Assembly: GCF_005869845.1 (NCBI RefSeq)
Contig: NZ_VAWF01000002.1
Coordinates: forward strand, 248,001 to 312,000
Length of the DNA stretch: 64,000 bases
Source: Fodinibius saliphilus
Lineage (GTDB): Bacteria; Bacteroidota; Rhodothermia; Balneolales; Balneolaceae
Reading direction: 5' to 3'
Positions 1 through 64,000 of this stretch are shown here, piece by piece. Numbering within the stretch: the first letter of the stretch is position 1; every line of letters starts with the position of its first letter. The notes under the pieces are model-generated. The model made no database searches. It saw nothing but the letters and a program-made list of their open reading frames with translations, and had not been told where the DNA came from. The position numbers were made by a program, and so were the translations under genes.

Positions 1-181
1 CATTATGTTCGTTGTAGTATTTGCATACCTCTGCTGATATGGTAAAACCGGGAGGGATGGGCAAGCCTATAGAACTCATCTCAGCCAGATTTGCTCCCTT
101 ACCTCCCAAAACATCTTTCATAGATTTATTACCTTCTGCTACTCCGCCGCCAAATGTATAAACATATTTTTCGGTGCTCAT
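1..181 (-). CDS. ppdK: Pyruvate, phosphate dikinase, N-terminal fragment
   Basis: This gene is cut by the window edge; only its first 60 codons are visible. The start ATG is at 179-181 and the product begins [13 protein letters not shown], then continues with a [14 protein letters not shown] stretch and a [10 protein letters not shown] stretch. Those blocks are typical of the nucleotide-binding N-terminus of PPDK (PEP + AMP + PPi <-> pyruvate + ATP + Pi) and partly of PEP synthase. The FGGG and KGANLAEM forms favour PPDK. It begins 12 bp after the hemN stop on the same strand, so it may be read through from the nos/hemN operon. The rest of the protein cannot be checked here. Confidence 0.85.
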
Positions 182-193
182 AATAATTCCCCT

Positions 194-1603
194 TTAGACA
201 GTTTTTGAAAATGAGCGGTCAGCTTTTGATGTATTCAGATAATAATCAAAACACATCGCTATGTTTCGAAGGAAAAGCCGGCCTTGTTCAGTAATACGTA
301 TTTCTTCGCTGTTAACTTCTACAAAACCATCGGCTTCTATTGCAGCCAAACGGCTTAAGCTATCACTAAAGTAATCTTCAAAAACCATGCCCCATTTTTC
401 CTCAATTTCAGCAAAACTGAGCCCCATCTGACACATCAACTGCATAATTACATCTTTTCGGATCTCATCATCATTGCAAAGATGCAATACTTTTGCAACG
501 GGTAACCCTTCATCATCTAATTGAGAGTAATAAGAACCAAGATCTTTGGTATTCTGCCAATAGTATTCACCTACATTTGATATGCCGGACATACCAAAAG
601 CATAGAGATCTGCGCCTGCTAATGTACTATATCCCTGGAAGTTTCGCTGCAGAGTCCCGTTATCCATAGCCTGGGTAAGCTCTTCATCTTCCCGCGAAAA
701 GTGATCCATCCCAATAAAACGATATCCATTTTCGGTAAGGTGCGAAATTCCCAGCTGTAGCATAGAAAGCTTCTGATCCGTTGACGGCATATCATCAACA
801 TTTAACAGCTTTTGGGCCGGCATCAGGCTTGGGATATGTGCGTAACTATAAACGGCCAATCTATCTGGCTGTAGACTTAGCACATCATCCATAGTCTTGC
901 GATATGTTTCCAAGGTCTGAAGAGGTAACCCATAGATTAGATCAAAATTAATAGAATCAATTCCCTCGGAACGCAACCACCCGGTCACCTCTTTGGTTTG
1001 CTCAAAGGGCTGTATCCGGTGAATGGCTTCTTGCACCTCTTCATTGGTATCTTGCACGCCCAGCGAGGCTCGGTTACACCCGATCTCTGCCAGTGCTTTA
1101 ATATGCTCACGACTGCAACGCCGTGGATCAATTTCCACCCCAAATTCTGTTTCCTCAGTCACATTAAAACGACTGTGGATACCCGCTCCCAATCGCCGCA
1201 GCTGCTCCGGCTTTAAAAAGGTGGGGGTTCCACCGCCGAAGTGAATTTGAATCACTTCCGAATCAACATGTAATATTTGGGCTATTAGATCCATCTCTTT
1301 TTCCAAATAGTCGAGATAGAGATCACCCCGATCTTGGTCCTTGGTGATTACTTTCGTACATCCACAATACCAACACAGAGAGAAACAAAAGGGGATATGG
1401 AAATAGAGTGAAACAGGGCGCGCCTCACTATTTCTTTCAAGCAGATAATGTTTAAGCCTGTCTTTCTTTTGCCCTGTTACTTCCTGAAACTGTACCGCTG
1501 TTGGATAAGAGGTGTAACGAGGACCTTTTACATTGTATTTTTTGATCAGGTCTAACCCTACTTCGGCAGCAAGACCTTGCGGTTGTTGCTCTTGGGTATC
1601 CAT
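194..1603 (-). CDS. hemN: Oxygen-independent coproporphyrinogen III oxidase (radical SAM)
   Basis: A 469-aa protein of usual HemN length. It makes protoporphyrinogen IX precursors without oxygen by decarboxylating two propionates of coproporphyrinogen III in the cytoplasm. The RYTSYPTA block near residue 30 and the radical-SAM cluster motif in HIPFCFSLCWYCGC (CxxxCxxC followed by the extra HemN Cys) identify true HemN rather than HemW. GGGTPTFL and the C-terminal HemN domain follow. It starts 2 bp after nosY stops, so it is the last clear member of the nos operon. The location fits heme supply for anaerobic respiration. No oddities were seen. Confidence 0.95.
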   Translation of the reverse strand: MDTQEQQPQGLAAEVGLDLIKKYNVKGPRYTSYPTAVQFQEVTGQKKDRLKHYLLERNSEARPVSLYFHIPFCFSLCWYCGCTKVITKDQDRGDLYLDYLEKEMDLIAQILHVDSEVIQIHFGGGTPTFLKPEQLRRLGAGIHSRFNVTEETEFGVEIDPRRCSREHIKALAEIGCNRASLGVQDTNEEVQEAIHRIQPFEQTKEVTGWLRSEGIDSINFDLIYGLPLQTLETYRKTMDDVLSLQPDRLAVYSYAHIPSLMPAQKLLNVDDMPSTDQKLSMLQLGISHLTENGYRFIGMDHFSREDEELTQAMDNGTLQRNFQGYSTLAGADLYAFGMSGISNVGEYYWQNTKDLGSYYSQLDDEGLPVAKVLHLCNDDEIRKDVIMQLMCQMGLSFAEIEEKWGMVFEDYFSDSLSRLAAIEADGFVEVNSEEIRITEQGRLFLRNIAMCFDYYLNTSKADRSFSKTV

Positions 1604-1605
1604 AC

Positions 1606-2397
1606 CTAAAAGTCCTTTCTGTTAAACAGTCGTTTACCACTCCAAAGGGGAATGCCCATCCAAAGCCCCAGACAGGCTGCTGCTACTCCAATTCCCATAG
1701 CACTACCAAAGAATCGATTAAACACTGCTCCCGTATATCCCATCAGTGCTGATATATCAAACTCTAGTAAAACAGTAATCCGAGCCAGGTCAATGGGGTT
1801 TAGCATCGTCATCGCCAACATTGGCTCCTCGATGGGATAATCTCCCAACATGAATACGGCCAACAGCACTAAACCATCATAAATAACCGCCAAAAATAAC
1901 CAGCTCACCAGTGCATATCCCAAGCCTTTAATACGGTTATTAAAAAACTTGAGCCCCATCCAGAAACCCAGACCGGTAAACAGCAGCGTTAGCACAATCC
2001 CTAAACCAACCAAAAGGGTAATTGATTGCAAATGAGCAGCAGTCATCATACCGGAATAGATCATTGGTATGCTGATACCTGCGGTAAAAACAAAGGCCAA
2101 TGGCAGTGCCAAACCGCCGAATAATCCCCAAAAAAGCGTGCTGCGATCAATTGGTTGGGCCAGCAATAGTTCTGTAAATTCGCGCGATTGGTACAGGTAA
2201 AGGGCTCCATAAATAATGCCCACTAGTGGTATTAGCAATAACATGATATTGGCGATACTGATCATCGCTTTTGGACCGGTACCTGCAAAACGGATCATTG
2301 CATCGGACATAAGCAGGTAAATGAGCCCATAACCGATAATCCACTTCCCTCTAAACAGATCTTTCCATTGGTATTTTAAAATCGTTAATGCTTTCAT
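1606..2397 (-). CDS. nosY: NosY-type ABC transporter permease
   Basis: A 263-aa inner-membrane protein with about six hydrophobic segments, beginning MKALTILKYQWKDLFRGKW. NosY is the membrane part of the NosFY ATPase complex that works with NosD in copper-site assembly of nitrous-oxide reductase. Identity rests on length, topology and position directly after nosD and nosF. The start overlaps the nosF stop by 4 bp (ATGA arrangement), which indicates translational coupling. The sequence alone would only say ABC-2-type permease. Confidence 0.85.
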   Translation of the reverse strand: MKALTILKYQWKDLFRGKWIIGYGLIYLLMSDAMIRFAGTGPKAMISIANIMLLLIPLVGIIYGALYLYQSREFTELLLAQPIDRSTLFWGLFGGLALPLAFVFTAGISIPMIYSGMMTAAHLQSITLLVGLGIVLTLLFTGLGFWMGLKFFNNRIKGLGYALVSWLFLAVIYDGLVLLAVFMLGDYPIEEPMLAMTMLNPIDLARITVLLEFDISALMGYTGAVFNRFFGSAMGIGVAAACLGLWMGIPLWSGKRLFNRKDF

Positions 2398-3104
2398 GCT
2401 GCTACCTCCGCCATCATTTTTGCTACAGCTCCTTCGAGGCGCTGTTCTTTTTGTTTTTTTATCAGCTCTTTCATTGGGCCGTGATACCTGATTTTACCTT
2501 CTACAATAAAGATCAAGAAATCTGCCAACTCCTCAATTTCACTCATGATATGCGTTGTCAAGAGCACTGTTTTTCCTTTCTCTTTCTCACGATGCACAAA
2601 GTTTTTAAACTGTACACTGGCATGGGGATCCAAACCAGCTGTTGGCTCATCAAATATCAGTACTTCAGGGTCAAACATAGTAGCTAAGACTGCGCCAACC
2701 TTTTGCCGGTTGCCACCCGAAAGAGTACGCATTCGCTTTTCCAGCTCCGGTTGTAAACCGAAATACTCAATCAGTTCTTTTTCATTAGTTTGCGTAGCTC
2801 CACGAACCTCTTTTATAAAGTTGAATAATTCGCGAACAGTCATATTCTCAGGATATCGCGCTATTTGGGGCATATATCCAATCTTCTTTCGATAGTCCCA
2901 TTGTCCCTTTATGGATTCACCGTCGATATGTATATCGCCGGCATTGGGCTTTACTAATCCCAGCAACGCTTTTATGGTTGTGGTCTTGCCCGATCCGTTG
3001 GGACCTACTATACCGGTGGCTTGCCCCGATGGAATATCTAAATCAATGTCATCGAGCACCGTAAGGGGACCAAACTTTTTCCTCAATCCTTTTATTGAAA
3101 TCAT
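2394..3104 (-). CDS. nosF: NosF-type ABC transporter ATPase
   Basis: A 236-aa ATPase with Walker A GPNGSGKTT near residue 35, Q-loop YMPQIARYPENMTV, signature TLSGGNRQK and Walker B VLIFDEPTAGLDP, then the H-loop TTHIM. It would power NosY in maturation of the NosZ copper centre from the cytoplasmic side. It overlaps nosD upstream by 4 bp and nosY downstream by 4 bp, so the three genes are translationally coupled. All catalytic motifs are intact. Confidence 0.9.
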   Translation of the reverse strand: MISIKGLRKKFGPLTVLDDIDLDIPSGQATGIVGPNGSGKTTTIKALLGLVKPNAGDIHIDGESIKGQWDYRKKIGYMPQIARYPENMTVRELFNFIKEVRGATQTNEKELIEYFGLQPELEKRMRTLSGGNRQKVGAVLATMFDPEVLIFDEPTAGLDPHASVQFKNFVHREKEKGKTVLLTTHIMSEIEELADFLIFIVEGKIRYHGPMKELIKKQKEQRLEGAVAKMMAEVAA

Positions 3105-4348
3105 GATACTTTGGTCATTTTCGGTTGAGAGTCAACAAGTGTTTCGGGGGTTAATACCGGCATAATGCGTTCTGCTGCATCCAGAATATCGATTAGCAAG
3201 CTGCGAAGCAGTAATAAAGACTGCGGCTGCTTTTCAACCAATATGGAAAATAAGCGTACCGGTCGGTGAGGGACGTCGCCTATTCCGTCCCGATCCAGAT
3301 CATAACCCTCGTAGTGACTCCAGTAGTTATTGTTAAATTCGTTGTAGTTTTTCATGCTGTTTGTGGCCACTTCAAAACTATTTGCCACAAAATTGTTTTT
3401 AGTAAAAATGTTGTCTGTTGAGTTAGCCATTAGCTTTACGGCCCAACCATTTTGGCGAAACGTATTGTATTTAAACTCATTTCTGCTTGTCGCCTCGATA
3501 TACAGACCTACCGAATTATTATAAAACTCATTTCCTACGATCTTACTCCTGTTAATCTCTTTAAGGAGCATACCATAGGCCGCAGACCCCCAGTTATCTT
3601 CGAATCGGTTATTAATAATCTCTACATGGGAAGTGTACATTACGGCTACTCCACCACCATTATTTCTAAAGGTGTTATCTTCGTACCGGCAGTGATCTGA
3701 ATACATAAAATGGATACCGTATCGAATGTTATTTTCACTCACATTCCCTGATATGGTAGCCCCTTCCACAAATTCAAAATAGAGGCCATCACGATGACCG
3801 GCTACATAGTTGTCTTCAATTGTTACATCTTTACTGTACCAGAGGTGAATGGCATTACCCGACTGGGTTTCGCGCTTGGCTGAAGCGGTAATATGATTGT
3901 TTCTGATGACAGAATTTGTTGTTTTAGCAAGATAAATAGCAAAATAATTATCTGTCAGCGTTACATTTTCGATAAGTGTATTATCGGTTTCTTCAATCAA
4001 AATACCAGCATAATCCTCCATAAAACTAGTGCTCGCATGCTTGATCTCAATATTTTTTACCGTTACATCATCTGCTGTAATAACAAGTATAAATCCCTTT
4101 CGGTCGCCATCAATGGTAACATCACCGTCACCTAAAATTGTCAAAGGCTTGTCTACTTTAATATCGTACTCCTTATAAAGGCCTTCCTCAATAATAAGAG
4201 TATCACCTGGCTCAGCACGATCTATTCCATCATTAATGGAACTGCCCTTGGGTACTACTATCGGCTGACTTTGAACAAGCTGTACTGATAGTAATAACAG
4301 CAGGACTGTTAAGAGTCCGGTTATTTTATTATTCGCCCACATTTTCAA
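3101..4348 (-). CDS. nosD: NosD, periplasmic copper-site maturation protein
   Basis: A 415-aa secreted protein with a signal peptide (hydrophobic core at about residues 9-27, ending VQSQP). It is followed by many short parallel-beta-helix repeats of the N-x-F/I-x-x-N type (for example IENVTLTDNYFAIYL and ISGNVSENNIRYGIHF), the NosD/CASH carbohydrate-binding-like fold. NosD acts in the periplasm with NosFY to deliver sulfide/copper for the CuZ cluster of NosZ. It sits between nosL and nosF in the usual order. Confidence 0.93.
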   Translation of the reverse strand: MKMWANNKITGLLTVLLLLLSVQLVQSQPIVVPKGSSINDGIDRAEPGDTLIIEEGLYKEYDIKVDKPLTILGDGDVTIDGDRKGFILVITADDVTVKNIEIKHASTSFMEDYAGILIEETDNTLIENVTLTDNYFAIYLAKTTNSVIRNNHITASAKRETQSGNAIHLWYSKDVTIEDNYVAGHRDGLYFEFVEGATISGNVSENNIRYGIHFMYSDHCRYEDNTFRNNGGGVAVMYTSHVEIINNRFEDNWGSAAYGMLLKEINRSKIVGNEFYNNSVGLYIEATSRNEFKYNTFRQNGWAVKLMANSTDNIFTKNNFVANSFEVATNSMKNYNEFNNNYWSHYEGYDLDRDGIGDVPHRPVRLFSILVEKQPQSLLLLRSLLIDILDAAERIMPVLTPETLVDSQPKMTKVS

Positions 4349-4382
4349 TCCTCAATCCTTAATTACAGTTACTTTGCAATCC

Positions 4383-4826
4383 TTACATATTTATCTTTGT
4401 CTCAGTAACTTCTTTCCAGTTAATAAGTTTACCCGGTTGTTCCTCCACGTGGTTTTCTGCTTTTGTAGCTGTTGGAAAAGCCAACAATGACTCTCCCATA
4501 GGGCTTTTAACAACCTCGCTTTTTACAAACTGAGCATCGGGAGCCTCAATCCATTCTCCCGGATTGGCAAAATTACTTACCCATAACTTTGCATTTTTTA
4601 ATTCTTCCTTATTGTTTCTGTGATAAACGGTCATGCATTCGATAGCATCGAACTTAATTGACTTTCCTTTATCAGTTACAATTTGTGATGCAAATCGCCC
4701 ATCAGTAATCATCATTTTGCAATGTGCACACTCATCACTTCCATAGTGGACTTCTGCCGGTTCCTGGCTGCATGCCACTAACAGGATAAACAAAACAAAC
4801 AATACGGTTGTTCTTAATGCAGTCAT
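4383..4826 (-). CDS. nosL: NosL copper-chaperone lipoprotein
   Basis: A 147-aa lipoprotein with a hydrophobic leader and lipobox LVAC (Cys19). The copper-binding motif follows in DECAHCKMMI (Cys33, Cys36, Met38/39), which is diagnostic for NosL. The family delivers Cu(I) to apo-NosZ at the outer face of the membrane. It lies 34 bp before nosD and 20 bp after the membrane-protein gene in the same operon. Length is typical. Confidence 0.93.
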   Translation of the reverse strand: MTALRTTVLFVLFILLVACSQEPAEVHYGSDECAHCKMMITDGRFASQIVTDKGKSIKFDAIECMTVYHRNNKEELKNAKLWVSNFANPGEWIEAPDAQFVKSEVVKSPMGESLLAFPTATKAENHVEEQPGKLINWKEVTETKINM

Positions 4827-4846
4827 TGCAATCTACGTTATAATTA

Positions 4847-5470
4847 TTAAGCGGCCTTCCGCGAATTACTAGTTTCTACTTTTTCGGTATTATTTCCACC
4901 ATCTGTTTTACCTTCCTTCCACCACACCATGGATGCAATACTCATCGATAAAAGAGCTACGTAAAATCCGATATGAGGCAAAGAGGTAGCATTTATATTT
5001 AATAGTTGTTTACTGCCAATCAGTGGCGGCTGATAGGTCATTCCCGGTACTTTGATCGGGGCGTTAGGGTTTAAGTTATGCCCGTAATCATACCCCCAGA
5101 TATAAAAGTCCACCAGTCCTGCAATGGCAAGCAATACAAACACTCCCAGCCACACTATAATCCATTTTCGGCTACCCCATAATGCAATCATCAAGCCTGT
5201 TACCATTAAAAAGGCAAAGATATAGGGCATTATTTTTAATTCTGGGATAGAGTCAGGGGTAATAGCCTTCATCCCTATATAGTGATTCAGTCCATTGATA
5301 TTATCCAGGTCGTGGGGCTCCTTACCGGTGATATCATTTACCGTAATATTCATACCAATTCCCTCGGGATACTGGGGGGCTTCCATGCTTATCCCCCATA
5401 GAGGAAAGAAATATACTAGGATCAGTAATAATGAGGCTAATCCCATCCATAATCTGTTCTTTTTACTCAT
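4847..5470 (-). CDS. Conserved 4-TM membrane protein of the nos cluster (NosB-like candidate)
   Basis: A 207-aa protein with a hydrophobic segment near residues 8-25, an extracytoplasmic region of about 60 residues, two close segments at about 83-122, and a last one at about 165-182. The periplasmic loop contains an HYIGMKAI block. It lies between nosZ and nosL, where clade II nos clusters often carry a membrane protein sometimes called NosB. I recognise the position and topology but not a firm family signature, so no symbol is assigned. A candidate terminator separates it from nosZ, so it may be expressed at a lower level than nosZ. Possible roles are NosZ electron supply or maturation. Confidence 0.7.
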   Translation of the reverse strand: MSKKNRLWMGLASLLLILVYFFPLWGISMEAPQYPEGIGMNITVNDITGKEPHDLDNINGLNHYIGMKAITPDSIPELKIMPYIFAFLMVTGLMIALWGSRKWIIVWLGVFVLLAIAGLVDFYIWGYDYGHNLNPNAPIKVPGMTYQPPLIGSKQLLNINATSLPHIGFYVALLSMSIASMVWWKEGKTDGGNNTEKVETSNSRKAA

Positions 5471-5503
5471 AACAACCTCGGTCTAAAGTATTTCTGCTTT
5501 TAT

Positions 5504-5535
5504 AAAAAGAGGAAGGGAGCTTTCACCCTCCCCTC
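5504..5535 (-). terminator. Candidate intrinsic terminator after nosZ
   Basis: Read on the minus strand, a G-rich arm GAGGGGAGGG (5535-5526) pairs with TCCCTTCCTC (5518-5509), with one mismatch and several G-U pairs, and is followed by five T (5508-5504). It lies 21 bp past the nosZ stop and before the membrane-protein gene. It may attenuate the accessory nos genes relative to nosZ. Confidence 0.5.
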
Positions 5536-5555
5536 CACGAAGGATTGAGGTCGTT

Positions 5556-7532
5556 TTACTGACCTGTTCCGTAGGCGATTTCTACATCAGATCCTTTTGG
5601 CGATACGCGAATATATCCCTGCATCTCTTGGTGCAGTGCTGAACAGAAGTCTGTACAGTAGAATGGGAACACGCCTTCTTTATTAGGCTCCCATTTAAAG
5701 GTTAGGGTTTCGCCGGGCATAATAAGCAGTTCTGCATTATTGGCACCCTTAATTGCAAATCCGTGCGGCACATCCCAATCCTGCTCAAGGTTTGTAACGT
5801 GGAAATACACTTCATCTCCCACTTTCACACCTTCAATATTGTCAGGAGTAAAGTGGCTTCGGATAGCAGTCATGTATATGTGAACCTCGTTGCCATCGCG
5901 TTCTACTCTAGCTTCTTTCTCGCTGGAGATAGCATCGGGGTGACCATTTTCTTCAAGCTTATAGAATCGCTTTTGATTCTTAATCACTTTTTCAGCAGCA
6001 ATACCCTGTGCATAGTGCGGCTCACCTTCGGTAGGGAAGTCAAGCAACAGCTTCATTTTCTCACCGGATATGTCAATCAGCTGTGCCGAGTGGAACATTT
6101 CAGGTCCAGTAGGCAAATACCGATCTTTGGTAATTTTATTAAGAGCTACCAAATATTTACCGTCAGGATTTTGGCTGTCTCCACCGGGAATCATCAAGTG
6201 ACCAGGAGAATAATAGGTGTTAATACGATCGATAACTTCTGTTTTTTCCACATCCCACTTCACTACTTCAGAAGAGATAAATGCAGTAGTATAGGCATTT
6301 CCTTTTCCGTCAAACTCCGTGTGCAGAGGTCCTAAACCTGGGTTTTCAACCTCTCCATGGAGGATAGAATCGTACTTAAGCACAGGAACTCCCATTACCT
6401 CACCAGCATAATCTTCGTTCTCAATGGCTTCTTCCATCTTTGCAAAAGAGTGCACTGGAATTACCGTTGAAAGCTTACCACCGGCTACGATGTACTTTCC
6501 TGTAGGATCGACATCAACACCATGTGGAGATTTGGGAGTAGGTAAGAAATACACCAAGCCATCAAGCTTCCGTGGATCAAGAACACGTACTTCTTCAATG
6601 GTCTCGCTCTTGGCAATACCACCTTCTTCATGATCAATATAGTTTCGTACGTGCTCTCCGGGCATCATAGTACCTTTGCCCTGTTTCACATACTCAGCAG
6701 CTTTCTTCCAGTTCACCGCCGCAATAAAGTCTTTATCATTTTTCGAAGCATTGATTTCTAACAGCGTATTTGCCTCTTCACTGTTATAACTGGTAAAGAA
6801 AGACCATCCATCAGAAGGACCTTTCCCAGCATGGGACAGGTCATAATCGAACCCTGGCATTAAAATCTGGAAATCAATATTCATTTTTCCTTCATCAGAA
6901 ACCTTGATAAATGAAAGCGTCCCTTTGAAGTTCTCTTTATAAGAGTCAATAGCTACATCCATATTCTGCATATCATCTTCGCTTACAGGAATACTAAAAC
7001 GAGTGGCAGCAGAGATATACTCTGTATTAGGAGTTACAAAAGGAGATGCGTGGTTACCCGCAGAATTTGGTATCTCAATTATTTCTTGCGTCTTAAAGTC
7101 ATCAAGACCAATTCTAGCAACACGAGGTGTATTGTTCTCGTTGATAAAGATCCAACGTCCGTCGGTTTCCCCATCGGTTTGAGACAATTCAGGGTGGTGA
7201 GCATCGCCCCAAGGCACGAAACCGTGTGATGTATTCAACATCGCCTTGGTTTCTTCACTATATCCGTATCCATTCACCGGAGCTTGTGAAAACACAGGCA
7301 CTGTAAATAGGTGACGCCCGGAAGGCAATCCGTAGATTCCCAGCTGTCCGTTATATCCCCCGGAAAAGAATCCGTAAAATTCATCATGTTCACCCGGAGC
7401 AACATATACTTTCGATGCCGCATCGTCGGATGAGCCAATCTGTTGACCGTTCTGGCATCCTGCCAGCAACACTCCTGATACTACCAATAAAGGCAGCGCC
7501 CAGGTCCGTATTATTTTATGTATGGTATTCAT
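5556..7532 (-). CDS. nosZ: Nitrous-oxide reductase, clade II (Sec-type, lipoprotein)
   Basis: A 658-aa NosZ that reduces N2O to N2 outside the cytoplasmic membrane. The leader has no twin-arginine motif; it is a Sec-type lipoprotein signal with lipobox LLAGC (Cys26), so the enzyme is probably membrane-anchored. The central seven-blade propeller contains CuZ-type His motifs (GDAHHPE, GNHASP, SPHGVDVDP, HTEFDG). The C-terminal cupredoxin domain has the CuA set Cys626-x3-Cys630-x3-His634-x2-Met637, plus the partner His in the DVPHGFAI block. All copper-binding motifs look intact. It follows a cytochrome c gene by 54 bp and leads the maturation genes. Sec leader and neighbours place it in clade II. 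Confidence 0.97.
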   Translation of the reverse strand: MNTIHKIIRTWALPLLVVSGVLLAGCQNGQQIGSSDDAASKVYVAPGEHDEFYGFFSGGYNGQLGIYGLPSGRHLFTVPVFSQAPVNGYGYSEETKAMLNTSHGFVPWGDAHHPELSQTDGETDGRWIFINENNTPRVARIGLDDFKTQEIIEIPNSAGNHASPFVTPNTEYISAATRFSIPVSEDDMQNMDVAIDSYKENFKGTLSFIKVSDEGKMNIDFQILMPGFDYDLSHAGKGPSDGWSFFTSYNSEEANTLLEINASKNDKDFIAAVNWKKAAEYVKQGKGTMMPGEHVRNYIDHEEGGIAKSETIEEVRVLDPRKLDGLVYFLPTPKSPHGVDVDPTGKYIVAGGKLSTVIPVHSFAKMEEAIENEDYAGEVMGVPVLKYDSILHGEVENPGLGPLHTEFDGKGNAYTTAFISSEVVKWDVEKTEVIDRINTYYSPGHLMIPGGDSQNPDGKYLVALNKITKDRYLPTGPEMFHSAQLIDISGEKMKLLLDFPTEGEPHYAQGIAAEKVIKNQKRFYKLEENGHPDAISSEKEARVERDGNEVHIYMTAIRSHFTPDNIEGVKVGDEVYFHVTNLEQDWDVPHGFAIKGANNAELLIMPGETLTFKWEPNKEGVFPFYCTDFCSALHQEMQGYIRVSPKGSDVEIAYGTGQ

Positions 7533-7586
7533 AGTACTTATTATTTGTGGTTTATTAATTGAGATAACTCTTAGTGAAAAGACCTA

Positions 7587-8081
7587 TTAAATCTCATTTG
7601 TGTCTTTGTTTTCATTCATGTAACGCAAGAATTCTACGATTGAGCGAGCTTCTTCACGACTTAAATTTTGATTGGGCATCGGGGTCATAAATTCTGCCAG
7701 CTTCTTTTTTGCTTCCGGGTGTTTCTTAACCATCTCAGCCGGATTCAAAATCATATTCATAACGTATTCGGGCGTACGTTCCTCAGTAATTTCTCGTAGT
7801 TGGGGACCTACATATCGCTCATCCATTTTATGACAGGCCGAACACTTGGTTTCAAACATATTTTGTCCCTTCTTGGCCAACTCTTCATCTATTTCGGCCA
7901 AGTCGAGCTCTTCTGTTACGGGACCAATACCGTTTTCTTGCTCAAAGGCCGTAAGCCCACTTTCATTATTTTGTGATGACTGATCAGATGCCTGGTCGCT
8001 ATTTCCGGAACCGCCGCAGCCTACGAACAGTACACTTGCCATTATGGCCAATCCTATTATTTGTTTAATGCTATATTTCAT
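7587..8081 (-). CDS. Monoheme cytochrome c lipoprotein, likely NosZ electron donor
   Basis: A 164-aa exported protein with lipobox LFVGC (Cys22), then a low-complexity Ser/Asn/Asp-rich linker to about residue 60. A class I cytochrome c fold follows with the heme motif CSACH (Cys80, Cys83, His84) and a likely axial Met in the FMTPMPN block (about residue 135). It is the first gene of the nos operon, 54 bp before nosZ, so donation of electrons to the CuA site of NosZ is the most likely job. That role is inferred from position. The Rrf2-type operator lies 25 bp before its start. Confidence 0.88.
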   Translation of the reverse strand: MKYSIKQIIGLAIMASVLFVGCGGSGNSDQASDQSSQNNESGLTAFEQENGIGPVTEELDLAEIDEELAKKGQNMFETKCSACHKMDERYVGPQLREITEERTPEYVMNMILNPAEMVKKHPEAKKKLAEFMTPMPNQNLSREEARSIVEFLRYMNENKDTNEI

Positions 8082-8105
8082 AACTCACTGCTCCTATTTA
8101 TAGAT

Positions 8106-8122
8106 TTAAGAGTATTTTATCT
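8106..8122. promoter_or_regulatory. Rrf2-type operator, imperfect (nos promoter)
   Basis: TTAAGA, an 8-bp spacer GTATTTTA, then TCTGTT. The left arm is perfect and the right arm matches the first three bases of TCTTAA. The left arm and spacer are nearly identical to the perfect site at 8732-8751. It lies 25 bp before the cytochrome c start, close to the probable nos promoter. Confidence 0.6.
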
Positions 8123-8205
8123 GTTATTATAAATTCAAACAACTACTGTGCCAACCTTTTGCATTATCGTCAGGTTAACGAAATAGTAGCTTTCTGTAGA
8201 TGACT

Positions 8206-8221
8206 ATTGCAGCAATGCAAT
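8206..8221. promoter_or_regulatory. ATTGC-N6-GCAAT palindrome upstream of nos operon
   Basis: A perfect 5-bp inverted repeat (ATTGC, spacer AGCAAT, GCAAT). The same arms with the same 6-bp spacing occur at 27006-27021 upstream of nirK. Spacing fits a dimeric regulator such as a CRP/FNR family protein, but no such gene is in the window. It is between the Rrf2 stop and the cytochrome c start. Confidence 0.4.
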
Positions 8222-8262
8222 ACTTTTTAAGTTAAAGGGATGTACCTTTGCAACATCTCTTA

Positions 8263-8715
8263 CTAAATCCATTCAAAACCGCCGTCTTCTGTAATCCTTA
8301 AATTTTGTTCCTTTCCCTTTTCTGCCAGTTCAAGCAAGTTAGTATCTTCCAACATCTTTCGAATGCCATCGCGTGTTCCTGCCCACTTATCATGCAGAGG
8401 ACAGGGCTTTTTAACACCACATCCGGGCAACCCCAATGCGCATTCCGTAAAGAGCTCTGTTCCATCAATGGCAGCAACAATTTCATACAAACTTACTTCT
8501 GATCCTTCTTTTGAAAGTCTTACGCCACCTTTGGGACCTTTGTGCGATTCCATCAGCCCTGCACCACTGAGCTCCTGTAATATCTTTGTCAAAAAATGGA
8601 AGGAGATATCCAACTGATCGCTCATTTCTCGAATGGACGTATACCCATCGTCCTTACCGGAAGCAAGAAAAAGCGAGGACCTCAATCCATAAACACACGC
8701 TTTTGATAACAACAT
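8263..8715 (-). CDS. Rrf2 family Fe-S transcription regulator
   Basis: A 150-aa regulator. An open frame extends 41 codons further upstream, but the start at 8715 (MLLSKACVYGLR) matches the paralogue at 31304-31756 and the usual Rrf2 start just before the winged helix. Residues 1-80 form the helix-turn-helix and wing (KGPKGGVRL). The cluster-binding segment is C-x6-C-x5-C-x2-H in CALGLPGCGVKKPCPLH, the IscR/NsrR pattern, which suggests control by Fe-S status, NO or oxygen. A perfect 20-bp operator lies 16 bp before the start, so autoregulation is likely. It probably also controls the adjacent nos operon. Confidence 0.9.
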   Translation of the reverse strand: MLLSKACVYGLRSSLFLASGKDDGYTSIREMSDQLDISFHFLTKILQELSGAGLMESHKGPKGGVRLSKEGSEVSLYEIVAAIDGTELFTECALGLPGCGVKKPCPLHDKWAGTRDGIRKMLEDTNLLELAEKGKEQNLRITEDGGFEWI

Positions 8716-8731
8716 TTTATTTAAAAAGGGT

Positions 8732-8751
8732 TTAAGAGTATTTTGTCTTAA
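8732..8751. promoter_or_regulatory. Rrf2-type operator, perfect (autoregulatory)
   Basis: TTAAGA, spacer GTATTTTG, TCTTAA: perfect 6-bp arms around an 8-bp spacer. It lies 16 bp before the assigned start of the Rrf2 gene at 8715, and inside the longer open frame, which argues against that longer start. Confidence 0.65.
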
Positions 8752-8922
8752 TTTAAAACTGTTTTTATTAACTCCCAAATATTTTTCTGTTTTTTCTCTC
8801 TTTATGATTATTGAGATCCCGAATAAATAAATGTGCATATATCATCTCTAAAATAGCATATGGGCCTATTATACCTCATCAGATAACAAAAAAAATAAAC
8901 AGTTGTATTCTGCTGAAACTTT

Positions 8923-8946
8923 ATTTAAGATATAAGTGTCTTAAAT
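8923..8946. promoter_or_regulatory. Rrf2-type operator upstream of tpl
   Basis: Perfect 8-bp arms ATTTAAGA and TCTTAAAT around the spacer TATAAGTG. The core is the same TTAAGA-N8-TCTTAA as in front of the Rrf2 gene. It lies about 100 bp before the tyrosine phenol-lyase start, between divergent genes, so it could act on either promoter. Confidence 0.6.
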
Positions 8947-9048
8947 ACCTTAATATTGTTCTTACACTTTAACCTCTTTATCTGACCCTCCTTATAGAGT
9001 TAGACATTGCAATTCAACAATAACCTTAACCAAAAACACTGACAGAAA

Positions 9049-10437
9049 ATGACTACTGAAAAAAAGAACCGTTCGTGGGCGGAACCATATCGTATAAAAA
9101 TGGTTGAGCCGGTAAAAATGATTACACGTGAAGAACGGGAAAAAGCCATTAAAGAAGCTGGATATAACACATTCTTATTACGATCCAACGAAGTGTATAT
9201 CGATTTATTAACCGACAGTGGAACTTCTGCTATGAGTGACCGACAATGGGCCGGCATGATGATGGGCGATGAGGCGTATGCCGGAAGCAGGAATTTTTAT
9301 AATTTAGAAGAAGCAATCCAGGAATATTACGGTTATAGCTATGTCGTACCTACCCATCAAGGCCGAGCAGCTGAACATATAATCTCTCAGCTCTTAATTG
9401 ATAAAGGTGATTACGTACCCGGCAACATGTATTTTACTACAACAAAACTTCACCAAGAGTTAGCCGGCGGAACTTTTGTTGACGTAATTATTGATGAGGC
9501 CCATGAGCCTGAAGTTGAGCATCCCTTCAAAGCTAATGTGAATCTTGAAAAGCTTGAAGAACTGATCAATGAAAAAGGGGCAGATCGTATTCCTTATGTA
9601 TCTATTGCTACCTCTGTGAATATGGCCGGTGGACAACCAATCTCGATGGCAAACCTCAAAGAATTGCGGGCACTGACGAATAAATATAATATCCCCATCA
9701 TCCATGACATGACCCGTGTAGCTGAAAATGCTTACTTCATTAAACAGCGTGAAGATGGATACGAAGATACCCCTATCAAAGAAATTGTGCATCAAATATG
9801 CTCTCTGACTGATGGAGCGACAATGAGTGCAAAAAAAGACGCCTTAGTAAACATTGGTGGATTTCTGGCCCTAAATGACGAGGACCTTTACAGAGAAGCC
9901 CAAAATATAGTTGTAGTCTATGAAGGCCTGCATACCTATGGTGGAATGTCTGGCCGAGACATGGAAGCTCTGGCCATTGGTATTACTGAATCTGTAGATG
10001 AAGATCATATTCGAGCTCGAGTGGGCCAGGTACAATACCTGGGCGAAAAACTTATTGATATGGGTGTTCCTGTGGTTCGTCCGATAGGTAGCCATGGAGT
10101 TTTCTTAAATGCTAAGAAGATTTTACCCCACCTCAGCCAAGATGAGTTACCTGCACAAGCATTGGCTGCCGCTTTATACGTTGACTCTGGGGTACGAAGT
10201 ATGGAACGTGGCGTTGTTTCTGCCGGACGAAATCCGGAAACAGGTGAACATAACTATCCTGAACTTGAACTTGTACGCCTAACTATCCCACGCAGAGCAT
10301 ATACCCAGGCACATATGGACGTTGTTGCCGAATCTGTTGAAGCGGTTTATAAAAACAGAGAAGAGGTATCTGGTCTCGCTTTTGATTATGAGCCCGAATA
10401 TTTACGATTCTTCCAATCCCGTTTTAAAGAAGTGTAA
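9049..10437 (+). CDS. tpl: Tyrosine phenol-lyase (beta-tyrosinase)
   Basis: A 462-aa PLP enzyme of the tryptophanase/TPL family (aspartate aminotransferase fold). The PLP lysine is in TMSAKKDALVNIGG. Two blocks point to TPL rather than tryptophanase: RSMERGVVSAGR, which contains the Arg that binds the phenol substrate, and the C-terminal LRFF, where tryptophanase has LRHF. The predicted reaction is tyrosine -> phenol + pyruvate + NH3 in the cytoplasm. It is transcribed away from the Rrf2 gene, with an Rrf2-type operator upstream. The subfamily call is from recalled family signatures. The paralogue at 11924-13315 looks like tryptophanase. Confidence 0.85.
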   Translation: MTTEKKNRSWAEPYRIKMVEPVKMITREEREKAIKEAGYNTFLLRSNEVYIDLLTDSGTSAMSDRQWAGMMMGDEAYAGSRNFYNLEEAIQEYYGYSYVVPTHQGRAAEHIISQLLIDKGDYVPGNMYFTTTKLHQELAGGTFVDVIIDEAHEPEVEHPFKANVNLEKLEELINEKGADRIPYVSIATSVNMAGGQPISMANLKELRALTNKYNIPIIHDMTRVAENAYFIKQREDGYEDTPIKEIVHQICSLTDGATMSAKKDALVNIGGFLALNDEDLYREAQNIVVVYEGLHTYGGMSGRDMEALAIGITESVDEDHIRARVGQVQYLGEKLIDMGVPVVRPIGSHGVFLNAKKILPHLSQDELPAQALAAALYVDSGVRSMERGVVSAGRNPETGEHNYPELELVRLTIPRRAYTQAHMDVVAESVEAVYKNREEVSGLAFDYEPEYLRFFQSRFKEV

Positions 10438-10471
10438 CCACTTCCATTTACATCAGTTGGTTCTTAAGAGG

Positions 10472-10495
10472 CAGCCGGGCACTGGTGCTCGGCTG
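10472..10495 (+). terminator. Hairpin after tpl
   Basis: CAGCCGGGCA, loop CTGG, TGCTCGGCTG: a 10-bp stem with one G-T pair, 34 bp after the tpl stop. There is no clear T-tract, so it is only a possible terminator or RNA 3' end. Confidence 0.45.
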
Positions 10496-10663
10496 TACAA
10501 CTGATCCCCCCTTTCTTATAGACCTGCCTTTTTACTTTATCACCAAATATTTAAGAAAAATTATCAAATCACCGATAACCCTATTTCTTAACTGCTAAAG
10601 CACTCATATATCTGATGGTTTAGATAAACAATAATATCATTAAACATTACTTATAATTATTCT

Positions 10664-11854
10664 ATGAGTTTACCGGTGCGATTTATCCTATTTATTGTAA
10701 TAATCTCAGTAATAACCTCTTGCAGTAACAGCACTAGCTCTTCTCCAGAACCTACCTCTGGTACTTTAAAAATAATAACAAGCACCAGCGGTGAAGATTT
10801 AGATATGGAATATACTATTAGTGTAAATGGTGAATCTCTTACACTATCCACGAATGATACAACCAGCATTAACCTTCCAAAAGGGAACTACAGTGCCGAA
10901 CTCTCGGGCATCGCAGCAAACTGTGAAATCAACAGTGCCAACCCGGATAATGTAATCATAACTTTGGGGGATACCACCGAAATAAGTTTTGATATTAACT
11001 GCAAAAGGATGATTCGTAATAAGATTGTCTTCTCCTCCGATAGAATGTCTAATAATTACGACCGGGACATCTTTATTATGGATGCTGATGGATCCAGTCC
11101 AAACCGGATAACGACCAATACTTACACTGATGAATTCCCCACTATTTCAAATGATGGTACCCAAATTGCCTTTTTCAGTAACAGAAATAGCGGGTACTAT
11201 AATGTTTACCTGATGGATGCTGACCAATCTAACCTTCGGCAAGTAACTAATATTGAATCATCTTCATATGGTACTATTAGCTTTTCACCCGATGACTCTA
11301 AACTGGTTTTTAAAAGTAACCATGAAGGGGACATGGAAATCTATCGTATCAATATAGATGGAAGTAACTTAACAAACCTAACTAATAGCCAGGGTATCAT
11401 AGATGAATCCCCGGAATGGTCGCCTGATGGCAATAGAATATTATTCGAGAGTTATATTAGTGGTGAAAAACAGCTGCATACAATGAATACTGATGGAACC
11501 GGACTAAAGCAACTCACAAACACAAGTTATACGGAAGCAGCTGAAAATCCCTCATGGTCTCCGGATGGAGAAAAAATTGCATTCTCAGGATATCGTAATG
11601 GTCAACAAGATATATATACAATAAATAAAGATGGGTCGGGCATTACTCAAATAACCAATAACACTGGTTTGGATATTAATCCTGCATGGTCTGCAGATGG
11701 TTCAGAAATAATTTTCACTACAGATCGCGATGGTCAAGCAGAGATATATAAGGTCAATGCCGATGGATCGGGCCTTCCCACCAATATGACAGCTAACCAA
11801 GCGGCTGATGTATCAGCCACTTGGAGTCCAATTGGCAGCCTATGGATTTTCTAG
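10664..11854 (+). CDS. TolB-like beta-propeller lipoprotein
   Basis: A 396-aa exported lipoprotein with a signal peptide and lipobox ITSC (Cys20). A small beta domain comes first (about 35-120, PEGA-like), then about six WD40-like/TolB propeller repeats. Each repeat shows an I-x-x-x-DG-S/T-G-L/N-x-x-x-T segment and a W/F-S-P/A-DG-S/N-x-I-x-F segment (for example SPDGNRILF and SADGSEIIF). Such proteins sit in the periplasm or on the outer membrane; the ligand is unknown. It lies alone between tpl and tnaA and no functional link is shown. It ends at a strong bidirectional terminator. Confidence 0.8.
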   Translation: MSLPVRFILFIVIISVITSCSNSTSSSPEPTSGTLKIITSTSGEDLDMEYTISVNGESLTLSTNDTTSINLPKGNYSAELSGIAANCEINSANPDNVIITLGDTTEISFDINCKRMIRNKIVFSSDRMSNNYDRDIFIMDADGSSPNRITTNTYTDEFPTISNDGTQIAFFSNRNSGYYNVYLMDADQSNLRQVTNIESSSYGTISFSPDDSKLVFKSNHEGDMEIYRINIDGSNLTNLTNSQGIIDESPEWSPDGNRILFESYISGEKQLHTMNTDGTGLKQLTNTSYTEAAENPSWSPDGEKIAFSGYRNGQQDIYTINKDGSGITQITNNTGLDINPAWSADGSEIIFTTDRDGQAEIYKVNADGSGLPTNMTANQAADVSATWSPIGSLWIF

Positions 11855-11874
11855 CAGAATTACCTGCGTAACAC

Positions 11875-11914
11875 AAAAGCCCCAGTGCTATTACAAGCAT
11901 TGGGGCTTTTTTTA
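11875..11914. terminator. Bidirectional intrinsic terminator
   Basis: AAAAGCCCCAGTGCT (11875-11889), loop ATTACA, AGCATTGGGGCTTTT (11896-11910), then more T. The stem is 15 bp with one wobble, and both sides carry A/T tracts. It separates the propeller lipoprotein (+) from tryptophanase (-), which end on either side. Confidence 0.9.
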
Positions 11915-11923
11915 TTATAAAGA

Positions 11924-13315
11924 TTATTCCAACGGTTCCAGGTGTGCGGAAAAGTGTCGCAGTACCTCCGGCCCATCTACAATTTTATATCCAGTTAGTT
12001 GATCACGCTGTTCATAGGCAGCAATTATAACCTCAGCTAGATAATCAACATGGCTTTGGGTATATACGCGCCGAGGAAATGCAAGGCGGACCAGCTCCAT
12101 AGCCGCTGGTTTTTCTGAACCGTCCGGCTGCTTACCAAACATTACAGATCCTATTTCTACACCACGTACCCCGCCCAGCAGATACAAGGCATTGTTAAAA
12201 GACCAGGCCGGATATTCCAGGGAATCAATATGGGGCAGCATCTCTTTCGCATCAATATACACCGCATGCCCCCCGGTAGGCTCAACAATAGGAACTCCGG
12301 CCTCTAACAGTTTATCTCCCAAATAGGCTATAGACCGAACCCGGTAACGAAGGTAATCTTCATCCAGAGCCTCATATAACCCACTTGCAACAGCCTCCAT
12401 ATCGTAACCGGCCATCCCACCATAAGTGGGGAACCCTTCTGTTAAAATCTCCAGGTTTCGACACTCGGAGGCTAACTCATCATTGTTGAGAGCAAGAAAA
12501 CCTCCAATATTAGCCATTCCATCTTTCTTTGCACTCATCGTACAGCCATCGGCGTAATTGAACATCTGCCGCGCAATCTCTATGGGAGATTTATCCGCAA
12601 AACCTTTCTCCCGGTTTTTAATAAACCAAGCATTTTCTGCGAATCGACAAGCATCAATAAAGAAGGGAATACCGTGATCGCGGGCAAGCTCTGACACGGC
12701 ACGTATATTAGCCATACTTACCGGCTGTCCGCCCCCTGAATTATTGGTCACTGTCATCATTATAATAGGGATATTTTCAGTCCCAACTTCCTGTATAGTT
12801 CGCTCTAACTTTTTGAGATCTATATTACCTTTAAAAGGATGTTGGCTACGGGGCTGCTTACCTTCCTCAATTACCAGATCACGTGCTTCTGCACCCGCAT
12901 GTTCCACATGAGCTCGGGTTGTATCGAAATGAGTATTGCTGGGAACCACATCACCTTCGGAGGCAATAGTTGTAAAGAGAACGTTCTCGGCTGCACGTCC
13001 CTGGTGAGTAGGAATGAGATGTTCGAAACCGGTAATGTCATGCACGGCCGACTCTAACCGATAAAATGAAGAAGAACCGGCATACGATTCATCACTGGAG
13101 ATCATCCCTGACCACTGCCTAGCCGACATGGCCCCGGTGCCGCTATCTGTTAAAAGATCAATCAGCACATCATCTGCCTTCAGTAAAAAAGGATTATATC
13201 CCGCCTGGGCAAGCAGCTCTTTGCGTTCACTCATTTTAGTAAAACGAATAGGCTCAACAGACCGAATGCGAAAAGGTTCTATAATAGTATCGGATTGAAA
13301 TTCTTTAAGCTCCAT
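11924..13315 (-). CDS. tnaA: Tryptophanase (tryptophan indole-lyase)
   Basis: A 463-aa PLP enzyme. The PLP lysine is in CTMSAKKDGMANIGG. GVRGVEIGS replaces the RSMERG block of TPL, and the C-terminus has LRHF with the His characteristic of tryptophanase. Predicted reaction: tryptophan -> indole + pyruvate + NH3. It is convergent with the tpl/lipoprotein side and divergent from the acyl-CoA synthetase gene, sharing a 139-bp promoter region that contains an Rrf2-type operator. With tpl it would give both phenol and indole from aromatic amino acids, with pyruvate as the usable carbon. Confidence 0.88.
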   Translation of the reverse strand: MELKEFQSDTIIEPFRIRSVEPIRFTKMSERKELLAQAGYNPFLLKADDVLIDLLTDSGTGAMSARQWSGMISSDESYAGSSSFYRLESAVHDITGFEHLIPTHQGRAAENVLFTTIASEGDVVPSNTHFDTTRAHVEHAGAEARDLVIEEGKQPRSQHPFKGNIDLKKLERTIQEVGTENIPIIMMTVTNNSGGGQPVSMANIRAVSELARDHGIPFFIDACRFAENAWFIKNREKGFADKSPIEIARQMFNYADGCTMSAKKDGMANIGGFLALNNDELASECRNLEILTEGFPTYGGMAGYDMEAVASGLYEALDEDYLRYRVRSIAYLGDKLLEAGVPIVEPTGGHAVYIDAKEMLPHIDSLEYPAWSFNNALYLLGGVRGVEIGSVMFGKQPDGSEKPAAMELVRLAFPRRVYTQSHVDYLAEVIIAAYEQRDQLTGYKIVDGPEVLRHFSAHLEPLE

Positions 13316-13415
13316 ACCAGGTATTTTCTAATTAAAATTTTTGAATTTTCGGCATCCCCAAAAAAGGATACCATTTATGCAATTAACATTGATAAATAAC
13401 AAAATTAAGATTAAA

Positions 13416-13435
13416 ATAAGATAAAATACTCTTAA
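13416..13435. promoter_or_regulatory. Rrf2-type operator between tnaA and the acyl-CoA synthetase
   Basis: ATAAGA, spacer TAAAATAC, TCTTAA. The arms match at five of six positions, and the sequence is close to the reverse complement of the sites at 8106 and 8732. It ends 19 bp before the synthetase ATG at 13455 and about 100 bp before the tnaA start. Confidence 0.55.
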
Positions 13436-13454
13436 ATACTTAATAAGTTATAAC

Positions 13455-15539
13455 ATGCTTGACCCATTCTTCAAACCCAAAGGTGTTGCTATTATCGGAG
13501 CCTCCCGAAATCCCCATAAATTAGGGTATGGGGTTGTTCGCAACCTTAAAGAGTATCACTACCAGGGAAAAATATATCCTGTTAACAGATCAGCTACTGA
13601 AATACTGGGCGAAAGCTGTTTTGCCAATGTAAACGAAATTCCCGACCCAGTCGATTTAGCTGTCGTTATTGTTCCTGCTCCAGTGGTCCCCGATACACTC
13701 AGAGACTGTGGTGAACGAGGCATTACACATGCGATAGTAGTTAGCGGTGGATTTAGCGAAACCGGAAAAGAAGGAGAACAACTGGAAAAAGAACTTAAAG
13801 CTGTTGCTGATGAAATGGGAATTCATGTCATTGGTCCCAACTGCATTGGTACCATCGATACCCATACCCCGGTAAATACGACCTTTGTGACGGGCATGCC
13901 GGAATCCGGAGAAATTGGATTCTGTTCGCAATCGGGAGCAATGGTGGCCTCTGTAATTGATTGGGCACGGGGAGCGGGTGTAGGTTTTTCACGCATTGTT
14001 AGCCTGGGCAACCAAGTAGATGTCAATGAGACGCAGATGATTGAAGCCCTTCGCGAGGACCGCCAAACAAAAGTAATTACTGCATATATTGAAGGAGTAT
14101 CCAATGGAGAAAAGTTTTTAGAATCGGCAAAAAAAGCCGCATTAGAAAAACCTTTTGTTGCGTTAAAAGGAGGCCGGGGAGAAAGTGGTGCAAAAGCGGT
14201 AGCCTCACATACCGGTGCCTTGGCAGGCAGTGCCGAAGCTTATAAGTCTGCATTTAAACGTAGCGGCGTACAACAGGCCGATACCATGGAAGAAATGTTT
14301 GACTGGGCACGAGCTCTGGCATGGCAGCCTTTACCAAAGGGCAAACGAGTAGCTGTGCTTACGAATGCGGGCGGACCAGCTATCCTGGCTGTTGATGCCC
14401 TTGAAAAGGCTGGTATGAAACTCGCCGAACTCACCAAAGAAACCAAGCAATATCTACAGTCCCGCCTGCCCAATGCGGCAAGCGTCGAAAATCCTGTAGA
14501 TGTTTTGGCGGGATCGGGACCCGGTACCTATGCCGTTGCCCTGGATGCTATTCTTACTGATGAAAATGTAGACTCGGTAGTTGTCATCCAGGCTCCGCAA
14601 GACTGGTTTTTACCTGCCAGTTTAGCTGAGGTAGTAGGCGAAGTAGCCAGCACCCATGACAAACCTGTCATCGCTTCTATTATGGGAAAAGCCTCGGTAG
14701 AAGAAGCGCTCAACATTTTACACAAGCGCAAGGTGCCCAATGTGTCGTTCCCAGAACGGGTTGCTTCTGTACTGGCAGCAATGGTGCAGCGCAAAGAATG
14801 GCTGGAAATGCCCAACGGCACCCCTGAACCTTTTGAAAATATCAGCACAACATCTGCCCAAACATTAGCTAACCAACAAGAATGGCAGCAATTGCTTACA
14901 CAATATGGCATTGCCCTACCGCCTCAACAGCAGGTAAAATCAGTGGATGACGCTATTGCCTATGCTGATAAAATAGGCTATCCGGTAGTTCTTAAAGTAG
15001 TTTCTGATGATATTTCACATAAGACTGAGGTTAATGGCGTAAAACTGAATCTGAACAATGCCCGGGAAGTTGAAAATGCGTGGCATACCATTGAGGCTTC
15101 TGCTACAGAAGCCGGGACAAACATGGAGTATGGCCTGGTACAAAAAATGTTTACCAAAGGGCAGGAGGTAATAATTGGTATAAAACGCGATGACCAATTT
15201 GGACCGCAGGTTCTATTTGGTACAGGCGGTACCGATGTTGAACTCTTAAAAGATGTTGAATCAGCACTTGCCCCTCTAAATCAGCAACAGGCAGAGCAGC
15301 TTATTGACGCTACTCGCGCCGGCACAAAGCTAGCAGGATGGCGCAATCAACCGCCCGCTGACCGTGAAGCTGTAATTGATTATGTAATGCGGCTTTCACA
15401 ACTGGCAAAAGATCTGCAACAAGTTAAAGAGCTAGAGATCAACCCACTTTATGTACTCTCCGAGGGACAGGGGGCCTATGCGGTGGATGTTCGTGGATTT
15501 TTGGCCGAGGCAACGCCTGAAGAGATAGCCTCTACCTGA
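13455..15539 (+). CDS. ADP-forming acetate/acyl-CoA ligase (fused alpha-beta)
   Basis: A 694-aa ADP-forming acyl-CoA synthetase with alpha and beta parts fused. The N-terminal CoA-binding Rossmann domain begins with KGVAIIGASRNPHKLGYG. Succinyl-CoA-ligase-like domains follow, with the phospho-His probably in SHTGALAGS near residue 256. The C-terminal ATP-grasp domain (about 480-690) contains YPVVLKVVS, HKTEVNGVKL and QEVIIGIKRD. The reaction is acyl-CoA + ADP + Pi <-> acid + CoA + ATP, allowing substrate-level ATP formation. The substrate cannot be told from sequence; acetyl-CoA or aryl-acyl-CoAs are possible. It is divergent from tnaA. Confidence 0.88.
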   Translation: MLDPFFKPKGVAIIGASRNPHKLGYGVVRNLKEYHYQGKIYPVNRSATEILGESCFANVNEIPDPVDLAVVIVPAPVVPDTLRDCGERGITHAIVVSGGFSETGKEGEQLEKELKAVADEMGIHVIGPNCIGTIDTHTPVNTTFVTGMPESGEIGFCSQSGAMVASVIDWARGAGVGFSRIVSLGNQVDVNETQMIEALREDRQTKVITAYIEGVSNGEKFLESAKKAALEKPFVALKGGRGESGAKAVASHTGALAGSAEAYKSAFKRSGVQQADTMEEMFDWARALAWQPLPKGKRVAVLTNAGGPAILAVDALEKAGMKLAELTKETKQYLQSRLPNAASVENPVDVLAGSGPGTYAVALDAILTDENVDSVVVIQAPQDWFLPASLAEVVGEVASTHDKPVIASIMGKASVEEALNILHKRKVPNVSFPERVASVLAAMVQRKEWLEMPNGTPEPFENISTTSAQTLANQQEWQQLLTQYGIALPPQQQVKSVDDAIAYADKIGYPVVLKVVSDDISHKTEVNGVKLNLNNAREVENAWHTIEASATEAGTNMEYGLVQKMFTKGQEVIIGIKRDDQFGPQVLFGTGGTDVELLKDVESALAPLNQQQAEQLIDATRAGTKLAGWRNQPPADREAVIDYVMRLSQLAKDLQQVKELEINPLYVLSEGQGAYAVDVRGFLAEATPEEIAST

Positions 15540-15544
15540 AAAAA

Positions 15545-15880
15545 GCTGGTTGATGTATGACTGTTGCCTTTTAGCTACTAGGCGAGCAATCACCGGGAGA
15601 TTACTTCGTCGTTACAAGCAACTCCTCGTAATGACACTGCTTTTAAAAAGCGTTCCTCATTGCGAACGAAGTGAAGTAATCTACCCGAAACGATTAGTTA
15701 ATGTATAGGGGATTAGTTCTTTCTACGCGAACTCTTACTAGGAGATTCCTCGACTCCCCTCGGAATGAACGTAGTAAATGGACTCGAAGAATCTGCCTGC
15801 AACGGCTGACTGATGTATGAAAGTTATCCCTCAGATACCAGGCAAGCTGCTTCTGGGAAATTAAAACCCTTGAGAGCAAC
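15545..15880. repeat. Gene-free spacer with duplicated and inverted repeat sequence
   Basis: No credible gene lies in this 340-bp spacer between convergent genes. TGATGTATGA occurs at 15551 and again at 15811, each followed by about 45 bp of related sequence (ACTAGGCGAGC versus ACCAGGCAAGC, then GGGAGATTA versus GGGAAATTA), a diverged direct duplication. Between them, AGATTACTTC (15598-15607) and GAAGTAATCT (15673-15682) form a perfect 10-bp inverted repeat, with further partial pairing inside. ATTGCGAACGAAGTGAAG resembles dispersed intergenic repeats seen in many genomes. It could be a small mobile or REP-like element. Confidence 0.5.
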
Positions 15881-15881
15881 T

Positions 15882-18056
15882 CTACTCTTCAGACTTAGGA
15901 TACCACTGGAATCCATCAGCACGGTTAAATTTAACGACAGAACGATGGTTGTTCTCAAATACCACTTTCTTTTGATCGGTGTATAACCATTCTTCACTCT
16001 TGGTATCTCCCAAGTATACTTTGATCGTGTGCTCACCTGCTTTTAAGGGAATATACTCTACTGCACCGCTCATTCCATCATTAAATAGGCCGCTGGGCTC
16101 ATACTTCTGTTCGTGTACCGTTTTCCCATCTATATCTATTCGTAACCGAACATCAGAACGCTCGCGTTTAGCAGGAGCATTACTCGACTGCATGTGCGAT
16201 TGCAGATTTTGTTGTTCCGATTCTTTCTTGGCACTGCCATCCACCGGACGGCCGGGCAATGTAAAAGAAACCACAAACTCAGAATCACTTTGTATAGGTA
16301 CGCTATAAGGAGCATTACTAAAGAAGTAGGTAAGGCTACCTAGCATCAGTACTAAAAATGCACCCATGATATACTTTTTGATTTTACTTACGGAACTCTT
16401 CTCCTCTTTGAAGGTCAACTTTCCGGTATCACGCTGCAACCTTCGAGCCTCTTCAATAAAACCGTCATAATTTGTGCGGTCGTACTGCACATAGTGGATT
16501 CGGGAAGAATCTACCTTATCCTCGCGAAGCTCGGGATGTCGCCCCCCGCTAATACGCTCTTCTGTCCACATAGCACCCAGTCGATAATCCGGCTCGCTTT
16601 GGCATCCCACAATCAAAACACCTTCAGCCCCTTTTCGCAGAGCTCGCTCTATCATAAGCGGATGCACCCATCCCACACAAGGGATAGAGCGAACAATATA
16701 ACCGGGCAACTCTTTGCAGCGACCGGTGGCTTCATCGATATGCAGATCTGCCCCTGCAGAGTTTGAACAGATATAGGCGACATGCGCTGAAGCCTCTTTT
16801 TCCAGCCGTTCGTGAAGCCAGCTATCTATCTCTCTGCGAACATCCATAGCCGGCAAACGGGGAAACTCAATACCCACCGGATCACAAGCGCCTACACAAA
16901 TTCCACAAGCAATACATTTAGAGGGATCAATATTAGCGTAAAAATCACCTTTTTTCTTGTCATCCTTGGCACGCGGTAACATGGTAATGGCATTAAAGGG
17001 ACAATCTTTATAACACTGTTCACAACCGTTACAGCGATCCGAATCTACCTGTGGTTTTGGACGCCTTTTCTTAACGAGTAGCCATGGGACACTGACAAAA
17101 CCGATAAAACCTATAAGCGTAATTGCCCAAAGCATACCTCCCTCCAGACGATCAGTAAAGTAGACGGGTAGCATGTAGAAATAATCGAGCGCCACCGTTT
17201 GCTGAACCTCAAGCATTTTAGCAGGCTCAGCTAAACCGGCTGGCAGCATAACTGATATAATTGATAATGAGCCTAACACCGCAATTGTCATCGGCTTTTT
17301 TGTGATAAAATGAGCTTTATTAAGCCGTGAAACGTGAAGCCACAGTGCAATTCCCATAGCTAAAGGAATGAGCATATGAAAGAAAAAGACCAAGAAAAAC
17401 AGCAGTGAATTGAAACTGTCATCCGTCAAAAAAGAACGACTCAATGGTTCGGCAAAAATTGGAAGCTGGTCAAGCATCTTAGCCGTACCTACAGCCACTT
17501 GATTGGCTGCTTCATCCCATACCAGCCAATATCCGAGCCAGCCATCAAACCACAGAAGTGCCAGCGCAACCACACCCGTTACCCATGCCAGCCACCGAGC
17601 CCCGCCAAATCGACGGGCAAAAAACATCTTAAATGCATGGAACATGATAAACAACATGCAGGCATCAGAGCTATACCGGTGCAAGGACCGAAAGAAATCA
17701 CCCAGCATGTTAATCTGGTTCAAAGAATCATAGGCTTGATGCACACTTGGCTTGTACCAAAACAACAGAACAAAACCTGAAACCAATGCAATAATAAAAG
17801 TGGTATTGGCAATGGCACCCGACTGTGTAAAGGGATTAAGATTTTGCGGAAGGTATCGTTCTACAAACCTATCAAGCTGATGAAACCATCGATCGACCAC
17901 ACGAAAAAGAGATTCCCCGCGTACCGGTGGATCGGGGCGCTGGTCCTTAACTTGTGAGGAGAACTCAATACTATCCGAGTCTATTCCATTTTTACCGGAG
18001 GCGAGATCTACCAGATTTATTTCCTCTTTATCAATATCCATTTTTAATCCTTTCAT
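15882..18056 (-). CDS. Cytochrome b / 2x[4Fe-4S] ferredoxin / MvhD-like fusion, membrane electron-transfer protein
   Basis: A 724-aa multidomain protein. Residues 50-330 are a cytochrome b N-terminal module with bis-heme ligands His126/His140 in one helix and His227/His241 in another, both 14 apart as in cytochrome b/b6. Residues 342-391 hold two [4Fe-4S] motifs, CNGCEQCYKDCP and CIACGICVGACDP. Residues 424-545 resemble the MvhD/FlpD delta subunit, with Cys430, Cys447, Cys460 and Cys485. The position where I recall a further family Cys is Asp490. A TM helix at 561-580 and a C-terminal beta domain follow. It is the last gene of the NO-reductase operon, 22 bp after the SCO gene. It may move quinol electrons to or from a cytoplasmic or membrane partner; the partner is unknown. 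Confidence 0.8.
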   Translation of the reverse strand: MKGLKMDIDKEEINLVDLASGKNGIDSDSIEFSSQVKDQRPDPPVRGESLFRVVDRWFHQLDRFVERYLPQNLNPFTQSGAIANTTFIIALVSGFVLLFWYKPSVHQAYDSLNQINMLGDFFRSLHRYSSDACMLFIMFHAFKMFFARRFGGARWLAWVTGVVALALLWFDGWLGYWLVWDEAANQVAVGTAKMLDQLPIFAEPLSRSFLTDDSFNSLLFFLVFFFHMLIPLAMGIALWLHVSRLNKAHFITKKPMTIAVLGSLSIISVMLPAGLAEPAKMLEVQQTVALDYFYMLPVYFTDRLEGGMLWAITLIGFIGFVSVPWLLVKKRRPKPQVDSDRCNGCEQCYKDCPFNAITMLPRAKDDKKKGDFYANIDPSKCIACGICVGACDPVGIEFPRLPAMDVRREIDSWLHERLEKEASAHVAYICSNSAGADLHIDEATGRCKELPGYIVRSIPCVGWVHPLMIERALRKGAEGVLIVGCQSEPDYRLGAMWTEERISGGRHPELREDKVDSSRIHYVQYDRTNYDGFIEEARRLQRDTGKLTFKEEKSSVSKIKKYIMGAFLVLMLGSLTYFFSNAPYSVPIQSDSEFVVSFTLPGRPVDGSAKKESEQQNLQSHMQSSNAPAKRERSDVRLRIDIDGKTVHEQKYEPSGLFNDGMSGAVEYIPLKAGEHTIKVYLGDTKSEEWLYTDQKKVVFENNHRSVVKFNRADGFQWYPKSEE

Positions 18057-18078
18057 TATATACTACAAAACGACTGTG

Positions 18079-19032
18079 TTATGCAGCCGGTCTTTCTTCT
18101 ATCAGCGTTTTTGCCGCTTTTATTAACCACTCCTTTTGTCGATCTCCCAGCGTAAATCGATAGGCGACCTTTCCTCGTTTATCTATTAGGATAAAAACGT
18201 TAGCATGGGCAATTGCTCCATCCTCACGCTTGCGACGCGGGATATTCAATTTATCCAATACCTCATTAACATACTTTTTATCACCGGTCAGAAGGTGTTG
18301 GTTGGGACCATTCAGTTCATAATGTTCGGCCGTCATCTTCAACATTTTAGGCGTATCCTTATCAGGATCCATTGTTATAGCCATAAGCTGTAATTGCTCT
18401 TTTCCTCCTATCTTCAACCTATTCATTACATCGTACGCCTGCTCCAATATCACCGGACATGTTTCTGAACAAGACGCATACACGGCTGTAACCATCACCA
18501 CTTGGTTACGATAATCTGTTAATGATATACTATCTTTATTCTGATTTATCAGTGTAAATTCTGGAGGACTGATAGCTGTTCTAATTTCTTTGGCCGGGAA
18601 AGGCAACTCTCCGCTTTCACCATCTGAATACAATGAGGGTAAAGTGGCTCCTACGAGCACAATGATAACAAAACCCGGTATAATATAGGGACCAGCTTTT
18701 TTGGGGTAGTTCTTAACCATTTCTGATATGGGCTTATACCAAAACCCAAAAATAAAAATACTTAATATCGTAGGCTGCACCAGGAACATGACTAAATAGA
18801 TGGACTCTATTTCTCCTGTGGCTGGGTTATATCCAAGGCACCATTTCTTAAATTCGCCCGCAAATGTTCCAAGGGTAGAATCCGAAACGGGTATTAAGGT
18901 AACTGTTACTACCAGAAGGGCTAAAAAAAATAGTACAGAAAGCATAAAAACCGGAAAACGCCATGAGGAAAAGAATGACTCAAGGCCAGTTAAAAAGTTT
19001 CGAAATCTATATTTTGTACTTTCTTTATTCAT
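18079..19032 (-). CDS. SCO1/SenC family copper chaperone with extra TM helices
   Basis: A 317-aa protein from the start at 19032 (MNKESTKYRF). The frame is open to 19098, but the extra 22 residues are not hydrophobic and look non-native. Two or three TM segments occupy about residues 20-140. A thioredoxin-like SCO domain follows with the copper motif CSETCP (CxxxC) and a distal His in the IAHANVF block. SCO proteins load or reduce the CuA site of subunit II. Position 84 bp after the subunit I gene fits maturation of that CuA centre. Fused N-terminal TM segments make it longer than a typical SCO. Confidence 0.85.
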   Translation of the reverse strand: MNKESTKYRFRNFLTGLESFFSSWRFPVFMLSVLFFLALLVVTVTLIPVSDSTLGTFAGEFKKWCLGYNPATGEIESIYLVMFLVQPTILSIFIFGFWYKPISEMVKNYPKKAGPYIIPGFVIIVLVGATLPSLYSDGESGELPFPAKEIRTAISPPEFTLINQNKDSISLTDYRNQVVMVTAVYASCSETCPVILEQAYDVMNRLKIGGKEQLQLMAITMDPDKDTPKMLKMTAEHYELNGPNQHLLTGDKKYVNEVLDKLNIPRRKREDGAIAHANVFILIDKRGKVAYRFTLGDRQKEWLIKAAKTLIEERPAA

Positions 19033-19116
19033 AGCAGTGCTTCTGTCAGCTATGGGAGCCGGCCCGGAGAAAAAACCACGGGCCAGCATCGAGTGCATAG
19101 CATATTATTACCGGTA

Positions 19117-20844
19117 TTATCGTACGAACCAGAGATCCGCAAGGGCTTTCCAGTTAGCAAAATAATAGACCGCAAACGTCAACAAGAATATGATGACCAC
19201 GGTTAGGGTACCGGGTGTTTTAATGTGTTCGTAATCTTTTCCTTCTTCTTCGTATCCTTTTTCAATAAGCTTATCTTTCATACGGGTAGAGTGCTCATCT
19301 TGCCAGCTCTTCATAGGTCGCCCTTCGTTAGAACGGCCAAAGAACACAGCTGCTACCGTTAAGCCTATAAATAATAACAGGCCTAAAAAGGCGATAATAC
19401 CGCCAACTCCTACCAGCCCCAGCATAACGTGAGCGATAGGATCAAAACCGGCACTCAGGATAGATCCTGAGAAATCAACGTCCCAGTGACGTCGTGGCAC
19501 TCCGTACGATCCTGCAAATGACATTCCCATTGACATCACTACAATGCCGCCTGCAAAAAGATACGGCTGAATGCGTGCAAGGCCTTTCAGGTAAAACTCC
19601 TTTTGAAAGATCAAGGGAACCAGGTAATAAGCCAGTCCCATAAATGCCAGTGATGTACCACCTACTACCGTCGCGTGGAAGTGACCGGGAATACGCAAGG
19701 TATTGTGTGCAATAATGTTAATTTGCTCAGTACCCAGAGTTACGCCGGTTATACCGCCAATAAATCCAAAGATGATGATAGACAACATTACGGCAGAGAA
19801 TCCAGGATCTTTCCATGGCAATTTTGTAAACCATCCGAAAATTCCTTTGGTAAAACCTTTACGTCGTTGCGCAACCTCCAGTGAAGCAGGAACAGTATAT
19901 CCGTGAATCATGGAAGCAAGAACAGCAAGGTACATCGCATAAGAAGTGTTCCAGATTTTCCATCCGGGACCAACACCGGGGTCTACCAGTAAGTGGTGAG
20001 CAGAAGCCAGGTTAATAAACAATATGTATAACAGGAATGCTCCTCGACATACGGTTTCATTTAATGGCTTTGCACCAGTGGTCATAGTACCCATGAAGTA
20101 CCAAACGGCAACCATAGCACAAACATTAATCTGCTGTGACATATGACCGAGTCCCCACCAAAGTAACCGGTACAAGCCAGGATCTACTGGACCAGTCCAG
20201 CCCATGGACCATAAAAAGGTAGGAATTAGTGCAGCTGCACCATGTGCCAAGGCAAGTACAGCAATAATTGCAGCAGCTAATGCACCAAATGTAACCAAGG
20301 GCATTGATCCCTCGTAAGTTTTGTCTCGTTTGGCTATATAAAGGGTTGCAAAAAAGTTAAAGCAAACAATGAGTGACCCTACTGCAAAGAGTATGATACC
20401 CAGATAGAATAACGGGTGTGCTTTTAACGGTACATAAGAGGTCAAAAGAACATCTGCCTGGCCGGCTAAGATGATATAGTTTGTCATTAACGCACCTATC
20501 CCCATTAAGCCGAGTGATATCCAGCCTAATGTTTTTGAAAACAAACGGCTGTTCAAGAGCGTTGTGGAGGCAAAATAAAGGATCCCCATCTCCATGAAAA
20601 TGATCCAAAAAACCAACATGTTCACCCCATGCAGGGTAAGCATACGGTAGTAATATACGCTGTCCAATAAGTGAACAGCAGTCCATCGTGTTAGGGCCAG
20701 ACCAATAGCGGCAATGGCACCAACGAGAAGAAAGACAACGGCCAACACCGCATTAACCTTCGTAAAAAACTCTGCGTTACGAAAAACGCGAAGACCGGTT
20801 GTCTTACAGGTTCGAAATTTCGCTATAGCTTGTGTAGCATTCAT
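19117..20844 (-). CDS. Heme-copper oxidase superfamily subunit I, eNOR-type NO reductase candidate
   Basis: A 575-aa protein with about 12-14 TM helices. All six metal-ligand histidines are present: His72 (low-spin heme), His234 (helix VI), His283-His284 (helix VII), His388 and His390 (helix X). The Tyr that oxygen reductases crosslink to the helix VI His (His+4) is Gln238 here, in WWGLGHMSQQINV. Loss of the Tyr argues against O2 reduction and fits the eNOR group of NO reductases known from Rhodothermus, as recalled from the literature. Predicted reaction: 2 NO + 2 e- + 2 H+ -> N2O + H2O. It lies downstream of a CuA subunit II and next to SCO. An oxidase function cannot be excluded by sequence alone. 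Confidence 0.8.
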   Translation of the reverse strand: MNATQAIAKFRTCKTTGLRVFRNAEFFTKVNAVLAVVFLLVGAIAAIGLALTRWTAVHLLDSVYYYRMLTLHGVNMLVFWIIFMEMGILYFASTTLLNSRLFSKTLGWISLGLMGIGALMTNYIILAGQADVLLTSYVPLKAHPLFYLGIILFAVGSLIVCFNFFATLYIAKRDKTYEGSMPLVTFGALAAAIIAVLALAHGAAALIPTFLWSMGWTGPVDPGLYRLLWWGLGHMSQQINVCAMVAVWYFMGTMTTGAKPLNETVCRGAFLLYILFINLASAHHLLVDPGVGPGWKIWNTSYAMYLAVLASMIHGYTVPASLEVAQRRKGFTKGIFGWFTKLPWKDPGFSAVMLSIIIFGFIGGITGVTLGTEQINIIAHNTLRIPGHFHATVVGGTSLAFMGLAYYLVPLIFQKEFYLKGLARIQPYLFAGGIVVMSMGMSFAGSYGVPRRHWDVDFSGSILSAGFDPIAHVMLGLVGVGGIIAFLGLLLFIGLTVAAVFFGRSNEGRPMKSWQDEHSTRMKDKLIEKGYEEEGKDYEHIKTPGTLTVVIIFLLTFAVYYFANWKALADLWFVR

Positions 20845-20863
20845 ATTCTTGTATTATTTTTAG

Positions 20864-21388
20864 TTATTCGACTATGATTTTACCGGTCATCATATGGTGT
20901 CCGATTCCGCAAAACTCATTGCAGATAATTTCGAAATCACCGGTTGAGGTAGGTGTTATAGTAAGCACGTGATCGTAACCGGGCAGAATATGAAAGTTCA
21001 TATTCATAGGCAGCAGTGAGAAACCGTGCTGCAAATCCGGAGATGAAATGTGTATCCGGTACGTTTGCCCCTTCTTAAGTTTAAGAATTGGATACCATCG
21101 CCACATCTCTCCAACGAGATATGCATCTCCACCGGGAGAGGGTTCCACGATAGGAACGCCCTTTTCTTCTCCTACTTTGTTCGATTCGATAAATTGATCG
21201 GTACGATCCAGAAAAGCCGATGCTTCCACTTTATAGGATTCACCAGTACTGTTCTGCTTTCCTTTAAAGTGCCAGTACGGCATTGTTACAGACATGACTA
21301 AGCACCACGTCAGCGCCAAACCTACCCATAACCGCTCGGTACCAGTCGGTGCTTTAAACCAGTTTCCAACAGGACTAAAAATGCTCAT
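20864..21388 (-). CDS. CuA-containing subunit II of the NO-reductase/oxidase
   Basis: A 174-aa protein with one N-terminal TM helix (about 19-38) and a periplasmic cupredoxin domain. The CuA ligands are complete: His121 in LQHGFSL, then Cys156-x3-Cys160-x3-His164-x2-Met167 in CNEFCGIGHHMM. It would take electrons from a soluble donor such as azurin or cytochrome c and pass them to the low-spin heme of subunit I, 19 bp downstream. It is shorter than most CoxII proteins, like ba3-type subunit II. The CuA site distinguishes the complex from cNOR. Confidence 0.9.
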   Translation of the reverse strand: MSIFSPVGNWFKAPTGTERLWVGLALTWCLVMSVTMPYWHFKGKQNSTGESYKVEASAFLDRTDQFIESNKVGEEKGVPIVEPSPGGDAYLVGEMWRWYPILKLKKGQTYRIHISSPDLQHGFSLLPMNMNFHILPGYDHVLTITPTSTGDFEIICNEFCGIGHHMMTGKIIVE

Positions 21389-21423
21389 GATGTTAAATTA
21401 TTAGAGATTTATGAATATTATGA

Positions 21424-21573
21424 TCAGGGTAAAGTGGCATCACCCATTGAGATTAATTCTATGATTCCCCATAGGGTGTATGATATTGTTGGAACAGCCA
21501 GCCCAAGTGCCAGTAAAAGCCACATGTTGTCAAGAATGCGCTGTCCCAATGGTGTTGTTTTGTCTTCTTCCAT
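21424..21573 (-). CDS. Small single-TM subunit candidate (49 aa)
   Basis: A 49-codon frame that begins MEEDKTTPLGQRILDNMW and has one hydrophobic helix (LLLALGLAVPTISYTLWGII), ending GDATLP. It starts 5 bp after the upstream oxidase-like gene ends and stops 35 bp before subunit II, so it fills the gap in the operon exactly. Size and topology resemble small accessory subunits of ba3- and cbb3-type oxidases (CbaD, CcoQ). It is a likely small subunit of the NO-reductase complex. No family is recognised. Confidence 0.7.
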   Translation of the reverse strand: MEEDKTTPLGQRILDNMWLLLALGLAVPTISYTLWGIIELISMGDATLP

Positions 21574-21578
21574 GGTGA

Positions 21579-23021
21579 TTAAGGGTTTGATTGTAATGGT
21601 GAATTTTTTCTATTCATCCAGGCTTTTACTACGATCCATAGGAATAGCAATCCGCCGCAAGCAGCCAGCAAACCGCCAATAGTCATAAAGCCTAGTCCTG
21701 CAAATACTTCGATGGAATTAATTTGCTGTTCAGATCCAAATGCTTTTCTTGCCAAGCCATGAGCTCCTGCATATCCAAAACCGGCTGCAAAAATGGCTTG
21801 TCCCAGCCCAAACAGCAGAGGCTGTATCGCTGCAAGCTTTCTAAGTCTCCCTTTTGGAACCGGTACCCCATGGACCTCTAGCAAGAAATAGGTCACAGCC
21901 ATAAATGCTACGGTAATACCCCCAACAGCTGCATGGTAATGGGCAGGAACCATCGTATTTGAACCGCGTATCATGGCCCCTAAAATGAATCCGATGATGG
22001 TTAGCAACATACTTGTGACCAACCCTCCGAAATACGGATTTTTCAATAACCCTTTTGGCAGGTCGTTATTGAGTCGACCACGAACCAGTTTAGTAACAAT
22101 GATGCCTACAAAGATTGTGACTACGGGAAAGATCCCCCATTGCATAAACCGGGTGAATCCCCAGTGATATAACAGGTCAGCTGTCCCATTCATTGTCAAA
22201 AGGGGAGCAGCAAGCAGAGGCAAGGTATAAATGCCAAACAGTATGGCGGTTATCCGGTAAGAGATTGGATTTTTGTCAAGCAGCTTACCTAGTAAGATTA
22301 TCCATACCGAAAGCATCGCAGCCACATTCACAAACTGGAGCAAATGCCCTCCCCCCCAAATTGTCAGCTCAAAATAGGTTTGTCTTTCTAAACCTGTTGG
22401 AGTTACCAACCAGGAACTAAAAAAAGTTATCAAGCTGATTAATAGTATTACTGCAGCAGACCTTAGGCCGGGAATCGAAGAGGTTGGAAATATTAAATTA
22501 TCTTTTGCTGTTGTTTGATTTGAAGAAGGGAGAATACGTGTGTTAAAAACCGTACACGCTACCCCTGCAGCAAACAGTAATAGCCCTCCTATAAATAACG
22601 GATGGTCTAATACAGGAATATAATTTGAAAGGACGGGCTCAGCCGAGGGGACAAAGATTGAAGCCACCAACATACCAACCCCTGCAACTGCCAGCACATA
22701 TCCCATTGGCAATAAGCGATTTCCATTTTTTTGAGAAGGCACCAACACAAAAAGGCCACACAAAAAAGCGTAAATCCATATCAACAAAGCCAAATCGACA
22801 TGTACCACCAACCCTCTTTTTGCAAAAAGAGGGTCAGATATCAATTCACTAATAATAGGAGCCCGTCCTAAAACGATAATAATTGAGAAAAAACCGGAGA
22901 GCAACAACGTACCTATACTCATTAGTATCCATAGACGTGACTGTGCCTGTGAGTTCACCTCCACCCGGTTAAGCAACGATTCTACCGGCAAAACCAATAT
23001 TTTTTTAAGAGCAACCAACAT
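21579..23021 (-). CDS. Degenerate heme-copper oxidase subunit I paralogue
   Basis: A 480-aa protein with about 12 TM helices that aligns with subunit I downstream. It keeps His74 in the helix II position, His226 in WGGGHLLQFVNV and His361/His363 in the helix X block PAHYHAAVGG. The helix VII His-His pair, however, is replaced by Ala-Pro in LLAAPLLTM, and the Tyr/Gln position is Phe230. The low-spin heme and perhaps the high-spin heme could still bind, but the non-heme metal site lacks two of three ligands. It is the first gene of the NO-reductase operon, so it is probably a structural, electron-transfer or NO-binding partner rather than a second enzyme. Confidence 0.75.
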   Translation of the reverse strand: MLVALKKILVLPVESLLNRVEVNSQAQSRLWILMSIGTLLLSGFFSIIIVLGRAPIISELISDPLFAKRGLVVHVDLALLIWIYAFLCGLFVLVPSQKNGNRLLPMGYVLAVAGVGMLVASIFVPSAEPVLSNYIPVLDHPLFIGGLLLFAAGVACTVFNTRILPSSNQTTAKDNLIFPTSSIPGLRSAAVILLISLITFFSSWLVTPTGLERQTYFELTIWGGGHLLQFVNVAAMLSVWIILLGKLLDKNPISYRITAILFGIYTLPLLAAPLLTMNGTADLLYHWGFTRFMQWGIFPVVTIFVGIIVTKLVRGRLNNDLPKGLLKNPYFGGLVTSMLLTIIGFILGAMIRGSNTMVPAHYHAAVGGITVAFMAVTYFLLEVHGVPVPKGRLRKLAAIQPLLFGLGQAIFAAGFGYAGAHGLARKAFGSEQQINSIEVFAGLGFMTIGGLLAACGGLLFLWIVVKAWMNRKNSPLQSNP

Positions 23022-23039
23022 ATTTAAACTCCGATTTTC

Positions 23040-23092
23040 AATAGATGTCTATATCTATAATCGACATTTTTTAATAGATAAACAAGTCTATT
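23040..23092. promoter_or_regulatory. Two Rrf2-type operators in the NO-reductase/Rrf2 divergent promoter
   Basis: Site 1 (23040-23059) is AATAGA, spacer TGTCTATA, TCTATA, with one mismatch. Site 2 (23073-23092) is AATAGA, spacer TAAACAAG, TCTATT, perfect. Both have the same 6-8-6 geometry as the TTAAGA-N8-TCTTAA sites but different arms, so a different Rrf2 protein is likely. They lie 19-71 bp upstream of the first NO-reductase gene and 177-229 bp before the divergent Rrf2 gene. Confidence 0.55.
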
Positions 23093-23268
23093 GAAAGTAT
23101 TTTTTTATTATATTGTTAAAACATAATCACCAAGCATTACACATAGCTTTACATAAAGCTGATTGGTTTATTACACATATCCCTTATTTTGGGAATTAAA
23201 TTTCTATTTTAAGATAACCGACATCAGGAATCGGACTGAACAACTGATACTTTAAAACCTGATCACTT

Positions 23269-23721
23269 ATGCATTTACCTCAAACAGCTGAATATGCGTT
23301 ACGCGCAATGGCCTGTATTGCCCTCAAAAAAGACGGGCGTCCTGTATCATCAAATGTACTAGCACGAGCTACAGGAATACCCGGCCACTATTTATCAAAA
23401 ATATTACGCAAGATGGTGGAAGCAGACCTGGTAACCTCACAAAAAGGACACGGTGGTGGCTTCCGACTTGCCAAAGAACCAAGTGAAATTAAATTTAAAA
23501 GCATCTTGGCAACAGTAGATTATAAAATTGAACCCAACAGCTGTGTATTTGGCTGGGATGAATGCGATAGCGAAGACCCATGCCCACTCCATAACACCTG
23601 GAGTCAACTTAAAGACTCATTTCAGTGGTGGGCTGAAAACACAACCCTCCAGGATGTTATTGACAGACCAGGGGAAGCCGAGACACTTCTTGATCCCATG
23701 AATACCCCCTCTGGAGATTAA
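23269..23721 (+). CDS. Rrf2 family regulator, NsrR-like candidate
   Basis: A 150-aa regulator beginning MHLPQTAEYALRAMACIAL. The winged helix covers about 1-80 with a KGHGGGFRL wing. Cluster cysteines are in CVFGWDECDSEDPCPLH (C-x6-C-x5-C-x2-H). Divergent transcription from the NO-reductase operon and operators in the shared promoter suggest an NO-sensing, NsrR-like role. That function is inferred. Its sequence differs clearly from the two close paralogues at 8263 and 31304, in line with its distinct operator arms. Confidence 0.88.
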   Translation: MHLPQTAEYALRAMACIALKKDGRPVSSNVLARATGIPGHYLSKILRKMVEADLVTSQKGHGGGFRLAKEPSEIKFKSILATVDYKIEPNSCVFGWDECDSEDPCPLHNTWSQLKDSFQWWAENTTLQDVIDRPGEAETLLDPMNTPSGD

Positions 23722-23745
23722 GCTGCTTTCTACATCTAAACAGCC

Positions 23746-23770
23746 GGGCAAGCATCCTTACTGCTTGCCC
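23746..23770. terminator. Hairpin between convergent Rrf2 and porin genes
   Basis: GGGCAAGCA (23746-23754), loop TCCTTAC, TGCTTGCCC (23762-23770): a perfect 9-bp stem, 24 bp after the Rrf2 stop. No clear T-tract follows on the plus strand. It is likely a terminator shared by the two convergent genes. Confidence 0.55.
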
Positions 23771-23809
23771 AACTAACGCCTTTAACAGCGGGCTGCAGGA
23801 ATTTACACC

Positions 23810-25054
23810 TTACTTTATAAAGCCGGGTGTTACTGATAACATTATCCAACCCCAATGCTGGGTTGACTCGGCTGCGGGCACTCCTTTTAAAAGCTTCATT
23901 GAATCTTTCGAACTTAAGAGCGAATAGCCCATTTTTAGTGCTATATCTTCACTAAAAGTGTGTGTCAGATTAAAGTCGAATTCAGAGCCCAATCCTTTAT
24001 CCAAAGTAGCTATTGCTGCAACCTTCTCTGCAAGTGCAAAATTGTGGTACGTTAATGACAAGCTTGTCTTTTCATAGGCTGTATAAGTTGCTTTCACATA
24101 AATATCTTGAAGCCCTCCAAACTGGGTATCTCCGGGTACATTCAGGAAATAATCCATATTCCCATAAAACTTGTGGTTGGTAGCATACAACGTATTAAAT
24201 GCATTGCGTTGCGGATTACTATCATCAATACCTCCCCCGGACAGATAATCATATCCGGCTGTTAAGCCAAAGCTACCGAAGTTGTAACCCGCCTTTAATG
24301 CATACATCCAAGAAGAAATATCATTTCTAATATTATCATCCCCACTCTGCAAATACAGACTCCCTGTAACATTAACTGCATCTTTTTTATAAGCCAGGTG
24401 AGTTCCATATGTATACCTAAAGTTGGTAGCATCCGTAACTTGAAAGCCATCAGAAACTCCAATTACAGAAACCTTAAATGCATCCATCTTTTTATGCAGC
24501 CACAAATACGATAATACCTTATAGTTATTAATCGAATAGGTATTCCCAATAATATTTTGGGCTTCCTGGTTATAAGCAGCACCTAGATCCAACTTAAAGT
24601 TATTGTTATCAATTTTTACCACTAACGCATCGTGGCTACGGGCCTGTTGTGTCCAATTTACACTGCCTAATAGACGGTGATCATCATAAATAAGCTCCTG
24701 CCTTCCCAGCTTCAGATCCATTGCATCTGTAATCTTTAATTGAGCCCAAACTTCATGGATATTTACATTGGCATTATCTTGTAGCTGAGCAACTTCTCCC
24801 CAAACGCGAACATCCTGCCCCGATACTTTAATTTTATATAGATCTGTTTTGTAGTTAAGAGTTAAACGTGCCCGCTGTGACGTAAAGAATGCAGGATCAA
24901 CATCCGAAGTTTGTACAGTCCTATAACCATTCCTGTATTCCGTTCTCGGCCGCAACTCACCATCCAATGTCATCTGTGCCTGTACCAACGCCGGAATTGC
25001 AAATAATACACACGAAATAATTGTTAGTCGGCGAATAGCTTTATGAAATATCAT
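23810..25054 (-). CDS. Outer-membrane beta-barrel of alginate-export-like family
   Basis: A 414-aa protein with a Sec signal peptide (cleavage near VQAQ), then a beta-rich, aromatic-tipped barrel. The conserved patterns include LDGELRPRTEYRNGY at the N-terminus, FFTSQRARLTLNY, VWAQLKITDAMDLKLGRQEL and YDDHRLLG, typical of the Alginate_exp/DUF1302-like outer-membrane family. It probably forms a pore; the substrate is unknown. It lies in the same orientation after azurin and nirK, which suggests a link with anion (nitrite) passage, although this is only positional. The gap of 135 bp to azurin allows an independent promoter. Confidence 0.75.
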   Translation of the reverse strand: MIFHKAIRRLTIISCVLFAIPALVQAQMTLDGELRPRTEYRNGYRTVQTSDVDPAFFTSQRARLTLNYKTDLYKIKVSGQDVRVWGEVAQLQDNANVNIHEVWAQLKITDAMDLKLGRQELIYDDHRLLGSVNWTQQARSHDALVVKIDNNNFKLDLGAAYNQEAQNIIGNTYSINNYKVLSYLWLHKKMDAFKVSVIGVSDGFQVTDATNFRYTYGTHLAYKKDAVNVTGSLYLQSGDDNIRNDISSWMYALKAGYNFGSFGLTAGYDYLSGGGIDDSNPQRNAFNTLYATNHKFYGNMDYFLNVPGDTQFGGLQDIYVKATYTAYEKTSLSLTYHNFALAEKVAAIATLDKGLGSEFDFNLTHTFSEDIALKMGYSLLSSKDSMKLLKGVPAAESTQHWGWIMLSVTPGFIK

Positions 25055-25189
25055 TGCTAATAATTTTTAAAATCTTATATGATTAAAAGTTCAACCATTT
25101 TTTATTAAAACCGAAGAGAATTGCTTTGTGCAATCCTCTCCAGTCTTTAAGATGGAAACCCAGAGTTACGATAAACTAGGTTGCCTTTT

Positions 25190-25654
25190 TTACTTAACCG
25201 TCAGTACTCCTTTCATTCCACCCATGTAGTGCCCGGGGAAACTGCAGATGTACTCATAGTCGCCAGACTCTTCAGGAGCCGTAAAGGTGACTTCTACTGT
25301 TTCGCCGCCACCGGCCAAACCTGTGTAAGCAATGATCTGATCCTTCATATCCGCATCTGTAGGGATATATTCATTGCCTGATGCTTTGGCCGAAGCACGA
25401 GCAACAGCTGTAACATCAGCATCTGCTGCCAAGAGTACGAAGTTATGAGCCATTGCTGTTTTCGGGAAGTCACTAATAGTAGTGAGCTTAACCGTAATTT
25501 TTTGCCCTGGCTGAGCTTCAATATTTGTTACCGTAAACTTCATCTGGTTCGTACCATCCATTTCGATAACCTTCGGTGCTGTATCATTAGCCATTACGAC
25601 TTGCGCCATAAACATGACCAGCAGTACGGGTAATATTCGCTTTATCGTTTTCAT
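25190..25654 (-). CDS. Azurin-type blue copper protein
   Basis: A 154-aa secreted cupredoxin with a signal peptide ending VVMAND. The type 1 copper ligands are the His in MAHNFVLL and the Cys, His and Met in YICSFPGHYMGGMKG, which is the azurin arrangement. It carries single electrons in the periplasm, probably to NirK and possibly to the CuA subunit of the NO reductase. It lies 35 bp after nirK and likely shares its transcript. Length and motifs are typical. Confidence 0.93.
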   Translation of the reverse strand: MKTIKRILPVLLVMFMAQVVMANDTAPKVIEMDGTNQMKFTVTNIEAQPGQKITVKLTTISDFPKTAMAHNFVLLAADADVTAVARASAKASGNEYIPTDADMKDQIIAYTGLAGGGETVEVTFTAPEESGDYEYICSFPGHYMGGMKGVLTVK

Positions 25655-25689
25655 AGTCCTAGTATTTCTTAATTGGAATTCGTTATTAA

Positions 25690-26826
25690 TTAGGTAATGT
25701 CCGGATCGAAGATATCAGCTTCTTTAGCACCCTCTACATTAATGATGCCGAGCATACCTTTCTTCGCTACACGTGTAAGCGCGTGATCTACCATCTTAAC
25801 TGGTCCGGGTACCGGGAAGTCCATCTCAAAAATTCCGCAGCTTCCTGGAGGCACTTGACAAGTCTGAACGTAACGCTCTGGTTCACTTGCAATAGCTCCT
25901 TCTCTCCAAGCCTTTGTAAATACATTACCAATGGGGTGGAAATTACTGGTTACGTTTGGTCCACCTGTTACAAGGTATACACGAGCGGTATCACCTTTCT
26001 TCACTGTAAGTGCACCATGACGATTTCCTGTAATCGCATACTTTTCACCATTCAGCACTACATAGGTTGGATCTTCAGCCTTCATTCTTTCGGTATCAAA
26101 ACCATGCAATCCTTTAGTCCCAGCTGCCTTGTCGGTATATATTTCGTTCTGTCCGAAATAAAACTCGTGGTCAACTTCTGGTAACCCCTCTTCAGGCTCT
26201 ACCAAAATCATTCCGTACATACCACTGCTGATATGATAATCCATACGGGGTACAGCACAGTGATAGATATATGCACCGGGGTACATCGCCTTAAACTTCA
26301 CCTTTTTCGATTGACCGGGAGGGCAAATAGTAGCATCTGCTGCACCACCCGGGCCATAACAAGCGTGGAAATCCACGTTGTGAATCATCGTATTATCAGT
26401 AAGATTCTTGTGGTTTAAAATGATGGTATCACCCCGGCGTACACGAAGCATTGGCCCTGGAACCTGCCCACCATACGTCAAATACTTGAACTTAACACCA
26501 TCTTCTATCTCTGCAACGACTTCTTTACTCTCCAATGTTATTTCGTGCGTTTTTGGAGTACGTCGCTTGATAGGAGCAGGAATATCCGTTGGATCTGCCG
26601 CTACTCTATTTACTTTAGGCAGAGAGAAAATAGATGTGGACGCCGGATCAGTACTACTTGGAGTTACTACATCATTCGCTTTCGATTTGAACGGAAATCC
26701 CATACTTGCCAAAAACCCACCGGAGAGTAATGCCGCACCAGTGTTTCTCAGAAATTTCTTTCGGGATTGCTTACCGTCTATATTAAGGTCTTTGTTTTCA
26801 ACCGTTTTATCGTTTTTCGTTTCCAT
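25690..26826 (-). CDS. nirK: Copper-containing nitrite reductase
   Basis: A 378-aa two-cupredoxin NirK that reduces nitrite to NO in the periplasm. TMIHNVDFHACYG carries a type 1 His, the catalytic Asp (D of NVDFH) and a type 2 His. IYHCAVPRMDYHISSGMYG carries a type 2 His and the type 1 Cys, His and Met. SNFHPIGNVF carries the second catalytic His. The N-terminus has an SRKKFLRNTGAALLSGG leader, a Tat-like motif with RK instead of RR. It is the first gene of a nirK-azurin(-porin) group and has an Rrf2-type half-match upstream and a large regulatory gap. All metal and catalytic residues are present. Confidence 0.96.
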   Translation of the reverse strand: METKNDKTVENKDLNIDGKQSRKKFLRNTGAALLSGGFLASMGFPFKSKANDVVTPSSTDPASTSIFSLPKVNRVAADPTDIPAPIKRRTPKTHEITLESKEVVAEIEDGVKFKYLTYGGQVPGPMLRVRRGDTIILNHKNLTDNTMIHNVDFHACYGPGGAADATICPPGQSKKVKFKAMYPGAYIYHCAVPRMDYHISSGMYGMILVEPEEGLPEVDHEFYFGQNEIYTDKAAGTKGLHGFDTERMKAEDPTYVVLNGEKYAITGNRHGALTVKKGDTARVYLVTGGPNVTSNFHPIGNVFTKAWREGAIASEPERYVQTCQVPPGSCGIFEMDFPVPGPVKMVDHALTRVAKKGMLGIINVEGAKEADIFDPDIT

Positions 26827-26867
26827 CTCACTCAGATTTTTTGATTTTTATTATAGAGTTAATTGTC

Positions 26868-26887
26868 TATAGATCAATTTGTCTACT
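26868..26887. promoter_or_regulatory. Rrf2-type operator, imperfect (nirK promoter)
   Basis: TATAGA, spacer TCAATTTG, TCTACT. It matches the AATAGA-N8-TCTATT sites of the NO-reductase promoter with two arm changes, and sits about 40 bp before the nirK start. It would place nirK under the same regulator as the NO reductase. Confidence 0.45.
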
Positions 26888-27002
26888 GTGATAGATGCAA
26901 GAGTTATACCAGAAATCAGAATCTTTAAAAAAAGTTAGCTTTTAGTGATTATTCGGAAAGAGGAAGCAATTTAACTCTGCCTCTATAGATCATATAGGCG
27001 GG

Positions 27003-27024
27003 ACCATTGCAATTTTGCAATGGT
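27003..27024. promoter_or_regulatory. 22-bp perfect palindrome upstream of nirK
   Basis: ACCATTGCAA, TT, TTGCAATGGT: 10-bp arms with a 2-bp centre. Its core ATTGC-N6-GCAAT is shared with 8206-8221 upstream of the nos operon. It is 177 bp from the nirK start. No T-tract is attached, so an operator is more likely than a terminator. Confidence 0.5.
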
Positions 27025-27097
27025 TGTAAAGGGCACTTATGCAAAATTACAAGACATACTCAAAAGATGGATAATTGCATTAACCTGATATTTATTT

Positions 27098-27121
27098 TTG
27101 AAATAAGCATATCTATTTCAA
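27098..27121. promoter_or_regulatory. TTGAAATA-N8-TATTTCAA palindrome
   Basis: Perfect 8-bp arms around the spacer AGCATATC in the same intergenic region, 272 bp before nirK. The N8 spacing equals that of the Rrf2-type sites but the arms differ. No other copy was found in the window, so its regulator is unknown. Confidence 0.4.
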
Positions 27122-27124
27122 CTT

Positions 27125-27555
27125 ACTTTTGCTATAAGATTCACTAAAGAATCAAAAATGTACACTTTCTGTTGCACCAACAGTAATAGGGGGCAGCTGA
27201 TGATAAGATGGGTTTGAATTTGTGCCTTAACAACGGAAAAAGTTCTTAAAATCTACACCAATTTAATTTTGAGGAGTTAGACTGTCTTATAGCAGTACAT
27301 AATTGGAAGGGGGGAAGTGCCGGTAATATTAAAGCTGACCTTATCCCAAAATTGGCTTTAGGATTAAAGGAAACCTAATTAAAAACCAAGCTGGGTGGCT
27401 TATAGTTTCCCTTGCGGGGAAGGGGCGGTTGGCTTCAGAAAACCATCCAAAACATACATTACCTGCAAAACGGCAAAACAACTATCATCGCTTCTGTAGG
27501 CGCCCGAACCAACCTAAACTCTGACGACTGCTGATTATTCTAAAGCACCCTGCCT
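27125..27555. other. Gene-free part of the nirK-DUF302 gap, possible gene remnants
   Basis: This is the left-over part of a 729-bp gap with no convincing intact gene. Two short plus-strand stretches look weakly coding: a 42-codon frame ending at a stop near 27379 that includes HNWKGGSAGNIKADLIPKL, and a 42-codon frame ending near 27533 that includes QNIHYLQNGKTTIIASVGAR. They are in different frames with stops between, as in a decayed gene. I recognise no family. CCCTTGCGGGGAAGGGG near 27409 can form a short stem. Confidence 0.3.
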
Positions 27556-27945
27556 CTACGAAAGGTTCGTAATTACTTTCTTAAGTAGTGCCTGTACCTC
27601 ATTAGCAATATCTGCCAATTCCTCATTTTCTATAGCCTGCATAGAAGCAACCGGATCAACAGCTGATACTTCCACCTCGCCATTTTTATTCTCCTGCACA
27701 ATTACGTTGCACGGCAACATTAACCCTATATGATCTTCTGCAGTTAGCGCTTTATGTGCCAAGGGTGGATTACATGCTCCAAGAATCTGATACTTTTTGA
27801 AATCTACATCCAACTTCTTTTTAAGGGTTGCCTTAATATCAATTTCGGTAAGCACCCCAAAACCCTCTTCTTTAAGAGCCTCTGTTGTTTTTTCAATAGC
27901 CTCTTCAAACGGAACGTCTACGGTAGTACTGTAATAATAAGACAT
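27556..27945 (-). CDS. DUF302 family protein
   Basis: A 129-aa cytoplasmic protein (no signal, no TM) that matches the DUF302 pattern: VPFEEAIEKTTEALKEEGFGVLTEIDI at the start, then KKYQILGACNPPLAHKAL and IGLMLPCNVIV with two conserved Cys. DUF302 proteins are small alpha-beta dimers often found near thiol and copper/redox genes; the biochemical role is unknown. It lies 86 bp from dps in the same orientation, as the last gene of the redox-stress group. Confidence 0.85.
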   Translation of the reverse strand: MSYYYSTTVDVPFEEAIEKTTEALKEEGFGVLTEIDIKATLKKKLDVDFKKYQILGACNPPLAHKALTAEDHIGLMLPCNVIVQENKNGEVEVSAVDPVASMQAIENEELADIANEVQALLKKVITNLS

Positions 27946-28031
27946 AACAATAATGGTTTAGCTGTTACTTCTCTGGTTAATTTAGTGGATAAAACTTCCA
28001 AATGAGACAATGATATCCACATTTAAGCTTA

Positions 28032-28508
28032 TTAATTACTTATGTAGGATGAATACATCCAAACCTTTTTCTCTTGTTCACTGATATAATCACTCATTAA
28101 GGCATTTGTACCTTCATCACCCAACTCATCAGAAAGTTCCAAAATTTCCCTCTGTAATTTAATAATGGCTTTATAAGCGTTCAGGATATCCCGAACAGCC
28201 TCTTTTCCATCTGTTACCTGCTTACTTTCTTTAATTACCGACTGCTCATTATAAGCTGAATAGTTATGGTTAGGGATCCCGCCCAGGGTTAAAATTCGTT
28301 CGGCAACATCATCAATTTTTATAAAGAGATCGTCATAAAGCTCTTCAAACTTTTCATGTAACTCAAAAAAGGTATCACCTTTTATATTCCAGTGGTAACC
28401 GCGTGTATTTTGATAAAAAATCGAGTAGTTTGCCAGCAATTCATTGAGTTTCTCTGCTAATTCCTTCGATTTATCTTTATCTAATCCAATATGATTTAAT
28501 TTGCTCAT
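28032..28508 (-). CDS. dps: Dps family ferritin-like DNA-protection protein
   Basis: A 158-aa four-helix Dps protein. The ferroxidase residues lie in YHWNIKGDTFFELHEKFEELYDD (His, Asp/Glu set), and VAERILTLGG is the family helix 2-3 junction. Dps oxidises Fe(II) with peroxide, stores iron and protects DNA. It lies 19 bp after osmC in the same orientation, next to thioredoxin, fitting a stress operon. Length is typical. Confidence 0.92.
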   Translation of the reverse strand: MSKLNHIGLDKDKSKELAEKLNELLANYSIFYQNTRGYHWNIKGDTFFELHEKFEELYDDLFIKIDDVAERILTLGGIPNHNYSAYNEQSVIKESKQVTDGKEAVRDILNAYKAIIKLQREILELSDELGDEGTNALMSDYISEQEKKVWMYSSYISN

Positions 28509-28527
28509 AACTATATAATTTTAAGTA

Positions 28528-28977
28528 TTATTTTAAAGCAACAACCTGAATTTCGGGTTCAAACACTATTTCTGTATTAACAGACCGTGAAATTAAACAG
28601 GCAGATTCCGCTTTTTCCATCAGCCGCTTTGCTTTTCCTGATTGATTTTCGTCTTGAATTACGAGTGTTGGACGGAGTGTAATTTCCTTGACTTTAAATT
28701 TGCCATCCACTTTTCCAAGCAGACCAGTAGCTGAGACATTGAGGTCTTCAAATGCAAATTTCGAATATTCAGCTATTGCCAGGAAAGTCGTCATAAAACA
28801 ACTGCTTACCGAAGAGATAAACAGATGTTCTGGTGACCAGACCCCTTCTATACCTCCATCAAAGGGCGGGGGCGTAGCCACTTCTACTGTCTCATTTAAC
28901 TCAGAAGAATGTAATCGGCCTTTTCGTTCTTCTTCCCATGAAAGGTCTACCTTATATTGATGCTTTGGTTCACTCAT
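28528..28977 (-). CDS. OsmC/Ohr family protein
   Basis: A 149-aa cytoplasmic protein with the OsmC fold. Peroxidatic and resolving-type cysteines are in SSVSSCFMTTFLAIAE and AESACLISRSVN, and PPPFDGGIEGVWSPEHLF is the conserved N-terminal block. The family reduces organic hydroperoxides, though many OsmC-like members have other thiol roles. The start overlaps the thioredoxin stop by 4 bp, indicating coupling. Whether it is an Ohr or a general OsmC-like enzyme is not clear. Confidence 0.85.
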   Translation of the reverse strand: MSEPKHQYKVDLSWEEERKGRLHSSELNETVEVATPPPFDGGIEGVWSPEHLFISSVSSCFMTTFLAIAEYSKFAFEDLNVSATGLLGKVDGKFKVKEITLRPTLVIQDENQSGKAKRLMEKAESACLISRSVNTEIVFEPEIQVVALK

Positions 28978-29309
28978 GATACTTCTAATTTTTGATTAAT
29001 TATATTCTGTAGTTGATTGGCCTGTACCACTCCAGATTTTTGCCATAATATTTGCCCTTCTTTAAATAAAATAAGAGTAGGAACACCACGGACATTATAT
29101 TTAATGGCAGCATCCGCATTCTTTTCGGCATCAACTTTAATGATGTTAATTTGATCTCCCATCTTCTTTTTAAGCTCTTTTAATATAGGATTCATCATCT
29201 TACAGGGCTGACACCAGTCTGCATAAAAATCAACGAGGACTGGTACTTCCCCATTAATCATTTTTGTAAACGAAGAACTCTTTCTTGTTGTATCAGACAT
29301 ATCATTCAT
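28974..29309 (-). CDS. Thioredoxin
   Basis: A 111-aa thioredoxin with active site DWCQPCK, a cis-Pro in RGVPTLILFKEG, and no signal peptide. WCQPC differs from the common WCGPC by Gln in place of Gly, which would change its redox potential. It overlaps the DUF2892 gene upstream by 8 bp and osmC downstream by 4 bp, so the three genes are tightly coupled. A role in reducing OsmC or DUF2892 partners is inferred from this. Confidence 0.9.
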   Translation of the reverse strand: MNDMSDTTRKSSSFTKMINGEVPVLVDFYADWCQPCKMMNPILKELKKKMGDQINIIKVDAEKNADAAIKYNVRGVPTLILFKEGQILWQKSGVVQANQLQNIINQKLEVS

Positions 29310-29553
29310 TCTTTATTTCTGTGTATTCTACTGAATTTACTTCTTGTGTCCCTGCCTCTTTTACACGGGATACCGAGCAATTTTGCCCAACCAGACATCC
29401 CTTATTTGTAATGGCCTGGTACAACATAAAGCCTCCTAAAAGGGCCGAAAGACCATCCATAAATCGAATAGCCTGAACCATCATAAAAAGACCGGCAGCC
29501 AAAGCAATCCACCGCAAAGGGTACCAGTTACTAAATAACCTTTCTTTCATCAC
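29302..29553 (-). CDS. DUF2892 (YgaP-like) small membrane protein
   Basis: An 83-aa protein with two hydrophobic segments (about 12-30 and 33-48) and a short Cys-containing loop NKGCLVGQNCSV. This is the two-TM DUF2892/YgaP membrane domain without the rhodanese part. It is the first gene of the trx-osmC-dps group. YgaP-like domains are linked with sulfur transfer and thiol stress. Family assignment is by topology and the GC(x)n pattern. Confidence 0.75.
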   Translation of the reverse strand: MMKERLFSNWYPLRWIALAAGLFMMVQAIRFMDGLSALLGGFMLYQAITNKGCLVGQNCSVSRVKEAGTQEVNSVEYTEIKNE

Positions 29554-29692
29554 TACACACTTACTTTATAAATAAAATTACCTTCACTAAAAGCGAATCC
29601 TGTTGACCAATATAACAAATAAAAGAGTAAATTGTCCTCAATTGTAGATAAGAACATTCTATAGGGTTGATAAGTTTCTGATAACACTGAAC

Positions 29693-30766
29693 CTACTTTA
29701 TAATATTAAAAACCGTAGTCTTGGGACGAATTGTTTCTCTTCCCTCTATATCTTCTTTTAACAATAGTGATTGGGCTTGGTCAGATTCAAAAACCTGCTT
29801 CATATTTTTAATTTTGGCAGCCGGTACGTGCTGTTTTCTACACCGATTCAATAATAGTTCACATTCTAAACCGGCAACCTTTTCTTGTATCTTCTGGGCT
29901 AAGGCTTCCCTGTTATTCACCCTACTGGCATTCCCTTGAAACTCCTTTTCCTGTAATAAGGATTTCGCTTTCAAGACCCTACACAGATCCCGAAATTGCC
30001 GATTACTTCCAATTGCAAAAGTTACCAAGCAGTTTTCCTTGGTTGTGAACACCTCCCCATAAGGCGCTATGTTGGGATGTAAAGAACCAATTTGCTGGGG
30101 AACATTGCCATTCATTAACCAGTTAGTTGATTGGTTTATTAATGATGCAACTGCACTATCATAAAGACTTACCTCAACCTTAAACGATTGGTTAGCATCG
30201 TCCCTTTGCTTAAGCATTGCACACAGAATGCCCTCTTTAAGTTGGTGTGCGGCCAACACATCAATTAACGCCAGCGGCATTTTTGTAGGGGGACTTTCGG
30301 GCTGACCATTCATAGACATAAAACCTGTTTCGGCCTGTAGTATAAGGTCATATGCCAGTCGGTCGCTCTCACTGCCAAAACCTGAAATATGGCCATAAAT
30401 AATTGATGAATTTAGTTTCTTCACATCTTCATATGTGAAACCAAATTTTTCAGGATCACCCTTTTTAAAATTAGAAATCACAATATCTGCCTCACTGACT
30501 AGTTCTTTCACCTGTTTTTTATCTTTGGATTTTCCCAGATCAAGAAACCGCACCTCCTTATCCCAATTAACGGATGCATAATAAGCAGAAGGGCCCGCAT
30601 GCGTTTCCCCAGGCTGACGCCACTCCCTAGTTATATCTCCTCCTGACCTCTTATTTTCGACCTTGATTACATTCGCTCCAAGTTCAGAAAAGAAATTTCC
30701 TACTGCCGGACCGGCCAAAACACTTGCCAGCTCAATTATTTTCAACTCTTCAAATACAGATTCCAT
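29693..30766 (-). CDS. CaiB/BaiF family (type III) CoA transferase
   Basis: A 357-aa family III CoA-transferase. The N-terminal IIELASVLAGPAVGNFFSELGANVIKVENK is the signature block, followed by the Asp-containing YDLILQAETGFMSMNG. The family moves CoA between acyl donors and carboxylic acids via an Asp anhydride. The substrate is unknown. It starts 537 bp from the Rrf2 gene and shows no tight operon. Somewhat shorter than the usual 380-400 aa. Confidence 0.88.
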   Translation of the reverse strand: MESVFEELKIIELASVLAGPAVGNFFSELGANVIKVENKRSGGDITREWRQPGETHAGPSAYYASVNWDKEVRFLDLGKSKDKKQVKELVSEADIVISNFKKGDPEKFGFTYEDVKKLNSSIIYGHISGFGSESDRLAYDLILQAETGFMSMNGQPESPPTKMPLALIDVLAAHQLKEGILCAMLKQRDDANQSFKVEVSLYDSAVASLINQSTNWLMNGNVPQQIGSLHPNIAPYGEVFTTKENCLVTFAIGSNRQFRDLCRVLKAKSLLQEKEFQGNASRVNNREALAQKIQEKVAGLECELLLNRCRKQHVPAAKIKNMKQVFESDQAQSLLLKEDIEGRETIRPKTTVFNIIK

Positions 30767-31303
30767 AATGTATTATATCTTCTATCAGCAAATAAATTGT
30801 AATTTATTCTACAACAGCTACCGTACTTAACATTTTTATCTCCTCATAATCTTTATCCATAGCATTCAAATATAAGATTGCCACTATTAACAAGCGATAT
30901 AGTAGGATCCTTCTTTGAACGAAGCATGAAGCACACTCGACAATGCAATTCATTGAAGGGTGTATTATTTTAAACAGTTATAAAAAGCCCGATAACCAAT
31001 GTTTCGTAGTTAGCTGCCAGGGCTATGCAAAATGGTAGGGTGAGCAACTCCCTACTATGGATGAATAGGAATATGCTGTACCAGCCAACCAGCATAAGCT
31101 CTTGGTTAGAAGAGATAATGAATTTGTAAAAGAGAATGAATTGGATGTTGGATACTGGAACTTGCCGCCCTGTATGGTTCAAAAATAACCGATCCGCGAA
31201 ACAAATATCACACACTACCTACTCAACAAAAGAAATTGTTGAAGCCCCTAATCAAACAATAAAAGAAATTAGTATACCAACCATAGACTTAGGTCAACAT
31301 AGG
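30767..31303. other. 537-bp gap without a supported gene
   Basis: No convincing gene. Short frames (31 codons starting MQFIEGCIIL at 30942, and an 81-codon minus frame) lack coding character. The region does not hold an Rrf2-type site. A small palindrome CAATG-N5-CATTG sits near 30940. It may hold the promoter of the CoA-transferase gene on its left side and the 3' end of the Rrf2 transcript on its right. Confidence 0.5.
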
Positions 31304-31756
31304 TTATGCCCACTGGAATTCACCTTCTTCGGTAAGTCGTAAATTCCCGGCCTTACCTCGGTCTACTAAATTACGGAGGGTAGTTTCGGTCAGCATTTGG
31401 CGAATCTCATCACGGGTATCTGCCCATTGATCATGGATAGGACATGGTTTGGCAGTACCGCAACCAGGCAGTCCCAAGGCACATTCTGTTAGAATATCCA
31501 TGCCATCGATAGCTGCAACAATCTCTAATAATACGATATTATCACCAGAACGAGTAAGACGCACACCGCCCTTGGGCCCCTTCATAGATTCCATAATATC
31601 ATTATCTGTCAGCCGCTGCAATACTTTTGTTAAGAAGTGACGCGAAATATCCAGCTCCTCACTAATTGTAGTAATAGATATGTAGGAATCATCCTCAACA
31701 GAGGCCAAATACACAGACGCCCTCAATCCGTAAACACAAGCACTTGATAATAACAT
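31304..31756 (-). CDS. Rrf2 family regulator, close paralogue of the nos-side gene
   Basis: A 150-aa Rrf2 protein that shares most residues with the product of 8263-8715 (MLLSxACVYGLR start, KGPKGGVRL wing, ECALGLPGCG block). The cluster motif CALGLPGCGTAKPCPIH keeps C-x6-C-x5-C-x2-H. A perfect TTAAGA-N8-TCTTAA site lies 25 bp before its start, so both paralogues probably see the same DNA. It is divergent from the truncated Rrf2 gene in front of the cbb3 operon. Confidence 0.9.
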   Translation of the reverse strand: MLLSSACVYGLRASVYLASVEDDSYISITTISEELDISRHFLTKVLQRLTDNDIMESMKGPKGGVRLTRSGDNIVLLEIVAAIDGMDILTECALGLPGCGTAKPCPIHDQWADTRDEIRQMLTETTLRNLVDRGKAGNLRLTEEGEFQWA

Positions 31757-31781
31757 GAATCAACAAATAATATTTAAGTCT

Positions 31782-31801
31782 TTAAGATGTACTACTCTTA
31801 A
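31782..31801. promoter_or_regulatory. Rrf2-type operator, perfect (second paralogue)
   Basis: TTAAGA, spacer TGTACTAC, TCTTAA: perfect arms. It lies 25 bp before the Rrf2 gene at 31756 and in the shared promoter with the cbb3-side gene. Confidence 0.62.
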
Positions 31802-31846
31802 TAAAAGAACACTTCGGGTATTTGCAAACTATTTTTATTACATAAA

Positions 31847-31866
31847 AAGACAAAATACTCCTTAAT
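31847..31866. promoter_or_regulatory. Rrf2-type operator, degenerate (cbb3 side)
   Basis: AAAAGACAAAATACTCCTTAA region: AAGA, spacer CAAAATAC, then TCCTTAA with one extra C in the right arm. The spacer is the reverse complement of that at 8738-8745. It is about 90 bp before the cbb3-side Rrf2 gene. Confidence 0.4.
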
Positions 31867-31955
31867 CTATTTTGGTTTTAAACTAAAACCTTCGTAAAAT
31901 CTAACCTTCATATTAGAATAAAGATATAGGATTAACAAAACCACTTGTTTCGTAG

Positions 31956-32315
31956 ATGAAACTGTTGTCCCAAGGGACTCAGTACGCCCTGTCGGCCGTT
32001 ATTGTGCTTTCCCGACAACCGGAAGGCACCACAATATCTGCTGCGGATTTGGCAAAACCATTGAACTGCCCGGCACCGTACCTCTCACAGATTTTATCAA
32101 AGCTTAAGCCCTCCGGCATTTTAGAATCGCGCCGAGGCCTTAACGGAGGTGTGCTTCTTGCGCGCTCACCCAGTGAAATTACATTAATGGAAATAGTAGA
32201 AGCAATAGATGGCACCGATTTTTTTACCCGCTGCTTTATGGGCATTGAAGGATGCGGGGATATCGATCCTTGCCCCTTCCATAGCTTTTGGGCCAAGGAA
32301 CGTGCCAATATTTAA
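31956..32315 (+). CDS. Rrf2 family regulator, ended by an in-frame stop
   Basis: The frame gives 119 aa: MKLLSQGTQYALSAV, winged helix with a RGLNGGVLL wing, and the full cluster motif CFMGIEGCGDIDPCPFH. It stops at TAA 32313-32315, about 30 residues short of its family. The same frame stays open beyond to a stop at 32403-32405, reading KWLMDTTFDKIEDNMSDSW and more, which resembles the C-terminal helix of the paralogues (R-x-x-I-x-x-ML-x-x-T). The read-through length would be 150 codons including the stop, like its relatives. So this is likely a nonsense-truncated gene; the DNA-binding part and the cluster cysteines remain. It leads the cbb3 operon. Confidence 0.8.
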   Translation: MKLLSQGTQYALSAVIVLSRQPEGTTISAADLAKPLNCPAPYLSQILSKLKPSGILESRRGLNGGVLLARSPSEITLMEIVEAIDGTDFFTRCFMGIEGCGDIDPCPFHSFWAKERANI

Positions 32316-32414
32316 AAGTGGTTAATGGATACTACCTTCGACAAAATTGAAGATAACATGTCTGACAGCTGGTTTAACCTACGACTTCATTTCCCCAAAG
32401 ATTAACAATATTCA

Positions 32415-34850
32415 GTGAATACCGACGACGTCCTCATATCAACTGACTGCTATCATTGTGGAGAAACCTGCGATGAGACTACGGTATATCTGGATGAAAA
32501 ACCATTCTGTTGTTCCGGCTGCAAGATGGTATACGAAATTCTCAATGATAATGAACTTGGCACCTATTACTGCCTGGAAGATCAACCCGGCATTTCCTTT
32601 AAAAAGTATCAAAGCAGCAAGCGTTTTGACTACCTCGAAGATGCCTCTGTCATAGATCGCCTTGTGGATTTTAGGAACAATGGATTTATCTCTGCCAGTT
32701 TCTATATCCCAAATATTCACTGTACCTCTTGTGTCTGGCTGCTTGAAAATCTTTTTAAGCTCAATGACGGCATTACCAAAAGCAGTGTTAATTTTCTCAA
32801 GCGCGAGCTTAGCATCTCTTTTGATGAAGAAAAGATCTCCTTGCGCGAAGTTATTGAACTCTTGGCCTCAATCGGTTACGAACCGGAACTACGCCTGGAA
32901 AAACTCGATAACAATGAAGCCGCCTCTCCCAACCGGCGCCTTTGGTTAAAGCTGGGAGTTGCCGGTTTTGCCTTCGGAAACATCATGCTGTTTAGCTTTC
33001 CGGAATACTTGTCGGGTTCTACCTTAAATACGCAAGGGTCATTTCATATTTTTTTCGGCATCCTTAACATATTACTTGCACTGCCGGTATTACTCTACAG
33101 TAGTAATGATTACCTAAAATCTGCATGGGCAGCTGTCAAACAAGGAGGTATCAACCTTGATGTGCCGATCTCCATCGGTATTCTTGCTCTTTTTAGTCGA
33201 AGCGTTTATGAAATTATCACCGGAGTAGGAGCCGGTTATATGGATTCATTTACCGGCTTGGTATTTTTCTTGTTGATTGGTCGGATGATCCAGAAAAAAA
33301 CGTATGAACGTCTCTCTTTTGATCGCGACTATAAATCATACCTCCCTATTTCCGTTACGTTTTTAGACGAGGAGGGCAATGAGCGGTCAACTTCTATAGA
33401 CAAACTTACAGAGGGCATGCAAATGCTTATTCGCAATCGCGAGTTAGTTCCTGCCGATGCTGAACTACTTTCTGATAGCTGTTATGTCGACTATAGCTTT
33501 ATTACAGGGGAGTCAGATCCCGTAGAAGTACAACAAGGAGAAACAGTTTACGCGGGTGGAAAAATCATTGGCCCCTCCGTAACGTTAAAGGCGATCAAAG
33601 AAGTATCTAACAGCTATCTGACAAAATTATGGAATAATGCAGCTTTTGAAGACCATCAACAAAATAGAAAAGTTAGCTCTCTTGCCGATCGTATAAGTCC
33701 CCATTTTACATTAGCTGTCATTGGTATTGCTATCACGGCAGGTATTCTATGGTTACCTACAAGCACAGAAATGGCACTTACTGTTTCTACGGCTGTACTT
33801 ATTATTGCATGTCCGTGCGCCCTGGCACTATCAACTCCTTTTACATTGGGATCTGCTCTTAACATCCTGTCTCGAAATGGGCTATATATAAAAGGAATTG
33901 AAGTTATTGAGCAGCTTGCCAACACCACCTCTGTTGTCTTTGATAAAACGGGCACACTTACAAAAGCTGATCAGGCAGAGGTTAGTTTTAATGGCAAGAT
34001 TACCGAGCATGAACAAGCCCTTATTGCCAACGCTTGCCGACAGTCAATGCATCCGCTCAGTCAAAAAATTGCTTCAAACATTAAGGCTCCACAATTAGAT
34101 GTAACAAGGATTAATGAACAAATAAATAAAGGTATCACAGCTGCTGTAGAAGGTCAGAGTCTCGTTATTGGTTCAAAGTTATTTTTGGAGGAACAATTAC
34201 CCCAACATATCCCAACCCCGAATCATGACAAAGCAGTATCGGTTGTACATATTGCGATCGACGGGGAATGGAAGGGTTGGTTTGCGATTGGCAATAGCTA
34301 TCGCGGGGGTATTAAAGATATGCTCTTTACTTTTAAGGAACGATTTTCCACCTTCTTACTATCCGGGGATAATGACTCTCAAAAAAAGCAGTTTGCTCCC
34401 TATTTTGGAAAAGATTCGCTACGGTTTGATCAAACGCCCCAACAAAAGCTGGAATTCATTAAAGATCTTCAACAACATGGGCATAACATCATTATGATAG
34501 GAGATGGTCTAAATGATGCCGGAGCTTTGCAACAAAGTGATTTTGGCATTGCCCTTACCGATAACGTAAGCTCTTTTACACCGGCATGTGATGCCATCAT
34601 GGATGGGAAATCACTACGCCGCCTGAATACATTTATCAATTTTTCTCAACGCAGTATCACCATTATTAAACTTAGCTTCGGCCTATCGCTTCTTTACAAT
34701 ATTGTAGGATTGAGTTTTGCCGTTGCCGGACAACTTTCACCCTTAGTAGCTGCCATACTAATGCCGCTGAGTTCCATCAGCATTATGGTGTTCACTACTG
34801 TCAGTACACATTTAGCAGCTAAAAAAATGGGGTTAGCATCATGGAAGTAA
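32415..34850 (+). CDS. ccoI: Copper P1B-type ATPase for cbb3 assembly
   Basis: An 811-aa ATPase with a GTG start at 32415. It has the N-terminal Cys-rich part CCSGCKMVYEIL, an HMA domain with IHCTSCVWLLENL (CxxC), eight TM helices, the CPCALAL metal site near residue 470, the phosphorylation site DKTGTLT, and the hinge GDGLNDAGALQQS. It exports Cu across the inner membrane for cbb3 oxidase (CcoI/FixI role). It starts 9 bp after the read-through end of the Rrf2 gene and overlaps ccoS by 10 bp. Confidence 0.93.
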   Translation: MNTDDVLISTDCYHCGETCDETTVYLDEKPFCCSGCKMVYEILNDNELGTYYCLEDQPGISFKKYQSSKRFDYLEDASVIDRLVDFRNNGFISASFYIPNIHCTSCVWLLENLFKLNDGITKSSVNFLKRELSISFDEEKISLREVIELLASIGYEPELRLEKLDNNEAASPNRRLWLKLGVAGFAFGNIMLFSFPEYLSGSTLNTQGSFHIFFGILNILLALPVLLYSSNDYLKSAWAAVKQGGINLDVPISIGILALFSRSVYEIITGVGAGYMDSFTGLVFFLLIGRMIQKKTYERLSFDRDYKSYLPISVTFLDEEGNERSTSIDKLTEGMQMLIRNRELVPADAELLSDSCYVDYSFITGESDPVEVQQGETVYAGGKIIGPSVTLKAIKEVSNSYLTKLWNNAAFEDHQQNRKVSSLADRISPHFTLAVIGIAITAGILWLPTSTEMALTVSTAVLIIACPCALALSTPFTLGSALNILSRNGLYIKGIEVIEQLANTTSVVFDKTGTLTKADQAEVSFNGKITEHEQALIANACRQSMHPLSQKIASNIKAPQLDVTRINEQINKGITAAVEGQSLVIGSKLFLEEQLPQHIPTPNHDKAVSVVHIAIDGEWKGWFAIGNSYRGGIKDMLFTFKERFSTFLLSGDNDSQKKQFAPYFGKDSLRFDQTPQQKLEFIKDLQQHGHNIIMIGDGLNDAGALQQSDFGIALTDNVSSFTPACDAIMDGKSLRRLNTFINFSQRSITIIKLSFGLSLLYNIVGLSFAVAGQLSPLVAAILMPLSSISIMVFTTVSTHLAAKKMGLASWK

Positions 34851-35035
34851 TATTTATGCTTGTCGGTTTTAGCCTGATGGTGGCACTGCTCTTCCTAGGA
34901 CTTTTTTTCTGGGCTGTCCGTGACGGGCAATATGATGACGGACATACCCCGGCAATGCGAATCTTATTCGATAAGAACAAAGACAATTCGAAGAAACAAT
35001 CAAAAACAACAAACACTAAAAACAATACCGATTAA
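34841..35035 (+). CDS. ccoS: CcoS cbb3 assembly protein
   Basis: A 64-aa protein with one N-terminal TM helix, then the FFWAVRDGQYDDGHTPAMRILFD block that defines CcoS/FixS. It is required for cofactor insertion into cbb3 oxidase in studied species. It overlaps ccoI by 10 bp and the next start by 1 bp (ATGG at TAATGG), so translation is coupled. Confidence 0.92.
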   Translation: MEVIFMLVGFSLMVALLFLGLFFWAVRDGQYDDGHTPAMRILFDKNKDNSKKQSKTTNTKNNTD

Positions 35036-37233
35036 TGGCTGTAGATACTTTTTACTACGACAATAAGATAGTCAAGAAATTCGGGATTGCGACTGTTTTT
35101 TGGGGCATTATTGGTTTCCTTGTGGGACTTACTGTAGCCTTAAAGCTGATCTATCCTTCTTTCCTTGGCTTTATACCTGAGCTTTCGTATGGACGTTTGC
35201 GCCCGTTGCATACCAATGCGGTAATTTTTGCTTTTGCAGGCAATGCCATCTTTTATGGTGTATACTATTCGCTACCGCGCCTATGTAAAGCGCCCATGTG
35301 GAGCAATATGCTCAGCAAAATTAACTTTTGGGGTTGGCAGGCAATTATCGTGTCTGCAGTAATATCACTACCAATGGGTTTCAATACCAGTAAGGAATAT
35401 GCCGAATTGGAATGGCCTATTGATATTGCTATCACTGTTATATGGGTCATCTTTGGCATTAACATGCTAATGACTATCTGGAAACGCCGTGAGAAGCATC
35501 TCTATGTTGCAATCTGGTTCTATATTGCAACCTTTGTTACTGTAGCAGTGTTACACTTGGTAAACTCCGTCGAAATTCCAGCTACCTTAATGAAAAGTTA
35601 TCCGGTATATGCTGGAGTACAAGATGCTCTTGTCCAATGGTGGTATGGGCATAATGCAGTTGCCTTCTTTCTTACCACACCCTTTTTGGGGATTATGTAC
35701 TACTTCATTCCCAAAGCAGCCAACCGACCGGTATTTTCGTACAGACTTTCAATTGTACACTTCTGGTCCCTTATTTTCTTATATATCTGGGCCGGACCTC
35801 ACCACTTGCTTTATACCGCACTTCCCGGCTGGGCTCAAGCCTTAGGTACTGTTTTTAGTCTGATGCTTATTGCACCTTCATGGGGGGGTATGCTTAACGG
35901 ACTGTTAACACTTCGCGGGGCATGGGATAAAGTACGTGAAGATCCCGTCCTCAAGTTTTTAGTGGTTGGTGTTACTGCGTATGGTATGGCTACTTTCGAA
36001 GGCCCAATGCTCTCTATTGGTAATGTAAATGCTGTAGCACACTACAGTGATTATATTATAGGCCATGTTCACCTTGGAGCGCTGCTTTGGAACGGTGGTC
36101 TCTCTTTTGCCATGCTCTATTATATTACCCCGCGTATCTACAAAACAGAGCTATACTCAATCAAACTTGCTAACGTGCACTTCTGGTTTGCTACACTGGG
36201 AGCCATCTTCTACGTCATCCCAATGTACTGGGGTGGAATCACACAGAGTTTGATGTGGAAAGAATTTACTTCTGAAGGTCTTTTGGCGTATCCCAACTTC
36301 CTTGAAACAGTGCAACAGATTATTCCGATGTATGCTTTGCGCGCCGTCGGCGGAACACTGTTTATCCTTGGCTCCTGCTTTGCCGTTTACAACTTGTACA
36401 AAACAGCCAAAAACGGCTCCTTTGTTGAGCAAGAACAAGACGAGGCACAACCAATTACCAATCCAACCGGAAACGGTAACGAGAAATGGCACCGACGCCT
36501 TGAAAGTCGACCCGTACAGTTTACAGCCCTTACGTTAGTTGTAATCCTCATCGGAGGAATTGTAGAATACGTACCTACAGCTTTGGTTGACTCCAATGTG
36601 CCTACTATTTCAAGCGTTAAACCTTATACCCCGCTCGAAGTTGAGGGTCGTGATATTTATATAGCAGAAGGCTGTAATAACTGCCACTCACAGATGATTC
36701 GTCCCTTCCGCTCAGAAACCGAGCGTTATGGAGAGTATTCCAAAGCCGGTGAATTTGTGTACGACCATCCGCATTTATGGGGATCAAAACGAACCGGCCC
36801 GGACCTCCATCGTATCGGTGGCAAATATCCTGATTCATGGCACCTGCGACACATGTACGATCCTACATCAACATCACCGGGATCAATTATGCCGGCTTAT
36901 CCATGGATGCTGACACAAGAAATGGATACCGAAAGCATTGACGAACGTATCTCAGCCCTGCGTGCTGTTGGCGTTCCTTATGCCCCAGGCTATGAAGATG
37001 AAGCCCTTGCTGACCTCAAGGCTCAGGCCAAAGAGATTACGCAAAATCTGCATCAAAGTGGATTTAAAGAAATCGACGGTATTAAAATTGAGTCAGACAA
37101 ACAGATTATCGCCATGATTGCCTATCTCCAGCGACTGGGTATAGATATCAAAGGAAATAATAATCCTTTTGAAGGGCTGCCATCCAGTAAAGCACTGAGT
37201 ACCGGCGACATGGTAAAACAAACTAAAAACTGA
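35035..37233 (+). CDS. ccoNO: cbb3-type cytochrome c oxidase, fused CcoN-CcoO
   Basis: A 732-aa fusion. Residues 1-480 are the 12-TM CcoN with helix II His in RLRPLHTNAVIFAF, a GHNAV helix VI block, HH in GPHHLLYTALP, and the DYIIGHVHLGALLWNGG helix X block. Residues about 500-732 are CcoO: one TM helix (about 495-512), then a cytochrome c domain with EGCNNCHSQMIRPF. It is a high-affinity, proton-pumping O2 reductase. The fusion is common in Bacteroidota-like genomes. Low-oxygen respiration would run alongside denitrification. All ligand His are present. Confidence 0.95.
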   Translation: MAVDTFYYDNKIVKKFGIATVFWGIIGFLVGLTVALKLIYPSFLGFIPELSYGRLRPLHTNAVIFAFAGNAIFYGVYYSLPRLCKAPMWSNMLSKINFWGWQAIIVSAVISLPMGFNTSKEYAELEWPIDIAITVIWVIFGINMLMTIWKRREKHLYVAIWFYIATFVTVAVLHLVNSVEIPATLMKSYPVYAGVQDALVQWWYGHNAVAFFLTTPFLGIMYYFIPKAANRPVFSYRLSIVHFWSLIFLYIWAGPHHLLYTALPGWAQALGTVFSLMLIAPSWGGMLNGLLTLRGAWDKVREDPVLKFLVVGVTAYGMATFEGPMLSIGNVNAVAHYSDYIIGHVHLGALLWNGGLSFAMLYYITPRIYKTELYSIKLANVHFWFATLGAIFYVIPMYWGGITQSLMWKEFTSEGLLAYPNFLETVQQIIPMYALRAVGGTLFILGSCFAVYNLYKTAKNGSFVEQEQDEAQPITNPTGNGNEKWHRRLESRPVQFTALTLVVILIGGIVEYVPTALVDSNVPTISSVKPYTPLEVEGRDIYIAEGCNNCHSQMIRPFRSETERYGEYSKAGEFVYDHPHLWGSKRTGPDLHRIGGKYPDSWHLRHMYDPTSTSPGSIMPAYPWMLTQEMDTESIDERISALRAVGVPYAPGYEDEALADLKAQAKEITQNLHQSGFKEIDGIKIESDKQIIAMIAYLQRLGIDIKGNNNPFEGLPSSKALSTGDMVKQTKN

Positions 37234-37242
37234 TATAACGTC

Positions 37243-37431
37243 ATGTATAAAGAGGTATTACGATCAATAGAGGGGGTCGGCATTTTCCCCAGTATTTCTC
37301 TCATACTGTTTCTGGGATTTTTTGTCCTCCTCATCATTCACTTAATCCGTAAGGGACGTTCCCATTACGAAGATGTTGCCCAATTACCTCTCGCATCAGA
37401 CGATGAAATTGAAAATTATAAAAACAGATAA
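37243..37431 (+). CDS. ccoQ: CcoQ-like small cbb3 subunit
   Basis: A 62-aa single-TM protein: hydrophobic 15-35 (FPSISLILFLGFFVLLIIHL), basic patch RKGRSHY, acidic tail. Size, topology and place between ccoNO and ccoP (9 bp and 2 bp gaps) mark it as CcoQ/FixQ, a stability subunit. Confidence 0.82.
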   Translation: MYKEVLRSIEGVGIFPSISLILFLGFFVLLIIHLIRKGRSHYEDVAQLPLASDDEIENYKNR

Positions 37432-37433
37432 CT

Positions 37434-38045
37434 ATGGAAGTTTATGAAGGGGAAAAGGACAAATTACTGGATCATGAATACGATGGTATCCGTGAACTGG
37501 ATAACCATATGCCATTTTGGTGGCTATGGCTGTTCTTCATCACAATAGCCATCAGCGTATTCTACCTGCTATTTTATCAAGTATTAGGATGGGGACAAAC
37601 CCAAATTGAAGAATACGAACAAGAAATAGCAGAAGCCGAAGCTAAGTTTGGCGGTTCAGAAGAACAGGAACCTGCCGCTTCCTTTACCTGGCAAATCAGT
37701 GAAGAGGAAGCTGATATCCAGGCCGGGAAGCAGATGTTTAACGGCTCCCAACTTTGCTATACCTGTCACGGAAAAGAAGGGCAGGGCATGGTTGGACCCA
37801 ACCTCACTGATAACCAGTGGATTCACGGCTGTAGTCCGAAAGAAATTGCCCAAAGTATTATAGAAGGGTTCCCCCAAAAAGGAATGCTTGCCTATGGCAG
37901 TGGATCAAAAATAAGCAATGAAAAAGTGCAACAGATCGTTAGCTATATGGCGACACTTCAGGGCACTGAACCGGCTGATGCCAAAGCTGCAGATCCAAAC
38001 AGGGCCGAACCTTGTACCGAAGGGCCTTTTGCCTCCTCGGATTAG
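37434..38045 (+). CDS. ccoP: CcoP, cbb3 subunit with a single c-type heme
   Basis: A 203-aa protein with an N-terminal cytoplasmic part (HEYDGIRELDNHMPFWWLWLFF, the CcoP start), one TM helix (about 24-44) and one cytochrome c domain with CYTCHGKEGQGMVGPNL. Proteobacterial CcoP has two hemes (about 300 aa), so this is the short, monoheme form. It would bring electrons to CcoO. A strong terminator follows directly. Confidence 0.9.
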   Translation: MEVYEGEKDKLLDHEYDGIRELDNHMPFWWLWLFFITIAISVFYLLFYQVLGWGQTQIEEYEQEIAEAEAKFGGSEEQEPAASFTWQISEEEADIQAGKQMFNGSQLCYTCHGKEGQGMVGPNLTDNQWIHGCSPKEIAQSIIEGFPQKGMLAYGSGSKISNEKVQQIVSYMATLQGTEPADAKAADPNRAEPCTEGPFASSD

Positions 38046-38056
38046 CAATTTAGAAT

Positions 38057-38088
38057 AGAAGCCCGGGAAGCTAAATCCCGGGCTTTTT
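38057..38088 (+). terminator. Intrinsic terminator after ccoP
   Basis: AAGCCCGGGA (38059-38068), loop AGCTAAA, TCCCGGGCTT (38076-38085), then TTT. A strong 10-bp stem 13 bp after the ccoP stop. ccoG downstream may need its own promoter or read-through. Confidence 0.88.
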
Positions 38089-38113
38089 AAAAAGAAGGTT
38101 AGTACTACCGAAC

Positions 38114-39586
38114 ATGTCTAAAGAAAAAGATCGACGAATAGACAACGATTCCTTTCGAGATCACCTTACCACTGTCGATGAAGAAGGGAAGCGTAATTGG
38201 ATATTTCCCAAAAAACCCAGTGGCAGATATTATAAATGGCGTAATGTAGTAGCCACGCTACTATTACTGTTTTTCTTCTCCGGCCCGTTTATCACTGTTA
38301 ACGGACAACCGTTACTTTTACTGGATATTCTGGAGCGAAAATTTGTTATTTTTGGGACGGCCTTTTGGCCACAAGACCTTCACCTGCTTGTTTTTGGTGC
38401 CCTTGCAGTTATTGTTTTTATCGTACTGTTTACGGCGGTGTTCGGCCGGCTTTGGTGCGGATGGGCCTGCCCCCAAACGATCTTTATGGAAATGGTCTTC
38501 CGAAGGATTGAATACTGGATTGAAGGAGATCGTGGCAGCCAAATCCGACTTAACAATGCACCATGGAACTGGACAAAAATATGGAAAAAGACACTTAAGC
38601 ACGGCATCTTTTTCGGATTGGCATTTCTTATCTCAAACCTCTTTCTGGCTTATATTATCGGAGCCGATGAACTTTTTAAAATTATTACAGACCCACCCTC
38701 GCAACATTTAGCGGGACTTATATCGATCACCGTTTTTAGTGGAGTTTTCTACGGCGTTTTTGCTTTTCTGCGCGAACAGGTTTGTCACTTTATCTGCCCC
38801 TACGGTCGTATGCAGTCGGTACTGCTAGATAATAACTCTATCAACGTGATGTACGATTACCAGCGCGGAGAACCCCGAACAAAAGTTAAAAACAGGGATG
38901 ATCTCGGCCGGAAAGCCACACTCGATGACCTGAATTTAAGCGGTGCCGACTATGGAGATTGCATCGACTGCCACCAGTGTGTACGCGTTTGCCCTATGGG
39001 TATCGATATTCGGAATGGCACCCAGCTTGAATGTGTACACTGCACCGCCTGTATCGATGCCTGTGATGATGTAATGGATAAGATCGATAAACCTCGTGGC
39101 CTTATCCGCTATTCTTCGGAAAATGCTATCAAAAAAGGCAAAGAGAAAATTTTAACACCGCGTGTTGCGGGCTATAGTGCTATACTGATTGTACTTATTG
39201 TCACCTTCTTTACTTTCTTGAGTATGCGGCCCGATACCGAAACAACCATCTTGCGTCAGCCTGGCACACTCTACCAAGAGCTGCCCAACAACCGGTATAG
39301 CAATATCTATGAGGTTAAGTCGATCAATAAAACATTTAAGACGATTGAACAAGAAATTAAACTGGTACAACCGGAAGGGGAGTTAACGCCTTTGGGCAAC
39401 TTTAGCACCGTACCACCGCAGGGATCAACAAAAGGTCGGTTCTTAATTAAACTCAAAAGTAATAATCTGAACGGTTCCCGTACCAACGTAGTATTTGCGG
39501 TTTATTCTAATGGCAAAAAAATAGAAACCATTGAGTCCGGATTTATTGGTCCCGGTTCAAAGAAAGAAAGACAAAATAATGAGTAA
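38114..39586 (+). CDS. ccoG: CcoG (RdxA/FixG-like) Fe-S membrane protein
   Basis: A 490-aa membrane protein with about five TM helices. The conserved CGWACPQTIFMEMVFRRIEYWIEGD, REQVCHFICPYGRMQSVLLD, and ferredoxin motifs CIDCHQCVRVCPMG and CVHCTACIDACD identify CcoG/RdxA. A C-terminal Ig-like domain of about 110 aa follows. It takes part in Cu(II) reduction for cbb3 assembly in studied species. It lies after a terminator but in line with ccoH, with which it overlaps by 8 bp. Confidence 0.94.
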   Translation: MSKEKDRRIDNDSFRDHLTTVDEEGKRNWIFPKKPSGRYYKWRNVVATLLLLFFFSGPFITVNGQPLLLLDILERKFVIFGTAFWPQDLHLLVFGALAVIVFIVLFTAVFGRLWCGWACPQTIFMEMVFRRIEYWIEGDRGSQIRLNNAPWNWTKIWKKTLKHGIFFGLAFLISNLFLAYIIGADELFKIITDPPSQHLAGLISITVFSGVFYGVFAFLREQVCHFICPYGRMQSVLLDNNSINVMYDYQRGEPRTKVKNRDDLGRKATLDDLNLSGADYGDCIDCHQCVRVCPMGIDIRNGTQLECVHCTACIDACDDVMDKIDKPRGLIRYSSENAIKKGKEKILTPRVAGYSAILIVLIVTFFTFLSMRPDTETTILRQPGTLYQELPNNRYSNIYEVKSINKTFKTIEQEIKLVQPEGELTPLGNFSTVPPQGSTKGRFLIKLKSNNLNGSRTNVVFAVYSNGKKIETIESGFIGPGSKKERQNNE

Positions 39587-40046
39587 CAAAGAGCAAAAAT
39601 CGACTACCTTTAACTGGGGCAAAGGCCTTACAGTTGTTATTGTTTTATTTGTTTTTGCTGTACTTGGCGTTGTTGGCTTTTTGGTAACCTTGGATTACGA
39701 AATGGTAACAGAAAATCACTACGAAGAAGCCGTTAACTACCAAAAACATATTGACCAGGTAGAACAGGCTCAAAACCTTGAAACCCCTGTTACTATTGTG
39801 CTTTCTAAAAATAAGAATATTGTGATCACTTTTCCTTCATCATTCCAGAATCATTCATTTAATGGTACAATAGAGCTCTATCGCCCCAGTGATTCTTCAC
39901 TGGATAAAACTTATAATATTGAACTTGATGAGAAAGGGAGACAAACGTTATCTGCAGAAAAACTTCCTGTAGGAAAATGGCGCGTAAAAGTAAGCTGGAA
40001 TACAGGTGACAAAGACTTTTTTACAGAAAAAACTATTTTTATTTAG
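39579..40046 (+). CDS. ccoH: CcoH/FixH-like cbb3 assembly protein
   Basis: A 155-aa protein starting at 39579 (MSNKEQKST); an open frame reaches back to 39531 but would run far into ccoG. It has one TM helix (about 14-36), then an extracytoplasmic Ig-like domain with LYRPSDSSLDKTY and GKWRVKVSW. This is the FixH/CcoH form. It overlaps ccoG by 8 bp. Confidence 0.85.
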   Translation: MSNKEQKSTTFNWGKGLTVVIVLFVFAVLGVVGFLVTLDYEMVTENHYEEAVNYQKHIDQVEQAQNLETPVTIVLSKNKNIVITFPSSFQNHSFNGTIELYRPSDSSLDKTYNIELDEKGRQTLSAEKLPVGKWRVKVSWNTGDKDFFTEKTIFI

Positions 40047-40116
40047 TAATCTAAAAGAAACTGTAGTATCTCCCGGAGAGTTAAGAATGGGATGGCACAA
40101 ACGGTGATGATCATGT

Positions 40117-40141
40117 AAGAGTATAGGATTATTGTACTCTT
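40117..40141. repeat. Inverted repeat downstream of ccoH
   Basis: AAGAGTA, 11-bp spacer, TACTCTT, perfect 7-bp arms, 70 bp after the ccoH stop and 56 bp before the next gene. It could be an operator for the following gene or a weak hairpin. The arms resemble Rrf2-site halves but the spacing differs. Confidence 0.35.
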
Positions 40142-40196
40142 GGAAACCACCTTTGTCTAGTAGAGTAAATTCAAAGAGTGCTGACTATATAAACGC

Positions 40197-41672
40197 ATGG
40201 ATATCCAACTCCATATATCCACAGATGAAGAAGTTATAACTCCGATCTGTGATTTTACGTACAGTTGGTGCCTCAATTGTGGGCTACCTGCTGAAGATGC
40301 TACCCGCTTTACCATAGCTGTCAGCGAATTGATTAGCGACATCATTCTTTTTGCCTATCCTCATGAACGCAAAGCATACTTCGACCTAACCTTTAAAGAT
40401 ACCCTATCAAATATTGAAGTTGTGGTTAGTGAAGCCGGTGAACCCTTTGACCCCGACCGACACGGGTATGATCCGAATCAGGCAAGAGAACAAGCTAATT
40501 TTGAAGGAGCTGGGTTTCGCCTAATACGCCGTTTCTGTGATGAATTTCTTTTTATAAATAGGGGAAAAGAGGGAAAAGAATTTCGTTTATCTAAAGCATT
40601 AGATGTGCATGACCTGGATGAAATGCTTGAACTTTCAAGATCCAAAAAACCTGAAGAACCGGACCAAAAAGGACACGTACAACCGACAGAAGTCGATTAT
40701 ACTATTAGTCAAATCGGTCCATCTGATGCTGAAGATATTGCTAAGCTTATTTACCGGACTTATGAATACTCATATAGCAAAGAAGATCTCTACTATCCCA
40801 AGAAAATTGAGAAAACACTACTGAGCAAAGAAAAGTTAGGGGTTATTACAAGGGACAATAATGGATTGGCGATTGGCTATTTTGCGGTCCTTAGAAAAGC
40901 GGATTCTAATATTGCGGAAGTAGGAGAAGCTGTAGTTTCGCCTGATTACCGACGTCAGGGTATCATGAGCAACATGATGGAACATCTTATTACTACCGCT
41001 CGCGAGCAAAAAATAGAAGGACTGTACGGCAAGGCAGTAACCCTGCACCCGGTAAGTCAGCGTGTAAATCATAAATATGACTTTATTACTACTGCCCTGA
41101 TGTTGGCAGAATCTAACAATATTATTTATAAAGGATTTGACGAAGAGTACCCCCAACCGGTTTCCGTAGTTCTCGATTTTCTTCCTCTGTTTTCCTTTAA
41201 AAAAAAGAAAGTAGTATATCTGCCACACCAATATGCCGACATACTCTTGGAAACCTATGATGAACTTAACATAGCAGTTACCCAAGATTATAATCCTGAT
41301 CCTAAAATGGCTGAACAGTCAGATATTGAACTCACCATAGACTATCAAGATAACACCTCCCTGATTATTGTTAAAAAGTATGGCTCTGACTTTAAAACAG
41401 TGCTTTCAGATATGATAAAAAGCCTTCAGGAGCAAGAAAATCCCAATGCTATTTATATTGACCTGCCATTGGAAAATTCTGCGACCCCAGAGCAATTCAA
41501 GATCGTTAAGTCGCTCGATTTTATATACTGTGGGCTGGCTCCGATGTTTCACAATGAATCAGATTACCTGCGACTTCAAAAAATTAACATTCCCCTTAAC
41601 CTAGAGCTCATAGAGATCTTTTCTTCTTTTGGTCAAAGAATTAAAAACCATATTACTGATGAATATTGTTGA
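40197..41672 (+). CDS. RsbW-like HATPase domain fused to GNAT acetyltransferase
   Basis: A 491-aa fusion. Residues about 10-140 match the anti-sigma kinase (RsbW/SpoIIAB) ATPase fold with AVSELISDIILFAYP, SEAGEPFDPDR and EGAGFRLIRRFCDEF. In the usual N-box ExxxNxxxHA, Asn is Asp and His is Phe, and the G1 box has Glu for Asp, so ATP binding or catalysis may be altered. Residues about 165-310 are a GNAT acetyltransferase with VVSPDYRRQGIMSNMM. The last 180 residues are a second domain without clear family. A STAS gene overlaps its end by 14 bp. The pair suggests partner-switching control of an acetyltransferase; targets are unknown. Confidence 0.75.
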   Translation: MDIQLHISTDEEVITPICDFTYSWCLNCGLPAEDATRFTIAVSELISDIILFAYPHERKAYFDLTFKDTLSNIEVVVSEAGEPFDPDRHGYDPNQAREQANFEGAGFRLIRRFCDEFLFINRGKEGKEFRLSKALDVHDLDEMLELSRSKKPEEPDQKGHVQPTEVDYTISQIGPSDAEDIAKLIYRTYEYSYSKEDLYYPKKIEKTLLSKEKLGVITRDNNGLAIGYFAVLRKADSNIAEVGEAVVSPDYRRQGIMSNMMEHLITTAREQKIEGLYGKAVTLHPVSQRVNHKYDFITTALMLAESNNIIYKGFDEEYPQPVSVVLDFLPLFSFKKKKVVYLPHQYADILLETYDELNIAVTQDYNPDPKMAEQSDIELTIDYQDNTSLIIVKKYGSDFKTVLSDMIKSLQEQENPNAIYIDLPLENSATPEQFKIVKSLDFIYCGLAPMFHNESDYLRLQKINIPLNLELIEIFSSFGQRIKNHITDEYC

Positions 41673-41961
41673 TACCCAGAAAGTAGGTAAAATCATACAA
41701 GTGCGTGATTGCAAAAGCTTTAACTTACAGACAAAAAATATTATTGAAAGTCGAATATCAGATGAAATAACAAAACTATTTGTAGATCTTACAGATTGTA
41801 ATATCATTGATAGCGAAGGCATTATTTTTCTATATCAATGGCAACACTCTGGCCACGAACTGGAGCTCAAAAACCCACCCGACATTATGTTTGAAATCAT
41901 TCACATTTTGGAACTTCATGATACATGGGATCTCAATTATACTAACACAAAAAGTACGTAG
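41659..41961 (+). CDS. STAS-domain protein (anti-sigma antagonist-like)
   Basis: A 100-aa protein from the ATG at 41659 (MNIVDTQKVG). It has the STAS order of beta strands and helices, with the motif LFVDLTDCNIIDSEGIIFLYQW, where DSEG matches the DSSG motif carrying the regulated Ser in SpoIIAA/RsbV. It overlaps the HATPase-GNAT gene by 14 bp and lies 3 bp before the flavin reductase. It is likely a binding partner of the N-terminal domain of the upstream gene. Confidence 0.75.
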   Translation: MNIVDTQKVGKIIQVRDCKSFNLQTKNIIESRISDEITKLFVDLTDCNIIDSEGIIFLYQWQHSGHELELKNPPDIMFEIIHILELHDTWDLNYTNTKST

Positions 41962-41964
41962 TTT

Positions 41965-42579
41965 ATGGCTGATCAAGAACATTCAGATATGGTTGATATT
42001 ACTGGTGATCCAGAACTTTGGAGCCGATGTTATACTGTTCACTCTCTCGTAATCATTGGCAGTAAAGAAGAAAATGGTGCCTACAACTTTGCTCCAAAAC
42101 ATATGAGTATGCCATTGGGCTTTGGTCCATATTTCGGCTTTATGGGAACTCCACGAAAAACAACGTACAAAAACATTGACCGTGAAAAAGCCTTTACCGT
42201 GAGCTATCCCGGCCCTGAACAGTTGGTGTTTTCTAGCCTTATGGCCTCGCGCCGCGAAGAAGATGACAGTAAACCGGTTACGGATAAAATTCCAACTGTA
42301 GAAGCTCAACAAGTTGAAGGAAAGTTCTTAAAAGATTCCTACTTTCAACTGGAGTGCAAACTTTCGCAAATGATCGGCAAGTTTGGAGAATGGGAAATAA
42401 TTGTGGGCGAGGTGGTATCAGCCCATGTTCATAAAGATGCATTAAGGAGAGAAGGACATGATAACTCTGATGACACGCTCCTTCAAGACCATCCCTTACT
42501 GGCCTACCTGCACCCAGGCCGGTTTAGTACCATTAAAGAAAGTAACACCTTTCCTATCCCCAAAAATTTCAAACGATAG
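41965..42579 (+). CDS. Flavin reductase-like domain protein
   Basis: A 204-aa protein with a flavin-reductase-like FMN-binding fold: NFAPKHMSMPLGFGPYFGFMGTPRKTTYKN and AFTVSYPGPEQL are family blocks. It could be an NAD(P)H:flavin reductase or a flavoredoxin-type protein; the substrate is unknown. It follows the STAS gene by 3 bp. An open frame of the next gene overlaps its end but the real M20 start is after its stop. Confidence 0.75.
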   Translation: MADQEHSDMVDITGDPELWSRCYTVHSLVIIGSKEENGAYNFAPKHMSMPLGFGPYFGFMGTPRKTTYKNIDREKAFTVSYPGPEQLVFSSLMASRREEDDSKPVTDKIPTVEAQQVEGKFLKDSYFQLECKLSQMIGKFGEWEIIVGEVVSAHVHKDALRREGHDNSDDTLLQDHPLLAYLHPGRFSTIKESNTFPIPKNFKR

Positions 42580-42589
42580 TAGCATATCA

Positions 42590-43750
42590 ATGACCGAACG
42601 CGGAAAAGAGCTTCTTCAATACTTTCGGGATCATCAACAAGATTTTTTAAATCTGCTAGAAGCACTGGTGACACAAGAGACCCCATCAGATAATCCCGCT
42701 TCATTTTCTAAACTCTTTGCAATTATTACAAAAGAATTTGAGAAAATTGGCTTTTCGGTCTCACACATTGAAGGGCAGGACACTGCCGGACAACTTCTAT
42801 GTACCCCTGATGAATTTAATGACCAACCCCCCAATCAACTTGTAGTTGGGCATTGTGATACTGTCTGGGAAAAAGGGACTCTGGAACAGATGCCTTTTTC
42901 CGTCGATGGCAATGAGGTTTCAGGGCCCGGTGTGTATGATATGAAAGCCGGTATTGCGATGATGATTTTTGGGGTCAAAGCCATTAAAGAACTCGACCGC
43001 GAGATGCCCTATCAGCCCATCTTCCTTATTAACACCGATGAAGAGATCGGAAGCAACGAATCAAAAGAATTAATTATCGAACAAGCCAAAAAGTCGGCAC
43101 GTACGTTTGTTTTAGAACCCTCACTTGGTTCAGAAGGAAAAATAAAAACGGCCCGAAAGGGAATTGGAGAATTTGAGATTATCATTAACGGCACTCCCTC
43201 TCATGCCGGTCTCGCTCCCGAAGAAGGAGTAAGTGCTATCCTAGAACTTTCCCATGTGGTCCAACAGCTATTTAAACTTAATGATCCTTCATCTGGCATA
43301 TCGGTAAATGTAGGTACTATCGAGGGCGGAGAACGATCAAATGTTATTGCAGCTCAAAGCAAAGCTGTTATTGATGTACGTATTCCTACTAAGATGGATG
43401 GAGAACGTATTAAAAAACAAATTTATGAAATTGAACCTGAAATGGAAGGGATTGAACTAAACGTCTCAGGAGGCATAAACCGCCCTCCACTGGAAAAAGG
43501 ACCTGCCAACGAGCAATTGTGGCAGGCTACAAAAAAGTTAGGAGAAGAGTTGGATATGGAACTAAAAGAGGGGACCTCCGGTGGCGCTTCTGACGGAAAC
43601 TTCACAAACCTTTACTCTCCTACTATTGATGGTCTCGGAGCTGTTGGAGAAGGAGCTCATGCCTATCACGAAAAAATATTCCTGAAAGAAACATTGAAAC
43701 GCTTGGCACTTTTCACACTCCTGCTTCAGCAACCTACCATTTATGACTAA
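42590..43750 (+). CDS. M20 family metallopeptidase (carboxypeptidase G2-like)
   Basis: A 386-aa protein from the ATG at 42590 (MTERGKELLQYF); the frame extends upstream into the flavin reductase gene, but that part has no family match. The metal and catalytic motifs are VVGHCDTVWEKG (His, Asp), GPGVYDMKAGIAMM, TDEEIGSNES and the GGASDGN block, as in glutamate carboxypeptidase/CPG2 enzymes. It likely cleaves N-acylated amino acids or dipeptides in the cytoplasm. The start is 10 bp after the flavin reductase stop. Confidence 0.85.
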   Translation: MTERGKELLQYFRDHQQDFLNLLEALVTQETPSDNPASFSKLFAIITKEFEKIGFSVSHIEGQDTAGQLLCTPDEFNDQPPNQLVVGHCDTVWEKGTLEQMPFSVDGNEVSGPGVYDMKAGIAMMIFGVKAIKELDREMPYQPIFLINTDEEIGSNESKELIIEQAKKSARTFVLEPSLGSEGKIKTARKGIGEFEIIINGTPSHAGLAPEEGVSAILELSHVVQQLFKLNDPSSGISVNVGTIEGGERSNVIAAQSKAVIDVRIPTKMDGERIKKQIYEIEPEMEGIELNVSGGINRPPLEKGPANEQLWQATKKLGEELDMELKEGTSGGASDGNFTNLYSPTIDGLGAVGEGAHAYHEKIFLKETLKRLALFTLLLQQPTIYD

Positions 43751-43850
43751 TTGTGCAGACAATCAATTATCTGTAAAAATGTTACTTTATTGGTAAGATT
43801 TGAAGCGTGAGTCTCATCAGCAATATTGAAATTAAATTAACTTTATAGGG

Positions 43851-44558
43851 TTGAAAAAAGATACCTCACATATTGCTGTTTTATTCTTTAGCCGCTCTGC
43901 CTCGGCTGAAGCGCAGAATAAAATCTTTACTGTAGATAACCACTCCCCAAAAAACGACCAGCTGGCCCAGCAGCTTATTAGCCACAGCCGTAAGCAAATA
44001 GTTCAGTCAGGTTTACCTTTTATTGAATTTGATGAACAGCTACAACAAGGGCACGATTTCGGTGAACGCTTTGCCCATGCATTCACAACCATGTTTGAAA
44101 TGGGGTATCAACATGTAATAGCTGTAGGCAATGATACGCCTGAACTTTGTTCTGGTCATATTGAACAAGCTGCTGACCTACTGCTCACTGGAAAGGCTGA
44201 TATTATACTTGGACCTGCAAAAGATGGGGGTACATGGCTTACAGCCTACACCAAAGAGGCTTTTGATGAACGTAATTTCCGGCAGCATCCCTGGCAAGAA
44301 AAAACCTTATGCTCATCCCTTATCCAACGTTATAGTGAACAGTTCTCGGTTACCACACTGGAACTTCTGGCTGATATTGATGATGCTCATACCTTACAGA
44401 GTTTCATACAACGAACTTCTCATAAGTTCCCTACCCTTGTCTGCCAACTTCAATCTATTTTAGCTACTATTCTCTCTTTTGGGATTGAAGATAGCCCGCC
44501 AGAATTACCTTATATCTCCTATCGCAACAACCGGTTAAGAGCTCCACCCTTGGGATAA
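43851..44558 (+). CDS. DUF2064 family (TIGR04282-like) protein
   Basis: A 235-aa protein with a TTG start at 43851. It has a nucleotidyl- or glycosyltransferase-like fold: IAVLFFSRSASAEAQNK at the start, a DFGERFAHAF block, and the VIAVGNDTPEL motif, where the DxP of the DUF2064 family holds the metal. The usual product acts on unknown donors. The family signature is partly recalled. It lies 52 bp before the TonB receptor gene on the same strand. Confidence 0.65.
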   Translation: MKKDTSHIAVLFFSRSASAEAQNKIFTVDNHSPKNDQLAQQLISHSRKQIVQSGLPFIEFDEQLQQGHDFGERFAHAFTTMFEMGYQHVIAVGNDTPELCSGHIEQAADLLLTGKADIILGPAKDGGTWLTAYTKEAFDERNFRQHPWQEKTLCSSLIQRYSEQFSVTTLELLADIDDAHTLQSFIQRTSHKFPTLVCQLQSILATILSFGIEDSPPELPYISYRNNRLRAPPLG

Positions 44559-44610
44559 GTACATAACTAACGCTGCATGACATTAGTACCAAACACCATC
44601 GTATCCCGTT

Positions 44611-47600
44611 ATGAAAAAACTATTACTTACTGTAACCGGTTTACTCTTTTCAATCTCCGTTTTTGCACAATCCCGTCTGAATGTTTCTGTCATCAATAAA
44701 ACTAATGGGCAGGCTGTTGATGGCCTTACTATACTTTTGGAAAACCGCAGCATTGGGTATCAGGCTGAACAGCAAACCAATGAACAAGGGAAGGTTTATT
44801 TTAATGGACTTTTAACATCCGGCACCTACAGTGTAGTAGCGGTAGAGAACAGTAACTACTACGGATTGACAGCATCGAACGTGGTATTCCGATCCAACGC
44901 CAGCAAAAGTATTACACTGGCTCTTTCTCCCAAAGAGACACAACAGCTTGATGAAATTACCGTGGAGGCCAGCAACTCTATAGCACGGATAAACACCATC
45001 GATGCGGAAGTATCTTCAGAACTTCAGGAAAAGGAACTGGAAAGTATTCCCATCGAAGGCCGAGATATAACGAACTCACTGTATCGACTTCCCAATGTAA
45101 CCAAATCAACCGGTTTCTTTCCCGAAGCGCCCAATGTTACTATCAATGGAGCGAACTCCCTGTACACCAGCTATCTCATAGACGGAATGGATAATAATGA
45201 ACGCTTCCTGGGAGGGACCCGCTTTCGCATCCCCGTTGGATTTACCCAAAATGTGACTGTGCTTGCCAATAACTTTTCTGCAGAATATGGACAAACCAGC
45301 AATGGGGTATTCAATATCACCACAAAATCGGGCAGCAATACATTTAGTGGAAAAGGATACTATGAAACACGCCCCGGCCCTGTCATTGATGCCTCATCTC
45401 CCTTTGCCCAAACGGATCTCTCAGGCAACACCGTAAAAGATGGCTTCCAGCGTCACCAATTTGGACTCAGCCTGGGCGGACCTATAAAAAAGGATAATAC
45501 CTTTTTTTACCTGAACGCTGAACAGACGATCAGCATAAAAGATAACTTGCTAAATGTACCCGACCTGGGAGTCAATACTACCGTGCGCGGGCAAAATAAC
45601 TATACGCTGCTCTCCGGAAAGATTGATCATAACTGGAATAACAGACTACGCTCTTCACTCCGTTTACATAAAGGGTATGTAGGCATTGAACGGCAGGGCG
45701 GGGGCCTAAATGGAGGTACAACCTTTCCTGAAGCTGCCAACAACCAACGCCGAAACTCATTTACAGCCGCCGTTAATACAGTGCTCAACAGCAGCGGCTT
45801 TACTTCGGAGACAAACTACCAATACTCATCTTTCGACTGGATATATATACAGCCTAAAACCAAGAATACCCCCTCAGTATATGTGCGTAATCCCCAGGGT
45901 GAAAATATCGCCATACTTGGCGAATCGCTCGGCAATTTTGATATTATTGAGCGCATCCATCAAGTGCAGCAAAAATTTACTTTTTATAAAGGAGATCATA
46001 CCATAAAAGCAGGTGGCGGAATCATAAGTACTAACCATCATGATACTCGCGGCGGCAACGGTAATGGATTTTATACCGTCCAGCTAAACCAGAAGCAACT
46101 TACCACCCTTAAAAACCAAAATTTTGGTAAAAATCTATCGTATCGCCACATCCCATCCAATACCCAAGTCCTGTTCAACAGTGTGGAACTGCACCCTAAT
46201 ACTTTTGATGGTAACCAGTCTATCTACAGCCTATACCTTGAAGATCTCTACTCCCTTACCAATCGACTTAACATCAGCTTTGGACTCCGATACGACTATG
46301 ACAACCTTTCCAAAGCAGGGGCCTCAAAGGGTGATTTTAACAATATTGCTCCCCGCTTTAATGCCAACTATCGCCTAACAGAACTAAGTACACTGAGAGC
46401 CGGTTACGGGCTTTTCTATGATCGTATCCCCTATGCCATTTACAGCGATGCTATTGCCGGCAGTTCCAATGCTCCGGATTTCAAAGAACAGCTTCGACTC
46501 CTTCGCGACCAAGGATACCTGCCCGAAAGTACAAATATTGGTCGTATTACTTCTGATGGAAATGCCTCGGCCACCGAAACCAATGTTGATTACCTTGAAG
46601 GATCTACCAGCAGTGACTTCGCTGATTCTGATGGCTATGCATTCAGTAATCAAAAAACAATTCTAAACCCCAATGGACTCGATAATCCATACGCCCATCA
46701 TTTTACGTTGGGATATCAAAAACAGGTCCGCAAAGATCTATTGTTTTATGTTGACCTTATTCATAAACGGGGATATAATCAATTTCGACTCATAGATTTA
46801 AATACTCCCTCACCATACGAAGTAGATAACCCCAATGCCGATGCTTCCGATATCCGTACCCAAAAAGAAGCTGACGCCACCCGAAGGGTTCCTATTCGAT
46901 ATGATGAAAATAGCAATCCCTATGCATTAAGCGGCACTGATACCCTGCGAAACGTAGCGCGGCGCATAACAATGACCCAAACCGGCGGCGAGTCTCGATA
47001 TTGGGCAGCGAACGTTAACCTGCTTAAGGATCGGGGAAATGATCTCTACAGTTACCGCATTAGTTATACACTTTCCAGCCTTCGCAATAATACAGAGGAT
47101 ATCAACTTCGAAGCTGAAGATGCCAATGACTTTTCCGATGAATGGGGACCTTCTATTAATAATCGTCGCCATGTTATCAGTGCCCTCGGTACCATTTATC
47201 CTCTGGAAGAACTTGCTCTTACGCTTACCTCTCTCATCCAAAGCGGGCAGCCCGTGAACCGAATTGCCAATGCAGTAAACTATGGCGGCACCTCTGACCT
47301 TAACGGAGATGGTACTAGCCGTGCAGTACAATACACAGGAAAAACCGACCGGGCACCAGGGGCAAGCCGTAATGATAAACGCCTGCCTTGGTCTTACACT
47401 TTTGACCTGAGTCTTAAATATTCGCTTTCTATAGTGCAGGGGCAAAAGCTAACGCTACGTGCCGATATATTTAACCTCCTCAATACCACTAATTACAGCG
47501 GTTATACCAGCAATGCTACGGCCAGTAACCAAGTACAGGTAGGGCTTATTGACCGTGAAGAGTTTGAATATCGCAATGCTGCTCCCCCTCGACAGTTTCA

Positions 47601-47625
47601 ATTTAGTGTAAACTATAGATTTTAG
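44611..47625 (+). CDS. TonB-dependent receptor with carboxypeptidase-regulatory domain
   Basis: A 1004-aa outer-membrane protein. A signal peptide (MKKLLLTVTGLLFSISVFAQ) is followed by a carboxypeptidase-regulatory-like beta-sandwich (about 22-115). The plug domain follows (PIEGRDITNSLYRLPNVTK, GANSLYTSYLIDGMDNNERF), then a beta barrel ending in QFSVNYRF, with the final aromatic Phe typical of outer-membrane barrels. The ligand is unknown. It lies next to a complete YnjBCD-type importer, suggesting uptake of the same substrate through both membranes. Confidence 0.9.
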   Translation: MKKLLLTVTGLLFSISVFAQSRLNVSVINKTNGQAVDGLTILLENRSIGYQAEQQTNEQGKVYFNGLLTSGTYSVVAVENSNYYGLTASNVVFRSNASKSITLALSPKETQQLDEITVEASNSIARINTIDAEVSSELQEKELESIPIEGRDITNSLYRLPNVTKSTGFFPEAPNVTINGANSLYTSYLIDGMDNNERFLGGTRFRIPVGFTQNVTVLANNFSAEYGQTSNGVFNITTKSGSNTFSGKGYYETRPGPVIDASSPFAQTDLSGNTVKDGFQRHQFGLSLGGPIKKDNTFFYLNAEQTISIKDNLLNVPDLGVNTTVRGQNNYTLLSGKIDHNWNNRLRSSLRLHKGYVGIERQGGGLNGGTTFPEAANNQRRNSFTAAVNTVLNSSGFTSETNYQYSSFDWIYIQPKTKNTPSVYVRNPQGENIAILGESLGNFDIIERIHQVQQKFTFYKGDHTIKAGGGIISTNHHDTRGGNGNGFYTVQLNQKQLTTLKNQNFGKNLSYRHIPSNTQVLFNSVELHPNTFDGNQSIYSLYLEDLYSLTNRLNISFGLRYDYDNLSKAGASKGDFNNIAPRFNANYRLTELSTLRAGYGLFYDRIPYAIYSDAIAGSSNAPDFKEQLRLLRDQGYLPESTNIGRITSDGNASATETNVDYLEGSTSSDFADSDGYAFSNQKTILNPNGLDNPYAHHFTLGYQKQVRKDLLFYVDLIHKRGYNQFRLIDLNTPSPYEVDNPNADASDIRTQKEADATRRVPIRYDENSNPYALSGTDTLRNVARRITMTQTGGESRYWAANVNLLKDRGNDLYSYRISYTLSSLRNNTEDINFEAEDANDFSDEWGPSINNRRHVISALGTIYPLEELALTLTSLIQSGQPVNRIANAVNYGGTSDLNGDGTSRAVQYTGKTDRAPGASRNDKRLPWSYTFDLSLKYSLSIVQGQKLTLRADIFNLLNTTNYSGYTSNATASNQVQVGLIDREEFEYRNAAPPRQFQFSVNYRF

Positions 47626-47662
47626 TTTTATTAGGATGGAATTGGTATCAACATATTACAAC

Positions 47663-48877
47663 ATGAATTCATACACCTATTTTATATCTGCTTTTTGCCT
47701 CCTGCTGCTTCTTTCATGTAGTAGCAAGAGCAATCATCAAACTGACCTAAGCAAGCTTAACTGGGATCAGATCCGTCAACGAGCGGATGGCCAAACCGTT
47801 AACATGATGATGTGGCAGGGAGATCCCAATATTAATAGCTATATGCAAAACTATGTAGCCCCGACTGTTAAGCAACAGTACAATGTAGATCTAGAAATTG
47901 CCGGCGGACAGGGAAATACGATTGTTTCCATTCTTATGAGCGAAATAGAAGCAGGCAAACAGAATGGCGAGCTTGATCTTATTTGGATTAACGGGGAAAC
48001 CTTTTACCAACTTCGTCAGATTAACGGGCTTTATGGTCCCTTTGTCTCAAAACTGCCAAACACCCGGTATATCGATTTTGATAACCCCTTTATTAAATAT
48101 GACTTCCAACAACCTATTAATGGTTATGAAGTTCCATGGGGCAATGTACAGTTCACTATTATTTATGATTCGGCCCGTGTTAATACCCCCCCAAAGACTA
48201 AAGAAGAGCTGGCTCAATACGTTCGCAAACATCCTGGTACCTTTACCATTGCCAACGATTTCTCAGGGATGACATTCTTAAAATCTCTGTTAATCAATAT
48301 GGCAGGAGCCAATACCCTTGATGGGGCATTTGATCAAAAAAAATACACCAAATACTCAACCCAACTCTGGGATTACATCAATAGCATTAAACCTCATTTT
48401 TGGAAAGAGGGTGAAACCTTTCCCTCCTCCGTCTCTTCAATGCATCAACTTTTTGTTAATGGCGAGCTTCATTTTACAATGAGTAATAACGATGCCGAGG
48501 TGGATAATAAAATAAGGGAAGGCTTTTTTCCTAAATCAGCCCGGGCCTATTTGCTCGAAGGCGGAACTATTCAGAACTCCCATTATTTGGGTATTCCCGT
48601 TAACTCCGCCAAAAAAGCGGCGGCCATGGTTGTCAGTAATTTTTTGATCTCACCAGAGGCTCAGTACCAGAAAGCACGGCCTGATACCTGGGGCGATGGA
48701 ACCGTACTGGATATTAAAAAGCTTTCTAAAACTATGAATAAAAAGTTTGTATCACTGCCCAAAGGCAGTCACGCGCCCAGTAATAAGCAGATGCAGCAAA
48801 AAGCGCTACAAGAGCTAGCCCCAGAATATATGATTAGACTGTATGAAGATTTCCGTACCCACGTTATTCAAAAATAA
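47663..48877 (+). CDS. YnjB-like ABC substrate-binding lipoprotein
   Basis: A 404-aa protein with the start at 47663 (MNSYTYFISAF); a start at 47636 in the same frame adds nine residues. The lipobox is LLSCSS. The mature part has the family blocks MWQGDPNINSYMQNYV and SEIEAGKQNGELDLIWINGE, which match the YnjB type of binding protein rather than spermidine PotD. It would capture a solute in the periplasm for the permeases that follow. The solute is unknown. Its stop overlaps the first permease start by 35 bp. Confidence 0.8.
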   Translation: MNSYTYFISAFCLLLLLSCSSKSNHQTDLSKLNWDQIRQRADGQTVNMMMWQGDPNINSYMQNYVAPTVKQQYNVDLEIAGGQGNTIVSILMSEIEAGKQNGELDLIWINGETFYQLRQINGLYGPFVSKLPNTRYIDFDNPFIKYDFQQPINGYEVPWGNVQFTIIYDSARVNTPPKTKEELAQYVRKHPGTFTIANDFSGMTFLKSLLINMAGANTLDGAFDQKKYTKYSTQLWDYINSIKPHFWKEGETFPSSVSSMHQLFVNGELHFTMSNNDAEVDNKIREGFFPKSARAYLLEGGTIQNSHYLGIPVNSAKKAAAMVVSNFLISPEAQYQKARPDTWGDGTVLDIKKLSKTMNKKFVSLPKGSHAPSNKQMQQKALQELAPEYMIRLYEDFRTHVIQK

Positions 48878-49724
48878 AGCAGAAGCTATCGGCATTATCC
48901 TATTTCTTCTGCTGGCAGTACTCCCGTTGGTGCTGGGTATACTTTATGCAATTCTCTATAGCCTGGGCCTAATCGGCCTGACTAGTGCTGGATTCACCCT
49001 TAGCTACTGGATACAAGCGATCTCTGACCAAGAGTTCTGGCTATCAATGCTTTACACTTTTTATATCGCACTGGCAACAATTGCTATAAGTATCACCTCA
49101 GCTCTTGGAATTTCACTATACCTAAATAAACCCCTTAAAAAAGGATTGCCGGCCTTTTCGATCTACATCCCGCTGGCCTTTCCCGCTATTGTGGTAGCTT
49201 TTTTAGTCTTTCAGTTAGCATCACAGTCCGGGTTCTTTGCCCGCCTGTTTCTTCAGCTTGGAATTATTTCTCAAACGTCCGCTTTCCCGGAACTGGTAAA
49301 TGATCCCTTTGGTATTGGGATTATTGCTGCCCATACCTTTATGGCAATTCCTTTTTTTACAATTTACTTTTTAAACTTATATAGCCAAGAAAATATACCT
49401 GAGTTTTCTCGAGTAGCTCAAACCCTTGGTGCTTCCCGGTGGATTCAAATTCGTCGGGTTATTATTCCCATGCTACTTAAAAGAGCATTTCCCACCCTTA
49501 CGCTCTATACAATTTTTGTGTTGGGTTCCTATGAAATCCCCTTAATACTTGGGCGACAAACTCCTCAAATGATGTCGGTTCTTACTATCCGCAAACTTCG
49601 GCGATTTAGCCTATCCACAATACCGGAAGCCTATGTAACAGCACTTGTGTTTATCTTTTTAGTACTAGTGATACTCTTCTTTTTATTTAAATCACGCTCC
49701 TTTAGTTATGATCTCGAGAGGTAA
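48843..49724 (+). CDS. ABC permease 1, YnjC N-terminal half-like
   Basis: A 293-aa inner-membrane protein with six TM helices and an EAA loop (FSRVAQTLGASRWIQIRRVIIPML), as in binding-protein-dependent permeases. It corresponds to one half of the fused YnjC of E. coli; here the permease is split into two proteins. It overlaps the binding-protein gene by 35 bp and the next permease by 17 bp. Confidence 0.82.
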   Translation: MKISVPTLFKNKAEAIGIILFLLLAVLPLVLGILYAILYSLGLIGLTSAGFTLSYWIQAISDQEFWLSMLYTFYIALATIAISITSALGISLYLNKPLKKGLPAFSIYIPLAFPAIVVAFLVFQLASQSGFFARLFLQLGIISQTSAFPELVNDPFGIGIIAAHTFMAIPFFTIYFLNLYSQENIPEFSRVAQTLGASRWIQIRRVIIPMLLKRAFPTLTLYTIFVLGSYEIPLILGRQTPQMMSVLTIRKLRRFSLSTIPEAYVTALVFIFLVLVILFFLFKSRSFSYDLER

Positions 49725-50487
49725 CTTAAAATTATTCTGGGCCCGACTGCTATCAGCTATCTTTATATTTCCGGTAGCCTACTTGCTTCTGCTCTCTTTT
49801 GCAGAAATATGGCTTTTCCCCAATACATTGCCGACTTCTCTTACTATTGATCGGTGGCATGCCCTTTTCACAGAGAGAAATAACCTTTTTAGCAGCTTGT
49901 TGCTTTCCCTTACTGTTGCTATAACCGTAGCAACGCTGGCAACGCTAAGTGGCTTTTACACCAGCAAACAAATAGCATACCACCGTAGCCGCAAGCTTTG
50001 GATGCGACTCTCCTATTTCCCCTTTGTGCTTGCTCCGGTTATTTATGCTGCCGTGTTGTATTATTATTTTATTGAATTGAACCTTGCAGGCAGCTTGCTG
50101 GGGGTTATAGTAGGACATCTGCTTATTGCATTCCCTTATAGTGTAATTCTTCTTAGCGGTTTTTGGAGTAACCATACCCAAAAAATAGAGCAACTTGTTC
50201 AGACGCTTGGAGGAAATCGTTGGCAAACGTATAAAGATGTTTTTTTTCCAATGGCTCAGGGACTGCTGGTCGTTTGTTTCTTCCAGACCTTTCTAATCTC
50301 TTGGTTTGAATATGGACTCACGACCATCATAGGGGTAGGGAAAGTACAAACACTTACCTTAAAAGTATTTCAGTATATTAATGAAGCCAACTTTTATAAT
50401 GCTGCCTTAGCCAGTTCCCTGTTGGTACTGCCGCCTGTTATTTTGCTCTATTTTAATAAGAAATACCTATTCCAAAAACGATGGTAA
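49708..50487 (+). CDS. ABC permease 2, YnjC C-terminal half-like
   Basis: A 259-aa permease with about six TM helices and an EAA loop (LVQTLGGNRWQTYKDVFFPMAQ). It pairs with the upstream permease to form the channel. Overlaps of 17 bp upstream and 7 bp downstream with the ATPase indicate translational coupling. Confidence 0.82.
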   Translation: MISRGNLKLFWARLLSAIFIFPVAYLLLLSFAEIWLFPNTLPTSLTIDRWHALFTERNNLFSSLLLSLTVAITVATLATLSGFYTSKQIAYHRSRKLWMRLSYFPFVLAPVIYAAVLYYYFIELNLAGSLLGVIVGHLLIAFPYSVILLSGFWSNHTQKIEQLVQTLGGNRWQTYKDVFFPMAQGLLVVCFFQTFLISWFEYGLTTIIGVGKVQTLTLKVFQYINEANFYNAALASSLLVLPPVILLYFNKKYLFQKRW

Positions 50488-51218
50488 ATCCACTGAAAGC
50501 AACAGATATATCAAAATCCTATGGTGCTGAACAGGTACTTAACGGGGTTTCTCTTACCCTAAACAACAATGAGACACTGAGTATATTGGGCAAATCGGGA
50601 TGTGGTAAAACGACACTGCTTAAAATTCTTGCCGGTCTTGAATCTCCCGATCAGGGAACTATTTTAGTTAATGATACCAATGTCCAAACACTTCGCCCAC
50701 AGGAACGCAATGTTGTTTATTTGTACCAAGAACCGCTGCTATTTCCTCATTTAACAGTTTTTGAAAATATTGCCTTTGGATTGCAATTGAGAAAAGTTGA
50801 TAAAAATAAGATTTCCGATCGCACTCATGCCATGATTGAAAAGCTGAAGCTCACCGGTATGGAAGTAAAAATGCCTGATCAGCTATCAGGCGGGCAAAAA
50901 CAGCGTGTGTCTTTTGGGCGTGCGCTCATCACCAATCCCAGTGTATTACTTTTAGACGAACCCTTTGGAAATCTTGATGCCGATATACGAGCCAACATGC
51001 AGAAACTCTTCAAGCAAATTGCCAATGATGTAGATATTACTTCCATCTTTGTAACACACAATGTTAAAGAAGCCATCCTGATGGGAGATCGTATTGGCAG
51101 CATTTCAAACGGTGAACTTATGATCTACCCCTCCATAGAAGCATTTATTCAAAGTGGAAATAATGGCGTACAGGAAGAGATCGAATTCTGGAGTACCATT
51201 AAAAACAACAGAAACTAA
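50481..51218 (+). CDS. ABC transporter ATPase, YnjD-like
   Basis: A 245-aa ATPase with Walker A LGKSGCGKTTLL, Q-loop YLYQEPLLFPHLTV, signature QLSGGQKQRVSFGRAL, Walker B VLLLDEPFGNLD and H-loop THNVKEAI. The Q-loop and helical domain are of the CysA/PotA class. It completes a YnjBCD-type importer. The closest named relatives work on unknown substrates. The next gene begins 19 bp later. Confidence 0.85.
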   Translation: MVNPLKATDISKSYGAEQVLNGVSLTLNNNETLSILGKSGCGKTTLLKILAGLESPDQGTILVNDTNVQTLRPQERNVVYLYQEPLLFPHLTVFENIAFGLQLRKVDKNKISDRTHAMIEKLKLTGMEVKMPDQLSGGQKQRVSFGRALITNPSVLLLDEPFGNLDADIRANMQKLFKQIANDVDITSIFVTHNVKEAILMGDRIGSISNGELMIYPSIEAFIQSGNNGVQEEIEFWSTIKNNRN

Positions 51219-51237
51219 TTAGTTAGTTAATTTATTT

Positions 51238-52023
51238 ATGCAATCTTTAGCTATAATACTTGGCAGTGCCTTTAAGAACAGCATCCCCCAGAAGCTGGGC
51301 CTACAACCCATTGAAGTGGACACCAAGTGGGGAAAACAGATCATTTATGGGGGTAGTACTGACAATAGGCGAAAAATATTTGCACTGAATCGTCATGGGT
51401 CCCCACATCATTTACTGCCTCATCAAATAAATTATCGGGCTCAAGCTGCTGCCCTAAAAGCTGTTAATTGTGGGGCACTGGTGATCAATAGCTCTGTTGG
51501 TGTTTTAACTGAAGAGCTTCCACTCTACAAACCCCTTTTGTTAACCGATCAGTTAATGCCTGAAAACAGACTGCCGGATGGCTCAACTTGTAGTATGTTT
51601 CAAGAACCAACGGAAGAACAAGGGCACTTGGTTCTTAACGAAGGTTTATTCTCTAACGCCCTATCCAAACAACTTTACGAGCGTCATTCCAACACCATTC
51701 ATCAATCTGATGAGGTGGTCTTTGTTTATGCAGGCGGACCACGCAGCAAAACCCCGGCTGAAAATAAAATGTGGGGGCAACTGGGGGGAGATGTAAACTC
51801 TATGACCCTAGCACCGGAAGTGATACTGGCAAATGAGCTGGAGATACCAGTTGCAGGACTCGTTGTCGGACATAAGTACTCTATTCCAAGTATTGAAAAT
51901 CCCCCAGAAGAAGATATTCGGGAATCACTTGTTAAGGCTCGCGCCGCTACAAAAGATATTTTAATAGATTTTTTGCAACACGGAGAAACTGTTTCCTTTG
52001 GTAACCATATCTATAAGTACTAA
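51238..52023 (+). CDS. 5'-methylthioadenosine/purine nucleoside phosphorylase (MTAP family)
   Basis: A 261-aa member of the PNP/MTAP family. The phosphate- and ribose-binding blocks are ALNRHGSPHHLLPHQINYRAQ and VINSSVGVLTEE, and NSMTLAPEVILANELEIPVAGL is the family C-terminal block. It cleaves 5'-methylthioadenosine (or a related nucleoside) with phosphate to base and ribose-1-phosphate. A methylthioribose-kinase-like gene starts 1 bp after it, and a transporter precedes it. Whether it prefers MTA or another purine nucleoside is not clear. Confidence 0.82.
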   Translation: MQSLAIILGSAFKNSIPQKLGLQPIEVDTKWGKQIIYGGSTDNRRKIFALNRHGSPHHLLPHQINYRAQAAALKAVNCGALVINSSVGVLTEELPLYKPLLLTDQLMPENRLPDGSTCSMFQEPTEEQGHLVLNEGLFSNALSKQLYERHSNTIHQSDEVVFVYAGGPRSKTPAENKMWGQLGGDVNSMTLAPEVILANELEIPVAGLVVGHKYSIPSIENPPEEDIRESLVKARAATKDILIDFLQHGETVSFGNHIYKY

Positions 52024-52024
52024 C

Positions 52025-53059
52025 ATGATTTCAGAGCAGAAGATATATTCGATTCTTAATCATTCGATTCCCGGCTTTGAGGCTACCTCAGAACTTCAAC
52101 CTATTGAGGGCGGAAACCTGAATCACCTGTGGCGAATATGCGACCGCAACAAAAAGCTAATCATCAAATGGGCTCCCCCGCATATTGCCTCAAATCCTGA
52201 AGTCTCGCTCAGCCCTGAACGTATTGCCATTGAAGCCAAGGCCTTACAACTCTTCGAAGAAGATGGGCTACTCTATTCTTTCATTGATGAGCAACTTCGT
52301 CCACCCCAAATATATGTTTATGATAAGAACCAACATTTGCTTCTTATGGAAGACTTGGGGCAAATACCCTCTCTCGATCAGTGGTTAGGCGACAACAATC
52401 TAGACTCCATAGGAGAGAGATTAGGAACCTTTATCGGTAATATTCACCGACGAACATTTGGGAAGAAGGAGCTCTCACAAAGGTTTGACAACCATGATAT
52501 ACAACAAACACGATTGGAAGTACAATATAAACCGGCCGCTGATTATGCTTTAGCGAGTAGAGCACAGGGTATAGATCTCAACCTCATCCGATCAAAAACA
52601 CAAATGCTAGGCAACCAATTGATGGAAACAGGTTGTTGTCTGATTATGGGCGACCTTTGGCCCCCCTCAATATTAGTTGACCGCGGCAACTTGTATATTA
52701 TTGATTGGGAATTTTCACATTTTGGATATCCCCTACAGGATGTAGGACATTTTGCTGCACATTGTTGGATGCAGGCCCATATGGCTTCTTTTGAAAGTCA
52801 GGAAAATAGGTTCAAACAACTTTGGGGACAGTTCTGGAAGAGCTATAAAAAATCAATGGGAGAGCAAATATCAGAACTAGACTTGGATGGTATGATGACT
52901 CATGCGGGTGCTGAAATTTTAATCCGGGTGTGCGGTCCGTTTCAAAAGGGCTATGTATATGAAGAGTGCGAAGCTGATAGCCTGCCAGTTAGACAAGCAG
53001 TCAATAAAGTGCAGCAAATAATAGCATCAGCCTGCATTACTAAGCTGTGGGAAAAATAA
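52025..53059 (+). CDS. MtnK-like methylthioribose kinase / APH-fold phosphotransferase
   Basis: A 344-aa protein from the ATG at 52025 (MISEQKIYS). It has the aminoglycoside/choline kinase fold. The GGNLNHLWRICDRNKKLIIKWAP block with Lys, LSPERIAIEAKAL, MGDLWPPSILV (catalytic Asp) and YIIDWEFSHFG (metal Asp) resemble methylthioribose kinase, which has GDGNLN and the same PE/RxxxEA order. The kinase would phosphorylate methylthioribose or a similar sugar with ATP. It is coupled to the phosphorylase gene (1-bp gap). The exact substrate is inferred. Confidence 0.72.
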   Translation: MISEQKIYSILNHSIPGFEATSELQPIEGGNLNHLWRICDRNKKLIIKWAPPHIASNPEVSLSPERIAIEAKALQLFEEDGLLYSFIDEQLRPPQIYVYDKNQHLLLMEDLGQIPSLDQWLGDNNLDSIGERLGTFIGNIHRRTFGKKELSQRFDNHDIQQTRLEVQYKPAADYALASRAQGIDLNLIRSKTQMLGNQLMETGCCLIMGDLWPPSILVDRGNLYIIDWEFSHFGYPLQDVGHFAAHCWMQAHMASFESQENRFKQLWGQFWKSYKKSMGEQISELDLDGMMTHAGAEILIRVCGPFQKGYVYEECEADSLPVRQAVNKVQQIIASACITKLWEK

Positions 53060-53151
53060 CCACAACTTAATTTATTATTTTAACCATACAGGTGCTTTTT
53101 TGTTAAAAATTTGCTTATTTACATCATAAAACCTAAAAAACAGGAGACACT

Positions 53152-53946
53152 ATGAAGAAGGTACTTGTTGTTGCTATACTAATCTGTGTTTGCACTTCTA
53201 CGGCATATTCCCAAACAGCTCTCAATGACTATAAGAAAATGGACTATATCAGTGTTGAAAAAGAGAACCTACAGCGTTTCTTGACTCTCTCTCAACAGGA
53301 GCTTAAAAAGATATATAACAACCTTTTAGAATCGGGAGCCATAAAATCATGGACCCTATACCATGCTAAGTTTCCCGGCGGGAAACAAAACAGCTATGAT
53401 TTTATCAGTGTAGTAACCGCTTCTAATATTGATTCTTTGCTGAACTTGTTTAATGATATTAAAAACCCACCTTTTATTCCTTCTTCGACAGATAAGAGTA
53501 ACCAGAAGATCACCAACCATTGCAGTGTTATTAAATCTGAAATATGGAAAGTGGAGAATATGGTCTCCGATGGAGACACATCCAATCCGCCCGGTAAATA
53601 TGTAAGTATGGATTACATGAGGGTTGCACCGGGCAAGGGTCCGGATTACCTAATGCTTGAAGAGGAGATTGCTAAACCAATCCACCAAGAACGTATCAAC
53701 AGAGATAAAATGAAGGGTTGGCATACCTATTCGCTTATTGCCCCCAGCGGCTCACAATATGGATATAATTATAGCACAGCAAACTTCTTCGAAAATGTCA
53801 GCGATTTAGAGTTCGGTTTTACGGCAGAGATCATGAACCAAACAATGGATGAAAATGCCGATATTACTGAACTTTTTAATACCATTTATGAAACCCGTGA
53901 TCGGATTCGAGTAGAACTGTGGGAACGTTTCCTATACCTCAATTAA
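53152..53946 (+). CDS. Secreted protein with two ferredoxin-like (ABM/NIPSNAP-like) domains
   Basis: A 264-aa protein with a signal peptide (MKKVLVVAILICVCTSTAYSQ) and no lipobox. The mature part appears to have two similar alpha-beta halves, each with a YISVEKENLQRF / YMRVAPGKGPDYLMLE type strand-helix start and a W-x-x-Y-x-x-x-x-P-G/S-G pattern (KSWTLYHAKFPGGKQNSY and KGWHTYSLIAPSGSQYGY). This is a dimeric alpha-beta barrel arrangement in one chain. The function is unknown. It is convergent with the next gene, overlapping it by 4 bp. Confidence 0.6.
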   Translation: MKKVLVVAILICVCTSTAYSQTALNDYKKMDYISVEKENLQRFLTLSQQELKKIYNNLLESGAIKSWTLYHAKFPGGKQNSYDFISVVTASNIDSLLNLFNDIKNPPFIPSSTDKSNQKITNHCSVIKSEIWKVENMVSDGDTSNPPGKYVSMDYMRVAPGKGPDYLMLEEEIAKPIHQERINRDKMKGWHTYSLIAPSGSQYGYNYSTANFFENVSDLEFGFTAEIMNQTMDENADITELFNTIYETRDRIRVELWERFLYLN

Positions 53947-54659
53947 TGTTCTAATGATTCCCCACATCCGCTATAAGTCGTTCCATCAATGGTAACCTGC
54001 ACTGTTGATGGAAATTTTACCCCACTCATAACATCGGTACAAGGGGTATCTGTTATTATAATGGAAAGCGTGTGGTCTTTGGCTTGAACAGTGTAGGTTT
54101 TACGGCTTTGTTCTTTATTAATATCAGGCTTGGTAGTAGAAGCATAAACAGTATCTTGGCCGTAATTACCAATATATCGTATCTGCTGGCCATTGGTGAT
54201 CTCAAGCCTCCAGCCAGGCTCTTGTCCGAGCGCCAAGAAGTCTACCCCGCGTATTCGGGCGGCGGCCTTTGCTTTTTCTTGCTTAACTGTTTGGCAGGTC
54301 ATAAATGACCCTGTTGGTTTTTGAAGAATCGCCTCATTCCCCTTACTCCAGTAAAGATATCTATTGCCTTCGTATCGTGCCCCGGAACCGGAGCCAACGG
54401 CACTAACTTTCACCGTAGTATCAGGCAAAAACAGCCAGCTGCTGTCGGGAGTTACGTAAGCAGAAAACTGTAGTGAATCTCCACAACTGTAGGCAAACAC
54501 ATCTGGTGTTTGAATGGATGAAAAATCTGGCAGGGATACATTCCGCGAATCTTTTGCAGCGGTTTCCGGTGTATTTTTTTTAGGAGTGCCACAGCTGAAA
54601 AACAGCGCTACTATTACAAAGGAGAATAATAACCTGGAATACACGAACCGTTCTATCAA
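53943..54659 (-). CDS. Lipoprotein with MliC-like and COG3650-like domains
   Basis: A 238-aa lipoprotein (lipobox LFFSC, Cys23). Residues about 50-125 resemble MliC, the membrane-bound inhibitor of c-type lysozyme, with YSCGDSLQFSAYV and SGARYEGNRYLYWSKGNEAILQ. Residues about 140-235 match the COG3650 type, with GQEPGWRLEITNGQQIRYIGNYG and TPCTDVMSGVKFPSTVQV. Likely role: envelope protection. It overlaps the upstream convergent gene by 4 bp. Confidence 0.75.
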   Translation of the reverse strand: MIERFVYSRLLFSFVIVALFFSCGTPKKNTPETAAKDSRNVSLPDFSSIQTPDVFAYSCGDSLQFSAYVTPDSSWLFLPDTTVKVSAVGSGSGARYEGNRYLYWSKGNEAILQKPTGSFMTCQTVKQEKAKAAARIRGVDFLALGQEPGWRLEITNGQQIRYIGNYGQDTVYASTTKPDINKEQSRKTYTVQAKDHTLSIIITDTPCTDVMSGVKFPSTVQVTIDGTTYSGCGESLEH

Positions 54660-54682
54660 TTTAGAATTACTGCTATTATATA

Positions 54683-54710
54683 ATTGGGAACCCTGTTACA
54701 GGTTCCCAAT
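54683..54710. terminator. Perfect 10-bp hairpin between DoxX and MliC-like genes
   Basis: ATTGGGAACC (54683-54692), loop CTGTTACA, GGTTCCCAAT (54701-54710). It lies 11 bp after the DoxX stop on the minus strand. A run of T is not clear, so it is a likely but not proved terminator. Confidence 0.5.
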
Positions 54711-54720
54711 AAAAAGTAGT

Positions 54721-55140
54721 TTACTTACTACTGTCAATAGAATATTTCCCGGGACCAAATAGGAAAATAACTCCAAAGACACATAAGTAGAATAAAGCAG
54801 ATTCCATGCCCCCAAATCCATCACCGGCAGGGATATGATAGGCAAAGACGGCTACGGACATATTGATAACCAAAATGGCTGCTGCCAGACGAGTCCAAAA
54901 CCCTACAATTACCAATATAGAACATACACCTTCGGCCAATGCCGCAAGTATCATTGAGAGTTCTGGGCCAATCCCAATAGGGTCAAAACCAGATGGAAAG
55001 TCGCCACTAAAAACAGTCATGAGTTTGCCCCAGCCGTGACCATAGAACATAAAAAAAGCGGCAAATATGCGAAGGATTGCTGCAGAAGTTTTGGCATCAA
55101 CAAACTCACTTAGAGTAGAAGAATTTAATCGATTTAACAT
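54721..55140 (-). CDS. DoxX family membrane protein
   Basis: A 139-aa protein with four TM helices. RIFAAFFMFYGHGWGKLMTVF and ALAEGVCSILVIVGFWTRLAAAILVINM are DoxX blocks. The family is broad; roles include thiosulfate:quinone reduction and stress. No redox Cys pair is seen, and no partner gene is adjacent. Confidence 0.82.
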   Translation of the reverse strand: MLNRLNSSTLSEFVDAKTSAAILRIFAAFFMFYGHGWGKLMTVFSGDFPSGFDPIGIGPELSMILAALAEGVCSILVIVGFWTRLAAAILVINMSVAVFAYHIPAGDGFGGMESALFYLCVFGVIFLFGPGKYSIDSSK

Positions 55141-55430
55141 AGAATACGGTCTTGTTTGGATTGATGAATCAATACAATAAAAACAGTTCTATGCCAATAA
55201 ATCCAGTAGCTTCTTTTTTTAATCGAATTATTACACTTTTTTACGCTATTCTTTATTAAAACTCGGATTATCCTATACAAGTAGCTTTAATCACTGTTGC
55301 TATCACCGATTTACGTTAGAAAGAGATATTAATACCAACCAGAATAGCTACGGAATAAAAGCTCCATACAAACTTGTATCAAACAATCTAGCTCCGTTTA
55401 TCCCCGTGTTGGATGCTCCATATATATTTT

Positions 55431-55829
55431 TCAACTACAGCTTTTGCCCCCGGCAATAAGCAGGTATCCAAAACTTATGGCAAAAAATGTGCTCAAAATT
55501 GTAAGTACAACCAGGGGAATAGAGGTGAAGCTATTAATCAGATGCTTTATCATTGCAATTGCTACTATCAAAAAATGAGCAAAGTTTCCTATTGCTACGG
55601 GGCGACTATATATTGCCCCTATAATATTACTACGAGCCATCCAGTTTAGTAAAGCAAAACCAATATAAAGTCCCCCCAATGCCTTAACAACTAACACAGC
55701 ATTTCCATTAACGATTATGTCGAAATATGAAAGCAGTTCTTGAGGTAAAAATGAAGCCCCCACACCCAATACGCCCAGCACTGTGGCACTTGCAACCATT
55801 AATGCTTTCGTCTTTTTCTTATCCATCAT
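55431..55829 (-). CDS. Four-TM membrane protein of unknown function
   Basis: A 132-aa hydrophobic protein with four predicted TM helices (about 10-28, 43-62, 72-92, 100-125). It contains a LGGLYIGFALLNWMAR block that resembles DUF4345-like membrane proteins, but I do not recognise it surely. It lies 17 bp after the beta-lactamase-like gene on the same strand, so it is probably co-transcribed. Confidence 0.6.
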   Translation of the reverse strand: MMDKKKTKALMVASATVLGVLGVGASFLPQELLSYFDIIVNGNAVLVVKALGGLYIGFALLNWMARSNIIGAIYSRPVAIGNFAHFLIVAIAMIKHLINSFTSIPLVVLTILSTFFAISFGYLLIAGGKSCS

Positions 55830-55846
55830 AAGACATCTCTTTATGG

Positions 55847-57214
55847 TTATTTATTTCGCTTAAAAAGAAACGTTCCTCCGCCTTGTTTTAGCTGGAACTG
55901 TTGGTATTTTTTACTAGCCAATGAATCAAATTTTATCTTAATACCTGCAGGATCAAATCGAAAACCTGTTTTACTATTTGCTGTCAGCGGAAATGCACCC
56001 TGTCCGGTAGCTTGGGCTTTCAAAGTACTTTTATCGATAAACACTTTAATATCCATCGGTAATTGACTGGATACATAATCTCCCACATATTTCTGCATCT
56101 CTTTTTTGCTTAATGTAATCGTCTTTTGATCGAAGGAGGGGATTTCAAACTCTTTGCCAAAATAGATACTCAAAATACCCAGTAGCATATCATTCATGCT
56201 GTAATTTATAGCATTACTAGTTACAGCTAATGCCACACCTTCTGTAGGAAAATATGACATACTAGAATTAAAACCACCAATACTGCCATTATGGCCATAT
56301 GAATAGGTATTATAAAAAGGGATTTTCATCAACCCCATTCCCATACCTTGCTTGGTATCCGTCATTTTATCCAGAGATTTCTCCGAAACTACCTTGCCTT
56401 TAAATAACGCTCGAATAAAATCGTTTAAGTCATCGGGAGTTGATACAATAGCCCCAGCCCCACCTGGAATACTCATATGCGTTTCGGGGGCTTTACTCCA
56501 AGAGTCTCCAGAAAAGCCAAAAGAGAATGCTTCGTTGTTATTCATGTCGATAGCTCCACCATAATAGGTATTCTCCAGTTTAAGTGGATCGACAATGCGC
56601 TTCTGCAACTCTTTGGCATACGAACGTCCTGTAATATCTTCTATGACGAAGCCTAACAACACATAGTTGGTATTGCTATAACTTATTTGCTCTCCCGGAG
56701 AAAATTGGGATTCACTATCACGAAACAATGCCAAGAGTTCTTCTGTAGATTTCTTTTCACTCATCCAATTTGGGTAGGCTGACGAACTGGTAAAGTTATA
56801 AAGCCCCGACTGATGCCGCAGCAGGTGTTCAATAGTAATGCTATCAGCTTGTGGAATTTGTGGATAGAAATCAGCTAACCTAGTATCCAGAGAAAGGTTT
56901 CCCTCCTCAATAAGCTGAAAAATCATTGCTGCCGTAAACGTTTTTGTTACAGAACCTATACGATATTTTGTATTACTATTGGCTTGTATCTCTCGCTTTT
57001 TAGAAGCGTAGCCCACAGTTTTTTGATACACATCACTATCATCAGAAGCGATAGCAACAGATCCCATAAACTTGTCTTTCTCTACCAGCTTATTGAAATA
57101 TGCATCTAACTTTTGTTTATCAAAACTTGAAGAAGATTGTGCATAAATAGAAGGCTGCAATAAAAAGGACAGCACCACTACCAGTAATGAAATTCTCAAT
57201 CGTGATTTAGTCAT
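55847..57214 (-). CDS. Serine hydrolase, class C beta-lactamase/esterase fold
   Basis: A 455-aa secreted enzyme with a signal peptide ending IYAQ. Catalytic motifs are SVTK (Ser88, Lys91), YSN in ISYSNTNY, and HNGSIGG as the KTG-like third motif. A C-terminal beta domain (DUF3471-like, about 365-455) has LSKKEMQKYVGDYVSS. The family includes carboxypeptidases and esterases; the substrate is unknown. Confidence 0.88.
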   Translation of the reverse strand: MTKSRLRISLLVVVLSFLLQPSIYAQSSSSFDKQKLDAYFNKLVEKDKFMGSVAIASDDSDVYQKTVGYASKKREIQANSNTKYRIGSVTKTFTAAMIFQLIEEGNLSLDTRLADFYPQIPQADSITIEHLLRHQSGLYNFTSSSAYPNWMSEKKSTEELLALFRDSESQFSPGEQISYSNTNYVLLGFVIEDITGRSYAKELQKRIVDPLKLENTYYGGAIDMNNNEAFSFGFSGDSWSKAPETHMSIPGGAGAIVSTPDDLNDFIRALFKGKVVSEKSLDKMTDTKQGMGMGLMKIPFYNTYSYGHNGSIGGFNSSMSYFPTEGVALAVTSNAINYSMNDMLLGILSIYFGKEFEIPSFDQKTITLSKKEMQKYVGDYVSSQLPMDIKVFIDKSTLKAQATGQGAFPLTANSKTGFRFDPAGIKIKFDSLASKKYQQFQLKQGGGTFLFKRNK

Positions 57215-57393
57215 AACTCAATTACCCTATTTTTTATTTTTATTCCACGCTCCCTTTACGAATACAATTAGCAGGTGTTACACCACCACTCTCACTATCT
57301 TAACACTTGACCTTAGCTTTTAACCTCCTAACTTAAGGGGTATTAGATTATAGAACCTTCAATTTTCAACTATCAATAGTCCAAACCATCTTC

Positions 57394-58173
57394 ATGGATA
57401 TGTATGAGAATGTAGATCCAGAGAACTGCCACCCACCCGGTACCTTTTGTGAGGAGCTTACTCACCCTGCCGGCAATGGTCAAACCATAGAAAAAGCTGT
57501 CATCATGGAACACCGGTTTGCCTTCTTTTATTGGTTAAAGTGGGCCAATAGTCTGACTGATAATGGAACACTTGTTCAAGCAGCGCCAACGCTTGTAACC
57601 ATCGACTGGCATCGCGATCTGGCCCCAACACCGGAGCAACAGCAAAAGAAGTTGTTAGAACTAGACCAGTCAAACCTATCAGATGTTGCCAACTATGTAT
57701 GGGCACAGTTTGACCAAACCAATGACGGACATATTTTTTGTGCCATCTGGCTTAATCTCATTGGAGATGTTGTTTTACTTAAAAACTCAGCTGAAGAAAT
57801 GCACGAAACTGTCTATGATCATGAAGAAAACAAACATGAGGTACATGAGTTTCGCTCTCCTGAACGATTTCAAGATTTTTTGATCGCTCGGGATGACAAG
57901 AGTATCTTCTTCGATATCGACCTTGATTACTTTATCCATGGAAAGGGTAAGCGCTATTATTCCGATAACTTCAAGCGTTATTCTGAAGAAGAAATAAAAG
58001 AGATTATAGATCCGGCGTTACCTGTTTTTCAACATATTCTACCTAAAATTGATGGCATGACATTAGCACAGGAGCCCGGCTATTGTGGGGGAATAACCAA
58101 TTCTTGTAAAATTATGGAAGTCATCCATAAACAGCTTTTTGATAATGACAGAAACTGGCAACATCTATCCTAA
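57394..58173 (+). CDS. UPF0489 family protein
   Basis: A 259-aa cytoplasmic protein that resembles UPF0489 (C5orf22-like). Blocks include VTIDWHRDLAP near residue 68 and SIFFDIDLDYFIHG near 170, both acidic/His clusters that could bind metal, as in arginase-like folds. The function is unknown. It lies 98 bp before the DUF3095 gene. Confidence 0.75.
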   Translation: MDMYENVDPENCHPPGTFCEELTHPAGNGQTIEKAVIMEHRFAFFYWLKWANSLTDNGTLVQAAPTLVTIDWHRDLAPTPEQQQKKLLELDQSNLSDVANYVWAQFDQTNDGHIFCAIWLNLIGDVVLLKNSAEEMHETVYDHEENKHEVHEFRSPERFQDFLIARDDKSIFFDIDLDYFIHGKGKRYYSDNFKRYSEEEIKEIIDPALPVFQHILPKIDGMTLAQEPGYCGGITNSCKIMEVIHKQLFDNDRNWQHLS

Positions 58174-58271
58174 TACCCAACTGAATGAATTATAAATGAC
58201 ATCAGTTTTTTAGGCAGAAACCACCTTTAGCGGAAGTACTCTTTAATTATTATTGCTTTAATGGTCAATTA

Positions 58272-59465
58272 ATGGCAAAAACACAAAGCTCAAACTTTTA
58301 TTCTAATCTGCCGGTCATTGAGGATTTTTTTAATGCTTCTAATAATGACAATTACCACAGTTTGCCTTCTGACTGGTATATAGCAATTACAGATATCGTT
58401 AATTCTACTTCAGCTATAGAGAATGGTCGTTTTGAAACAGTAAATATACTTGGGGCTTCTCCTATTGTGGGGATTCTCAATATAACTGATCGCAACAGTA
58501 TTCCCTATGTTTTTGGGGGAGACGGATCCTCTTTTTGCATACCACCAGAATTTTATGAGGATGCCCAATCGGTACTTGCTGCCAGTCGCCAAATTGGCAA
58601 AAAGGAATATGGCTTAGATCTTCGTGCTGCAGTGATCCCCATTTCGTATTTGGAAGAGCTGGGATATACAATAAATGTTGCCCGGTACCGTGCTTCTGAA
58701 TACTATATACAGGGGGTTTTTTCCGGAGGCGGGCTCAGTAAAGCAGAGGAGTTACTTAAAAAACCGGGATTGGATAAGTATCGTGTGGAAGCTTCTTCAA
58801 ATGGTAAAGAAGTGGATTTCACAGGGCTTGAGTGCCGATGGCAAGAAGTCAAGCGCGAAAATAAAGAAGTGATAACTCTTCTTGTTAAAAATCGGCCCGG
58901 TATTTCATCACCTGAGAAAGTATACCAGCGCTTACTTTATAAAATGCGAGAAATATTTGGGTTTGATGATAAAGCAAACCCTATTGATGCTTCCCAACTA
59001 AATATGAGTATGTCTGTCTCGGATCTTATGGGGGAAGTTAAACTGCGTACCTTTGGACAACATTGGGTCTACCGTCTTCTTTACTTACTAAAAGCAGAGC
59101 TACAGATTCTTATTGGAAAGGTTCTAATGACACTTAATTACGAAACATCTGCCACAGACTGGGGCCAGTACAAAACGGATATGGTCTTAAATTCAGACTA
59201 CCGCAAGTTTGATGATATGCTACGGGTTGTTATTAGTGGAACTCCCAAACAGCGAAAACAACTGCAAGCATTTCTACAAGAACAATTTAAGGAAGAGAAG
59301 CTGGCTTACGGAATGCATATTACTGATGCGGCAATGGTTACCTGCATGGTATTCCAGTATCAGAACGAACATATACATTTTGTTGATGGCAAAGGAGGGG
59401 GGTATGTAACTGCAGCAAAAGAATTAAAACAACGCCTTGCCACATTAAATGAGAACTTAAAATAA
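58272..59465 (+). CDS. DUF3095 family protein
   Basis: A 397-aa protein matching DUF3095: WYIAITDIVNSTSAIENGRFETVNILGA near residue 36, VFGGDGSSFCIPP near 85, and GLECRWQEV in the middle. The ITDIVNST and GGDGSS patterns recall the metal-binding and GGDEF-like loops of class III nucleotide cyclases; a cyclase activity is only an idea. The C-terminal part (about 280-397) has no known features. No partner is evident. Confidence 0.75.
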   Translation: MAKTQSSNFYSNLPVIEDFFNASNNDNYHSLPSDWYIAITDIVNSTSAIENGRFETVNILGASPIVGILNITDRNSIPYVFGGDGSSFCIPPEFYEDAQSVLAASRQIGKKEYGLDLRAAVIPISYLEELGYTINVARYRASEYYIQGVFSGGGLSKAEELLKKPGLDKYRVEASSNGKEVDFTGLECRWQEVKRENKEVITLLVKNRPGISSPEKVYQRLLYKMREIFGFDDKANPIDASQLNMSMSVSDLMGEVKLRTFGQHWVYRLLYLLKAELQILIGKVLMTLNYETSATDWGQYKTDMVLNSDYRKFDDMLRVVISGTPKQRKQLQAFLQEQFKEEKLAYGMHITDAAMVTCMVFQYQNEHIHFVDGKGGGYVTAAKELKQRLATLNENLK

Positions 59466-59601
59466 ATCTACTTGCCGGCTTTTACTAACGGGTAGCCAAA
59501 CAAAAATCCATCTATTTCGTTACGGCCCGTATCTTATTATACATACTTCGACATCCTTTTAAAACTTCTGCAATGAAGGTTTGTAGATATGCATCAAATG
59601 A

Positions 59602-60144
59602 TTAGTTGAAAAACTTAGGCTCCACCTTTTTAGTAAGCCAGATATCAGGCTCGCTTTCTGACTGATAAAAGTTGATACCCTCTTCTGCCATTATTTGAGA
59701 TAAAATTTCTAGTATTACTGGTGTACCATGGCGCGCACCAACCTCTTTTGCATCACTTTCATTAGCTGAAAGATGTACAAAGTTACGACTTCCAGAATGT
59801 AGACCCTCATCGTAAATTGAATCCAAATTCTTTTGGGCTGTACCATGATAGAGTAACCGGGGTGGTTGTTGGGGGTGCAGCTGTAACTCTACTTCAATAG
59901 AGTGACCGTAACCTGCTCTAATATATTTACCATCATTACTAAGAATAAACCGTTGCTTTTCACCATACTCAAGAACCTGATACAACTGTTCTTTGCCAAA
60001 AATTCTTCCCTCATTTTCTGCCTTTTGAATTAACTCACTAATAGCGACCCATCCATTTTTATCTATATCAACTCCAATAGAATCGGGATGGTGCCGTAAC
60101 ACGTAGCTCAAAAACTTACTAAGTGATTTTAACTCTATTTCCAT
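59602..60144 (-). CDS. kptA: RNA 2'-phosphotransferase (KptA/Tpt1)
   Basis: A 180-aa Tpt1/KptA enzyme. The catalytic residues are in VLRHHPDSIGVDIDKNGWV (Arg-His), SNDGKYIRAGYGHS (Arg, His), and a third Arg-containing RLLYHGTAQKNLDSIYDEGL. It moves a 2'-phosphate of RNA to NAD+, giving ADP-ribose 1''-2''-cyclic phosphate. In bacteria there is no matching tRNA-splicing route, so the natural substrate is unclear. Length is standard. Confidence 0.92.
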   Translation of the reverse strand: MEIELKSLSKFLSYVLRHHPDSIGVDIDKNGWVAISELIQKAENEGRIFGKEQLYQVLEYGEKQRFILSNDGKYIRAGYGHSIEVELQLHPQQPPRLLYHGTAQKNLDSIYDEGLHSGSRNFVHLSANESDAKEVGARHGTPVILEILSQIMAEEGINFYQSESEPDIWLTKKVEPKFFN

Positions 60145-60190
60145 AAGAATTTCAACCGATGAGAAAGCAAATCTAATTTACTTTAAGTGA

Positions 60191-60736
60191 ATGAATGAGT
60201 ATATAGATAATAGATTATTATGCAATAAAAGCAACATGGGTATGGAAAATAATATCAGTGAACACTCTCTTACATTCCGTTCTAAACTAGGCCTTCTATT
60301 TCTATTTGCTTTCATTGGGTCGCCAATGCTGTACGCTTCGTATTTAAACTTTCAGATTGACGAAGCAATGATTGGGATTATGCTTATTGCACTCTTTTTG
60401 TGTTGGGTACTGGTGATTTTACTCCTTACCGGCTTTAAGATAAAAGTAACGGATACGACAATCGAACGAGAAGGACTCATAGAGCCTAGTACTATCAATT
60501 ACTCTGATGTTGAAACCATCCACTTTGGGTCAACCTGGTCCGACTTTCATCTGAAAGCGGGAGATACCAAGCTTTTCATTTCAGATGGTTTTGAAGATCA
60601 GGAGAATATCATCCAAAATGTCATCAAGAACATACACGGGGTTAAAGAATTCGATAAAATAGAATTTTCCGGCACCACTGAAGAGATTAAAAAATATACT
60701 AATGGCTATAACCCTTTGAATAAAGAGACTGAATAA
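60191..60736 (+). CDS. Membrane protein with two TM helices and a PH-like domain
   Basis: A 181-aa protein. Two TM helices (about 32-52 and 59-80) are followed by a soluble part with IKVTDTTIEREGLIEPSTINYSDVETIHFG, similar to bacterial PH (bPH/YcxB-like) domains. An alternative start is at 60236 (MGMENNISE). The function is unknown. It shares a hairpin with the convergent peptidase gene. Confidence 0.6.
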   Translation: MNEYIDNRLLCNKSNMGMENNISEHSLTFRSKLGLLFLFAFIGSPMLYASYLNFQIDEAMIGIMLIALFLCWVLVILLLTGFKIKVTDTTIEREGLIEPSTINYSDVETIHFGSTWSDFHLKAGDTKLFISDGFEDQENIIQNVIKNIHGVKEFDKIEFSGTTEEIKKYTNGYNPLNKETE

Positions 60737-60773
60737 AAAAACCCGCTAACATTAGTGTTCAATGCCAGCGGGT
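60735..60773 (-). terminator. Intrinsic terminator of the S9 peptidase gene
   Basis: On the minus strand, ACCCGCT (60773-60767) and AGCGGGT (60747-60741), with extra inner ATT/AAT pairing, form a stem followed by seven T (plus-strand A at 60735-60741). It lies 39 bp after the peptidase stop. Confidence 0.75.
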
Positions 60774-60811
60774 AGTATCGTCAAGTAAACTAAATATGAA
60801 TTAACAGTTTA

Positions 60812-62833
60812 CTACTCAGCATTCACTTTTACCGAAGGGCGCTGCTGCTCTTCTCCTTTCAGATACTCATTAAACCATCGCATCATCCGGATATTATAAT
60901 CATAACGGGCAGTAGCATGCGCATTTCCATGTCCTTCTCCCGGGTACAGAACCAGTCGTACAGGGGTTTCGGTACGTGTTTTGATATGTCGGTACAACTC
61001 GTATGACTGTCCTGGATCTACCCGTGTATCTTGCTTGCCGGCCATTATAAGAAGAGGCGTTTTTGCTTGTCCTGCATAATAGATAGGACTACGCTCCAAA
61101 AACGACTGGTAATCATTCCAAATACGCTCTCGGGCATGTACTAAAAATAGTTCTTCAGGAATATCGCTGGTTCCCCATTTTGAAATATTATTACTAATAC
61201 CTACGAACATGACACCGGCAGCAAACCGCTCGGTATAACGGGTGGCCATCCAGCCGGTAGCATAACCGCCATACGAACCACCGGTAACACCTACTTTAGC
61301 AGAATCTACCAATCCAACCTTAATAAGCTCATCAACTCCGGCAACGATATCATCGAATTCAGCACCAGCCATATCAGCCTGGCTGCTTTTGGCAAAGGTT
61401 TCACCGCGCCCGGTACTTCCTCTATAGTTGGGATAAAAGACAAAATAATCTTGGGCTGCAGCTACTTGCCCGGGATCAGAATAACCCGTAACCCATCCAT
61501 TATCGTAATGAGCTTCAGGTCCGCCATGTACCGAAGTGATCATGGGGTATTGTTTTCCCTTTTCAAAATCTAAGGGGTACACAAGAATTCCCTGGAGTTC
61601 AGTTCCGTCTTCAGCCTTCCAGCTTACCACTTTCTGTTTGCCAAACTTTTTATTTTCAAGCCAGGGATTACTATTAGTTATACGTTTAAGATCTCCATCA
61701 TTAAGCTGAAATAACTCCGAGGGATGGGTAGCAGTACTGGCAGTAAAAATGGTGTTACCATCCGAAGTTCGATCAAAAGAACTAATACTGGGGCCGTCAC
61801 TGTCAACAATGGTATTCATATTAGTACCATCAGTGCTGATACTACCATACACCGACCAAACTCCCTTGCTTGTCAAATAATAAATAGTGTCATTTCCGGA
61901 CCAAGAAAACTGCTCAAACTTCTGTTTCAATTGCGGTTGCAGCTGGGTAGTTTCACCACTTTCGGCAGAGGCTACAAACAGTCGTCCTGCTGTGGGGTCA
62001 TGAATATCTGCTGCTGCTATCATTGCCAGCTTAGAACCGTCGGGGCTCCAGCTTATATCACCGAGCTTACCTTCATGGTCTACCTCAGTTAATACCTTTT
62101 TCCCATGATGACCGGTAATCTTTACCTGCTGATGCATATAATAATCATCTACCAAAGGTGTAGGAGCCACTGCTATAGCTAATTTCTTACCATCGGGACT
62201 CCATTGCATCTGGTAAATAGAACCCTCAATCTGTAATCGGTGAGGGTTGTGATCGTCTTTAGACAGGTTTGTAACAAAGCCTCGCCGCTGTTTTAGGTTT
62301 TCTTCATACACTTCTGGTTGGTAGGGTAGTGATGATTCGGCAAACTCATTCGTGTCTGCGGCCATAAAAGCCAGATGGTTACCGTCCGAAGCCCATGAAT
62401 AATCGGCAATAGAAGTTTTAAAAGAAAAAATCTTTTGGGCCTCTCCACCGTTCAATGGAATTTCATAAAGTGACGTTGTCTCAGAAGAAGAACGATTGCC
62501 CAAAAACGTAATCGTTTCATGATTGGGGCGAAATGCAATATTACTTACACTCATTGTCGTCACATAGGGTAGTGAATTACCGGTAGTTAAATCCGCTAAA
62601 TACAGATGGTAACTTGCAGGGTTATTCTTTTTGTGTGGATCAGCTTGTACGGCTACCGTATAAGCTGCCTTAACTCCCGATGGAGCAATTGCGATATCTG
62701 AAACCTGCTCAACTTTGGCGACATCTTCAGGAGTAAGTCCCTCAAAAGAAGACTGTGCCTGCAAATCAGTTGGCCATATTAATGCAACAAAAATTAATAA
62801 CAACAAAGAGTTATTTATCTGTTTTAAAGTCAT
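60812..62833 (-). CDS. S9 family prolyl oligopeptidase-like exported peptidase
   Basis: A 673-aa exported protein from 62833 (MTLKQINNSLL; ATG preceded by ACAGGT). A start four codons earlier at 62845 is possible. A signal peptide is followed by a beta-propeller of TolB/WD40-like repeats (SPDGKKLAIA, SPDGSKLAMI), then the peptidase domain with catalytic Ser in GGSYGGYATGW, Asp in GKQDTRVDPGQ and His in GEGHGNAHA. It likely cleaves short peptides in the periplasm, as dipeptidyl/acylaminoacyl peptidases. Confidence 0.9.
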   Translation of the reverse strand: MTLKQINNSLLLLIFVALIWPTDLQAQSSFEGLTPEDVAKVEQVSDIAIAPSGVKAAYTVAVQADPHKKNNPASYHLYLADLTTGNSLPYVTTMSVSNIAFRPNHETITFLGNRSSSETTSLYEIPLNGGEAQKIFSFKTSIADYSWASDGNHLAFMAADTNEFAESSLPYQPEVYEENLKQRRGFVTNLSKDDHNPHRLQIEGSIYQMQWSPDGKKLAIAVAPTPLVDDYYMHQQVKITGHHGKKVLTEVDHEGKLGDISWSPDGSKLAMIAAADIHDPTAGRLFVASAESGETTQLQPQLKQKFEQFSWSGNDTIYYLTSKGVWSVYGSISTDGTNMNTIVDSDGPSISSFDRTSDGNTIFTASTATHPSELFQLNDGDLKRITNSNPWLENKKFGKQKVVSWKAEDGTELQGILVYPLDFEKGKQYPMITSVHGGPEAHYDNGWVTGYSDPGQVAAAQDYFVFYPNYRGSTGRGETFAKSSQADMAGAEFDDIVAGVDELIKVGLVDSAKVGVTGGSYGGYATGWMATRYTERFAAGVMFVGISNNISKWGTSDIPEELFLVHARERIWNDYQSFLERSPIYYAGQAKTPLLIMAGKQDTRVDPGQSYELYRHIKTRTETPVRLVLYPGEGHGNAHATARYDYNIRMMRWFNEYLKGEEQQRPSVKVNAE

Positions 62834-63088
62834 ACCTGTACCCATTTATTCACGGTTATAAAGTTTAAAAATTCTTTGATAGCCTCTTTCTTGTCCTTTG
62901 ACAGAATAGCCTGATCTATTTAACCAGCTAAGATGTATTCGGACAATCTTGTCTCATTTGTGGAAAGTATAAAAAGTATTTATGCCAATCTATATTATTT
63001 AGAAATAGACCTGGAATAGTGGTACAGTATCTTTCGTATAATTATTTTTGTAAGCTATCCTCATCACATTTAGCATTACAAACTACTG

Positions 63089-63712
63089 ATGGACACTTGG
63101 CAAAACGACATTTTTTTCCGAAATCTAACCTTCTCTTTTGGAGGAGAAATAGTTCTGAATAACCTTTCCTTTACAATAAACGCAGGAAGTCACACAGTGC
63201 TGAAAGGGGAATCGGGCTCAGGAAAAAGCACCATCCTTCAACTGTTATTGGGGTTCTATACCCCTGATAAAGGGAACATTACGCTTAATGGTGGTACCCT
63301 AAATCCCCAAGAAATAAGAAAACAAACCGCTTGGTTGCCCCAAGACTTGGACCTGGGCAGCAACAGCGTACTTAACGTGATGATGAAACCATTCGAATTC
63401 AGCTGCAATCATAATAAAACGAACTCCGAACAACACAGATTTCAAACCTTACACCGGTTGGGTCTGCCAGCTGATATTCTTGACCAAGCTTTTAGAACAC
63501 TTTCTACAGGACAACGCCAAAGGGTAGGGCTAGCTATCTGCCATTTACTTGATAAACCCATCCTTCTATTGGATGAACCGACCTCAGCTCTTGATAACAG
63601 CTCAAAACAAAAAGCAGCTAACTTATTACTATCCAACAGGGACAAAACTATAATATCAACCTCTCACGATCCTTTTTGGGTCGAAAAAGCGGATAACATC
63701 ATAGAAATTTAA
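63089..63712 (+). CDS. ABC transporter ATPase, FetA-like
   Basis: A 207-aa ATPase with Walker A GESGSGKSTIL, Q-loop WLPQDLDLGSNSV, signature TLSTGQRQRVGLA, Walker B ILLLDEPTSALD, and H-loop STSHDP. It is short like YbbL/FetA. The signature has T in the third position (STGQ). The next gene, 4 bp later, is FetB-like, so the pair is an export-type transporter for iron or another solute. Confidence 0.85.
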   Translation: MDTWQNDIFFRNLTFSFGGEIVLNNLSFTINAGSHTVLKGESGSGKSTILQLLLGFYTPDKGNITLNGGTLNPQEIRKQTAWLPQDLDLGSNSVLNVMMKPFEFSCNHNKTNSEQHRFQTLHRLGLPADILDQAFRTLSTGQRQRVGLAICHLLDKPILLLDEPTSALDNSSKQKAANLLLSNRDKTIISTSHDPFWVEKADNIIEI

Positions 63713-63716
63713 CCTT

Positions 63717-64000
63717 ATGGAGATTATAGATCTCAGCTGGCTGCAAATTGGTATTGGATTTCTGATTATGCTGATACCGGCCTATATACTCTGGAAATAT
63801 AAAACCGGCTTAAACAAGAAGTTGCTGATTGCCTGTTTACGTATGGTCCTTCAGCTCTTATTTGTAGGGTACTACCTGGAATATTTATTTGAGTACGATA
63901 ACCCCTGGATTAACTCTGCATGGATATTCATTATGGTGTTGGTGGCCGACTTTGCCACCATCGATCGCAGTGATCTCAAACGCAAAACTTCTACTTTGAT
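63717..64000 (+). CDS. FetB-like (UPF0014) permease, partial
   Basis: The frame begins with ATG at 63717 (MEIIDLSWLQIGIGFLIML) and is open to the window end, giving about 94 residues. Hydrophobic segments and the CLRMVLQLLFVGYYLEYLF and WIFIMVLVADFATIDR blocks match the UPF0014/FetB family, partners of FetA-type ATPases (iron export in E. coli). The C-terminus is outside the window. Confidence 0.82.
   Translation, partial: MEIIDLSWLQIGIGFLIMLIPAYILWKYKTGLNKKLLIACLRMVLQLLFVGYYLEYLFEYDNPWINSAWIFIMVLVADFATIDRSDLKRKTSTL

Follow-up and report, generated by a model that had tools for sequence, protein, structure and literature searches.

A Cytochrome b–Ferredoxin–MvhD Fusion Protein Encoded Beside an eNOR-Type Reductase in Fodinibius saliphilus: a Possible Electron-Transfer Subunit of B-Family-Like Heme-Copper Reductases

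The window, a stretch of 64,000 nucleotides from Fodinibius saliphilus (contig NZ_VAWF01000002.1, forward-strand positions 248,001 to 312,000), contains a gene whose product joins a cytochrome b, two [4Fe-4S] ferredoxin motifs and an MvhD/FlpD domain, and which lies beside a nitric oxide (NO) reductase of the eNOR type. The question raised by this locus is what such a fusion protein does for the reductase. No account of the fusion as a reductase partner was found in that literature, the main NOR-diversity study lying outside the search, and none is given in the accessible parts of PMC4770552, PMC10734462, PMC12569097, PMC5736913, PMC9012536 and PMC12954380.

Table 1. Position and strand of the features of the fusion gene cluster, numbered from the first letter of the window.
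Feature	Position	Strand	Basis or size
Fusion protein, cytochrome b – 2x[4Fe-4S] – MvhD/FlpD – TM – beta domain	15882..18056	-	724 aa
Complex III-type cytochrome b core (predicted), residues 58-330	17067..17885	-	Pfam, PDB profile matches, VIA-align
Quinol-site-like motif D-Y-F-Y at PEWY place, residues 291-294	17175..17186	-	alignment
Two [4Fe-4S] ferredoxin motifs, residues 335-395	16872..17054	-	Pfam, conservation
MvhD/FlpD domain, residues 426-543, Cys 430/447/460/485	16428..16781	-	Pfam, alignment
Last transmembrane helix (predicted), residues 558-580	16317..16385	-	predicted model, VIA-align
Predicted periplasmic beta-sandwich, residues 584-724	15885..16307	-	predicted structure
SCO1/SenC protein, domain 180-311 after hydrophobic N-terminal stretches	18079..19098	-	Pfam
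eNOR-type SUI, H234...Q238, H283 H284, H388, H390	19117..20844	-	Pfam, alignment
SUII, CuA motif C-x3-C-x3-H-x2-M	20864..21388	-	Pfam, motif
HCO subunit I homolog without helix-VII His-His pair, 480 aa	21579..23021	-	Pfam COX1, hhalign
Rrf2-family regulator, divergent	23269..23721	+	Pfam

The cluster consists of five minus-strand genes in the order HCO-like protein, CuA-containing subunit II (SUII), subunit I (SUI), SCO and fusion (Table 1). The coordinates and length assigned to the fusion in the first-pass annotation (15882-18056, 724 aa) were correct, the gene being on the minus strand with its start at 18056 and its stop at 15882. This start lies 22 bases beyond the SCO stop and no minus-strand gene was found close behind the fusion, in agreement with the proposal that it closes the NO-reductase cluster behind SCO. 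The best solved relatives of SUI in a profile search of the PDB were ba3 oxidases. As judged from sequence, SUI is of the eNOR type, with Gln for the cross-linked Tyr, a B-family-like HCO character and a CuA-type SUII. The HCO-like protein gave a clear Pfam COX1 match and an hhalign match of 99.5% to SUI, and its profile retrieved no PDB sequence at E 0.01; H74, H226, H361, H363 and E218 were present in all 35 sequences and the helix-VII His-His pair was absent. Its sequence thus identifies it as a conserved second HCO homolog adjoining the eNOR, with an apparently incomplete binuclear site. Neither a Rieske protein nor a cytochrome c1 was detected among the cluster proteins by Pfam.

Pfam placed Cytochrome_B at fusion residues 65-247 (1.9e-19), Fer4 and Fer4_7 inside residues 335-391, and FlpD (MvhD) at residues 426-543 (2.1e-10, 41.1 bits against a cut-off of 22.3), all over cut-off, and the cytochrome b part matched cytochrome b6 in the profile search of the PDB. 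A scan of species genomes gave 121 confirmed relatives, of which the best 80 loci were analysed. Sixty-nine full-length ORFs from these 80 loci passed a length and completeness filter, and 68 of them (L078 was dropped as near-identical to L077) were aligned with the query fusion (P0001) and two relatives; the resulting 71 rows leave out 11 of the 80 loci and include only L094 among the nine Chloroflexota eNOR-type fusions. The heme ligands H126, H140, H227 and H241 and all eight ferredoxin Cys were invariant (71/71), so that the bis-heme cytochrome b, the two [4Fe-4S] motifs and the MvhD-like domain named in the first-pass annotation were all recovered. Residues C430, C447, C460 and C485 are presumably the ligands of the MvhD cluster; C430 and C460 were found in 71/71 sequences and C485 in 69/71, and the fourth Cys was either residue 447 (30/71) or the column of residue 489 (51/71), 66/71 having one or both. 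The D-Y-F-Y motif was aligned with PEWY by eye against a cytochrome b sequence, a putative correspondence. D291 was invariant (71/71) and D-x-[WF]-[YF] stood at the PEWY place in nearly all homologs, residue 293 being W in 36, F in 31, Y in 2, L in 1 and V in 1, and residue 294 Y in 64 and F in 7.

An AlphaFold2 model of the fusion built from the 71-sequence alignment had a pLDDT of 89.5 and a pTM of 0.87. The top Foldseek matches of this model in the PDB were cytochromes b, and comparison with the Foldseek candidates by VIA-align gave Z 18.9-23.2 over 247-262 aligned residues among the 50 matches listed, actinobacterial bc1-aa3 supercomplexes heading the list. The model thus assigns a complex III cytochrome b fold to residues 58-330, which backs the earlier assignment of a bis-heme quinol-type cytochrome b. 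The aligned range nearly always started at 57-75 and ended mostly at 585-592, in some cases at 329-330 and once at 382. Helix 558-580 may therefore pair at least partly with a late cytochrome b helix, a match that we infer since VIA-align gives the first and last aligned residue only. From the predicted model and the usual cytochrome b topology, the order would be an N-terminus inside, helices A-F, a cytoplasm-facing ferredoxin-MvhD insert, the last helix and a periplasmic beta domain. A separate model of the C-terminal domain (residues 581-721) had a pLDDT of 86.4, and the structure search with it gave generic beta-sandwich matches only (best Z 8.4). Near residue 621 of this domain two Cys flank a His-Met pair in many Myxococcota homologs, and Balneolota homologs keep the His-Met without the Cys; from its sequence this place is a possible metal or disulfide site. 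In one genome (G030, L018:8863-11110) the fusion is divided into a 578-aa cytochrome b-ferredoxin-MvhD protein and a 176-aa protein of the C-terminal domain, and in another (G011, L019:10180-10587) this domain stands alone as 135 aa, with no other cluster protein recognised within 20 kb.

A search for the same domain order in other genomes, as proposed in the first-pass annotation, found it with SUI adjoining in 72 of the best 80 of 121 loci, a count to be read with the use of two short peptide patterns in the scan, which favour close relatives and may miss homologs without a reductase. The case that was to break the link, homologs mostly lacking reductase genes, was thus not encountered. In the eight loci without SUI only 0.7-2.8 kb lay upstream of the match, so that the SUI gene may be cut off. 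The 72 SUI carried Gln (eNOR-type) in 46 cases and Tyr (oxygen-reductase type) in 23, and 3 were unreadable. The suggested tie to an NO reductase therefore holds in so far as an eNOR-type SUI adjoins, but it is not specific for NOR; a NOR-only function was ruled out by the 23/72 Tyr-type loci, which make the partner more broadly a B-family-like reductase with CuA. Within the same best 80 of 121, SUI shared the strand of the fusion in 72/72 (median gap 1074 b for Gln, 518 b for Tyr), SUII was present at 43/46 Gln and 22/23 Tyr loci, and SCO at 45/46 and 12/23, respectively. Gln-type loci belonged to Balneolota, Myxococcota, Planctomycetota, Spirochaetota, Verrucomicrobiota, Nitrospirota, Pseudomonadota and Chloroflexota, and Tyr-type loci to Chloroflexota and Actinomycetota. 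The relatives thus adjoin NO or O2 reductases, enzymes to which the fusion probably belongs as a dedicated electron-transfer partner that has drawn little notice. Since independent genomes show this same architecture, an assembly chimera is unlikely. The environmental isolate Fodinibius halophilus also has the cluster, its fusion being 89% identical.

The full fusion was found in 7 of 58 genomes (own genome included), with SUI, SUII, SCO and the HCO-like gene adjoining in all seven. Among 395 genomes of the phylum group of the window it occurred in 9 (E <= 1e-40), and the same nine had SUI (E <= 2.6e-199) at most 1.3 kb from the fusion; G396 deviated, the fusion match ending at 519 of 715 positions and the SUI frame containing one stop codon. 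SUI without fusion was found in 7 of the 16 SUI-bearing genomes of this group (467-491 bits); the four of these that were read had Gln and CuA, and one distant Rrf2 match was the only other partner. Three genomes (G423, G507 and G547) carried a Tyr-linked fusion as well as a Gln-linked one, each adjoining its own reductase, and a fourth (G445) has the two kinds as well, with one side read. Two Nitrospirota loci (L067:2869-10486 and L066:30-6775) contained two tandem copies of the fusion with an HCO-like gene downstream.

The loci were sorted into three classes. Class A has a Gln-type SUI with SCO and mostly the HCO-like gene, which was present in 34 of the 46 Gln loci among the best 80 of 121; in 5 of the 12 lacking it the locus starts at SUII or SUI. 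Class B has a Tyr-type SUI and no HCO-like gene (0/23, best 80 of 121). A C-terminal CxxCH was found in 20 of 22 full-length Tyr-type fusions versus 0 of 38 full-length Gln-type ones, and Pfam confirmed a cytochrome c in both CxxCH fusions scanned (L070 and L077). In the two Tyr-type loci whose fusions lack it, L092 and L093, a cytochrome c is encoded separately by a gene lying between SUI and fusion; cytochrome c, C-terminal or separate, was therefore seen beside oxygen-reductase-type partners only. In the predicted topology the Fe-S insert and this cytochrome c would lie on opposite sides of the membrane, as expected of an electron-transfer subunit. Class C comprises nine Chloroflexota eNOR-type loci (L094, L142, L146-L149 and L151-L153), all with DsbD_2-like and heavy-metal-ATPase-like genes as assigned by BLAST clustering, with Pfam on L142 only. 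In seven of these nine fusions the MvhD C430, C460 and C485 are missing, while the eight ferredoxin Cys are kept in 9/9, so that conservation is stricter in the ferredoxin part than in the MvhD cluster. Matches were found in 28 of 221 Chloroflexota genomes, with 13 full-length matches in 9 genomes; SUI was near 11 of the 12 full-length matches examined, two of which are the places of L077 and L090. In L150, the fusion is directly preceded by an ATPase-like gene, and no SUI was found on the 10.5-kb contig despite 7.9 kb upstream.

A tree of the cytochrome b-ferredoxin part of the fusion (73 rows, with a root that serves drawing only) contained classes A (41), B (23) and C (9) as supported groups. 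In the SUI tree (77 rows) class B, class C and the fusion-less eNORs were supported, the four fusion-less SUI forming their own clade (100/100), and class A was an unresolved set of branches. Fusion and SUI distances were correlated with r = 0.844 (n=73), 0.855 in class A (41), 0.820 in class A without Balneolaceae (32) and 0.977 in class B (23), and 0 of 2000 permutations reached the observed r in each set. Shared descent of linked genes would produce this correlation just as contact would.

We tentatively favour, at a probability just short of even, that the fusion serves a B-family-like heme-copper reductase, in this case eNOR, as its dedicated electron-transfer subunit and has a cytoplasmic Fe-S branch. 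The domain make-up, the conserved ligands, the gene order, the correlated divergence and the predicted fold form its basis, and the addition of cytochrome c exactly with the oxygen-reductase-type partner, together with the complex III-type cytochrome b, led to it. Most likely the cytochrome b takes electrons from (mena)quinol at a site on the periplasmic side, where Asp291 is the marker, and these would pass to the CuA of SUII, to SUI and to NO; the adjacent SUII/SUI pair is the most likely membrane-side partner, in a putative physical complex. The ferredoxin-MvhD insert on the proposed cytoplasmic side would provide a link between the inner heme b and a soluble carrier, and this branch may be either an outlet for a low-potential electron or an inlet. 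Several observations count against this electron-transfer reading: the cluster has no Rieske protein or cytochrome c1, the quinol motif is altered, an NrfD-type protein in 22/23 genomes is possibly another quinol route, 10/23 have further cytochrome b genes, maturation genes are often neighbours (SCO; heavy-metal ATPase and DsbD_2 in Chloroflexota; heme O synthase), the MvhD Cys are lost in 7/9 of class C, and there are fusion-less eNOR-like SUI as well as L150.

Among the competing explanations copper-site assembly is the strongest, given that the fusion has SCO, ATPase-like, DsbD-like and heme O synthase genes around it. The protein would then resemble CcoG, a factor of cbb3 oxidase biogenesis composed of a TM part, a cytoplasmic ferredoxin, a TM and a periplasmic beta domain, and cytoplasmic electrons would cross the membrane to reduce Cu(II) or the thiols of SCO or CuA for copper insertion. 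Such a role is rather unlikely in our estimate, although it agrees with this general layout, with SCO at 45/46 Gln and 12/23 Tyr loci (best 80 of 121), with the DsbD_2-like and heavy-metal-ATPase-like genes at all nine Chloroflexota eNOR-type loci, with a fusion and ATPase gene without SUI on the contig of L150, and with a gene family found in 23 loci, directly after the fusion in 19, one member of which was confirmed as heme O synthase. Membership in the CcoG family was ruled out on domains, since FixG_C and Fer4_5 were not found in the fusion at E 0.01 by Pfam, while both are seen in the CcoG of the same genome; hhalign between the two proteins covered the ferredoxin motifs only. A CcoG-like function is further opposed by the CcoG that the genome already has in its cbb3 cluster, and by the bis-heme complex III fold, the invariant Asp and the fused cytochrome c, which exceed the needs of a cupric reductase.

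Unlikely, too, is a wire from cytoplasm to periplasm, in which a soluble dehydrogenase or ferredoxin would deliver electrons through MvhD and ferredoxin to the b hemes, CuA and finally NO or O2 without quinol. It is in line with the accessible part of PMC9012536, where MvhD is an input adaptor in HdrABC-Mvh, with a match of the ferredoxin-MvhD end of HdrA2 to fusion residues 335-548 (69.7 bits, far under the model cut-off), and with a Pyr_redox_2 flavoprotein gene within ~4 kb in six Tyr-type loci (four on the strand of the fusion, two opposite; assigned by Pfam on three of the six, e.g., L085:13178-14617). This flavoprotein is a possible redox partner of Tyr-type fusions, but no dehydrogenase was recognised beside Gln-type fusions among the identified flank clusters, the complete cytochrome b fold with its invariant D291 points to a quinol site, and inward-to-outward electron flow would spend membrane potential. 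The search of the conserved flanks for a cytoplasmic partner gave no clear answer, a minority of the 30 flank clusters being identified; other conserved flanks were redoxin/SCO-like genes, small cytochrome c genes and a lipoprotein family (weak NCBIfam match). Co-location of fusion and reductase without function is highly improbable: the distance correlation is compatible with it and nothing speaks for it specifically, but the adjacency is the same across many phyla while the flanks differ.

Returning to the electron-transfer subunit, its boldest form, which we regard as quite doubtful, is a Rieske-free, quinol-bifurcating cytochrome b in which NO or O2 reduction drives an uphill reduction inside the cell. 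One quinol electron would go by CuA to NO (or O2), and the other through both b hemes, the two [4Fe-4S] and MvhD to a low-potential carrier in the cytoplasm. Among the systems found, the closest precedent for such an outlet, though Rieske-bearing, is offered by the anammox Rieske/cytochrome b complexes with an NAD(P) oxidoreductase, for which NAD(P)+ reduction by bifurcation has been proposed (PMC12954380, accessible part). Like the fusion, these have a cytochrome b with a cytoplasm-side redox module; unlike it, in that source they contain Rieske and multiheme c parts and neither MvhD nor an HCO partner.

With complex III cytochrome b (bc1/b6f, QcrB) the fusion has in common the predicted fold and the four heme-ligand His, but its cluster lacks a Rieske protein, the PEWY region is altered, the ferredoxin-MvhD part is inserted and a terminal beta domain is present. 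It has the FlpD domain, the cluster Cys and the order ferredoxin then MvhD in common with MvhD and HdrA2-MvhD, but it is membrane-bound and without the HdrA flavin part. CcoG/FixG, as generally understood, also combines a ferredoxin with a C-terminal periplasmic beta domain, whereas the fusion has a cytochrome b. A Chloroflexi ORF, RME88945.1, with C1 cytochrome, cytochrome b6, ferredoxin-like and FlpD domains (appendix table of PMC8756737) apparently has the Tyr-type fusion architecture; in the accessible part of that paper it is listed as a C1-bearing ORF, without the tie to a reductase seen here. The eNOR was defined by Gln in place of Tyr (PMC8756737, accessible part) and found together with NirK in an operon (PMC4653789). 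The Gln, the cupredoxin-type SUII and the nearby NirK are as in the present locus, but a cytochrome b fusion or a second HCO homolog is mentioned neither in PMC4653789 nor in the accessible part of PMC8756737. Additions to the first-pass annotation are the predicted complex III fold, the domain at the C-terminus and the second HCO homolog at the start of the cluster. A cytochrome b that is linked by gene position to NO and O2 reductases in many phyla, and that has a cytoplasmic Fe-S branch, would feed these enzymes in a new way; N2O production could thereby be coupled to the quinol pool and perhaps also to redox carriers of the cytoplasm. In genome surveys the fusion is a marker that divides fusion-linked from fusion-less eNORs.

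In the own genome FlpD was found in the fusion only, besides which there was one weak partial Cytochrome_B match under cut-off, and an NrfD-type protein is encoded. Among 23 fusion-bearing genomes searched, the fusion was the only PF00033 cytochrome b in 13, further cytochrome b genes were found in 10 and an NrfD-type protein in 22; the fusion as sole quinol route is thus not borne out. The window also contains a cbb3 oxidase cluster (32415-40046) with a heavy-metal P-type ATPase, a CcoN/O fusion, a CcoP-like protein, CcoG and FixH. Denitrification-related genes (194-8081 and 23810-26826) encode hemN, NosD, NosZ (Sec type), a cytochrome c and copper nitrite reductase, together with an azurin-like protein (under its cut-off) and a porin-like protein. 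The genes at 9049-10437 and 11924-13315, on opposite strands, are paralogs of 462 and 463 aa with ~47% identity in the cross-species comparison.
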